From a virus: a stretch of DNA of 34,007 nucleotides. The translations under genes were made by a program, and so were the position numbers. Positions 1-34,007 of this stretch are shown here, piece by piece. How positions within the stretch are numbered: the stretch's first letter is position 1; the number at the start of each line of letters is the position of its first letter. Location: the IMG/VR virus record IMGVR_UViG_3300005436_000025, positions 1 to 34,007 of that record, one strand, 5' to 3'. The notes below the pieces were generated by a model. It had not been told where the DNA came from and ran no database searches. It saw only the letters and a program-made list of their open reading frames with translations.

Positions 1-7
1 CCTGAGC

Positions 8-388
8 GTGGACGACGTGAAGGCCCAGCTCGCGAAGATCAACGCGGACAAGGCCAAGCAGAAGGAGCGCCAGAAGGGCAAGCCCCACCAGTACCAGAAG
101 GCGCTCACGGCGGAGGAGTACGCAGCGCTCACCGACGAGCAGAAGGCGGCGTACGACGAGAAGCGTGCGAAGCGCACCGCGTACAACAAGGCGCGGCTCG
201 CGAAGCCCGAGGTGAAGGCCAAGATGAAGGCCTACCACCAGAAGCCGGAAGTCAAGGCGCGGATGAAGGAGTACCACCAGAAGCGCCAGGCGTCCATCAA
301 GGCGATTCTCGCCCGCGCGGCGGAGCTCGGGCTCGACCCGAAGACCGGCGAGCCGGCAGCGGCACCCGCCGAACAGCCGACGGCGTAG
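8..388 (+). CDS. Lysine/alanine-rich basic protein, possibly 5'-truncated
   Basis: Unrecognised protein of about 126 residues. The reading frame is open to the left edge of the window, so GTG at 8 may not be the true start. The composition is extreme: Lys, Ala, Glu and Gln dominate, with few hydrophobic residues. An internal tandem repeat, KPEVKAKMKAYHQ followed by KPEVKARMKEYHQ (about residues 67-92), follows a helix-forming basic stretch. The C-terminus is Ala/Pro-rich. Such proteins usually form charged helices and may bind nucleic acid, but no catalytic motif is visible. An intrinsic terminator follows directly, so this looks like the last gene of a transcript that starts left of the window. 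Confidence 0.7.
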   Translation: MDDVKAQLAKINADKAKQKERQKGKPHQYQKALTAEEYAALTDEQKAAYDEKRAKRTAYNKARLAKPEVKAKMKAYHQKPEVKARMKEYHQKRQASIKAILARAAELGLDPKTGEPAAAPAEQPTA

Positions 389-403
389 CACATGGCGACA
401 GGG

Positions 404-430
404 AAGGGGCTTCACCGCCCCTTTCTTGTT
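404..430 (+). terminator. Rho-independent terminator between the Lys-rich gene and queC
   Basis: A perfect 7-bp stem, AAGGGGC (404-410) with GCCCCTT (417-423), encloses a 6-nt loop and runs into a T-rich tail (422-430, TTTCTTGTT). It sits 16 nt after the stop of the preceding gene and about 40 nt before the queC start. It should end or attenuate upstream transcription. No convincing promoter was seen in the short gap before queC. Confidence 0.75.
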
Positions 431-469
431 GAGCTGACGAAGGCTTTGATCTACAAGGAGCATTCACAG

Positions 470-1156
470 ATGAGCAGGCGCGCAGTCAGTCTCTTGAGCG
501 GTGGTCTCGACTCAACCACCCTCCTCTACCAACTCAAGTTCGAGGGCTTCGAACCGACCGCCCTCATCGTCGACTACGGACAGCGACACGCGATCGAGAT
601 GACGAAGGCCCAGGTCATCTGCGCGGTTGCTAACATTCCTTTCAAGCAGCTGAACCTGTCAGCCGCATTCGGCCCGCTCTTCGCCGGGGCTCAGAGCTCC
701 CAGGTCGGAGCGAAGGTCGACGTCCCGCACGGCCACTACGCCGCGGAGAACATGAAGACGACGATCGTCCCGAACCGCAACATGATGCTGCTGGCGATGG
801 CCGGCGCCCTCGCGGAGACGATCGGTGCGGAAGTCGTCGCGTACGCCGCTCACGCAGGTGACCACACGATCTACCCGGACTGCCGCCCGGAATTCTACGA
901 GAGCTGCGCTCAGACGCTCTTCAAGGCGACGGACGGTCGCGTCACACTCTACGCCCCGTTCGGCACGATCACCAAGGGCGATATCGCCAAGCGGGCCAAG
1001 GGCCTTCGCGTGCCCGTCGAGCTCACCTGGTCCTGCTACGACCCGCAGTTCGAGACCGGCATGTTCATCCACTGCGGCAAGTGCGGGACGTGCGTCGAAC
1101 GCAAGGAAGCGATGGCCGAAGCATTCGACGTCGATCCGACGAAGTACGCGGCGTGA
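470..1156 (+). CDS. queC: 7-cyano-7-deazaguanine (preQ0) synthase QueC
   Basis: QueC converts 7-carboxy-7-deazaguanine to preQ0 using ATP and ammonia, the last step of preQ0 synthesis. The 228-residue protein has the PP-loop ATP motif SGGLDS (residues 10-15), the TIVPNRN segment (98-104), YPDCRPEF (135-142), and the zinc-binding set C189, C202, C205, C208 (HCGKCGTC). Length and motif order are normal. ATG at 470 is chosen because AAGGAG lies at 455-460; the frame opens earlier at 392 but that stretch overlaps the terminator. There is no glutamine-amidotransferase fusion, which argues against an archaeosine-like product. Its stop overlaps the GTG start of the next gene. Together with queD, queE, folE and dpdA it points to DNA, not tRNA, modification. 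Confidence 0.95.
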   Translation: MSRRAVSLLSGGLDSTTLLYQLKFEGFEPTALIVDYGQRHAIEMTKAQVICAVANIPFKQLNLSAAFGPLFAGAQSSQVGAKVDVPHGHYAAENMKTTIVPNRNMMLLAMAGALAETIGAEVVAYAAHAGDHTIYPDCRPEFYESCAQTLFKATDGRVTLYAPFGTITKGDIAKRAKGLRVPVELTWSCYDPQFETGMFIHCGKCGTCVERKEAMAEAFDVDPTKYAA

Positions 1157-1371
1157 CGTGCAACTGGTGCGGAACGTCGGGACACTGCGACTGTCAGGAC
1201 CGGATCGCTTGCAAACGTGCAGGCGCTCCGGGCCACTTCCAGTGTGGCGTTTGCACGAAGCACCTCATCCCTAGGTTTAAGTGCGGGTGTACGATCCGTG
1301 AAGCTACCAACGAGCGTTACGATAAAATCGGAAGCTACGATCCGCCAGGACCGGATCAAAGCGAGGGTTGA
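1153..1371 (+). CDS. Small Cys-rich zinc-ribbon-like protein
   Basis: Unrecognised protein of 72 residues, starting at a GTG that overlaps the queC stop (GTGA), so it is probably translationally coupled to queC. It holds nine cysteines and several CxxC or CxC pairs (CNWC near residue 3, CDC, CGVC, CGC), which fits one or two structural zinc ribbons. Length and composition suggest a nucleic-acid- or protein-binding accessory. Its position suggests but does not show a link with the deazaguanine pathway. The coding frame was chosen over the other frames because it alone keeps the Cys spacing. Confidence 0.65.
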   Translation: MTCNWCGTSGHCDCQDRIACKRAGAPGHFQCGVCTKHLIPRFKCGCTIREATNERYDKIGSYDPPGPDQSEG

Positions 1372-1534
1372 TGCTCGTGCGGCGCATACACGGATGTACG
1401 AGAAGCTCTTGCAGCGGCTTCGCACTAGACCCGCAAGACCTCCAATGCGACCGGCGGAAGTGAACATCCGGGTCGAGTCGTACGAGTTGACGCATGCGGA
1501 GTTGAGAGTAATGCTTCGGGGAGGGCGGAAGTGA
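1298..1534 (+). CDS. Small basic hypothetical protein, start uncertain
   Basis: Unrecognised Arg/Ala-rich helical protein that ends at the TGA overlapping the next gene's GTG start. The region after about 1350 reads like a real protein (ARVDARAAHTRMYEKLLQRL and onward). The start is unclear: GTG 1298 gives 78 residues with a 74-nt overlap of the preceding gene; ATG 1394 gives 46 residues and no overlap. Neither has a good ribosome site. One copy of the repeated 12-mer TTGCAGCGGCTT lies inside it at 1409-1420. Confidence 0.45.
   Translation: MKLPTSVTIKSEATIRQDRIKARVDARAAHTRMYEKLLQRLRTRPARPPMRPAEVNIRVESYELTHAELRVMLRGGRK
1409..1420 (+). repeat. 12-mer TTGCAGCGGCTT, copy 1
   Basis: Exact copy inside the small basic gene; with copy 3 it extends to a shared 17-mer, TTGCAGCGGCTTCGCAC. 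Here it is read as codons for LQRLR. Confidence 0.6.
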
Positions 1535-1731
1535 TCTTCGGGTCGTTTGATGATATCAAGCCAGGGACCCACGTCGTGATCGTTCGAGACAGAGACGGAG
1601 CGGAAGTCGTTGGCGTCGTCCTCGGCCCCGCGACGAAGGAGGAATACCTCGAGTGGTGCAAGGACAACGGAGACACCGATGAACGAGAAATCGCAGAAGA
1701 CGCCAGGTTCTACCGCGCCAGCGTCGACTGA
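1531..1731 (+). CDS. Small hypothetical protein, beta-rich N-terminus
   Basis: Unrecognised, 66 residues, GTG start at 1531 overlapping the previous stop (GTGA) with a purine-rich GGGGAGGGCGGA just upstream. The first 35 residues alternate hydrophobic and polar positions (GTHVVIVRDRDGAEVVGVVLG), like a small SH3-type barrel; the rest is acidic and helical. It overlaps the next gene's start by about 50 nt in another frame. No function can be assigned. Confidence 0.6.
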   Translation: MIFGSFDDIKPGTHVVIVRDRDGAEVVGVVLGPATKEEYLEWCKDNGDTDEREIAEDARFYRASVD

Positions 1732-2539
1732 CGTTCTCCACCTGTGTTGGTGGGAGTACGAGGCTCTTCTCATGCACTTGCGCTCGCGTGCCGACCTCTG
1801 GGTCGAGTCATCGGACATGCCCGGTCTCTGGATGAGGCTCGAACCCCGTCAGGACGAGGACGCAGCCTTTACCGTGTTCTTCGCACCGCCGAAGGATGCA
1901 ACGTCCCTCTTCCGTCAGTACGGCGTCCACATTATCCCGGCACGATGGAACGCGGAGGAGGCTCGCGAATACCTCCTCTGGCTGATCAACCACTGGACCG
2001 GCTACCGCGAACGCCAGATTGCCGCCCGCTTCCTGGAGTGCGACCTTCACATCGACCATGTCACCGCCGGCCTCTCGGCGATCGCCCTCACGGGCCTAGC
2101 CTACCAGGAAGACGACACACCCGAACCGAGCACGCCTCCTCTGCAAGAAGAACTCTGGCCTCGGGACGATCCTCCCTCGTTCGACACGGACTTCATCTCG
2201 GACCCGACCCTCATCGGCACGTACCTCCTAGCAGGAAGTGCGGGATGGTTACAACTCCGGAGATTCGGCGGCATGATCAAAGCATCCATCATGCTCCGCG
2301 GCAAAGATGGCGTGACCAAAGTCCCTCTCCAGGGATTGGTGCGTCCGATGAATGGTCGGGTCCGGGATGCGGTTTCGGAGATTACCGGGAAGGACAAGCC
2401 TCACCCGGAGCCGCTTCCTCCGGGTGACGGCGTTAGCACGTGCTTCTACAACAACGAAGACTGTCGCGGAGAAGTCGTCCAGACCACCGGCCTCTGCGAA
2501 GCTCACAGCGGTCTTCTCGACGAACCGGAGGTCAAGTGA
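1679..2539 (+). CDS. Hypothetical phage protein with C-terminal Cys/His cluster
   Basis: Unrecognised protein of 286 residues. ATG 1679 is preferred to the longer opening at 1610 because the upstream extension is a low-complexity Arg/Ser shadow of the preceding gene. The N-terminal third is Trp-rich and mixed alpha/beta; a Pro/Glu-rich linker follows near residue 145; the C-terminus has C-x6-C-x9-C-x2-H, a possible zinc site. Its TGA overlaps the GTG start of the PD-(D/E)XK nuclease, so the two are probably cotranslated. This location suggests a recombination or replication accessory, but no motif supports a specific role. Confidence 0.65.
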   Translation: MNEKSQKTPGSTAPASTDVLHLCWWEYEALLMHLRSRADLWVESSDMPGLWMRLEPRQDEDAAFTVFFAPPKDATSLFRQYGVHIIPARWNAEEAREYLLWLINHWTGYRERQIAARFLECDLHIDHVTAGLSAIALTGLAYQEDDTPEPSTPPLQEELWPRDDPPSFDTDFISDPTLIGTYLLAGSAGWLQLRRFGGMIKASIMLRGKDGVTKVPLQGLVRPMNGRVRDAVSEITGKDKPHPEPLPPGDGVSTCFYNNEDCRGEVVQTTGLCEAHSGLLDEPEVK

Positions 2540-3642
2540 TCGATCACGTAAAGAAGTTTCCGATCGTCCTCAACCAATCGTCGGCGAAAGCCTTCCGCAA
2601 CTGCAAGCGCTACTTCGCCTGGCAACGGCTTGGGATGTACATCGACATCCTGAAAGCCCTCAACCCGGAGGTTTCCGATGACATCCTTCGTTCGCTACCA
2701 CAGCTTGTTCCTCCTGGTAAGCGTTCCGTTCTGGAGATTGGTACCGCCGTTCATGCCGGCCTTGCTACTTTCCACGCTGGCGGGATCGATATTAAGCATG
2801 ATTTTCCTACACCACCTACGGACCCGGAGAAGCAGGATGAGTACGACACCCTCTGTGAGATTGCCTCGCTATCACCACAGGAGCAGGCTCTCCATGTCGC
2901 GATCCAGACGCTCCGGAAGTCGCTGAAGAAGACAGTCCACACCGCGTTCGAGGACAAGTCGCTTCCTGAAGCCGAAGAGGTCGTCTCCCGCGTTCTGCTC
3001 GCGTACATCAAGCACTACTCCGACACCGACGAAGTCTGGAAACCTCTGAACCAGGAGATCGAGTTCCTCGTTGCCGTCGGCCCGGACGATTCCGGCGCCT
3101 ACCTTCGCGGACGTACAGACAACCTGTCGACGGCGAAAGGCGGGCTCTACATCGTCGACTATAAGACGGCAGGCCGGAACGATCCGAGGGATCTCCTGAA
3201 GTACGAGCTCGACGACCAGCTCTCGTCGTACATCTACGGGCTGACGAAGTACCTCACGGAGCAAGCCCGCAAGCGGGATCCGAACGCCGACCCGGTCTTC
3301 ATTCGTGGAGCGATCATCGACGTCCTCGTCAAGACGATCGTCCCTCAGTTCCTGCGTGAGATGTTCACCCGGTCGGTCGACGAGCTTCGTGAGTTCGAAG
3401 CTGAATTCATCGAGCTCTGCGACGAGCTCCGTGAGCGACTCCGTCGCGTTGCAGCCGGCGAAGACTGGAAGACCGTCTTCTACAAGAACACGGACAACTG
3501 CTTCCGGTACGGCACTTGTCCCTACCGTGACGTCTGTCTGAAAGACACGCCGATCCGCCGCAGGCTCTACGACAAACGCGAGCCCGACTACGTCGACGAT
3601 GCCCACACGAAGCTCATCGAGGAGTTCACCCGTGTCGCCTGA
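2536..3642 (+). CDS. Cas4/RecB-like PD-(D/E)XK nuclease with probable 4Fe-4S cluster
   Basis: Probable DNA exonuclease of 368 residues acting in phage recombination or DNA-end processing. Visible features are the N-terminal conserved Cys (C23 in RNCKRYF), H73 in EIGTAVHAGL, D195 in RGRTDN, the catalytic D208-x-K210 in YIVDYKTAG, Q228/Y232 of motif QxxxY (DDQLSSYIYG), and three C-terminal cysteines C322, C328, C334. One N-terminal plus three C-terminal cysteines is the iron-sulfur arrangement of Cas4 and AddB nucleases. GTG 2536 overlaps the previous stop; the longer open frame from 2440 is a shadow. No cas genes or repeats lie nearby, so a CRISPR adaptation role is unlikely. It is followed by a Sak4-like ATPase and a ssDNA-binding protein, a typical phage recombination set. 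Confidence 0.88.
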   Translation: MIDHVKKFPIVLNQSSAKAFRNCKRYFAWQRLGMYIDILKALNPEVSDDILRSLPQLVPPGKRSVLEIGTAVHAGLATFHAGGIDIKHDFPTPPTDPEKQDEYDTLCEIASLSPQEQALHVAIQTLRKSLKKTVHTAFEDKSLPEAEEVVSRVLLAYIKHYSDTDEVWKPLNQEIEFLVAVGPDDSGAYLRGRTDNLSTAKGGLYIVDYKTAGRNDPRDLLKYELDDQLSSYIYGLTKYLTEQARKRDPNADPVFIRGAIIDVLVKTIVPQFLREMFTRSVDELREFEAEFIELCDELRERLRRVAAGEDWKTVFYKNTDNCFRYGTCPYRDVCLKDTPIRRRLYDKREPDYVDDAHTKLIEEFTRVA

Positions 3643-3868
3643 AGGTCTCATGGAGCTCCTCGCTCGACACAACGACGACGCCTACCCCTGGGACCGCGTC
3701 GGTCACAAGCCGATGATCCCTGGATCCATCTACCCGGATCTCATCAAGCGAGAGCTAGCCCGAGCCTACATCGAATGGCGTCTGCAGGACCACCGCGACG
3801 TCTCCGACTACAGCCCGGCCCGCATCGCTTGGGAAAGGAGAGGACAGCGTCTCACTCGTGTTCGCTAA
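3632..3868 (+). CDS. Small hypothetical protein
   Basis: Unrecognised, 78 residues, GTG at 3632 overlapping the nuclease stop by 11 nt, with GAGGAG at 3619-3624 as ribosome site. Charged, with a mid-region LIKRELARAYIEWRLQDH likely to be helical. Its placement between nuclease and Sak4-like ATPase suggests the same transcript. No function is evident. Confidence 0.6.
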   Translation: MSPEGLMELLARHNDDAYPWDRVGHKPMIPGSIYPDLIKRELARAYIEWRLQDHRDVSDYSPARIAWERRGQRLTRVR

Positions 3869-3890
3869 CCGTATAGTTCAGAGGAGTCAA

Positions 3891-4103
3891 ATGACCAGAG
3901 AAGAACTGCTCCAGGAAGTGAAAGCGTACGTCGAGTCCCCCGAGTTCGTGGAAGCGGGCGGCACCGACGCGGACGGCAACGTCGACTTCGGGCCCGCGGG
4001 CGAAGCCCTCAAGGACTTCGTCGACGGTCTGGAAGAAGACGAGGCCGACGTCGAGGACGAGAACGCCGAAGGCAACGAAGGCTCGTCCGGGTCGGAGGGC
4101 TAA
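3891..4103 (+). CDS. Small acidic protein
   Basis: Unrecognised protein of 70 residues with a very acidic C-terminal half (Glu/Asp runs from about residue 42) ending in a Gly/Ser-rich tail. ATG 3891 is chosen because AGAGGAG lies 4 nt before it; a GTG at 3858 would add 11 residues without a ribosome site. The strong site suggests high expression. Acidic tails of this kind are common in ssDNA-binding partners and DNA mimics, but that remains a guess. Confidence 0.65.
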   Translation: MTREELLQEVKAYVESPEFVEAGGTDADGNVDFGPAGEALKDFVDGLEEDEADVEDENAEGNEGSSGSEG

Positions 4104-4106
4104 CGC

Positions 4107-4958
4107 ATGGCAACCGGAGTTACAACGAAGGGGAGCCTCCCCAGGCTTCAGCGAACAAACGAGCTGAAGGCGAGCTACGCGACGATACTCGGTTACGGCC
4201 CTGCCCGTGGAGGGAAGACTCGTTCAGTCGAACGGTGTCACGAAGCCGGCTTGAACCCGGTCATCATCGCAACAGAGCTCGGCGAAACCTCCGGTCTGCT
4301 CTCGTTGGCGTCCTCACCGATCGCATTCATCAAGGTGACCAGCCACGCGGAGATCATCGAAGTCCTGAAAGAGATGCAGCGCAAACCTGGGAAGATCGAG
4401 TACGAGCAGACCGAATTCGGTATGGCCGTTCTCGACAGCATCACCCAGTGGGGAGACTGGCCTCTCGATCGCTTCGTCGAGATCAAGGGTTGGGGAGACC
4501 TGGCTACGCCGGCCAGCTCCAAAGACCCTCGCTCCGCGTACGGATACCTCGCAGAAAAGGGGCGACAGCTGTACAAGGAACTGTTCGCTCTCCACGGTCA
4601 CGTGTACGTCATCGCCCGTGAGGGGATCTTCGGTAACGGGGAAGAAATTCCGTTCTTCGCCGCTCCGGAGCTCCCTGGCCAGAAACTCCCGCGAGAAGTC
4701 CCAGGTTGGCCCGACGCAACGATTCGGCTCCGCGTAGTCGCCGGCAGGTACCGGATGATTACGCAAGCCGAAGGTAACACACCGTGCGGAGTGAGGACGC
4801 CGTCAGGCTTCCCTCCACTTCCTCGCGAGTGTAACAACGACATCCCGGCACTCATCCGGTACATGACCGGGGATCGTTCGGCGTACACCGCCCTCGTACC
4901 GGAGAAACCACAGGCGGGTAACAAGCCCGCAGTGCAGCAAGCACAGGAGAAGAAGTAG
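4107..4958 (+). CDS. Sak4-like / AAA_24 RecA-fold ATPase
   Basis: Probable phage recombination ATPase of 283 residues. The Walker A motif GPARGGKTRS (residues 31-40) follows a short beta-strand (ATILGY) and a Walker B-type strand ends in MAVLDSITQ (D110). The overall shape (short N-terminus, RecA-like core, disordered Gln/Lys-rich tail) matches the AAA_24/Sak4 group, which assists single-strand annealing in phages. ATG 4107 is preceded by GGAGGG. The downstream neighbour is a DUF669-like ssDNA-binding protein, the usual partner, and a Cas4-like nuclease lies upstream. Assignment to the ATPase group is firm; the Sak4 label is by family resemblance and context. Confidence 0.82.
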   Translation: MATGVTTKGSLPRLQRTNELKASYATILGYGPARGGKTRSVERCHEAGLNPVIIATELGETSGLLSLASSPIAFIKVTSHAEIIEVLKEMQRKPGKIEYEQTEFGMAVLDSITQWGDWPLDRFVEIKGWGDLATPASSKDPRSAYGYLAEKGRQLYKELFALHGHVYVIAREGIFGNGEEIPFFAAPELPGQKLPREVPGWPDATIRLRVVAGRYRMITQAEGNTPCGVRTPSGFPPLPRECNNDIPALIRYMTGDRSAYTALVPEKPQAGNKPAVQQAQEKK

Positions 4959-4960
4959 AC

Positions 4961-5383
4961 ATGGTTCAGATTCCTCAGCAGCATCAGCAGCGCGTCGGCG
5001 ACCTCCCGGAAGGCGGAAAGCCGATCCCGGAAGGCGTGTACCACCTGCGCGTCGACAAGGCCGTGTACAAGGAGTCGAAGGAGAAGAAGACTCCGATGAT
5101 CGAGTGCACGCTCACCGTCTTCGGTCCCGCCGAGGCCGAGGAGTTCGTCGGTCGGAAGGTCTTCGACAACCTCATGCTCACGGGTGATGGTGCGTTCCGC
5201 ACGCGCCAGCTGCTCGAAGCGTCGGGCGAAGACGCCGACTACGTTCTCGAGGACAGCGACCAGCTGCTTCAGCGTGAAGTCGCCGCGGTCGTCGGCATCG
5301 AGAAGGAGCGGAAGGACGAGGCGACCGGGAAGACGTATCCGGAGCGCAACCGCATCGGTCGCTACCAGGCGATCGAGGCGTAG
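4961..5383 (+). CDS. DUF669-like single-stranded DNA-binding protein
   Basis: Likely ssDNA-binding protein of 140 residues. The central segment resembles the DUF669 phage family: EGVYHLRVDKAVYKESKEKK (residues about 25-44), then alternating strands (ECTLTVFGP), GRKVFDNLML, and FRTRQLLEASGED. It ends in a second strand pair with charged loops (VVGIEKERKD). The start 2 nt after the ATPase stop, and the pairing with that ATPase, support a role in recombination/replication. Alternative: an unrelated OB-fold protein. Confidence 0.75.
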   Translation: MVQIPQQHQQRVGDLPEGGKPIPEGVYHLRVDKAVYKESKEKKTPMIECTLTVFGPAEAEEFVGRKVFDNLMLTGDGAFRTRQLLEASGEDADYVLEDSDQLLQREVAAVVGIEKERKDEATGKTYPERNRIGRYQAIEA

Positions 5384-5390
5384 GCGTCAA

Positions 5391-5450
5391 GCTCTGATGA
5401 TGTCGGAGCGCTAGCTGGACTTTAGCGAGGCTCGGAATGGTCATCAGCGT
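5391..5450 (+). ncRNA. Foldable RNA segment after the DUF669-like gene
   Basis: Two nested stems can form. CTGATGA (5394-5400) pairs perfectly with TCATCAG (5441-5447). Inside, GAGC-GCTA (5406-5413) pairs with TAGC (5423-5426) and GCTC (5430-5433) across a 3-nt bulge. It lies just before a terminator hairpin, so it may be part of an mRNA 3' end or a processed RNA. No known family is recognised. Confidence 0.35.
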
Positions 5451-5453
5451 GAA

Positions 5454-5481
5454 GCCGGGGGGCGTTACTCCCCGGCACTTT
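5454..5481 (+). terminator. Intrinsic terminator of the recombination block
   Basis: Perfect 7-bp GC stem, GCCGGGG (5454-5460) with CCCCGGC (5470-5476), 9-nt loop, followed by ACTTT. The T tail is short, so termination may be partial. It separates the recombination genes from the downstream run that includes queD, queE and folE. Confidence 0.65.
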
Positions 5482-5482
5482 G

Positions 5483-5563
5483 TAGAGACGGCACCGTCAG
5501 ATACAAGAGGGACATTCCCCAACGACCTGACATAACGGCGAAAGCCATCAGGTGCCGTCTCTA
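5483..5563 (+). ncRNA. Three-way-junction RNA in the leader of the queD-queE-folE run
   Basis: A 13-bp perfect stem closes the element: TAGAGACGGCACC (5483-5495) pairs with GGTGCCGTCTCTA (5551-5563). Inside, hairpin one is GTCAG (5496-5500) with CTGAC (5527-5531), topped by GGGA/TCCC (5509-5512/5516-5519). Hairpin two is GGC-GAAA-GCC (5537-5546), a stem with a GNRA tetraloop. An alternative pairing, ACGGC (5535-5539) with GCCGT (5554-5558), would compete with the outer stem, as in a switch. It lies 40 nt before the start of a gene run that makes preQ0 precursors. It does not match the preQ1 riboswitch classes known to me. Function unknown. Confidence 0.55.
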
Positions 5564-5568
5564 GAGAG

Positions 5569-5580
5569 TTGCAGCGGCTT
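5569..5580 (+). repeat. 12-mer TTGCAGCGGCTT, copy 2 (non-coding)
   Basis: Exact copy of a 12-base word present five times in the window, always on the + strand. This copy is the only one outside a gene, 5 nt after the three-way-junction RNA and 23 nt before the start of the DUF1599-like gene. It is followed by an AT-rich TAATAAACTA. Confidence 0.6.
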
Positions 5581-5603
5581 AATAAACTACGCACGAGGTC
5601 ACC

Positions 5604-5948
5604 ATGCCGACAATTGACGAAGTAGTGAAGTTCAGGCAGGAGATGTACGAGAGGTCGACGGCCCTGATCAAGTCGAAGGGGCATGACTATAATCGCAAGC
5701 AACAGATGGATGGGGACACCCTCTTCAACCTGCAAGTGTGCAAGCTCCTCGGGATCACACCGACTGCGGAACACGGGATTCTCGTCCGTCTCTCGGACAA
5801 GTTCATGAGGTTGATCTCCCTCGTCGACGCGGACCCGGCTACGGTCGGAGAGTCGTTTGATGATACTGTCGTAGACATTCACAACTACGTCGACTACGTC
5901 GCACTCCTCAGGCGACTGCGTACGGCGCCGAATGGAGGCTCGAAATGA
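5604..5948 (+). CDS. DUF1599/Nmad1-like alpha-helical protein
   Basis: Probable member of the DUF1599 family (also called nucleotide-modification-associated domain 1), 114 residues, all alpha-helical. Supporting segments are KSKGHDYNR (residues about 23-31), DTLFNL, ILVRLSDKFMRLISLV (about 60-75), and DDTVVDIHNYVDY (about 88-100). The conserved His/Asp/Glu pattern on helices resembles MazG/dUTPase-type NTP pyrophosphatases, which suggests nucleotide-pool cleaning, perhaps of an unwanted deoxynucleotide. It is the first gene after the structured leader and is followed by queD, which fits a base-modification context. The enzymatic role is inferred, not seen. ATG 5604 has GAGGT upstream. Confidence 0.65.
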   Translation: MPTIDEVVKFRQEMYERSTALIKSKGHDYNRKQQMDGDTLFNLQVCKLLGITPTAEHGILVRLSDKFMRLISLVDADPATVGESFDDTVVDIHNYVDYVALLRRLRTAPNGGSK

Positions 5949-6133
5949 AAGCACAACGATACGTGATGGGGACGGGAGTCGACGTTACAATCCTCGTCAA
6001 CGAATGCTCACCGCTCGGGGCACAATTCCTCGAGAAGCACAAGGATGACATCCGCCTCGCGATCACGCAGGCGACAACCGACCTCGACGACAAGCTTCGT
6101 CGTCTGCTCTCAGCGAAGGAGAAGGCATCATGA
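5945..6133 (+). CDS. Small hypothetical protein between Nmad1-like gene and queD
   Basis: Unrecognised, 62 residues, ATGA overlaps with both the previous stop and the queD start, so it is embedded in a coupled translation chain. The N-terminal half is beta-like (YVMGTGVDVTILV), the C-terminal half helical and basic. No motif is visible. Confidence 0.6.
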   Translation: MKAQRYVMGTGVDVTILVNECSPLGAQFLEKHKDDIRLAITQATTDLDDKLRRLLSAKEKAS

Positions 6134-6567
6134 GCCGTCTGGTCTACCGTCACGAATGGGACATGGGGCATCGCCTCCCACTGCACCAGGGCAAGTGCCG
6201 AAGGCTCCACGGTCACCGCTACGTCGCGGAGATCCACCTGACCGGACCCATCCAGAAGGAAGGGCCTGCGACGGGAATGGTCGTCGACTTCTACGAGCTG
6301 AAGAACGCGCTCAAGAAGATCGTTGACGACGAGTGGGACCACAAGACGATGCTCTACAACGAGGATCCGCTCGCAGGGGCGGTTCGCATCCTTCCGAACG
6401 AAATCGTCGGAATCGTCTGCGTCCCGTTCATGCCGACCGCGGAAAACATCGCGGCAGAACTCCTCCGCCTACTCCGCGTCGAATTCCCAGCGCTCGGCGT
6501 GTTCGACCCAGTCGTCGAAGGTGTTCGCGTCTGGGAGACTCCTAACGGCTCTGCCATCGCGAACTAG
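6130..6567 (+). CDS. queD: 6-carboxy-5,6,7,8-tetrahydropterin synthase QueD
   Basis: QueD converts dihydroneopterin triphosphate to carboxytetrahydropterin, the second step of preQ0 synthesis. The 145-residue protein keeps the zinc histidines H14, H27 and H29 (the latter two in LHGH), the catalytic Cys C23 in the GKCRRLHGH motif, the MVVDFYELK strand (residues 50-58), DHKTML (70-75), PTAENIA (102-108) and the C-terminal RVWET with the pterin-anchoring Glu (E136). Length is that of the usual single-domain enzyme. ATG 6130 overlaps the preceding stop. It shares a run with queE and folE. Confidence 0.95.
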   Translation: MSRLVYRHEWDMGHRLPLHQGKCRRLHGHRYVAEIHLTGPIQKEGPATGMVVDFYELKNALKKIVDDEWDHKTMLYNEDPLAGAVRILPNEIVGIVCVPFMPTAENIAAELLRLLRVEFPALGVFDPVVEGVRVWETPNGSAIAN

Positions 6568-6569
6568 CC

Positions 6570-6791
6570 GTGCCGCGCGGGAAGTTTGAGAGGCGTAAGG
6601 CTAACGGCTACCTTCGGTGGCGCGAGGCGCTTACGCAGAAGTTCTACGAACTCGAACGGACCTACGGTACGACGGAAGCCGTTATCCGAATCTGGCGAGG
6701 TGGAATGCGTGCAGCATACGACGCACGACGCCTCGGACGAACACGTTCACGATTGGAGCATCATGACATACCGAATCGCCGAGAAGTTTAA
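6570..6791 (+). CDS. Small basic hypothetical protein overlapping queE
   Basis: Unrecognised, 73 residues, GTG start 2 nt after queD, no clear ribosome site, 29-nt overlap with the queE start. Basic (PRGKFERRK at the N-terminus), with a likely helix REALTQKFYELERTYG. It explains an otherwise empty 195-nt gap and its codons look coding; the competing frame upstream of queE does not read like protein. Confidence 0.5.
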   Translation: MPRGKFERRKANGYLRWREALTQKFYELERTYGTTEAVIRIWRGGMRAAYDARRLGRTRSRLEHHDIPNRREV

Positions 6792-7470
6792 GAGCCCTCA
6801 GGGCGAAGGGATCTACACGGGAACCCCGATGGCTTTCATCCGGTTCGTCGGATGCAGCGTCGGGAAGACCATCTGCCAGCACTGCGATACCGACTTCGAC
6901 ACGATACTGAACTGGCGGGGAGGTGGCGAATTCTCCGATCACGAACTCATCGAATACGTCGTGCGTCGCCCCCGCTACGACCACGTCTGCTTCACTGGCG
7001 GCGAGCCATTCGACCAGGACCTCGAGAACCTGATCAAAGCGTTCATCCAGCTCGGCGTGATGGTCCACATCGAAACGTCCGGCACGAAGAAACGACCCTT
7101 CGGCGAACTCGGTATCCAGTCCTCAATGCTCTGGACCTGCGTCAGCCCGAAGCCCGGCTTCCTCGAAGAGGTCGTCATGTCTGCCGACGAAGTCAAGGTC
7201 ATCGTCCCCGGCCTCGGGGACATCAATCCGAAGGTTCCTTCACACTGGGCGATTCAACCGTTCGCAGAGTGCGACGGCCAGCTCAAGCGGTGGCCTGACA
7301 TCACCGACGCCCTCCGCTGGGCGGACGCTGGCAAAACCGTCTTCCTCCAACCCCGGAACGGGAAGGTCGAGATCGACAAGAACAACCTCATGTACGTCCT
7401 CGACCTCCTCCGGGAATACCCGCAGTTGAGGATCTCCACTCAACTGCATAAGATCCTGAAGGTGCAGTAG
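6763..7470 (+). CDS. queE: 7-carboxy-7-deazaguanine synthase QueE (radical SAM)
   Basis: QueE contracts carboxytetrahydropterin to 7-carboxy-7-deazaguanine using SAM and a 4Fe-4S cluster. The protein has 235 residues, with SPQGEG (residues 11-16) for substrate binding, cluster cysteines C31, C38 and C41, CDTDF (41-45) and the SAM-binding FTGGEP (77-82). The cluster loop is C-x6-C-x2-C, unlike the classical C-x3-C-x2-C and unlike the long-loop (C-x14-C-x2-C) type with which it shares CDTDF. ATG 6763 puts the protein start right before the conserved YRIAEKFKSPQGEG; the longer frame from 6586 overlaps the preceding gene. The next gene starts in its stop codon. Confidence 0.93.
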   Translation: MTYRIAEKFKSPQGEGIYTGTPMAFIRFVGCSVGKTICQHCDTDFDTILNWRGGGEFSDHELIEYVVRRPRYDHVCFTGGEPFDQDLENLIKAFIQLGVMVHIETSGTKKRPFGELGIQSSMLWTCVSPKPGFLEEVVMSADEVKVIVPGLGDINPKVPSHWAIQPFAECDGQLKRWPDITDALRWADAGKTVFLQPRNGKVEIDKNNLMYVLDLLREYPQLRISTQLHKILKVQ

Positions 7471-7649
7471 TGGAAGACACCAAGATCATGTGGACGATCT
7501 ACCACATCCCTTCCGCCAGCTGGCATCAGGGAGACTCGAACCTTCAGCTCTACTGGGCGGAACATGAAGCCCGACTCGAGTGTCTTCGACGCGGAGGCGG
7601 TCTTGAAGTCTGGAAGCCGCTTCGCGTAGTCGTCCGGGTGAAGCCATGA
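7470..7649 (+). CDS. Short hypothetical protein after queE
   Basis: A 59-residue frame from GTG 7470, which shares one base with the queE TAG, to TGA 7647-7649, which overlaps the next ATG. Its sequence (VEDTKIMWTIYHIPSASWHQ and onward) is Trp/Leu-rich with a basic end and no known motif. It fills a gap with the same coupled-overlap style as its neighbours. Confidence 0.6.
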   Translation: MEDTKIMWTIYHIPSASWHQGDSNLQLYWAEHEARLECLRRGGGLEVWKPLRVVVRVKP

Positions 7650-8020
7650 AGGTCCTCGACCCAGGTCACGCGTACCAGCTTCAGTACCTCGACGGTCCTC
7701 AGGACAAGGGGTGGGATACACTCGTCTTCGTCAAGCGCGAGGGAGAGAACTACCCCGGTAACGTCGGGCACCACGCCGGGACGACGATGCAAGAGGTCCT
7801 CCGAGCTCTGATCGACCGAGTCCAGTACGTCAACGGTCAAGTTCCAGACCCGACGAACGAGCAGGTACTTCAACACCTTCGCTCGGCGATCTGGTACCTC
7901 GAACTCCGTGCAGCTCGGCGTCACGGTCGACAGTTCCGTGCTCCTGAACGCTTTATCGAAACCTCTCCGACGTGCCCGAAGTGCTTGCACATCGGATGCG
8001 AAGGAGCTTGCCATCCATGA
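7646..8020 (+). CDS. Conserved-looking phage protein with C-terminal zinc knuckle
   Basis: Not assigned to a named family, but its build recalls a common phage hypothetical: N-terminal PGHAYQLQYLDG, a loop GHHAGTTMQEVLRALIDRVQ (residues about 41-60), a helical LQHLRSAIWYLELRAARRHGR, then a C-terminal CPKC-x4-C-x3-C cluster that could bind zinc. It has 124 residues with ATG overlapping the preceding stop. It lies between queE and folE, so a link to modification is possible but unproven. Confidence 0.65.
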   Translation: MKVLDPGHAYQLQYLDGPQDKGWDTLVFVKREGENYPGNVGHHAGTTMQEVLRALIDRVQYVNGQVPDPTNEQVLQHLRSAIWYLELRAARRHGRQFRAPERFIETSPTCPKCLHIGCEGACHP

Positions 8021-8256
8021 TGTACCCGGGGCGCGTCCCACCGATCGGACCAGAGTCGACTCTCCTCGAGACGGCTCTCCACTTCCGTCGGCCTGGAGGC
8101 TCGATCCGGATCAACGGAGAGACGGCTCCGGGACTTTCCGTCTACGACCCGAAGACCGATACATGGTACCTTTATACAAACGCCTACATTCTGACGCTGC
8201 GGGAGAACACACTAAACGCCATGCTCCTCCCGCCGAACGTCAAGGAGACGAAATGA
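8017..8256 (+). CDS. Small hypothetical protein
   Basis: Unrecognised, about 80 residues. Two adjacent ATG codons (8017, 8020) overlap the previous stop. The central part is beta-rich (SIRINGETAPGLSVYDPKTD, then TWYLYTNAYILTL), like a small barrel or sandwich. It ends over the start of the next gene. Confidence 0.55.
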   Translation: MMYPGRVPPIGPESTLLETALHFRRPGGSIRINGETAPGLSVYDPKTDTWYLYTNAYILTLRENTLNAMLLPPNVKETK

Positions 8257-8459
8257 CTCGCGGGCCTCGAATCCAAGTCGTACTCCACCGAGATGAGCCG
8301 GACGCAGCGGAAGACCTCGTCATGTTCGCGAGGGCACTCTCCCGGAAGCATATCCTCTCGTGGGATTGTAAGGTCGTCGAGTTGGACACGTCCGAAGAGT
8401 CGGAGACCGCAATTGTCACTATTCAGTTCGACGACGCTCCGTCCGTCGTCCCGGAGTAA
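8253..8459 (+). CDS. Small hypothetical protein
   Basis: Unrecognised, 68 residues, ATG 8253 with AAGGAG at 8242-8247. Alternating strand and helix (IQVVLHRDEPDAAEDLVMFA, then TAIVTIQF), resembling a small alpha/beta fold. The frame opens earlier at 7908 but that part is a shadow of two upstream genes. Confidence 0.55.
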   Translation: MTRGPRIQVVLHRDEPDAAEDLVMFARALSRKHILSWDCKVVELDTSEESETAIVTIQFDDAPSVVPE

Positions 8460-8461
8460 TC

Positions 8462-8956
8462 ATGCATCCAGCAGCATATGACTACGTCCACGCGTCCGTC
8501 CAACGGTACAAGCTCCGCTACCTCCCGATGCTCGAAATCGGCTCCCGCCTCATCAACGGGACGATCCGAGACCTCTTCACGACGACGTATGGGATTGATA
8601 TCCTCCCAGGCGCCTACGTCGACACCGTCGCCTGCGGTAGCACGTACACACCGCCGACCCCTCCCGAAGTCATCGTCTGCTGCGAGGTCTTCGAGCACAC
8701 GCCCCTCGCAGAAGCCATATGTCACAATGTGTTCAGGATTCTCAAACCCGGAGGTTACTTCATCGTTACTGCAGCTGGCCTCGCACGTGCTCCGCACAGC
8801 GCCTTCAACGGCGGAGGCCTTCGAGAGAACGAGTTCTACCGGAACGTCAGCGCAACCGATCTCGCGAGCTGGCTCTCCGAATTCCACATCCTCGAGATCG
8901 AAGTTCGCGGAGAAGATATCCGCGCCGTCGCCCGAAAGGAACCCCTCGATGCGTAA
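8462..8956 (+). CDS. Class I SAM-dependent methyltransferase
   Basis: Probable Rossmann-fold methyltransferase of 164 residues (Methyltransf_11-like). Motif I is recognisable but degenerate (MLEIGSRLINGTI, about residues 23-35). A motif II region ends in GIDILPG, and VIVCCEVFEHT (about 69-79) and ILKPGGYFIVTAAG (about 94-107) match motifs IV-V of the family. It lies directly before folE and overlaps it by 8 nt, so it is expressed with preQ0 genes. Its substrate cannot be read from the sequence: DNA base, deazaguanine derivative or a host molecule are all possible. DpdM, the known phage dPreQ1 methylase, is described with a different fold, so that label is not used. Confidence 0.75.
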   Translation: MHPAAYDYVHASVQRYKLRYLPMLEIGSRLINGTIRDLFTTTYGIDILPGAYVDTVACGSTYTPPTPPEVIVCCEVFEHTPLAEAICHNVFRILKPGGYFIVTAAGLARAPHSAFNGGGLRENEFYRNVSATDLASWLSEFHILEIEVRGEDIRAVARKEPLDA

Positions 8957-9530
8957 TCGTCGTGCAACTGATAATCCGCACCCGCCTCACCGCGACATCG
9001 TGAAGATGGCTAAGGGCGTTCGCACCCTCCTCGAAGGAATGGGCTGCGACTTGAAAGACCCGAACTACGTAGGAACGCCGGAGCGCGTAGCGCGAATGTT
9101 CTCCGAGATGCTGACACCCCAGCCGAACAACTGGGCGACGTTCCCTTCACGGAGCTCGGACCTCGTCGTCCTTCGCAACCACAAGGTCGTCGCGATCTGC
9201 CCGCACCACCTTCAGCCCGTCGAGATCAAGTGCTTCGTCGGGTACATCCCCCACAAGAAGACGCTGGGGATCTCCAAGCTCGCCCGCGTCGTCGAAGAGC
9301 AACTCTGGCAGCCGATGCTCCAGGAGGACCTCGCTGCTGCCGTCGCCGAATCCCTTGACCGTGTCCTGGAGCCGAAGGGCGTCGGCGTCATCCTCTCCGG
9401 GGTTCACGGGTGCATGCGCTTCCGCGGAGTCGAGTCCGATGGAGACGTCGTCACGGACGTGATGAAAGGCGTCTTCCTGCTGAACCCGGCTGCCCGCATG
9501 GAATTCCTCCATATCGTGGGGCAGGTGTAA
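8949..9530 (+). CDS. folE: GTP cyclohydrolase I FolE
   Basis: FolE turns GTP into dihydroneopterin triphosphate, the first step toward preQ0. The protein has 193 residues. It shows GTPERVARM (residues 42-50), the zinc ligands C84 and H87 in CPHHLQP and C155 in HGCMRFRG (equivalents of E. coli C110, H113, C181), and a normal helical N-terminus. ATG 8949 overlaps the methyltransferase stop; the longer open frame from 8478 is that gene's shadow. In this setting it most likely feeds QueD rather than folate. Confidence 0.94.
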   Translation: MRNRRATDNPHPPHRDIVKMAKGVRTLLEGMGCDLKDPNYVGTPERVARMFSEMLTPQPNNWATFPSRSSDLVVLRNHKVVAICPHHLQPVEIKCFVGYIPHKKTLGISKLARVVEEQLWQPMLQEDLAAAVAESLDRVLEPKGVGVILSGVHGCMRFRGVESDGDVVTDVMKGVFLLNPAARMEFLHIVGQV

Positions 9531-9531
9531 C

Positions 9532-9819
9532 ATGGAACGCTGGCATACTCTCGCCGTCTACCGTTCGTACAAATACATCGGGACTCAGGCCGACGTCTGG
9601 GAGCATCCCGACTTCACTGCAACCGTCTGGTCCTTCACCCGTGGAGGTTCCTCGCCGCAGATTCACGAGGTCGACGTTCCTCCGGACTACGACAAAGGCC
9701 TGCTCTCGACCGTGATGAACGGCCACGCCTGCACGCTCGAGACGTTCGACGAAGCTCTCGTGGAACTCGGGTACACACGGGACGACATCCTCAACGCTGT
9801 TCGGAGCGCCGGAGCATGA
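9532..9819 (+). CDS. Hypothetical protein before the DNA polymerase
   Basis: Unrecognised, 95 residues, ATG 2 nt after the folE stop, its end overlapping the polymerase start by 4 nt (ATGA). Aromatic N-terminus (WHTLAVYRSYKYIG) with beta character, then an acidic helical C-terminus. No motif seen. Confidence 0.6.
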   Translation: MERWHTLAVYRSYKYIGTQADVWEHPDFTATVWSFTRGGSSPQIHEVDVPPDYDKGLLSTVMNGHACTLETFDEALVELGYTRDDILNAVRSAGA

Positions 9820-12563
9820 GCGAGGACATTGTCCAGAATGCAAGAGTCGAGGTCGACCCAGTCGAGGACAATCCGTTCGGGAAACCGGATGAGTGTCGGC
9901 GATGCACCCTGTTCAAAGAACCGGGGATGGTCAAGGGTCACGGGAATCGCAACGCAAGTATCTTCTACCTAGGGGAGGGACCTGGTGCCGAAGAAGTTGA
10001 CACGCCGATCTGGTTCAACGAGGACAAGCACGGGTTCGCCCGCGCGAACATGCAAGTCGTCCTCCGTGTACGCGGCGACGGTGAGCCTGTCACGAGTACC
10101 GTCGGATTTCGACCTGAGAGGATGGCTCCGTTTGTTGGAGGTTCGGGGCGCATCCGCAACGCTCTGCTTGCACACGCCGGACTGCACAAGGACGTACATC
10201 TTTTTACCTCCAACTGCGTGCGGTGCAGACCGCCGGGTAACCGCAAGCCGACGCAATACGAAATCGCGTGCTGCGCGCACTTCCTCCTAGAGGAGCTCGA
10301 AGATGTCGACCCGAACGTCATCATCGCCGCGGGGGACACCGCGCTCGAAACCCTCACGGGCAAGAAGAAGATCGGGATCTACCGAGGAGTCCCTACCTCC
10401 GGACCGCGACGGCAACTTCCCGGAGCCTCCGATGCATCTCGATCGCAAGGGAGCGGAGGAGCTGTACCAGCGAATCCAGGAGCAACTGCTGAAGGATCCT
10501 CACCAAGTCTCCAGCCTAGTGATCGGGAAGTCGGCGGAGGAGCTGTACAGGATGTTCGGCCCGAGCGCTACAAAGTCTTCCCAACCTGGCACCCCGCCTT
10601 TATCATGCGGAGCCAGCACAACTGGGCCTTCGCCGTCCACGACCTGGCGCGCGCGAAAGTTGAGAGCTCGTATCCGGAAATCCGTCGTATACCGTTCGTC
10701 GTTGACCGACAGGCAAGCCTTGGGGGAACTCGAGAGACTCTGCTCAGTGCTGCTCGAAGACGGGGAGCCATCACGTTCGACTTCGAAACTACTGGTCTCG
10801 AACCGGACTCCAGTGGTATTGAAATGTGCGGTTTTGTCGGGGAGCCAGAGAAAGCTTTCGTGTACGATTGGACCCTTGGTGCTCAGCAGCTCTTCGATGA
10901 GGTTTTTGCAGACCCTGACATCGAGATCTGCGGTCAGAACATACTCTACTTCGACATCCCGTACGCGGAAGCGAAGGGGCGAAAGGTAAGGTGGGACGAA
11001 CGTATCTTCGACACGATGGTCGTGATGCACCTGTGCAACAGCTCCTATGGACAGGTGAGTGTATCGTCACAGAACTCAGGGTCCTATGCTGGAGCGCGGG
11101 GCACGGAAAAAGACCTCGCGTTTATCGCGTCGAATTACACAGACCTCGAATACTGGAAGTCGAAGGAAAACTATCGCAACGACAAGCGCGGAGTCTGTGG
11201 CTTTGACGTGATCGCGACGGACCGTTCGGCCTACGGCCCTCAGGGCCTGAAGCAGGAGCTGATCTCGTACGGGATGTACGACCTATACTACAAGCATGTA
11301 CTTCCCGTGCACAGGCCCCTCCGCAAGATGACCACGCGAGGCGTTCGGATCCACGAAGACCGTGCTGCCCGCTGGAGCATCGTCCTCGAGCGGGAAGCCC
11401 GACGACAAGAACAGGTCTTGAAGGAGGGACTCGGCGATCCCTTCCTCAACCTGAATTCTCCCCAACAGCTGAAGGCCCTACTCTACGACAAGCTCGGCCT
11501 ACCCGTCCAGTACAAGATCGACAAGAAGCGGGGACGAGTCCCGACGACTGACAAAGACGCCATCGAACGGCTCTCGCAGATCGCTCCCGAGAACGCGATC
11601 CTGATGTCCATCGTGAACATCCGTCACATGGACAAGATGAACAGTACATACGTCCGACGTGGCCTCGAGCTCGGACGCTTGCACCCCAAATTCGGAGTGA
11701 GTAAGGCAGCCAATGGCCGATTCAACGGTTGGGACCCGAACGCTCAAAACGTGCCCGAGCAGATGCGGGATATGTGGATCCCGGACTCTGATGACTACGT
11801 TCTCCTCAGCGCCGACTCCTCTCAGATTGAATGGCGCAACTCGATGGTGCTGTCTGGCGACCCTGTGGGCTTGGAGCTACTCGCGAGCGGGGCTGACATA
11901 CACAAAGCATCGTATGCTGAGGCGTTCGGCGTCCCGATTTCGTCGGTCACGAAAGCCCAGCGCGACCTCACGAAGTTCATCGTTTACGGCCTCGCTTACG
12001 GTCGGGGAGCGGCTAGCATTGCGGCTGGGAATAACCTCCCATTCAACGACGTCGAAACGTTCATCCGGAACTTCTTCGCACGGTTCAAGGTCTTCGGCGA
12101 GTGGCGTGAGCGTCTCCCGGAGCTCGTGAAGAAGCAGCAGTACCTGGCCAATCCGTTCATGAGGCGCCGTTGGTGGTATACCAGGGAGATCACGGAGATC
12201 TACAACTTCCCTCCGTCATCGACTGCAGCCGATATGATGTACGAAGAAGTCATCCAGCTCGACCAACAGCTGCCGAAGGGTGCGGATCTCGTCTTAACGG
12301 TCCACGACGAAGTCGTCGTCCACTGTCACAAAGATGTCGTCAAGGAAGCCGCCCTCTGCATCAAGACGGTCATGCAACAGCCTTGGGACCTGATCGTCAA
12401 CTTCAGCGACCACCCGGAGAACGTACGGAAGCACTACCCGAACGGCTGGTTCTGCCCTGCGGACCTTCACGCTGGTACCGACTGGGCGATGTGCAAGTCG
12501 AAGAACCCGGAGAAGATCAAGCAGCGTGATGAACTGGAGAAGTACCTTGGCATTGCCGCTTAA
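9816..12563 (+). CDS. Family A DNA polymerase with N-terminal uracil-DNA-glycosylase domain
   Basis: Replicative polymerase of 915 residues. Residues 1-270 match family-4-type UDG: C27-x2-C30, GEGPG (about 53), PFVG, TSNCVRCRPPGNR (about 131-143), and WHPAF (about 258-262). A 3'-5' exonuclease follows: FDFETTGLEP (about 319), NILYFDIPY and YGMYDLYYKHV. Polymerase motif A is ADSSQIEWR (about 666), motif B R-x3-K-x3-Y-x3-YG (RDLTKFIVYGLAYGRG, about 714), motif C VHDE (about 829). The residue matching E. coli F762 is Tyr, as in T7 polymerase. Residues about 193-248 lie in a different natural frame (see findings), so the UDG domain may be damaged or misassembled. UDG-polymerase fusions are known in phages such as SPO1. 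Confidence 0.92.
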   Translation: MSEDIVQNARVEVDPVEDNPFGKPDECRRCTLFKEPGMVKGHGNRNASIFYLGEGPGAEEVDTPIWFNEDKHGFARANMQVVLRVRGDGEPVTSTVGFRPERMAPFVGGSGRIRNALLAHAGLHKDVHLFTSNCVRCRPPGNRKPTQYEIACCAHFLLEELEDVDPNVIIAAGDTALETLTGKKKIGIYRGVPTSGPRRQLPGASDASRSQGSGGAVPANPGATAEGSSPSLQPSDREVGGGAVQDVRPERYKVFPTWHPAFIMRSQHNWAFAVHDLARAKVESSYPEIRRIPFVVDRQASLGGTRETLLSAARRRGAITFDFETTGLEPDSSGIEMCGFVGEPEKAFVYDWTLGAQQLFDEVFADPDIEICGQNILYFDIPYAEAKGRKVRWDERIFDTMVVMHLCNSSYGQVSVSSQNSGSYAGARGTEKDLAFIASNYTDLEYWKSKENYRNDKRGVCGFDVIATDRSAYGPQGLKQELISYGMYDLYYKHVLPVHRPLRKMTTRGVRIHEDRAARWSIVLEREARRQEQVLKEGLGDPFLNLNSPQQLKALLYDKLGLPVQYKIDKKRGRVPTTDKDAIERLSQIAPENAILMSIVNIRHMDKMNSTYVRRGLELGRLHPKFGVSKAANGRFNGWDPNAQNVPEQMRDMWIPDSDDYVLLSADSSQIEWRNSMVLSGDPVGLELLASGADIHKASYAEAFGVPISSVTKAQRDLTKFIVYGLAYGRGAASIAAGNNLPFNDVETFIRNFFARFKVFGEWRERLPELVKKQQYLANPFMRRRWWYTREITEIYNFPPSSTAADMMYEEVIQLDQQLPKGADLVLTVHDEVVVHCHKDVVKEAALCIKTVMQQPWDLIVNFSDHPENVRKHYPNGWFCPADLHAGTDWAMCKSKNPEKIKQRDELEKYLGIAA

Positions 12564-12573
12564 GGAGGGATAC

Positions 12574-12984
12574 GTGGACACAGTCGACAAGTTCGAGAAG
12601 GGGAAAGGGTACAAGGTGAACAGCCTCGAAGACCTGAAGGCGATTGCTGAAGCAGTCGGGTGCACGCTCTACAAGGGAGCGGACGACGAACTCCTCTGTG
12701 ACTTCGACGAGATCAACTTCGGAGACTTCGTCGACCTCTCTGGAGTCGGAGCCCGCTCGATCATCGGCGAACGCTTTCAGCTTCAGCTGCACGACGGCTG
12801 GCGGAGCCGCAACGGGAAGACACACGTCGTCTACAAGATGGATCGTGTACTCCCGCCGCTCGCACGGATCGCCCTGCAAGCCGCCCTCGGATCCGACCCA
12901 CGACGGGAAGCCCTGGCTGTATACGAGTTCCTGTCCGCCGGAACGGACACGATCTCGCTCTTCAAGCCGAAGGAGGCGAAGTGA
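12574..12984 (+). CDS. Hypothetical protein before dpdA
   Basis: Unrecognised, 136 residues. GTG 12574 is chosen because a perfect AAGGAGG lies just upstream; the open frame from 12526 overlaps the polymerase. It begins with a helix-rich region (SLEDLKAIAEAVGC), continues with acidic DFDEINFGDFVDLSG and a beta segment, and ends Pro/Lys-rich. Its stop overlaps the dpdA start, so it is coupled to the transglycosylase and could be a partner, but nothing in it shows that. Confidence 0.65.
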   Translation: MDTVDKFEKGKGYKVNSLEDLKAIAEAVGCTLYKGADDELLCDFDEINFGDFVDLSGVGARSIIGERFQLQLHDGWRSRNGKTHVVYKMDRVLPPLARIALQAALGSDPRREALAVYEFLSAGTDTISLFKPKEAK

Positions 12985-13721
12985 TCCAGCTTGCGACGGA
13001 AATCCCAGTTGCCCACTGGCATCTGAGCTCGTGGGCGGATCTCGACTTCGTGCTAGCCCACAAGGTCCTGGACGACGCGACGTACGCGCTCCGCCTGAAG
13101 AACAGGCATCGGGATCGTACGCTGATCCTGGACAACTCCATGCACGAACTCGGTGAGGCGTTGCCGATCGAGAAGCTGAAGGATGCTGCAGCGCGGTGCC
13201 GAGCCGACTACGTCATCCCTCCGGATCGGCTCGGCGACACCTCCTGGAACACGTATCAGTTCCAACGTGCACGGAGACTCTTCTCCGAGACGGGAATCGC
13301 CGTCGTCGGCGTTATGTGCGGAGAGGACTCGATCGACCGTCAGATCGCGCTGGAGACGTACTACGAGACCACGAGCATGCTCCTTCTCCCATTCCGCCTA
13401 CCGCGTCTCCGGTGGTTTCTGGAGCATCAGGAAGCGATGACGCACTTCCGCCGGATTCACCTTCTCGGCGTGAACACCCTCGACGAGCTCCGTCACTTTG
13501 CAGCGGCTTCGCACCAACACACTAGCGTGACGTGGTCCGTCGACACGGGGAAAGCGTTCAAGTGGGCGATGCTCGGGAAGAGGCTTGAGGACCTCGAGGA
13601 TGTGAGGAAGTCGATTCCGCAGAAGGAGCTCCTGGAAATCGAGGAGGTTACGCAGGAGCAGAAGGATCTGGCGTACGAGAACACGATGTTCCTGAAGAAG
13701 GTGTGTAACGGAGAAGCATGA
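12981..13721 (+). CDS. dpdA: DNA deazaguanine transglycosylase DpdA (TGT-like)
   Basis: Probable enzyme that swaps guanine in DNA for preQ0 or a derivative. The 246-residue protein shows the phage DpdA signature ILDNSMHELGE (residues 49-59, D51), VIPPDRLGD (78-85, D81/D85), GVMCGED (109-115), LLLPFRLPR (133-141), HLLGVNTLDELR (159-170) and SVDTGKA (185-191, with D187 as the likely nucleophile matching TGT D280). TIM-barrel order is kept, but the C-terminal zinc site (C-x-C-x2-C...H) of bacterial TGT is absent: only one Cys remains near the end. GTG 12981 overlaps the preceding stop. folE, queD, queE and queC in the same arm supply the substrate. A tRNA-modifying TGT is unlikely because of size and the missing zinc site. 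Confidence 0.85.
   Translation: MIQLATEIPVAHWHLSSWADLDFVLAHKVLDDATYALRLKNRHRDRTLILDNSMHELGEALPIEKLKDAAARCRADYVIPPDRLGDTSWNTYQFQRARRLFSETGIAVVGVMCGEDSIDRQIALETYYETTSMLLLPFRLPRLRWFLEHQEAMTHFRRIHLLGVNTLDELRHFAAASHQHTSVTWSVDTGKAFKWAMLGKRLEDLEDVRKSIPQKELLEIEEVTQEQKDLAYENTMFLKKVCNGEA
13498..13509 (+). repeat. 12-mer TTGCAGCGGCTT, copy 3 (in dpdA)
   Basis: Exact copy inside dpdA, read in a different frame from copy 1 (codons for FAAAS), so protein conservation cannot explain both. Shares a 17-mer with copy 1. Confidence 0.6.
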
Positions 13722-15133
13722 CACGAATCCCCCAGGCGCTCCGACTAAGCGAGCTCGGAACGGAGCCGAAGACAGCCGGGCAGAAGCTGAGTCGCTTGAT
13801 GCGGCTCTTGCACAAACTTCCGAAGAAAGCGGCGACGGAGGATCTCTTTGCGGACGTATGTAAGTGGATTCTGGAACTGCCTAGGGCGAAGCAGCCGGCG
13901 TCTGTCATCAGTGCTGTGGCGCAAGCCTTCGGCAAGACAGTGGAGGACGTCGACCTCGCCCTCAAGCGGATTGACAAACGGACGGAGTTCGACGCACTCG
14001 TCCCGCGAAGCGGATGGATTGCGGATTATATCGAGTGGACCCGACAAACCGAGCCGCCGACGGTGTTCCACTTCTTCGCGGGTTGCGCTGTCATTGGTGC
14101 GACGTTGGGACGGAACGTCGCCTTCGACAAAGGAGCGTACGAAGTCTTCCCGAACATGTGCGTGATGATCATCGCACCGAGCGGGCGCTGCCGAAAGACG
14201 AGCGCCTGCAACCTAGCGATCAAGCTGTACCAGAAGACGGGAGGAACCCTTCTCGCGGACAAGGCGACGCCTGAGGCCCTCGTCGACGCGTTGAAGTCTT
14301 CGACGAACGCTGTCGGCCTCGTCTACGCTCCGGAGCTTGCTGTCTTCCTCGGGAAGCAGAAGTACCAGGAAGGGATGATTCCCTTGCTGACGAGCTTGCT
14401 CGACTGCCCGAAAACGTGGTCCTCCCGGACAGTCGGTCGCGGTGAGATGTCACTCAACAACGTCGCACTCAGCGTCGTCGTCTGCAGTACACTCGACTGG
14501 ATTCAGACGGCGATTCCGAAGGACGCGTTTGGCGGCGGGTTCATGTCGCGCTTCCTCTTCGTTGTCCAGGAGAGTACGGCACGGGTATTCCCGCTTCCGC
14601 CGACGATGTCGGATGAGAAGAGGAAGGAGCTGACGGCTGCCCTGAGCCGCATGAAGCGGAAGAAGGGGGTCTTCAAGTTCTCCAAAGCCGCTCATGACTG
14701 GTATATGCACTGGTATCAGACGAGGCCGGCGCTGCGAGGAGATAAGCAGTTCGCGGGGTATCACGAGCGTAAGCCGGACCACATCATTCGTCTGGCGATG
14801 ATCATGCGGACGGCTGCGGACATCGACGCTCTCGAGATCAGCGACACGGATCTCATCCTCGCGGACAAGATCCTCGAGTGGCTGGAAACCTACCTTCCGA
14901 ACACCTTCGACGAAATGACGGAGACGTCGCAGGGGATCGACCAGGGACGAATTCTCCGGCAGCTGCGGGACGCTGGCGGCACGTTGGAACACGTCGCTCT
15001 GCTCCGCCTCAACAAGAACAAGATGAACGTGGAGAACTTCAAGCGATGTATGACAACCTTGCGCGAAGCGAAGCTGGTGGAGTGGGATGCGGCGTCAAAG
15101 AGGTATACCCTGATGCCCGAAGGGTGGGAGTGA
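13718..15133 (+). CDS. DUF3987-like RecA-fold helicase/primase-associated ATPase
   Basis: Large ATPase of 471 residues, probably the replicative helicase or primase-helicase. Residues 85-150 (TEFDALVPRSGWIADYIEWT... VFHFFAGCAVIGATLGR) match the DUF3987 entry segment. The Walker A is degenerate: APSGRCRKTS (153-162) has Ala and Arg where Gly is usual but keeps K160-T161. Downstream VYAPELAVFL and a GGGFMSRFLFV arginine-type motif fit the RecA fold. The last 90 residues look like a winged helix (GRILRQLRDAGGTLEHVALL). It overlaps dpdA by 4 nt. No separate primase domain (Toprim or Prim-Pol) is visible. Confidence 0.75.
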   Translation: MTRIPQALRLSELGTEPKTAGQKLSRLMRLLHKLPKKAATEDLFADVCKWILELPRAKQPASVISAVAQAFGKTVEDVDLALKRIDKRTEFDALVPRSGWIADYIEWTRQTEPPTVFHFFAGCAVIGATLGRNVAFDKGAYEVFPNMCVMIIAPSGRCRKTSACNLAIKLYQKTGGTLLADKATPEALVDALKSSTNAVGLVYAPELAVFLGKQKYQEGMIPLLTSLLDCPKTWSSRTVGRGEMSLNNVALSVVVCSTLDWIQTAIPKDAFGGGFMSRFLFVVQESTARVFPLPPTMSDEKRKELTAALSRMKRKKGVFKFSKAAHDWYMHWYQTRPALRGDKQFAGYHERKPDHIIRLAMIMRTAADIDALEISDTDLILADKILEWLETYLPNTFDEMTETSQGIDQGRILRQLRDAGGTLEHVALLRLNKNKMNVENFKRCMTTLREAKLVEWDAASKRYTLMPEGWE

Positions 15134-15309
15134 AGCACTCGTCAGTCATCATCGTTGCCCGCCGGAATCGAAGGGAGCTTCTTCGACTCGGACCCGCCTT
15201 CAACATCGTCCGGTGCTGGTCGGGGACGTTCGATTACGTGTACGGAACGTGGTGGAGGTGCCGGGACTGTGGGTACTGGAGGGAGAAAGCTCCGGAGGTG
15301 AAACCGTGA
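15130..15309 (+). CDS. Short protein with CxxC zinc motif
   Basis: A 59-residue frame from GTG 15130, overlapping the previous stop, to 15309, overlapping the next start. A basic N-terminal helix (VARRNRRELLRLG) precedes an aromatic C-terminal part with CRDCGYW. It is too short for certainty, but codons and overlaps are like its neighbours. Function unknown. Confidence 0.5.
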   Translation: MKHSSVIIVARRNRRELLRLGPAFNIVRCWSGTFDYVYGTWWRCRDCGYWREKAPEVKP

Positions 15310-15698
15310 TTGATTGGACGACGACCTGGACCCGCCTCGGCTTCGCCTCGGAGGAGGAGATGTGGGCGGATCTGTACGACCGGCAGAAGCTGTCGATTGC
15401 CGACTTGGCAGGGCGGTTCGGCGTAAGCCGGAACACGATCCGCCTGGCGCTGGGGCGACGCGCGACGGCGGTCCGCGGACGTGGAGGAGCGAATCGGACG
15501 GCGAGACTGCCCGAAGACATCGTCGCTCAGGTGAAGGAGAAGGGAGTGCTCGCGGTCGCGAAATCGCTGGGGCTCTCGTACACGACGCTGTACAAGCGTC
15601 TACGCAAGATTGGCGTCAGCGTAGCTGACTTAAGGAGGCCGAATGACGGAGATCCAGCGGAAGGTACGCCGGACGCAGAAGTTCGAGAGCAAGAGTAG
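15306..15698 (+). CDS. Double helix-turn-helix DNA-binding protein
   Basis: DNA-binding protein of 130 residues with two HTH-like segments: LSIADLAGRFGVSRNTIRLA (about residues 32-51) and LAVAKSLGLSYTTLYKRLR (about 79-97). Both resemble the resolvase/Fis-type HTH with sharp Gly turns. GTG 15306 is preceded by GGAGGTG. It lacks a ligand or catalytic domain, so it is probably a small regulator or a terminase-small-subunit-like protein; the location in the replication arm favours a regulator. The C-terminal 19 residues overlap the ligase gene. Confidence 0.75.
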   Translation: MIDWTTTWTRLGFASEEEMWADLYDRQKLSIADLAGRFGVSRNTIRLALGRRATAVRGRGGANRTARLPEDIVAQVKEKGVLAVAKSLGLSYTTLYKRLRKIGVSVADLRRPNDGDPAEGTPDAEVREQE

Positions 15699-16695
15699 TC
15701 CGGGCACGTTCTACACGTGTACGCTCTACGAAGACGGGACGAGCGAGTGCGATATGACCCCTGGGAACGAGTGTAAGGGGTATAAGTACTCGAAGGCGAC
15801 TCCGAGAGAGTGCAAGCACACGAAAGAGATGATCCGCGAGTTCAACGGCGGGAAGATTTCGAAGACGGCGTTGAACATCAACATGTGTCCGGTTCAGCCG
15901 ATGCTCGCGAGCGGGATGCCGGAGGGCAAGACCGTCGAAGACTTCTCGTCGGACGACTGGTTCGCGGAGGAGAAGTACAACGGCCATCGCCGCATCATCG
16001 ACATCGCGAAGATGACGGCGTGGTCCCGCGTCGGGAACGAAGTCGGGATCCCGGAGCAGATCAAGGAAGGGCTCCGCGGCTGGAAACCCGCTCTCATCGA
16101 CGGAGAGTTCTTCGTACCTGGCGGCGTCTCGACGGATACGAAAGCCCTCGAGAACGAGGACAAGCTCGTGCTTGCAGCCTTCGACATCCTGGAAGAGTGT
16201 ACGTCGACCGGAGGACGACAGACCACGCTGAACTACGATCAGTCGTACAGACGTTCGCTCTTGCACCGCCACGCCTCCACGATGCCGTCAGACATCGTCT
16301 TCGTCTCCCAGTTGCACCCAGTCTCAACCGACGCCTTCCGGGAGATTCGCGCCCGGGGTGGTGAAGGCCTGATCCTCAAGCGGAAGAACGGAATGTACCG
16401 CCCGCTCAAACGGTCGAAAGACTGGATCAAGGTGAAGGAATACTTCTCCCATGCGATGATGATCACCGGCTTCACCGCTGGAGAATTCGGCCCTTGCTCC
16501 GTTATCGACCTGATGGACGAGCACGGAGCAACGACCTCCGTCAAGAACCTGAACGACGCCTGGCGAGCGGCGATGGAGGCGGAGCCACAGCGCTTCCTGC
16601 ATCAGATCCTCTTCATCGAGCATCAGGGACGGACGACGACCGGCTCTTTCATCTCGCCCATGGCCGACCACTTCCTCCGTGAGGACCTCGTATGA
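15643..16695 (+). CDS. ATP-dependent DNA ligase with N-terminal SWIM-like zinc module
   Basis: Nick-sealing DNA ligase of 350 residues. Catalytic motif I is EEKYNGHR with nucleophile K111; motif III is LIDGEFF (E155); motif IV is GGEGLILK (E241); motif V is WIKVKEY (K263, K265). A short OB-fold-like end follows. Before the ligase core, residues 21-62 contain Cys/His spaced like a SWIM zinc finger (C26, C36, C44, C57, H59 in CKHT), an unusual extension that may help DNA binding. ATG 15643 has a strong AAGGAGG. It overlaps the HTH gene by 56 nt. Confidence 0.9.
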   Translation: MTEIQRKVRRTQKFESKSSPGTFYTCTLYEDGTSECDMTPGNECKGYKYSKATPRECKHTKEMIREFNGGKISKTALNINMCPVQPMLASGMPEGKTVEDFSSDDWFAEEKYNGHRRIIDIAKMTAWSRVGNEVGIPEQIKEGLRGWKPALIDGEFFVPGGVSTDTKALENEDKLVLAAFDILEECTSTGGRQTTLNYDQSYRRSLLHRHASTMPSDIVFVSQLHPVSTDAFREIRARGGEGLILKRKNGMYRPLKRSKDWIKVKEYFSHAMMITGFTAGEFGPCSVIDLMDEHGATTSVKNLNDAWRAAMEAEPQRFLHQILFIEHQGRTTTGSFISPMADHFLREDLV

Positions 16696-16925
16696 GTGAG
16701 ACGCAGCGCTGGCAGATCGGGGACCGTGTCGCCCGAGCAATCGTCAACCGAAACAACTTCGCGGAGCGAACGGGGTGGAAGAGAGGCGTCGTCGTCGGCG
16801 TTCGCAAGGACTCGTCGTACAACCTGCACTCGAACACCTTCTGGTACACCGTACGGTGGGACGGAACGACAACCGACGACGGAGGCCATTGGCAGGGTGG
16901 ACTCGTCGACGAAAAAGAGATCTGA
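16692..16925 (+). CDS. Small SH3-like hypothetical protein
   Basis: 77 residues, ATG overlapping the ligase stop (ATGA). It reads as a small beta-barrel: WQIGDRVARAIV, GVVVGVRKD, FWYTVRWDGTT. Such barrels occur in many accessory proteins. It is the last gene of the + strand arm. Function unknown. Confidence 0.6.
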   Translation: MSETQRWQIGDRVARAIVNRNNFAERTGWKRGVVVGVRKDSSYNLHSNTFWYTVRWDGTTTDDGGHWQGGLVDEKEI

Positions 16926-17108
16926 ACGGGGGTGATCGTATGATGGTGACCGGGAGCTAATGTCACCTAGAAGAAATCGGCGGGGAAGGGTTGTCAGCCC
17001 TCCCCGCCTACCTGCCGCCGATCGTCGACACCAACCTCCCTCACCGGGGCAGCGAGGGTTCCCAGCGGTCAGTTCTTCGAGTCTCGACAGGATCTCGTCG
17101 AACGCGAA
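16926..17108. other. Convergence gap between the two gene arms
   Basis: About 180 nt without a supported gene, between the last + strand gene and the last - strand gene. It holds the terminator hairpin at 16979-17008 and a smaller GGTGAC/GTCACC hairpin (16945-16950/16962-16967). Nothing else was recognised. Confidence 0.7.
16968..17008 (-). terminator. Terminator for the structural arm
   Basis: Inverted repeat GGCGGGGAAGGG (16979-16990) with CCCTCCCCGCC (16998-17008), one bulged base, 7-nt loop. Read on the - strand it is followed by ATTTCTTCT (complement of 16968-16977), which suits a terminator for the leftward late transcript. On the + strand the downstream bases are not T-rich, so effect in that direction is uncertain. 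Confidence 0.65.
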
Positions 17109-17450
17109 CTACACTCCGGGAGGTCCGCCGCCCGGATCATCCGACCAGTCGTCGTAGTAGTCCCAGTCGAAGAGGACGTCGTCATCCTCGTCCCCTCCTC
17201 CCGGAGGCACCACGCTTCCGTCGGCTCTCGTCGCGACGCACACCGGCATGAACCCCGGAGCGAAGAAGTTCGCCGGCGGAGTCGCGTTCTGCTGACCGAA
17301 GAAGTAATAGATCCCGCCGAGCACCGTCGCGCCTGCCGCGAACGCCGTGTCGATGAGATCCTGCTCCGCGGCCGCCAGTCTCGCCTGCGCTTCACCGAAG
17401 ACGCCTGCTGCCTGCTCCGCCTCTTCCATCCAGACGATGAGGATGCCCAT
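17109..17450 (-). CDS. Small acidic protein with a hydrophobic segment
   Basis: Unrecognised, 113 residues. Begins with a helix MEEAEQAAGVFGEAQARLAA, then a hydrophobic, Gly-rich stretch (AFAAGATVLGGIYYFFG, about residues 36-52) that may be a membrane segment. The C-terminus is Gly/Pro/Asp-rich and disordered (DEDDDVLFDWDYYDDW). It is the last gene of the leftward arm. It could be a lysis accessory or virion component. Confidence 0.6.
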   Translation of the reverse strand: MGILIVWMEEAEQAAGVFGEAQARLAAAEQDLIDTAFAAGATVLGGIYYFFGQQNATPPANFFAPGFMPVCVATRADGSVVPPGGGDEDDDVLFDWDYYDDWSDDPGGGPPGV

Positions 17451-17452
17451 GG

Positions 17453-17650
17453 CTACTTTCCTCCCTTCTGTTTGTCGGCGTGAGCCGCCTTCGCCTTCGC
17501 GATGCGCTCCTTGTGTGCGTTCCAGAGAGTCGCGCGAAGACCGTTTGGCGTCAGCTTCGGGTCCTTCGCGAACTCCTGCTCGAACAGGTGGATGAACGCG
17601 AGGTGGTTGTACATCGCGATCACGCCCTGTTTCCGTTTGTTCTCCGGCAT
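17453..17650 (-). CDS. Small basic protein
   Basis: Unrecognised, 65 residues, basic at both ends (PENKRKQG; AKAKAAHADKQKGGK) with a central helix YNHLAFIHLFEQEFA. Two nt separate it from the next gene. DNA-binding is possible by charge only. Confidence 0.6.
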   Translation of the reverse strand: MPENKRKQGVIAMYNHLAFIHLFEQEFAKDPKLTPNGLRATLWNAHKERIAKAKAAHADKQKGGK

Positions 17651-17680
17651 CCCTACCTACCTTTCTGCCCTCCGGCTCGT

Positions 17681-17947
17681 CTACCAGGATCCCTTCACCG
17701 CGAGTCCCACAGCTGGATCGAGGTGACCGTTCGACTGGCCTACGGACCCATCGAACGCGACTGCCCAGTTGTCCCCGACTTTCTCTGCGACGGTGAACCC
17801 TCCTGTCGGCTTGCCGGATTCGAGGTCAACATGGAGCAAGAGCGCCCCATGCTGACCCGCTGGGATCGTGTTGAGCGCGGAGTCCAGGTCTCGGTGGACC
17901 GCCGCGGCGATCACGTCTGCGCTGAGCGCTCCAGGAGGAAACGTCAC
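17681..17947 (-). CDS. Small hypothetical protein
   Basis: Unrecognised, 88 residues, overlapping the lipoprotein gene by 4 nt (ATGA). Alternates helix (ADVIAAAVHRDLDSALNTI) and strand (ALLLHVDLESG; GFTVAEKVG; WAVAFDGSVG), a small alpha/beta fold. No signal peptide. Confidence 0.55.
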   Translation of the reverse strand: MTFPPGALSADVIAAAVHRDLDSALNTIPAGQHGALLLHVDLESGKPTGGFTVAEKVGDNWAVAFDGSVGQSNGHLDPAVGLAVKGSW

Positions 17948-18345
17948 GGAAGTCCCGGAACGAAGTTGTCGACCGCGGCTCTCACGACGTTGAAGTACGG
18001 TGTCAACTTCAGCTTCGCATTCGCTGAGAGGTTCGCGATGACCTGGTCGAGAGCCGTGTCAAGTGTCGTCTTCCACCCACTTGCGGCTGCCGTCAACGTC
18101 GTCGTTGCCGCATCGTGGAACTTGTTGATCACCTGAACGTCCTTCGCCGTCACGACCTGAGGATACGCGACCGACACGAGCTCGGCGATCGCCTGGACAG
18201 AGTCCAGCCCTTTCTGGATCTCCGTGACCTGCGCTGGCGTGAGCACGCCCGGAGCCGGTGGGTTGACGACCGGGGGCGTCTTCGTGCAGCTGACGGCGAA
18301 AGTCGCCAGAGCGACGAACACGAGGGTGCGAATAGGCATCTTCAT
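17944..18345 (-). CDS. Probable lipoprotein
   Basis: 133-residue protein with a lipoprotein signal: basic start MKMPIRT, hydrophobic LVFVALATF, lipobox AVSC with C20. A Pro-rich linker (KTPPVVNPPAPG) leads to an all-helical domain. ATG 18345 has GGAG upstream; the long open frame toward 18789 is a shadow. It sits next to a holin-like gene and could be an outer-membrane spanin-like or superinfection-exclusion lipoprotein; neither is proven. Its presence fits a host with lipoprotein processing. Confidence 0.75.
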   Translation of the reverse strand: MKMPIRTLVFVALATFAVSCTKTPPVVNPPAPGVLTPAQVTEIQKGLDSVQAIAELVSVAYPQVVTAKDVQVINKFHDAATTTLTAAASGWKTTLDTALDQVIANLSANAKLKLTPYFNVVRAAVDNFVPGLP

Positions 18346-18629
18346 ACTCTTGTCTCCTTCTGTGATGGTGGGGTAACGCTGTTCATCTCCGCAGAGCTCT
18401 TCAGTCCGCTGTGTGCTTGCTTCCCGGCGATCCACAACAGAGCGACCGCCGCGAACATTACGCGATGAACCGTAGTCGGCGAACATGGCACGCCGATGTA
18501 GTTCAGGGTGTTGGTGACGACATCCGGTCCGAGGCTGTCGATGAGCATGGCTGCGGAGATGATCCGGAGCCACAACCACCCGAACCAGTCTCGAGTGAAC
18601 CCGAGCGACGTCAGGAACTTTGTAAGCAT
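18342..18629 (-). CDS. Small membrane protein, holin candidate
   Basis: 95 residues with two hydrophobic segments (WFGWLWLRIISAAMLI, about residues 15-30; HRVMFAAVALLWIAGK, about 55-70), a short loop and a polar tail. The size and topology fit a class II-type holin, but the N-terminus is only weakly charged. It overlaps the lipoprotein start by 4 nt and follows the secreted OB-like gene. ATG 18629 has GGAGG upstream. It is separated from the CHAP endolysin by four genes. Confidence 0.5.
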   Translation of the reverse strand: MLTKFLTSLGFTRDWFGWLWLRIISAAMLIDSLGPDVVTNTLNYIGVPCSPTTVHRVMFAAVALLWIAGKQAHSGLKSSAEMNSVTPPSQKETRV

Positions 18630-19202
18630 CTATCCTCCAGTGAGACCGGCACAACTGCCGCTGTAAACGCACGCTACGATAATTGTAACGGCTACTGCCC
18701 CTAAGGCGACGTTTTCGAGACGGTGTTTCCACAGGCCGGCTGCGGCCTTCACCACCGTGATCGACGTTACCGGATGTATCTCGTTCCACTGGGCGTGCTC
18801 TTGATCCTGGACAAGCACGCCCGTGATAACGACCTGCGACCCAACCGGAGGAACCTTGATCTTCGACTTGTACCCCTTACAAGCGCTCTTCGCATCGGCC
18901 TGGTGTACGGAGTACATGCAAACGATCTCGAACACGAGGTTCCCGCCTTCCGACGACTTGTTCCCGTCGTTGAGGAGGTTCTCGAACTGCGGGTCGACCT
19001 TCAGCCATCCGTGGGTATCCCCGTCGGCTTCATGGCGTAGCCCGTTCTTGTGTACGCCCTTCGTCGCGTCGACGATCGTCCCGGACACTGCAACGCACTC
19101 CTGCAGTTGCTTCAGACGCTGAGGGTGATACACGTGGGCCTGAAGCGAGGCGTCGCACGTCGGCGCCGTTTGCAGAACCGTAAGAAGCAAGAGTGTGAGC
19201 AC
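18630..19202 (-). CDS. Secreted, C-terminally anchored OB-fold-like protein
   Basis: 190-residue protein with a signal-like N-terminus (LTLLLLTVLQTA) and a C-terminal hydrophobic segment (ALGAVAVTIIVACVYSGSCAG). Between them is a beta-rich region with HKNGLRHEADGDTHGWLKVD and VVITGVLVQDQEHAQWNEIH, the signature of secreted OB-fold-like domains in bacteria. GTG start overlaps the preceding stop (TAGTG). Why a phage carries an envelope-exposed OB-fold is unclear; binding of a surface ligand is possible. Confidence 0.6.
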   Translation of the reverse strand: MLTLLLLTVLQTAPTCDASLQAHVYHPQRLKQLQECVAVSGTIVDATKGVHKNGLRHEADGDTHGWLKVDPQFENLLNDGNKSSEGGNLVFEIVCMYSVHQADAKSACKGYKSKIKVPPVGSQVVITGVLVQDQEHAQWNEIHPVTSITVVKAAAGLWKHRLENVALGAVAVTIIVACVYSGSCAGLTGG

Positions 19203-19378
19203 TAGCCCTCCTTCGGCGGTTCGGGATCTTCCGTGACGGTGACGTACCCCTTCGACGTCTTCACGATCGAGATGATCGTCTGACGCTGCTGGGGAATGCC
19301 CGTGAGCCAGGTCTGAACGCTGCCGAGAAGCATCGCGTCGGAGTCCTGGCCCTCCTCGATCTTCTGTACGTGAATCAC
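19202..19378 (-). CDS. Short hypothetical protein
   Basis: 58 residues from GTG 19378, chosen because AGGAGG lies 5 nt upstream; the longer frame from 19405 would run into the preceding gene. Beta-rich (QTIISIVKTSKGYVTVTEDP) with a Pro/Glu tail. Function unknown. Confidence 0.55.
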   Translation of the reverse strand: MIHVQKIEEGQDSDAMLLGSVQTWLTGIPQQRQTIISIVKTSKGYVTVTEDPEPPKEG

Positions 19379-19386
19379 ATGTCCTC

Positions 19387-20454
19387 CTAACCTACAAGGC
19401 CCCAACCGATTTGCGAAAGATACGAACGGCGTTGCTGGGTGACGCCATCCGCGATGAAGTTTCGAACGTGCCCGTACGTGTCGTACTCCTGTCCGCGAAG
19501 CGAACGCGGACCGTACTTCCCGGGGCCAATTCCACCCGACTTCCCGCCGTCGTCGCAGACGGGTTCGTCCGGTGGCCGGTTCCAGTTCGGGCCGAGTGCC
19601 CGCTTCGAGATCTGCCAGACCTGGTCGAAGGGTCCGCGGACTTCATCCGACTGATTGCAGAAGTCAGCCGGCGGAGTCGACGTCGGCGGTCCCATCGGAT
19701 ACGGGAACTCGAAGCAGATCTGATCGACTAACATCCCTTCGTCGTGGGAGTAGTCGTTCGTCTCTCCGGACCACGCCCAGTACCCACTGGACTCGTACGT
19801 GCCGAGGTGCCCACCGTCGCCGATGATCCCTCGTGCGAACGTGAGCCACTGATTCACCCGATGCCAGTTGTTCTCGGGTCCGGCCCATCCGGGGATCACA
19901 CCATCCGCTCCGGCCTGCCAGATGATCCACGGCGACACGCTCTCGAGCCCCTTGTAGATCGTAGGGAAGTTCTTCATGAGCCATTGCCAGCCGTAGGTCA
20001 TCCCGCCGAAGTCGTTGTAGTTCACTCCGTCGCCGAGTCCGTCTCCACCGCACCAGAGCTGGACTCCACGCATGCCCTCCTGCTGGACGGCTTCGAGGAT
20101 CAGGTCGACGAGTTCGTTCAGGCCGGAACGGAAGAAGTCCTTTCCAGGAACCTGCTCGTAGAAGTTCGACGGGTCGTTCTCGTGGTACTGACCGGTAACG
20201 GCGAGGACAACGAGCTTGTCACCCGCAGCTCGCTTCGCCGTATACGCGGCCTTACGGTCCGACGGCGCGAACCAGCCGATTGCCGGGTCGAAGAGTGGAG
20301 TGCGTCCTCGCCAACGAGATCCGGGTTGATTGTACGAGGTATCGCACCAGATCCCCTGGAACGACCCTTGCAGGTTCAGGATTTCGTCCCGCGTCGGAGG
20401 GTTCGTCGGCGTCGGCGATCCTCCGTAGCGAATGAGCTTGGGGAAGGTGATCAC
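19387..20454 (-). CDS. TIM-barrel-like tail/glycan protein
   Basis: 355-residue protein, unassigned but with glycoside-hydrolase/TIM-barrel look: GSFQGIWCDTSYNQPGSRWR, DKLVVLAVTGQYHE, MRGVQLWCGGDG, VSPWIIWQAGADG and GYWAWSGETND. Aromatic-rich with Trp at strand ends, as in sugar-binding barrels. The likely role is host-surface carbohydrate recognition or cleavage at the tail tip. Catalytic acids cannot be assigned. It overlaps the upstream gene by 4 nt. Confidence 0.55.
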   Translation of the reverse strand: MITFPKLIRYGGSPTPTNPPTRDEILNLQGSFQGIWCDTSYNQPGSRWRGRTPLFDPAIGWFAPSDRKAAYTAKRAAGDKLVVLAVTGQYHENDPSNFYEQVPGKDFFRSGLNELVDLILEAVQQEGMRGVQLWCGGDGLGDGVNYNDFGGMTYGWQWLMKNFPTIYKGLESVSPWIIWQAGADGVIPGWAGPENNWHRVNQWLTFARGIIGDGGHLGTYESSGYWAWSGETNDYSHDEGMLVDQICFEFPYPMGPPTSTPPADFCNQSDEVRGPFDQVWQISKRALGPNWNRPPDEPVCDDGGKSGGIGPGKYGPRSLRGQEYDTYGHVRNFIADGVTQQRRSYLSQIGWGLVG

Positions 20455-22304
20455 TGCTTCACCTCGACCACGAGTTCGCAGCCGATCAGGTCGTCGCGGT
20501 AGAGGATAATCCTCTGCGAGTCGTCTTCCTGACGGATCTGGAAGAGTTCGAAGGCGCCGGGGTTGTTTCCACCAGGCCGGCTCTGCAGCGTTCCGTTGTT
20601 CTGGATGGAGAGCCAGACGCTTGCGGCGTCATACTTCGCCGCCCACAGGTTCCCCTGAGGAGTGAAGTTGATGAGCTCCCACGGCCCGCCTTGATTCGGC
20701 TCGTTCGGCCGGTTGAAGTAAACGGCCTTCGACGGGTCGTTCGGGTTCACGCCCGTGTAGTAGAGCTCCGGAGCACCCCACTGGTTGATCTTGACGAAGC
20801 CGGAGAACGGTTGCATCTTCACTCTCCTCAGTTGCTTGAAGGTTGACGAGATCGGCGGAAGCGTTGCGAGACCAGCCGCCTTTGCAGCGGCTTCGAGATT
20901 GTCAAATGCCTGTTGTAGTTCCGGGTGTCCGGTGATGCCGTTCGCCCGAAGGTATTCGAACGGGAGGATCACGGTGATCCGGGAAGACGAGTTCACGATC
21001 TGCGAGAGGTACTGAAGAGCGTCGCAGACCTGAGCGACCGTGAACGTCTCGTTCGGAGGGGCTCCGCCCTCACAGTAGAACATCGGGACGACGGCGATGG
21101 TCGAGTACCGCCAGGCGTTCAGGACCGCGTCGACGTTGTGGACCCAGCGGGTATACGCTGACTGCGCCGACTCGCCGACAAGCAGGTACAGTTCCACGCA
21201 TGGTATGTCGTATGGACGTAGACCTGGAGGCGGCGTCCAGATAGACTGCGCGTCGTGACATAGTACCAGTCGCGTCCGGAGGTCCTGCGCAATTGTGAGC
21301 GGAGTTTCCGGGGAAGCGGTATTCTCACTGTATACTCCTTGGAGCTGTCCGGGTAGGACCTGCAGGATCGAGTCCTCCGCACCGAAGGCGGGTCTCGTCT
21401 TCGTCTGCTGATTCTGGTTGACGACGACTTCCATCGGAGCGGCCGTCGCACCCTGCGGATCCTTAAACGGCGCGACTATCACCGGGTGGTTGAACGAGAA
21501 CGTCGGGATGACAGGAGTCGGAACCAGGGGTTGCAGCGGCTTCGACATGTCGACCGCGACGATCACGTTAGTGCCCGGGGCTTCGCCTTGCGTGGTGGAC
21601 CAGGCGATGAGGAGGCGGCCGCCTACGACGCGGGCTTGGTGGTAGTAGGCGAGGCCTGGGGAAGGGACGATGATGTATCCGTCCTTTGACCCGTTGGGCG
21701 CAGCGAAGACGCCGAGGGCGTTGGACCAGCCTACGATCCAGTCGACGCCGTTGAGGGTGACGACTCGTCGACGAGTACACGCGATGGGGAGGTCGACGTG
21801 ATACCCGTACTCTCCTCCGTCCCAGACGTAGGCGCCGGGGCGTACGAGGCAGAGGTTGTAGGCTGCACCGGGCACGCTGTCGATCGGCTCAGGGATTCCG
21901 GGAGCGTAGACGTTGAATCGGGTACACGACCCGTCCGTGCACAGGGCGACCAGCCCTTCAGGATTCGCCGCTCCCCGGCCGTCTGTGATGCAGAGGGACA
22001 TGCGTGACGTCGCCGGAGTGAATGGCCAGCCGTTCGTAACAAGAGCCGCTCCTTGAAACGCGTAGCGACCACCTCCCGCAGCCACGAAGTTCGGTCCGTT
22101 CGGGTCGATGTCCGTGAACGTCTTTGTCGAAACCGTATACTTGCGAAAGTACCAGCCGCCACCAGTACTCGGCCCGCCGAACACGAGGTTGTCATCGTCC
22201 ATCCAGCAGGCGCCGCCGCCGGATGCAATTGCACCGTTGTCGATTGAGATGGTTCCACCGGCAACTCCTGCCCCGAGCCGCCCAAGGCCATTGATCTCAG
22301 GCAC
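20451..22304 (-). CDS. Multi-domain receptor-binding protein (propeller, barrel, beta-trefoil)
   Basis: 617 residues in three parts by eye. Residues 1-320 show repeats like KYTVSTKTFTDID and GGGRYAF, typical of a beta-propeller. Residues 325-500 resemble a TIM-barrel fragment (RLVLCHDAQSIW, STIAVVPMFYCEGG, ITVILPFEYLRANG). The end, from about 530, has PWELINF, VWLSIQNNGTLQSRPGG and FELFQIRQ, like a beta-trefoil/fascin domain. GTG start overlaps the endolysin stop. Probably a tail-tip protein for polysaccharide binding. Copies 4 and 5 of the 12-mer repeat lie in this gene. Confidence 0.55.
   Translation of the reverse strand: MPEINGLGRLGAGVAGGTISIDNGAIASGGGACWMDDDNLVFGGPSTGGGWYFRKYTVSTKTFTDIDPNGPNFVAAGGGRYAFQGAALVTNGWPFTPATSRMSLCITDGRGAANPEGLVALCTDGSCTRFNVYAPGIPEPIDSVPGAAYNLCLVRPGAYVWDGGEYGYHVDLPIACTRRRVVTLNGVDWIVGWSNALGVFAAPNGSKDGYIIVPSPGLAYYHQARVVGGRLLIAWSTTQGEAPGTNVIVAVDMSKPLQPLVPTPVIPTFSFNHPVIVAPFKDPQGATAAPMEVVVNQNQQTKTRPAFGAEDSILQVLPGQLQGVYSENTASPETPLTIAQDLRTRLVLCHDAQSIWTPPPGLRPYDIPCVELYLLVGESAQSAYTRWVHNVDAVLNAWRYSTIAVVPMFYCEGGAPPNETFTVAQVCDALQYLSQIVNSSSRITVILPFEYLRANGITGHPELQQAFDNLEAAAKAAGLATLPPISSTFKQLRRVKMQPFSGFVKINQWGAPELYYTGVNPNDPSKAVYFNRPNEPNQGGPWELINFTPQGNLWAAKYDAASVWLSIQNNGTLQSRPGGNNPGAFELFQIRQEDDSQRIILYRDDLIGCELVVEVKQ
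20882..20893 (+). repeat. 12-mer TTGCAGCGGCTT, copy 4
   Basis: Exact copy on the strand opposite to the receptor-binding gene that contains it; read on the coding strand it encodes EAAAK. Confidence 0.6.
21531..21542 (+). repeat. 12-mer TTGCAGCGGCTT, copy 5
   Basis: Exact copy, again antisense to the receptor-binding gene (coding strand reads SKPLQP). Close variants, not exact, lie at 22827 (TTGCAGCGACTACGCAC) and 25189 (TTGCAGCGGTTA), both on the + strand too. Confidence 0.6.
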
Positions 22305-22762
22305 TAGTTCACCTCCGGCAAACGGACGAATACGTACGTCGCCGGATCCGCCGTAAGCGGGTGTTCATACACTCCCGTTCCGTTCGAGGACATCCCATTC
22401 GGTGAGGTATTCCCGGCGATGCCTGTGAGTGGGGAGACGCCTGTCACGATTCCAACGTGATGCGGGACCTTCGTCGGAAGCGTAACCATGAAGAAGAGGT
22501 CCCCGACCATTGGCTCCGTCACGTCCATCTTCTTCAGCTGGGCGACGCGAAGCATCGTAATCGTCGACTGAGTCCGCGGTAGCGGCGGAATCCCGTAGTA
22601 CACGAGGTTCAGCAGAGTCGAGACGAAGTCCGCACACCAACTCGTCCCGGACGTTCCGTTGCAGAACCTCTGGAAGAACTCGACCCAGAGCCCACAGTTC
22701 GGATCAGTCTCCCGAACGTCGAGGAATCTCCGGGCCTCCCGGATGAGGTCGTCAGCGATCAC
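22304..22762 (-). CDS. CHAP-domain endolysin
   Basis: Probable cell-wall amidase/endopeptidase of 152 residues. The catalytic Cys is C43 in TSWCADFVSTLL; the His is in PHHVGIVTG; GNTSPNG and a terminal beta-strand YVFVRLPEVN complete the NlpC/P60-CHAP fold. There is no signal peptide or cell-wall-binding domain, so it needs a holin, or acts from the virion because it lies among tail genes. GTG 22762 overlaps the upstream stop (GTGA); longer frames upstream are shadows. Confidence 0.82.
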   Translation of the reverse strand: MIADDLIREARRFLDVRETDPNCGLWVEFFQRFCNGTSGTSWCADFVSTLLNLVYYGIPPLPRTQSTITMLRVAQLKKMDVTEPMVGDLFFMVTLPTKVPHHVGIVTGVSPLTGIAGNTSPNGMSSNGTGVYEHPLTADPATYVFVRLPEVN

Positions 22763-22962
22763 TTCTTGCACTCCTCTATGATCGACGGGACCAGCTTGAA
22801 GTCGTTGTACGCGGCAAGAATCCGCTTTGCAGCGACTACGCACTGAGTCCGGGTCATGAGCCCGACGTTCTTCGCCTGGATCAGGTTGACGAGGGACGTG
22901 AGCTGGATGGCGGAGCCAGGAGGGCATCCCAGTCCGAGGGCGTTTCCGGTTTCGATGGTCAT
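22759..22962 (-). CDS. Small hypothetical protein before the endolysin
   Basis: 67 residues, ATG start, 4-nt overlaps with both neighbours. Mostly helical (SLVNLIQAKNVGL, CVVAAKRILAAYNDF). Three cysteines. No transmembrane segment strong enough to call it a holin. Unknown. Confidence 0.55.
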   Translation of the reverse strand: MTIETGNALGLGCPPGSAIQLTSLVNLIQAKNVGLMTRTQCVVAAKRILAAYNDFKLVPSIIEECKK

Positions 22963-23456
22963 CGGGATACTCCCTTCTGCGCGAGCTGAGTCTTCAGGTT
23001 TGCGATTTCAATCTGCTGCTGTTGGAGTTGGTGTTTCAGGTCGGCGACGTCAGTCTGTAGAGACTGCTGCTGCATGTCCTGAAGCTCCGTATGGGCCTTG
23101 TTCACTATTTGCTGCGAGTCGTACTTCTGCGCGAGATCGTGGATGTCTGTCCTCATGCTAGAAGTCGACGCTAGAAAGAACCCGTAGATGGACAGCAGGG
23201 AAACGACTATCGTAAATACCACACGAGGTGAGAAGATGATCTTGTCAACATTCACTGGGGCCCTCCCGAGAGTCTCTATGTCCTTTGCCAGTTCGGACAT
23301 CCGACGGCGGTCCTGTTCCGAACGATCTCGGAAGAAGGTGTAGTTCGACTCGATCTTTTGTCCCTGTTCCTCCAGCTCCTGACGGAGCCGCTGATGACCA
23401 GCTTGATACTTCCGATCGAGTTCGTCGACCAGTTCACCGAGTGCTTCGTGCGACAT
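22959..23456 (-). CDS. Coiled-coil membrane protein next to the endolysin
   Basis: 165 residues: an N-terminal coiled coil (LDRKYQAGHQRLRQELEEQG), a single membrane segment (VVFTIVVSLLSIYGFFLA, about residues 78-95), then a Gln-rich coiled coil (DLKHQLQQQQIEIANLKTQL). ATG 23456 has GGAGG upstream; ATG 23477 overlaps the preceding stop and is an alternative adding seven residues. The layout fits a spanin-like or adsorption/lysis scaffold. No enzyme motif. Confidence 0.6.
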   Translation of the reverse strand: MSHEALGELVDELDRKYQAGHQRLRQELEEQGQKIESNYTFFRDRSEQDRRRMSELAKDIETLGRAPVNVDKIIFSPRVVFTIVVSLLSIYGFFLASTSSMRTDIHDLAQKYDSQQIVNKAHTELQDMQQQSLQTDVADLKHQLQQQQIEIANLKTQLAQKGVSR

Positions 23457-23473
23457 TCCGCTAACCTCCGGGA

Positions 23474-25369
23474 TCATTTGCCCATTCCATAGCAGCGGAT
23501 TGTACCGCTAGTGATGTTTCCCGCGCTCATAAGAAAGCGAACTGCGTTGGCGGCGGTAGTGGTATTCGTCCACTGTCCAGCACCGTGAATGTGGTACCAG
23601 AACGTGTCGGTGAATCGGAACGAGCTTCCGAATTCGAACTGTCTCGTGTTCGTACTCGCGGGATTGAACATCCGGAGGTACCCGCTACCTCCTCCGTCGG
23701 ATGCGGTGTTAGTGATTCCGCCCATGAACACCATACCGGTCTCACCGTTACTACCGCTCGTGCCTCCCGCGTTGTTCGTGTTTGAGAACGTGTACGCGTG
23801 TCGGTAATTCGCACCCGCGTCGTACGTGACCCCGCCATCCGTCGACATCCGGAGGTTAAGGGTGGAACCAGTCGTCGCCGGTAGAACGTTCAGGAACTCA
23901 AACTCGTACGAGTCGTAGGACGACGATATGCACGTAGTGAAGTCCAGCGACGTACTCGTGCTCGCAGTATGCTGTTCGAGGAGTACCTTCCCCGCGGCGC
24001 TTCCTCCTGAACCCAGGACGTTCGAGACGCCGTACATCCGGAACGTGCCGCTCGAGACGTTCCCCGCCGACATCACAAAGCGGACAGCGTTGTACGCTGT
24101 CGTCTGGGCGAAGTACCCGGACATCATCCCACGGTATCGGTTCGTGTCGTTGTTCAGGTAGTTGAAGTTCCCGTCGATCGCGTGGTTGCTTGCAGTCTGC
24201 TGAGGGTTCCAGAGTCGCATCGTGCCGGATGTGCCGTCGGCAAGATTACTTAGGTTCGCCGCCATCTGAATGAATGCGGCACTGTTACTCCCGACCGAGT
24301 TCGTCGAGAACGCACCTGTGTCGTTCGTGATGTAACTCGCGTACTTATAGTGGCCGGCTGTCGTGTCGTAGGACGACCCTCCGTTCGTCGACATCAGGAG
24401 TTCGAACGAGACGTTGTTCGTCGCAGGGACGACGTTCATATACTCGATGATGTACTCGTCGTAGGTCGTCGAGAACTGTGTGAAGTCGACTGTCGCACTT
24501 GCACTTGCCGTATGCTGCTCGAGAAGGACGAGAGCCCCGTTAGTCGGCGAGCTGGAAGTCGAGGACGTTACGCCGTAAAGGGAGAAGACTGTACCGTTCT
24601 GGAAGGCGGTGCCTCCGGCGAGGAACGTGAGCTCGTTGACGGCGGCCGTATTCTTCCATCGGGAGTTAAACGACCATTCCGTACCGTTAGTCGTACCGTC
24701 TTCACCATTCGCCCACCCGTTCACGCGCTTGTGGAACGATGTGTTTGTATAGTCGAAGATGCTGACCTCGCCCGACCCGAGCATACTCGTGTTCCCAGAT
24801 TGAGGCATGAACCCTACCTGGATGCCCGATGTAGTCGGCGCCTGGTTCGACCCGAACGTTGCCGTGTTCTGGGAGCCGTACCGGAATACGCCGGTGTAAT
24901 TCGCGGCAGTGCCGTCGGCGTTGACCTTCATATTCAACGAGACGGAATTCGTTCCCGCCTGCGTATCCGCCGCCTGCCACATGACGATAAGGTTACGGTA
25001 CGTTGCTGGAATACTCGCGAAGTCCACCGTCGCCTGCGACCCGCTCGTCACGATCTGGGAGATCAGGACGAGAGCTCCAGGCGTTCCAGTTCCGCCGCCT
25101 CCTCCCGTGATCGCAACGTTCGTTGCCGAGGTCAGTCGACCATCTGCTGCGACCGCGAACTGTCCGACGTGCGTGGCATCGCCGTAGGTTGCAGCGGTTA
25201 CGCCCGGAGTATCGAGCTGGAGGGCCTTCACTGTATGCGATTGGATCTGGTTCCCGTTGATCAACGTCTGAGCCGCTACGCCTCCGAGAAGGAAGCACAT
25301 GAGGACCGCGACAACGATCCACGGGAAGTGGAGGAAGTACAGACGCGCGAGCTTCTGCTTGTTAAACAT
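23474..25369 (-). CDS. Tail fibre of three related modules with an N-terminal membrane-anchor-like segment
   Basis: 631 residues. After a hydrophobic N-terminus (FPWIVVAVLMCFLLGGVAA, residues about 15-33) comes the typical fibre motif VGQFAVAADGRLTSATNVAI, then three related beta modules of about 160 residues. They start with GALVLISQIV (about 98), GALVLLEQHTAS (about 278) and GKVLLEQHTAS (about 460) and end in FSLYGV, FRMYGV, IRCYGM. Each carries a DF-x6-YD/YR-x5-Y/M motif and NAVRF-x2-SAGN or equivalent. Modules two and three are closest, suggesting stepwise duplication. A signal or anchor on a fibre is unusual. It probably trimerises at the tail tip for adsorption. Confidence 0.75.
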   Translation of the reverse strand: MFNKQKLARLYFLHFPWIVVAVLMCFLLGGVAAQTLINGNQIQSHTVKALQLDTPGVTAATYGDATHVGQFAVAADGRLTSATNVAITGGGGGTGTPGALVLISQIVTSGSQATVDFASIPATYRNLIVMWQAADTQAGTNSVSLNMKVNADGTAANYTGVFRYGSQNTATFGSNQAPTTSGIQVGFMPQSGNTSMLGSGEVSIFDYTNTSFHKRVNGWANGEDGTTNGTEWSFNSRWKNTAAVNELTFLAGGTAFQNGTVFSLYGVTSSTSSSPTNGALVLLEQHTASASATVDFTQFSTTYDEYIIEYMNVVPATNNVSFELLMSTNGGSSYDTTAGHYKYASYITNDTGAFSTNSVGSNSAAFIQMAANLSNLADGTSGTMRLWNPQQTASNHAIDGNFNYLNNDTNRYRGMMSGYFAQTTAYNAVRFVMSAGNVSSGTFRMYGVSNVLGSGGSAAGKVLLEQHTASTSTSLDFTTCISSSYDSYEFEFLNVLPATTGSTLNLRMSTDGGVTYDAGANYRHAYTFSNTNNAGGTSGSNGETGMVFMGGITNTASDGGGSGYLRMFNPASTNTRQFEFGSSFRFTDTFWYHIHGAGQWTNTTTAANAVRFLMSAGNITSGTIRCYGMGK

Positions 25370-28300
25370 AGTCCACCGTGATAACGTCTCCTGTTGTCGG
25401 TGCGGTTACGAAGGTAAAGGTTCCGGCTGACGGCGTCGTCTCCGTGTAATCGGCAGTCCGCTGTTGACGAACACCGTTCCGGTACACCGCGAGTTTGTTC
25501 GCTGTGTAAGGAGCTAGTGTCGTGAACAGAGTATTGATCCCGTTTACGGTTCCCGTAACACCTTCACCAATATGCGTGACTGTTCCAGTCGTCGGTGCAG
25601 CTGGCTGCGGAATAACCGACGCCACGTTCCCCGACGTCGACGCCGACGAAGGGGTATCGGTAAGGAGCACGCGGCGGAAAAGATCGTCAATAGTGAATCG
25701 AACGCTTGATGCGATGACATGGTACCGTTCCACAAGGAAGTCGATTCCGCGTCGGAAGTTCTTGACCTGGTCGACCGTCACCTGTTGAATCTGGTAGTCG
25801 CCGACTGGCCCGATGTCCGGCAGGTTGATGTGGACGATCGCTCCTGGCAGCGACTTCTGGTCACGGGTGTAGTAGTCGAACGTGACGATCGGGTTCGCGA
25901 AGAGTGCGAGCTCTGCGAGGGCTCGCGACGTAGCATCCGCTGTCGTCTGGATCGACGGGTCATTGATCTGGTACTCGTGAATTCCGTCGCCACCTTCAAT
26001 CGCCGCAAGCTTGCCCTGGGCGACCGTATCCTCCTGCATGACGTAGACCGTTAGAGAGGTGTCACCGGTCGAGTTCGGCTGCGGATTCGGAACGCCTCCG
26101 GCCAGAAGCGAAGCTTCATCCATGTCATCGTGGAACGTGTACTGGTTCGCTCCAGTCGGATCGATTGCGATCGTCCCGACGAGGTACCACGTGGACATGT
26201 CGACGGCTTGACGCATCCGGTAGAGAGTGAAGCCGGTGATCCGGGGATCGTGTGGGTTCTCGATCGCGATCAGGGCGTGGATGTTTGTAATGCTCGCGGG
26301 CCCATACCCTGGGAACGTCCCAACGTAGTCGAATCCATTCCCAGGAACGATCGCTTGCGTGTTCGCGAAGTTCCGCCAGATCCCGGAGTTCGTGGCGAAG
26401 GAGAACTGACCGTGACCGCTAGGCCCGGTGTAGAACCCGCCGTAGGACGGACGCCAGCCGCTGAGCGTTAGAACGTTCACTCCTGCGTTTGTCTCCGGGC
26501 CTTTCGGTGCGAGCGTAAAGTCGAAGAGCGGGGCGTTGACGTTCCACCAGGCGTTGAAGAACGGAGTCCCTGTCGTAACCGCTGCCGGGTTGCCACGGCC
26601 ACGCACGTACACACGATTCCGGATCTGCGAGAGATCGGTTACGCACTGGATCTGCGGGTCGTACTGGATGTTCCGATTGTTGTTGTCGAGCGTGTCAGGG
26701 GCGGCGATACCGATGGGGGCCCCGATATAAGCATGCATGACACCGTTCAGGTCCATGAACCAGTGTCCGCCGATCCCCTGCATGATCTTCGAGAACGCTT
26801 CGGAGACGTTTGCGTCACGTGCGAACTGCACGCTGATCGACGGCATCCCGCCCTGAATCCCGCCGGGGCTGAAGTCTGGGGCGAACGTCGCGAGGATTGC
26901 CGTGAGGACCTGGTCTGCGGCGGTATTCACCCACGTGCCGTAGACGAGCCGACGGTTCAGGTAGTACTGCCGATCCGTTCCTTCGATCGAGGTCTTCAGA
27001 CTTGCCCGCTTCGCCTCGACGATGCGAGTGCTGCGGACGGCGACGCCGTTGACGATTTGCGTAGATCCTTGCCCGACGACCTTCAACGGAGACCCAGCAG
27101 CAAGAGCTGCCGTCGTCTCGAACTTGAACTGCCCAGGCGTGTTGTCCAGACGGCGCTCTGCAGAATGCCCAGGATTGAACCGGGCGTTCGGCTCGACGAA
27201 GACGATCCCGGCGATCCCACTGACGTACGTATACCCCTGGGGGAAGACTGTCGTCTGGTAAGCAGTGACGTCGACGACTCCTGCGGCATGCCCTGACGTC
27301 GTCCCTACAATCTGTGTTACGGAGATGTTCGTGATCGTGAACGGGGATCCCCCGAAGGAGATCCCTCCGGTCTTCCGGGAGAACGTACCTGTGAACGTGA
27401 CGACTGTCCCTCCCGCCGTCGACCCACTGTTCGGAGTGAGCGTGTCGAACTTGACGTTCGGGGTAGCTGTGACATCGCACAGGACCTCGGCGAAGATACC
27501 GCCGGCGTTCGCCTGGAGCGTACCGTTCTGGATGAGTCCGAGCTCGATGCCGTCGTATGTAACCGGATCGTACGTGTTCCAATCGAAGCCGCCTCGGACT
27601 CTCGCTCCTGTCGGATACCCCGCTGGGATCAACGGGAAGTTCGTGATCGTGTTGACGATGACGTTATTGATTATGACCTGAACCGAACTCGTCCCGCTCC
27701 CCTGCATCCGGACATACGTGTACATCTTGATCCCGGCGACGAGATTCGTGATGTCGTTCCACTGATGCAGATCCTTCTGCCACGTGACCTTTTGGCCAAC
27801 AGCAGTTCCAGCCTGAAACGTGTCGGGGGATGTCGACGGCGGAATGTCCTCGACCGCGGTATAGTTGCCTGTCCACTGATTCGTCGCTCCTTGCGTAACG
27901 ATCGGTACCGGGACGATGTGGTTCTGCGTCGGGAGTACAAGCGTGCTTGCAGCGTCTGTCAGGTTCGCGGCGAACATCACGTAGTCGTCTACGTCGATCG
28001 AGAACGTATTGTTCGTGTTGATGCCCAGGTTAATGTCGCCACAACCGAACGGACCAGCGTTCACTTGGGTGACAGTCGTCAGCGACCCGCCGTCGAGCTG
28101 GACCGAGAACGTTGAGGTCGCCGGTGTGTTCCCGTCCATGTCGAAGTCGAGATCGATCTGATGCCATGCACCATCGATCGGTACCGTCGGACCAGCCGTT
28201 GCAGCATGCCCAGTAAAGTTGACCGCTAGCTGTCCAGTCGTACCAATGAACAGGTTGCAGATCGTACCGAAGTCGGCGAACTGAAGTGAGCTTGACGGAT

Positions 28301-28556
28301 ACGTGTTGATACGGATAAACATCCGAACGTGAATCCGCAGATGACCGGATCCTGCGTAGCTCCCGTTTAGGACGGTTCCGTCCGAAACTATGTTAACCGT
28401 CGATTGCTGTGCCGTCGGTGCCATCCGCAGGAACCACAGACCCGTACGTGGTGTGATTCCGGCAGGATCGTTCACGAGCGAACAGCCTGCTGCGAAGATG
28501 CTGAACTCGTCAGTAGTCCCGAGTTCGAACCCGATCATGTTACGTTCTTTCGCCAT
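25362..28556 (-). CDS. Large tail-tip/hub protein with lectin-like and IPT/TIG domains
   Basis: 1064 residues, central host-recognition component. Residues 1-210 look like a LamG/concanavalin-type lectin (GLWFLRMAPT; GAWHQIDLDFDMDG). A second beta-sandwich follows. Residues about 372-450 are an IPT/TIG domain (FDTLTPNSGSTAGGTVVTFTG). Residues 450-960 resemble a tail hub or tip-attachment protein with EAFSKIMQGIGGHWFMDLNG, a typical baseplate segment. The last 100 residues end in VYRNGVRQQRTADY and GDVITVDYV, a common fibre cap. The start overlaps the tape measure stop (TAATG). Confidence 0.7.
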   Translation of the reverse strand: MAKERNMIGFELGTTDEFSIFAAGCSLVNDPAGITPRTGLWFLRMAPTAQQSTVNIVSDGTVLNGSYAGSGHLRIHVRMFIRINTYPSSSLQFADFGTICNLFIGTTGQLAVNFTGHAATAGPTVPIDGAWHQIDLDFDMDGNTPATSTFSVQLDGGSLTTVTQVNAGPFGCGDINLGINTNNTFSIDVDDYVMFAANLTDAASTLVLPTQNHIVPVPIVTQGATNQWTGNYTAVEDIPPSTSPDTFQAGTAVGQKVTWQKDLHQWNDITNLVAGIKMYTYVRMQGSGTSSVQVIINNVIVNTITNFPLIPAGYPTGARVRGGFDWNTYDPVTYDGIELGLIQNGTLQANAGGIFAEVLCDVTATPNVKFDTLTPNSGSTAGGTVVTFTGTFSRKTGGISFGGSPFTITNISVTQIVGTTSGHAAGVVDVTAYQTTVFPQGYTYVSGIAGIVFVEPNARFNPGHSAERRLDNTPGQFKFETTAALAAGSPLKVVGQGSTQIVNGVAVRSTRIVEAKRASLKTSIEGTDRQYYLNRRLVYGTWVNTAADQVLTAILATFAPDFSPGGIQGGMPSISVQFARDANVSEAFSKIMQGIGGHWFMDLNGVMHAYIGAPIGIAAPDTLDNNNRNIQYDPQIQCVTDLSQIRNRVYVRGRGNPAAVTTGTPFFNAWWNVNAPLFDFTLAPKGPETNAGVNVLTLSGWRPSYGGFYTGPSGHGQFSFATNSGIWRNFANTQAIVPGNGFDYVGTFPGYGPASITNIHALIAIENPHDPRITGFTLYRMRQAVDMSTWYLVGTIAIDPTGANQYTFHDDMDEASLLAGGVPNPQPNSTGDTSLTVYVMQEDTVAQGKLAAIEGGDGIHEYQINDPSIQTTADATSRALAELALFANPIVTFDYYTRDQKSLPGAIVHINLPDIGPVGDYQIQQVTVDQVKNFRRGIDFLVERYHVIASSVRFTIDDLFRRVLLTDTPSSASTSGNVASVIPQPAAPTTGTVTHIGEGVTGTVNGINTLFTTLAPYTANKLAVYRNGVRQQRTADYTETTPSAGTFTFVTAPTTGDVITVDYV

Positions 28557-31054
28557 TAGGAAGCCGTCCCGAATTTGCGAGTAAGCGTAACCTTCGCCAT
28601 CAACTGCTGCTTGATCTTGTCAGCGATTTTCTGTGCGACTTCGTCCGCCGTTCCGTTCACGTTGAACGTGTTCGACATCCCGACCTGAGCACCTCCGGCT
28701 CCTGCAGACGTCGGAGCGAGTGGGCTGTTCGTTGGCGTGACGAGAGGAGTCTTCGGCGATGCGGTCCCCGCATGGATCTTCTGAAGTGCCGCGTCGATCG
28801 CGGGGTTCGGAGTTCCGGTGTACCGGTCTGTCTGACCGAACATCTCGGCGAGTCCGGCGTTGAAGTCGAGGAAGCCTGCGGCGACGAGGTCCTGGATCGT
28901 AAACCCCTGTTGACCGAGAGCCATCAGATCACTGTCCGATAAGTTGTCTCGCAACTTCGGGTTCATCTTGTGGAGGTCGGCGACGCCCTTAGCCGTCGAG
29001 ATGTCGTACGTGATTGAGTTGCCCCTGTTGAACTCCTTGATCGCGTCAGTGAGGCTCTCAACCTCGCCTGTTAGGCCTCGGACCTTGATGTTCGAGGCGT
29101 CGAGGCCTTGGTCCATCATCATCAGGCCTTCTTGCCAGTTGCTGACGAAGACGGTCGCGGCGTTCGTCCCGGCTGAAAGGAGCGCAGTCGCGTCTCGACT
29201 CCAGTTCTGAAGGAGCTTGCGCTTCTCGTCGACTTCCAGCTTCGCCCGAGCGATCTCGGCGGTCGTATGGTTCGACGAGTCCATCTCGAGGGCCTGGTAG
29301 TAGTCGATCGCATCCTGCAACATCTTGACGTAGTGGGACCGAGAGTTCTGATCGCGGTCCGCCAGATTCTTCTCAGCTGCGTCGTTCTCGGCGTTGCGTA
29401 GGCGTGCGAGGTCGTTGTAGTACTTCGCGTCAACGATCCCGATCTTCTGTGCGGTGGCAACAGCGTCTTGATACTTCCGCTCGTTGTTCGCGAAGACCTT
29501 CTGGAGGTCAGAGGCTTCGTAGTCGGCCTTAATCATCGCGAGCTGAGCGAGGACCTTTGCTTCGTCCTCAGCGGTGCGCCTCACGAGAGCACGGGCGTCC
29601 GCTTCGTCCTTCAGTTCCTTGACGACCGCATGCGTTTGCGTTGCGGTAGCACCAGTCCATTCCTCGATCGCTTTCTCGCCGACGCCAGCTTCCAGAAGGG
29701 TCTTCACGTGCTCGTGGAGTTCGGCGTTCATCCCGGCGACAGTTGTCTTCCAGGACGTGCCGGCGGAAAGGACTTCGTCGATGACCTTCGTATAGTGTTC
29801 GTACGCTTCAACGGACTTCTTGATATCCGCTTCGTGCGCACGTTCGGCAGCGGCCGCGTCCTTGACCGCCTTCTCGTAGTTCTTGTACTGGGCTTCGCTG
29901 ATCTGGTTCTGCGCCGTCGCCTTTACCGCGTTCGCGTACGTCAACTCGCCCATCGCCCGGAGCTGGTCAAGAGCAGCCGTCTGCTCCTTCGTCATGGGGA
30001 TCTGAACCTTCAGGCTGTCGATGAACGCCTGACCCATGAGTGGAGGAACCGGCGGGACCTTATGCGCGGAGTCGGCGACGTGGTCAAGACTCGCGGCGAA
30101 CATATCCGAGTTCTTGATCGCGTCCATGAGTCCGGGGATTCCGGCTTTCCAGAGGACGAAGATCGGCGAAGCGGCGAGCGCAACGGACTTCGATGCTGTA
30201 TCCAGCATCTTCGCCCCGAGCCCCTCGAGCATCGTACCGAACTCGGAGTACGAGCGCTTCGCGTCGGACAGCGCGCGGACCGTCGTCTCGTCCATCGCCG
30301 TATCCATCTTCGTAAGCGCCGGACCGAGCTGCCCGATCTTCATGATCAGCGGGTCAATACCGTCCGTCCCGAAGAGTTGGATCTCCAGGCGGGCCCGTTC
30401 CGCCGGCGACTGAATCGCTGCGATCTTCAGGGCGACCTGTTCGAAGCGCTGGTCCGGATTCATCTTGAAGATGTCACCGAACGTAATCCCGATCTCCTTC
30501 AGGGCGTCTCCGCCCTTCATCTCCTCGAGGTTCTTGTCGAGGTGTTCGATTGCGGAGCCCAGCTCCTTCGTGCTTTCAGATGTGCCGACGCCGGTCGCCT
30601 GGAGCTGTTGTAGGTACGTAATCGACATCCCCGTCTTATCCGACAGGGTGACGAGCGCGTCTGCGGCTTCGTAGATCCCCTTGACGAAGTCGAAAGACGC
30701 CTTCAACGCGTACAGCATGAGCATCCGCTCGCCCATGCGCAACGCGAGCATCTGCATCTGGTCGAACGACTGAGACGCCTGATCCGCCTGCTGCTTGATC
30801 GCACGGAGGCCCGTCGACGTCTCGTACTGGGCGATCTCGATCCGGAGCTTCTCCGCGTCCATGCGGATGGCTTCAATCCGCTCTTGTAGCGGACCCATCG
30901 TCGCGAGGATGCGTTGACCGGAGATCGTCGCCGCCCCACCGGTCGCGTTGAATTCGTCGGCGAGCTCCTTCAGCTTAGACTTCGCCGCATCGAGCTCGGA
31001 GCTCGCTATTGCGAAGCGGATGCTTGCATTGACCTCGCCTACGCTAATCGGCAT
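28556..31054 (-). CDS. Tail tape measure protein
   Basis: 832 residues, sets tail length and is ejected with DNA. Long helical N-terminus (LDAAKSKLKELADEFNATGG; LRIEIAQYETSTGLRAIKQQ), hydrophobic patches (MLMLYALKASFDFVKGIYEA; ALAASPIFVLWKAGIPG), long coiled coils and a disordered Pro/Thr-rich end typical of tape measures. At about 0.15 nm per residue it predicts a tail near 125 nm, so siphovirus. It directly follows the frameshifted chaperone pair, the classical order. No lysozyme or peptidase domain is visible. Confidence 0.9.
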   Translation of the reverse strand: MPISVGEVNASIRFAIASSELDAAKSKLKELADEFNATGGAATISGQRILATMGPLQERIEAIRMDAEKLRIEIAQYETSTGLRAIKQQADQASQSFDQMQMLALRMGERMLMLYALKASFDFVKGIYEAADALVTLSDKTGMSITYLQQLQATGVGTSESTKELGSAIEHLDKNLEEMKGGDALKEIGITFGDIFKMNPDQRFEQVALKIAAIQSPAERARLEIQLFGTDGIDPLIMKIGQLGPALTKMDTAMDETTVRALSDAKRSYSEFGTMLEGLGAKMLDTASKSVALAASPIFVLWKAGIPGLMDAIKNSDMFAASLDHVADSAHKVPPVPPLMGQAFIDSLKVQIPMTKEQTAALDQLRAMGELTYANAVKATAQNQISEAQYKNYEKAVKDAAAAERAHEADIKKSVEAYEHYTKVIDEVLSAGTSWKTTVAGMNAELHEHVKTLLEAGVGEKAIEEWTGATATQTHAVVKELKDEADARALVRRTAEDEAKVLAQLAMIKADYEASDLQKVFANNERKYQDAVATAQKIGIVDAKYYNDLARLRNAENDAAEKNLADRDQNSRSHYVKMLQDAIDYYQALEMDSSNHTTAEIARAKLEVDEKRKLLQNWSRDATALLSAGTNAATVFVSNWQEGLMMMDQGLDASNIKVRGLTGEVESLTDAIKEFNRGNSITYDISTAKGVADLHKMNPKLRDNLSDSDLMALGQQGFTIQDLVAAGFLDFNAGLAEMFGQTDRYTGTPNPAIDAALQKIHAGTASPKTPLVTPTNSPLAPTSAGAGGAQVGMSNTFNVNGTADEVAQKIADKIKQQLMAKVTLTRKFGTAS

Positions 31055-31062
31055 GAATGCCT

Positions 31063-31634
31063 CTATAGGTTACGCAGTTCCTCGTGGATCCGTTCTTCTT
31101 CGATGTCGTTCATCCAACGGATCGCTTCGACGATCAGTTCCTCCGGCGCGTTCATCAGTGCGTCGTAGGAGGTGAATCCGAGCCACTTGATGAGGGAGAT
31201 GTCGCTTCGGAGGACGGCAGAGTTGTACTCTTCGAGGGTAGCGAATTGCCGCCCGCGTTCCTCGCTGCCCTCAGGGATTTTTTTGCTTGCATCCACTCCA
31301 TGATGTGCTTGAAGACGGCCTGGTTAATCTCTTCGAAGTCTTCCTCTTCCATCGCCTTCAATGACGAAACCGACTTCGGGATCTTGACGACCTTCCCGTC
31401 GATCTCACGGGTGATCGACCAATCGGTGATCCAGAGGTCCGTCCGGAGGAATTCGTACTCGGTGAAGTCGACGCGGTCGCCGACGTACTTACCGTTGTCG
31501 ATGATCGGCGTGACCGCAAGATTGTCCATGCGTCGTTTCTCGCCGGCAGTGAGTCCGGTCTTGACGACAATGTGATCGCCGTCTGAGATATCGATGCGCT
31601 TGGTACCGGGAAAACAGAACCTATCGTGCGCCAT
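31063..31634 (-). CDS. Tail assembly chaperone gpGT fusion made by -1 frameshift
   Basis: Frameshift product of about 190 residues: residues 1-119 from the gpG-like frame, then a -1 shift at the A AAA AAA heptamer (complement of 31278-31284) into the frame that ends at 31063. The T part continues IPEGSEERGRQFATLEEYNS and ends in a helical EELIVEAIRWMNDIEEERI. It binds the tape measure through gpG-like and T parts during tail assembly, as in lambda. The T frame has no convincing start of its own apart from ATG 31296 inside the overlap. Confidence 0.85.
31155..31634 (-). CDS. Tail assembly chaperone gpG-like protein
   Basis: 159 residues, ATG 31634 with GGAGGGAG upstream; the longer frame to 31730 is a shadow of the preceding gene. 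A beta-rich N-terminus (KRIDISDGDHIVVKTGLTAG) is followed by a helical part (LKAMEEEDFEEINQAVFKHI) that ends at the slippery site, then a Ser/Thr/Pro-rich tail. Translation without frameshifting gives this form in excess; about a few percent is expected to shift, by analogy with lambda. Overlap with the T frame spans 31155-31296. Confidence 0.85.
   Translation of the reverse strand: MAHDRFCFPGTKRIDISDGDHIVVKTGLTAGEKRRMDNLAVTPIIDNGKYVGDRVDFTEYEFLRTDLWITDWSITREIDGKVVKIPKSVSSLKAMEEEDFEEINQAVFKHIMEWMQAKKSLRAARNAGGNSLPSKSTTLPSSEATSPSSSGSDSPPTTH
31278..31284 (-). promoter_or_regulatory. Slippery heptamer for programmed -1 frameshift
   Basis: On the - strand the codons GCA AAA AAA TCC contain A AAA AAA in the correct X XXY YYZ phase. 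After the slip the codons read AAA AAA ATC CCT, joining gpG to the T frame. This is the standard tail-chaperone signal. Confidence 0.88.
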
Positions 31635-31639
31635 GTTGA

Positions 31640-31936
31640 CTACTCCCTCCACTCTGAGATTTCCGGGTCTCCTGTAACGTTGAACTCGAGAAGCATTCCT
31701 AACTTGACTTCGACTTCCCTCCACGTCCATGCCCGGGTCCCCGACCGGAGGACGAGGTGAGTGATCGGCATCAATGCCCAGAACTCGTTCGCGTGATCGA
31801 TTGTCGCGGATCCGAGGCCGTATCGACGGTTCCCGAGATCCACGACATCGTTGTACGCGATATGCCAGGCACCAAGGACCATCGCCTCTTGGTGCCCGAC
31901 ATACGCACGACCCGCTCCGCCAGAGAGCGTGACCAC
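31640..31936 (-). CDS. Hypothetical protein between major tail protein and chaperone
   Basis: About 98 residues from GTG 31936, 5 nt after the major tail protein stop; the open frame to 32053 overlaps that gene and reads as a shadow. Beta-rich with GGAGRAYVGHQEAMVLGAW and RAWTWREVEVKLGMLLEF. Position fits a minor tail component. No clear ribosome site, so the start is uncertain. Confidence 0.5.
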   Translation of the reverse strand: MVTLSGGAGRAYVGHQEAMVLGAWHIAYNDVVDLGNRRYGLGSATIDHANEFWALMPITHLVLRSGTRAWTWREVEVKLGMLLEFNVTGDPEISEWRE

Positions 31937-31941
31937 GACGA

Positions 31942-32382
31942 TTAGAAGATCGACGCCGGGTTCGTGAACAGCGGGCCGTCGCCGGTCGCCTTGAACCCGC
32001 TCGAAGCCTTCGACGTCGTCGAGCCTTCGGCGATCTTGCCGAGCTGGATCCACGCCGTCCCGTAGTAGTACTCCTGCTGGTTGTTCGAGTAGTTCGGGTA
32101 CAGGTAGAAGTTCACGTAGTTGTCGAGGATCGACGCGTACCAGAGCTGGGTCGCGCCCTCGTCGAAGTTCCCCGCGAACGTGCCCGTCCAGCCCTTCATC
32201 CCCTTAACGAACTGCTTCCAGTTGCCCTGGCCGGTGCCCGAGCTGTTCAGGGGGCTGACGTCGACGATCGACATGTCGAAGTCGAGGGACCAGCTCAGCT
32301 GATTTGCGACAGGGCTGGCCGCCCCGCCGTTCGTCGTCCCGAGCATGACGAGCGCGCCTTTTCCATGGATTGGATGTGACAT
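31942..32382 (-). CDS. Major tail protein (tube)
   Basis: 146 residues, all-beta. Segments QLSWSLDFDMSIVDVSPLNS, KGMKGWTGTFAGNFDEGA and YVNFYLYPN match the fold of siphovirus tail-tube proteins, with Trp/Gly-rich loops. It starts in the overlap with the glycosyltransferase stop (TAATG) and precedes the tail chaperones, the standard order. It forms hexameric rings around the tape measure. Confidence 0.82.
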   Translation of the reverse strand: MSHPIHGKGALVMLGTTNGGAASPVANQLSWSLDFDMSIVDVSPLNSSGTGQGNWKQFVKGMKGWTGTFAGNFDEGATQLWYASILDNYVNFYLYPNYSNNQQEYYYGTAWIQLGKIAEGSTTSKASSGFKATGDGPLFTNPASIF

Positions 32383-33392
32383 TAGACTTTCTCCTTCAGT
32401 GACCGGGTGGCTCGCCGGAGATTATCCAGGACGAGAGGGGTTCGCGAGTCGAACGTGTGTGCTCCGACACGCGAGTGAGCTTCTTTCGCGAGAGTCGTGC
32501 GAGCGAGCGGATCCGCAAGAAAGTGCCGGATTGCAGCGCTCAAGTCGTCTGGGGTTTCGAACGTCGGCACGCTCTGTTCAAACACCTGGAGGAGCTCTTC
32601 GCGGGGGTCCGAAAGCTGGAAGGCTCCGCAGGCAGCGATCTCGACGGCGCGGGGTCCCATGCTGCGTCCGGTCGTCGAGCCTCGGTGGAAGTTGAGGCAG
32701 ATCTTTGAGTTCCGGTAGAGCTGAGCGGTGTCCTCGTTCCGGATGTTCCCTTGGGTGTAGAACTTCTCGAACGGGTGGCCGTCCTTGATCCCCGGCCACA
32801 TTCCGTAGATCCCGAGGTTAATTCCGGTCCAGTCGACTTTCTCCAGGAACTGCTGGCGTTCCGGCCAGCCGCTGCCGACGATCACGACGTCATGCTGCGG
32901 GAAGACGTCGTTCGGGGGACCGGGATAGTGAACGTCCGGATCGTACGCGTGTGGGAGGTAGTCCCACCCGAACTTCTCGGCGGAGAAGCGGTCGTTTGTC
33001 ATCACTTGCAGCGAATTCGACGTAGACGCCCATTCGTACTGTTGGTCGTCTTCGTAGGGACTTTCAGTGAAGATGACGGAGGTCGGGACCTGGCACTTTT
33101 CGAGGAGCCAGAGGCCTGCAGGATGGAAGTTCAGTCCGCTGAAGATGAGGACGGCGTCGGCGTTGTGATAGAGCGCTTCGGGGAGAACGGCTTCCGTCGC
33201 CATCTTCCCGACGAGGGCCTCGTCCCGGCCGAAGACCTCCGCGAGCATCTTCACGAAGAGTGCAGTCCGCTTGTCAAGGTGGAAGTCCTTGATGTTGTCC
33301 TCGCCCAAGGCCTTGCCGAGCGCTTTACGGTGGCCTTTGGCAACATCCCAGATCGACATACGGACGACGGGCCAGACGAAGACGATCCTCAC
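32382..33392 (-). CDS. Glycosyltransferase (CgeB-like, GT-B fold)
   Basis: 336 residues with GT-B layout. N-terminal Rossmann part starts MRIVFVWPVV; linker PTSVIFTESPYEDD; C-terminal part has VVIVGSGWPERQQFLEKV and the donor-binding GRSMGPRAVEIAACGAFQLS (about residues 243-262), as in CgeB/Glyco_trans_1_2 proteins. It lies between the tail terminator and major tail protein and overlaps both, so it is expressed late with virion genes. Substrates could be a virion protein, host surface glycan or modified DNA; the late location favours a virion protein. Cargo not identifiable. Confidence 0.8.
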   Translation of the reverse strand: MRIVFVWPVVRMSIWDVAKGHRKALGKALGEDNIKDFHLDKRTALFVKMLAEVFGRDEALVGKMATEAVLPEALYHNADAVLIFSGLNFHPAGLWLLEKCQVPTSVIFTESPYEDDQQYEWASTSNSLQVMTNDRFSAEKFGWDYLPHAYDPDVHYPGPPNDVFPQHDVVIVGSGWPERQQFLEKVDWTGINLGIYGMWPGIKDGHPFEKFYTQGNIRNEDTAQLYRNSKICLNFHRGSTTGRSMGPRAVEIAACGAFQLSDPREELLQVFEQSVPTFETPDDLSAAIRHFLADPLARTTLAKEAHSRVGAHTFDSRTPLVLDNLRRATRSLKEKV

Positions 33393-33808
33393 GACAGCTC
33401 CTTTATGACGTGGACGTTGAACGCGATGTACGAACGGAAGGTTTCGTCCGTTCGCATGAGAAAGGGTTCCTGGATCGGGTCGACGGAAACGTAATAGATC
33501 CCTCCGATCGACTGGTTGAGGACGGAGGTCAGCTTCGTGTAAAGGGCCAACGCGACCGCACGCGGGCCGTCGTAGTCATCACGAACTCCGCGACAGACGA
33601 TCTGGCACGATGGAAATTGAAGTCGAATACCTTTGCCAGGAGTCGTTCCCTCACCGAGATTCGGCTCCGGAGCAATTCCTCCGGTCTCCCGAATAATGGC
33701 GCAGTCATCGGGGTACATCTCCTTGAATTCGCCGTAGAAGAGGTTGGTGCCGGCAGTCCGCCCGCCGACACCGGTCACGAAGGAAACGAGTTCAGCAGCG
33801 ACGCTCAT
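33389..33808 (-). CDS. Tail terminator / minor capsid-type protein
   Basis: 139 residues. The pattern DDCAIIRETGG, PSCQIVCRGVRDDYDGPRAV, then helix LALYTKLTSVLNQ and strands IYYVSVDP, PFLMRTDETFRSYIAFNVHV fits the phage minor capsid/tail-terminator family (alpha/beta with a long beta-sheet). It lies between a gp10-like neck protein and the tail genes, the expected place. Overlaps by 4 nt with both neighbours. Confidence 0.75.
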   Translation of the reverse strand: MSVAAELVSFVTGVGGRTAGTNLFYGEFKEMYPDDCAIIRETGGIAPEPNLGEGTTPGKGIRLQFPSCQIVCRGVRDDYDGPRAVALALYTKLTSVLNQSIGGIYYVSVDPIQEPFLMRTDETFRSYIAFNVHVIKELS

Positions 33809-34007
33809 TCCCAGGAGCCTCCTGCTTCCTCAATCGCCTTCGTCACACGCGGCATGACGTTCGGGATCATCTTGTTGAAAGGCTTCTCCAGGTACTTGTC
33901 CTGGGGCGTTGCTACCGGGCCGAGGACCGGGTGCTTGAACGACGGGTCTTCGTGCTGGACGATTGCGTAGAGCGAGGGGTCTTCGACGTGGAGACCCTGC
34001 TCTTTTG
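33805..34007 (-). CDS. HK97 gp10-like neck protein, 5' part outside the window
   Basis: The frame is open from the right window edge to TGA 33805-33807, overlapping the next start (ATGA). The visible 66 residues include LYAIVQHEDPSFKHP, EKPFNKMIPNVMPRVTKAIE and end GGSWE. The PF...PN-x-M/L-x-R helix near the C-terminus resembles HK97-gp10-type head-tail connector proteins. Missing N-terminus limits certainty. Confidence 0.65.
   Translation of the reverse strand, partial: KEQGLHVEDPSLYAIVQHEDPSFKHPVLGPVATPQDKYLEKPFNKMIPNVMPRVTKAIEEAGGSWE

Follow-up and report, generated by a model that had tools for sequence, protein, structure and literature searches.

A complete preQ0 pathway and a short putative DNA guanine transglycosylase predict 7-deazaguanine-modified DNA in a lineage of uncultured phages

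In dPreQ0 phages, Rosebush and CAjan among them, the common phage type of DpdA modifies about 30% of guanines. Both phages carry the same minimal set of genes, that set gives dPreQ0, and in CAjan deletion of dpdA removes both the modified base and the resistance to restriction (PMC6884629). In the Campylobacter phages CP220 and CPt10, 100% of dG is replaced by dADG (PMC8306585), and ADG is the intermediate through which QueC works (PMC13329287).

Here we analyse a 34,007-base virus record (the window, by which we mean the whole stretch of DNA at its full length) that has a GC content of 60%. Its replication arm occupies the plus strand from 1 to about 16.9 kb, and its structural arm lies on the minus strand. 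In gene content the record resembles the dPreQ0-type phages (group 2 of Hutinet et al. 2019, PMC6884629), as it encodes FolE, QueD, QueE, QueC and a DpdA without an amidotransferase (ArcS or Gat-QueC) and without QueF. It differs from them in its DpdA, which is 246 aa long, whereas theirs have 297-363 aa, and which is assigned below to a different lineage. Also, the genes form one tight cluster in Rosebush-like Saguaro, whereas those of the window are dispersed.

The preQ0 pathway genes and their surroundings

The four pathway genes were identified with Pfam, PHROGs and NCBIfam profiles (Table 1), and their products retain the residues expected of working enzymes. For QueC we considered an alternative start at 392, although the ribosome-binding site is better before 470. 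All four motifs whose importance was shown by mutation in E. coli (SGGxDS, YxQxHxxE, VPxRN and YPDC; PMC13329287), and by which we recognised a canonical QueC (cluster 1), are found in the window protein. The protein also has four cysteines at the zinc motif, together with the CY pair, but its spacing departs from C(x)8CxxCxxC in that 12 residues rather than 8 precede the second cysteine. QueD retains zinc histidines 14, 27 and 29, as well as Cys23 and Asp70-His71, and FolE, which is identical in the sister genome (see below), retains the zinc ligands in CPHH and HGCM. QueE has the motifs SPQGEG, Cx6CxxCD and GGEP. Its cluster motif is Cx6CxxC, as opposed to the classical radical-SAM Cx3CxxC, and since the same spacing is present in most relatives we consider it a trait of the lineage.

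Table 1. Positions of the 7-deazaguanine genes and adjoining genes in the window
Feature	Position	Strand	Basis of identification
queC, 7-cyano-7-deazaguanine (preQ0) synthase, 228 aa	470..1156	+	PF06508 E 3e-54; NCBIfam TIGR00364 over cut-off
queD, 6-carboxytetrahydropterin synthase	6130..6567	+	PF01242 E 1e-27; PHROG 2389; TIGR03367 E 1e-22, below cut-off
queE, radical SAM 7-carboxy-7-deazaguanine synthase	6763..7470	+	PHROG 2076 E 5e-21; TIGR04508 E 6e-26, below cut-off
Small SAM-dependent methyltransferase, between queE and folE	8462..8956	+	PF13489 E 2e-7
folE, GTP cyclohydrolase I	8949..9530	+	PF01227 E 5e-40
Family A DNA polymerase with N-terminal uracil-DNA-glycosylase domain	9816..12563	+	PF00476 E 5e-58; PF03167 E 2e-17
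dpdA, putative short DNA guanine transglycosylase, CP220/immuto (DpdA3-like) group, 246 aa	12981..13721	+	Fold, profile, tree
DUF3987 primase/helicase-like protein	13718..15133	+	PF13148 E 1e-17

A megablast search with 25 kb of the window against GenBank phages found no match. One relative, a contig of 60,776 bases from an uncultured virus (L002, G001), here called the sister, is 95-96% identical to the window along nearly its whole length. The ends of the contig carry a direct repeat of 127 bases, so that the genome is closed or nearly so, and this 60.8-kb sequence with overlapping ends was used as the complete relative in searches for absent genes. Comparison of the window with the sister, taken at 96% identity, gave dN/dS values of 0.07 for QueC, 0.02 for QueD, 0 for FolE and 0.02 for DpdA, a degree of purifying selection that excludes chance as the reason these genes are intact. 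The outlier among the pathway genes is queE, with only 76% identity and a dN/dS of 0.41. Its middle part (7085-7288 in the window) has no blastn match in the sister, and the frame is open in both, which points to an exchange of that part of the gene through a recombination patch.

A preliminary description of this DNA had stated that folE, queD, queE and queC are all present with their catalytic residues intact, and this is borne out by the profile matches, the motifs and the purifying selection. It had also described the pathway genes and dpdA as spread over 13 kb in one direction, and indeed all five lie on the plus strand within that span. Its statements that QueF and an amidotransferase-QueC fusion are absent hold as well. 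At the curated cut-off no QueF was found in the window, in the sister with its closing contig ends or in the other relatives, while the controls were positive; two relatives gave weak matches to QueF (16 bits, below the cut-off), which were judged to be cross-matches to FolE, which has the same fold. No amidotransferase-QueC fusion is encoded either, as the Gat-QueC profile matches only its QueC half, and the ArcS-linked domain DUF5591 had no match.

Of 29 related contigs, nearly all repeat the arrangement queD-queE-folE-polymerase-dpdA-primase. In most of these relatives a Cas4-like nuclease, a Sak4-like protein and a DUF669 protein are encoded upstream, with queC farther upstream still; QueC was detected in 16 of 20 records and QueD in 13 of 14. 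At least one gap in the module, that in L003, is explained by the contig having been cut inside it. In nearly all relatives dpdA has the polymerase gene as its neighbour upstream, and in most it has the DUF3987 gene, which in the window overlaps the dpdA stop by 4 bases, as its neighbour downstream. A similar arm is found in phages BSP7, Youna2 and StAshley, which share with the window a helicase, the Cas4-like nuclease, a P-loop protein and DUF669, along with QueC, QueD, QueE, FolE, a short transglycosylase (annotated as a "hypothetical protein") and a family A polymerase. The sequences are far apart, however, and the transglycosylases can be linked only via intermediate members or profiles.

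Several other features of these genomes deserve mention in their own right. The uracil-DNA-glycosylase domain of the polymerase (PF03167) spans residues 41-268, and the polymerase is kept in nearly all relatives. A gene for a 137-aa protein of no recognised family (12571-12984) overlaps the dpdA start by 4 bases, and among the relatives only the sister and L004 have it at the corresponding position; it is possible that its product is an accessory of DpdA. In the named phages CP220, CC_R7, BSP7 and Youna2 a thymidylate-kinase-like gene often adjoins dpdA, and in immuto one is close by; none was recognised beside the window dpdA. A small gene at 7646-8020, present in the window, L003 and L007 and missing from the sister, corresponds to about 370 bases that were cleanly inserted or lost. 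In the part of the sister outside the window (L040-L043) there are genes for a NADAR-domain protein and a circularly permuted YpsA (SLOG) protein, families that are linked to nucleotide or base chemistry, and the YpsA (SLOG) gene lies just upstream of the queC arm. Two candidates for a role in modification were set aside: the methyltransferase at 8462 as a tailoring enzyme, as it is unconserved, occurring only in the window and the sister, and the protein at 5604 as a nucleotide-modification protein, as its PF07659 score was 12 against a cut-off of 25.

A short transglycosylase of the DpdA kind

The dpdA product has no family in Pfam, PHROGs or NCBIfam, and tblastn with it against GenBank phages found no match. 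Its AlphaFold2 model (mean pLDDT 95.5), in contrast, was most similar in a Foldseek search of the PDB to 7ui4, the DNA preQ0 insertase DpdA, followed by tRNA-guanine transglycosylases (TGTs), and a second structural aligner matched it to TGT with a Z score of 17.5 over 226 residues. In a BFVD fold search the DpdA2 of Vibrio phage nt-1 appeared at rank 6. A PDB sequence search with profiles of its relatives gave no convincing match, so the fold assignment depends on the AlphaFold2 model. Across 20 aligned members of its clade, D51-N52 and E56 (LDN-S/G-xxE), P81-D82, H160, G163, D188-T189 and K191 are invariant. In a profile alignment to the DpdA of the 9g/Rosebush type, D51, D82, H160-G163 and D188 fall on the conserved D72, D114, H196-G199 and D215, and the catalytic aspartates are conserved; when only E. 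coli TGT was compared with the clade, hhalign gave a weak match (E 0.06), with HLLG in register with YLMGVG. Judged on the model and these motifs, the protein is a guanine transglycosylase of the DpdA kind.

Does such an enzyme, with its preQ0, serve the tRNA of the host, through queuosine, and not DNA? The fold that it has in common with TGTs would allow this. We nevertheless consider it very improbable because the Pfam TGT family PF01702 had no match in the window or in five related records (all 14 controls were positive), and the TGT zinc motif CxCxxC is absent from the window protein, which has three scattered cysteines instead. Moreover, QueF, which is needed for preQ1, is lacking, no tRNA genes were found in the window, and in nearly all relatives dpdA is flanked by the genes for a DNA polymerase and a primase. 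The window protein has its fold and catalytic residues in common with the common phage DpdA (9g, Seurat, Saguaro) and TGT, but a search with a single sequence does not connect it to them, it has no TGT zinc site and it lies on a separate branch.

Its clade comprises proteins of about 245 aa from 29 loci in contigs of uncultured viruses; a search of bacterial and archaeal genome contigs found no relatives. When the divergent members L025 and L032 were used in tblastn, matches were obtained in Campylobacter phages (CP220 and others), Flavobacterium phage immuto, Bacillus phage BSP7 and Weizmannia phage Youna2, and the BSP7 protein in turn led to Cellulophaga phage phiST, Chryseobacterium phage MA9V-3 and Brevundimonas phage StAshley. 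Nearly all these short enzymes of named phages are annotated as hypothetical proteins, that of immuto being annotated as a DNA guanine transglycosylase. Profile comparison of the clade with the CP220/immuto/BSP7/phiST set gave a probability of 99.9% and an E value of 1.7e-33 over 235 columns (hhalign), whereas comparison with the 9g/Rosebush type gave an E value of 4.6e-6 over 153 columns, consistent with remote homology only. Likewise, the clade HMM matched all eight named short members (E 5e-30 to 7e-6), including those of the firehammerviruses CP220 and CPt10 and of immuto (E 3e-24 and 5e-30), with which identity is about 24-26%, while its best match to a DpdA of the common type had an E value of only 9. 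In a maximum-likelihood tree, built without the nt-1 DpdA2, the clade is one group (support 95/94) that falls among the short enzymes, well separated in branch from those of the common type, and the tree gave no supported order for the deeper branches inside the short group, CP220 and immuto included. Neither in the HMM search nor in the tree did the window protein group with 9g, Seurat and Saguaro.

By its sequence, then, the window DpdA belongs with the short CP220/immuto/BSP7/phiST transglycosylases, which we take to be "DpdA3", and its clade is a new, previously unannotated lineage of a known kind of enzyme. The preliminary description was right to place a TGT-like DpdA in the same arm as the pathway genes, as the structural matches to 7ui4 and then TGTs and the intact catalytic motifs attest, and there is good support for its reading of a complete preQ0 pathway joined by a transglycosylase that inserts into DNA, dPreQ0 being the simplest product; what it missed is that the DpdA is of the short and not the common lineage. 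This membership matters because it changes the modification density and the sequence context that are to be expected.

The inserted base and the density of replacement

We consider it probable (roughly 0.83) that preQ0 is inserted into the DNA of this phage after replication. FolE, QueD, QueE and QueC would convert GTP to preQ0, and DpdA would then exchange guanine in the phage's own replicated DNA for this base, yielding 2'-deoxy-7-cyano-7-deazaguanosine, the altered position 7 of which would block many restriction enzymes. It is by analogy with Rosebush and CAjan that the enzyme is predicted to act on DNA rather than tRNA, that preQ0 is the expected final base and that protection from restriction is its likely effect.

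The gene set taken by itself fits insertion of preQ0 or of its precursors ADG and CDG. An enzyme that accepts the QueC intermediate ADG, or CDG, would leave a base like the dADG of CP220, whose DNA differs in this from the dPreQ0 predicted here and which is the best studied relative of the window DpdA. QueC does work through ADG (PMC13329287), and its zinc loop in the window is the longer one described above, with 12 residues in place of 8. Yet this QueC retains every residue shown to be necessary for the formation of preQ0, and dPreQ0 is the base in Rosebush and CAjan, whose gene set is the same, so that we regard ADG or CDG as an unlikely final base. Immuto differs from the window in another respect, as genes for QueF and a formyltransferase lie beside its dpdA.

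If preQ0 is the inserted base, at how many guanines is it inserted? A stronger form of the reading that we prefer is that a short DpdA with little or no sequence preference would replace most or all of them. Under the name DpdA3, Cui et al. in 2023 reportedly described a subfamily with which guanine can be replaced completely, a description that CP220 fits. The profile comparisons above, which join the clade to the CP220/immuto group and set it far from the 9g/Rosebush type, argue in the same direction, as do the replacement of 100% of dG in CP220 and CPt10 (PMC8306585) and the architecture of the window enzyme, a bare barrel without the extra parts of the common enzymes. Against this, the unsettled branch order in the short group means that the trait may not be ancestral, and a genome of 60% GC would make a far larger demand for preQ0 than an AT-rich Campylobacter phage. 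On balance we hold near-complete replacement to be possible but not probable. With less certainty than the insertion of preQ0 itself, a high density, perhaps above that of Rosebush, is suggested by the kinship with CP220 and by the lack of an extra domain. The proposal in full, that an unannotated lineage of minimal transglycosylases would put preQ0 at all or nearly all guanines of phages of about 60% GC, base by base after replication, is one that we put forward tentatively and with some doubt.

Meaning for 7-deazaguanine phages

As the nearest studied relatives of the window DpdA come from phages in which every guanine is replaced, the genome described here is probably disguised chemically from bacterial restriction enzymes. 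Current profile libraries are blind to this lineage of transglycosylases, and related genes are annotated as hypothetical proteins in phages of Campylobacter, Bacillus, Weizmannia, Brevundimonas and Cellulophaga, so that phages with 7-deazaguanines have probably been under-counted. A clear question arising from our observations is "Do the short enzymes act without sequence preference, replacing every guanine even in GC-rich DNA?" An enzyme of that nature, if it exists, would be useful for rewriting guanines in DNA in vitro. In the phages themselves, near-complete replacement, if true, would mean that about one third of all bases are 7-deazaguanine, that is, a dG-free DNA in a GC-rich genome, which would be unusual at 60% GC.
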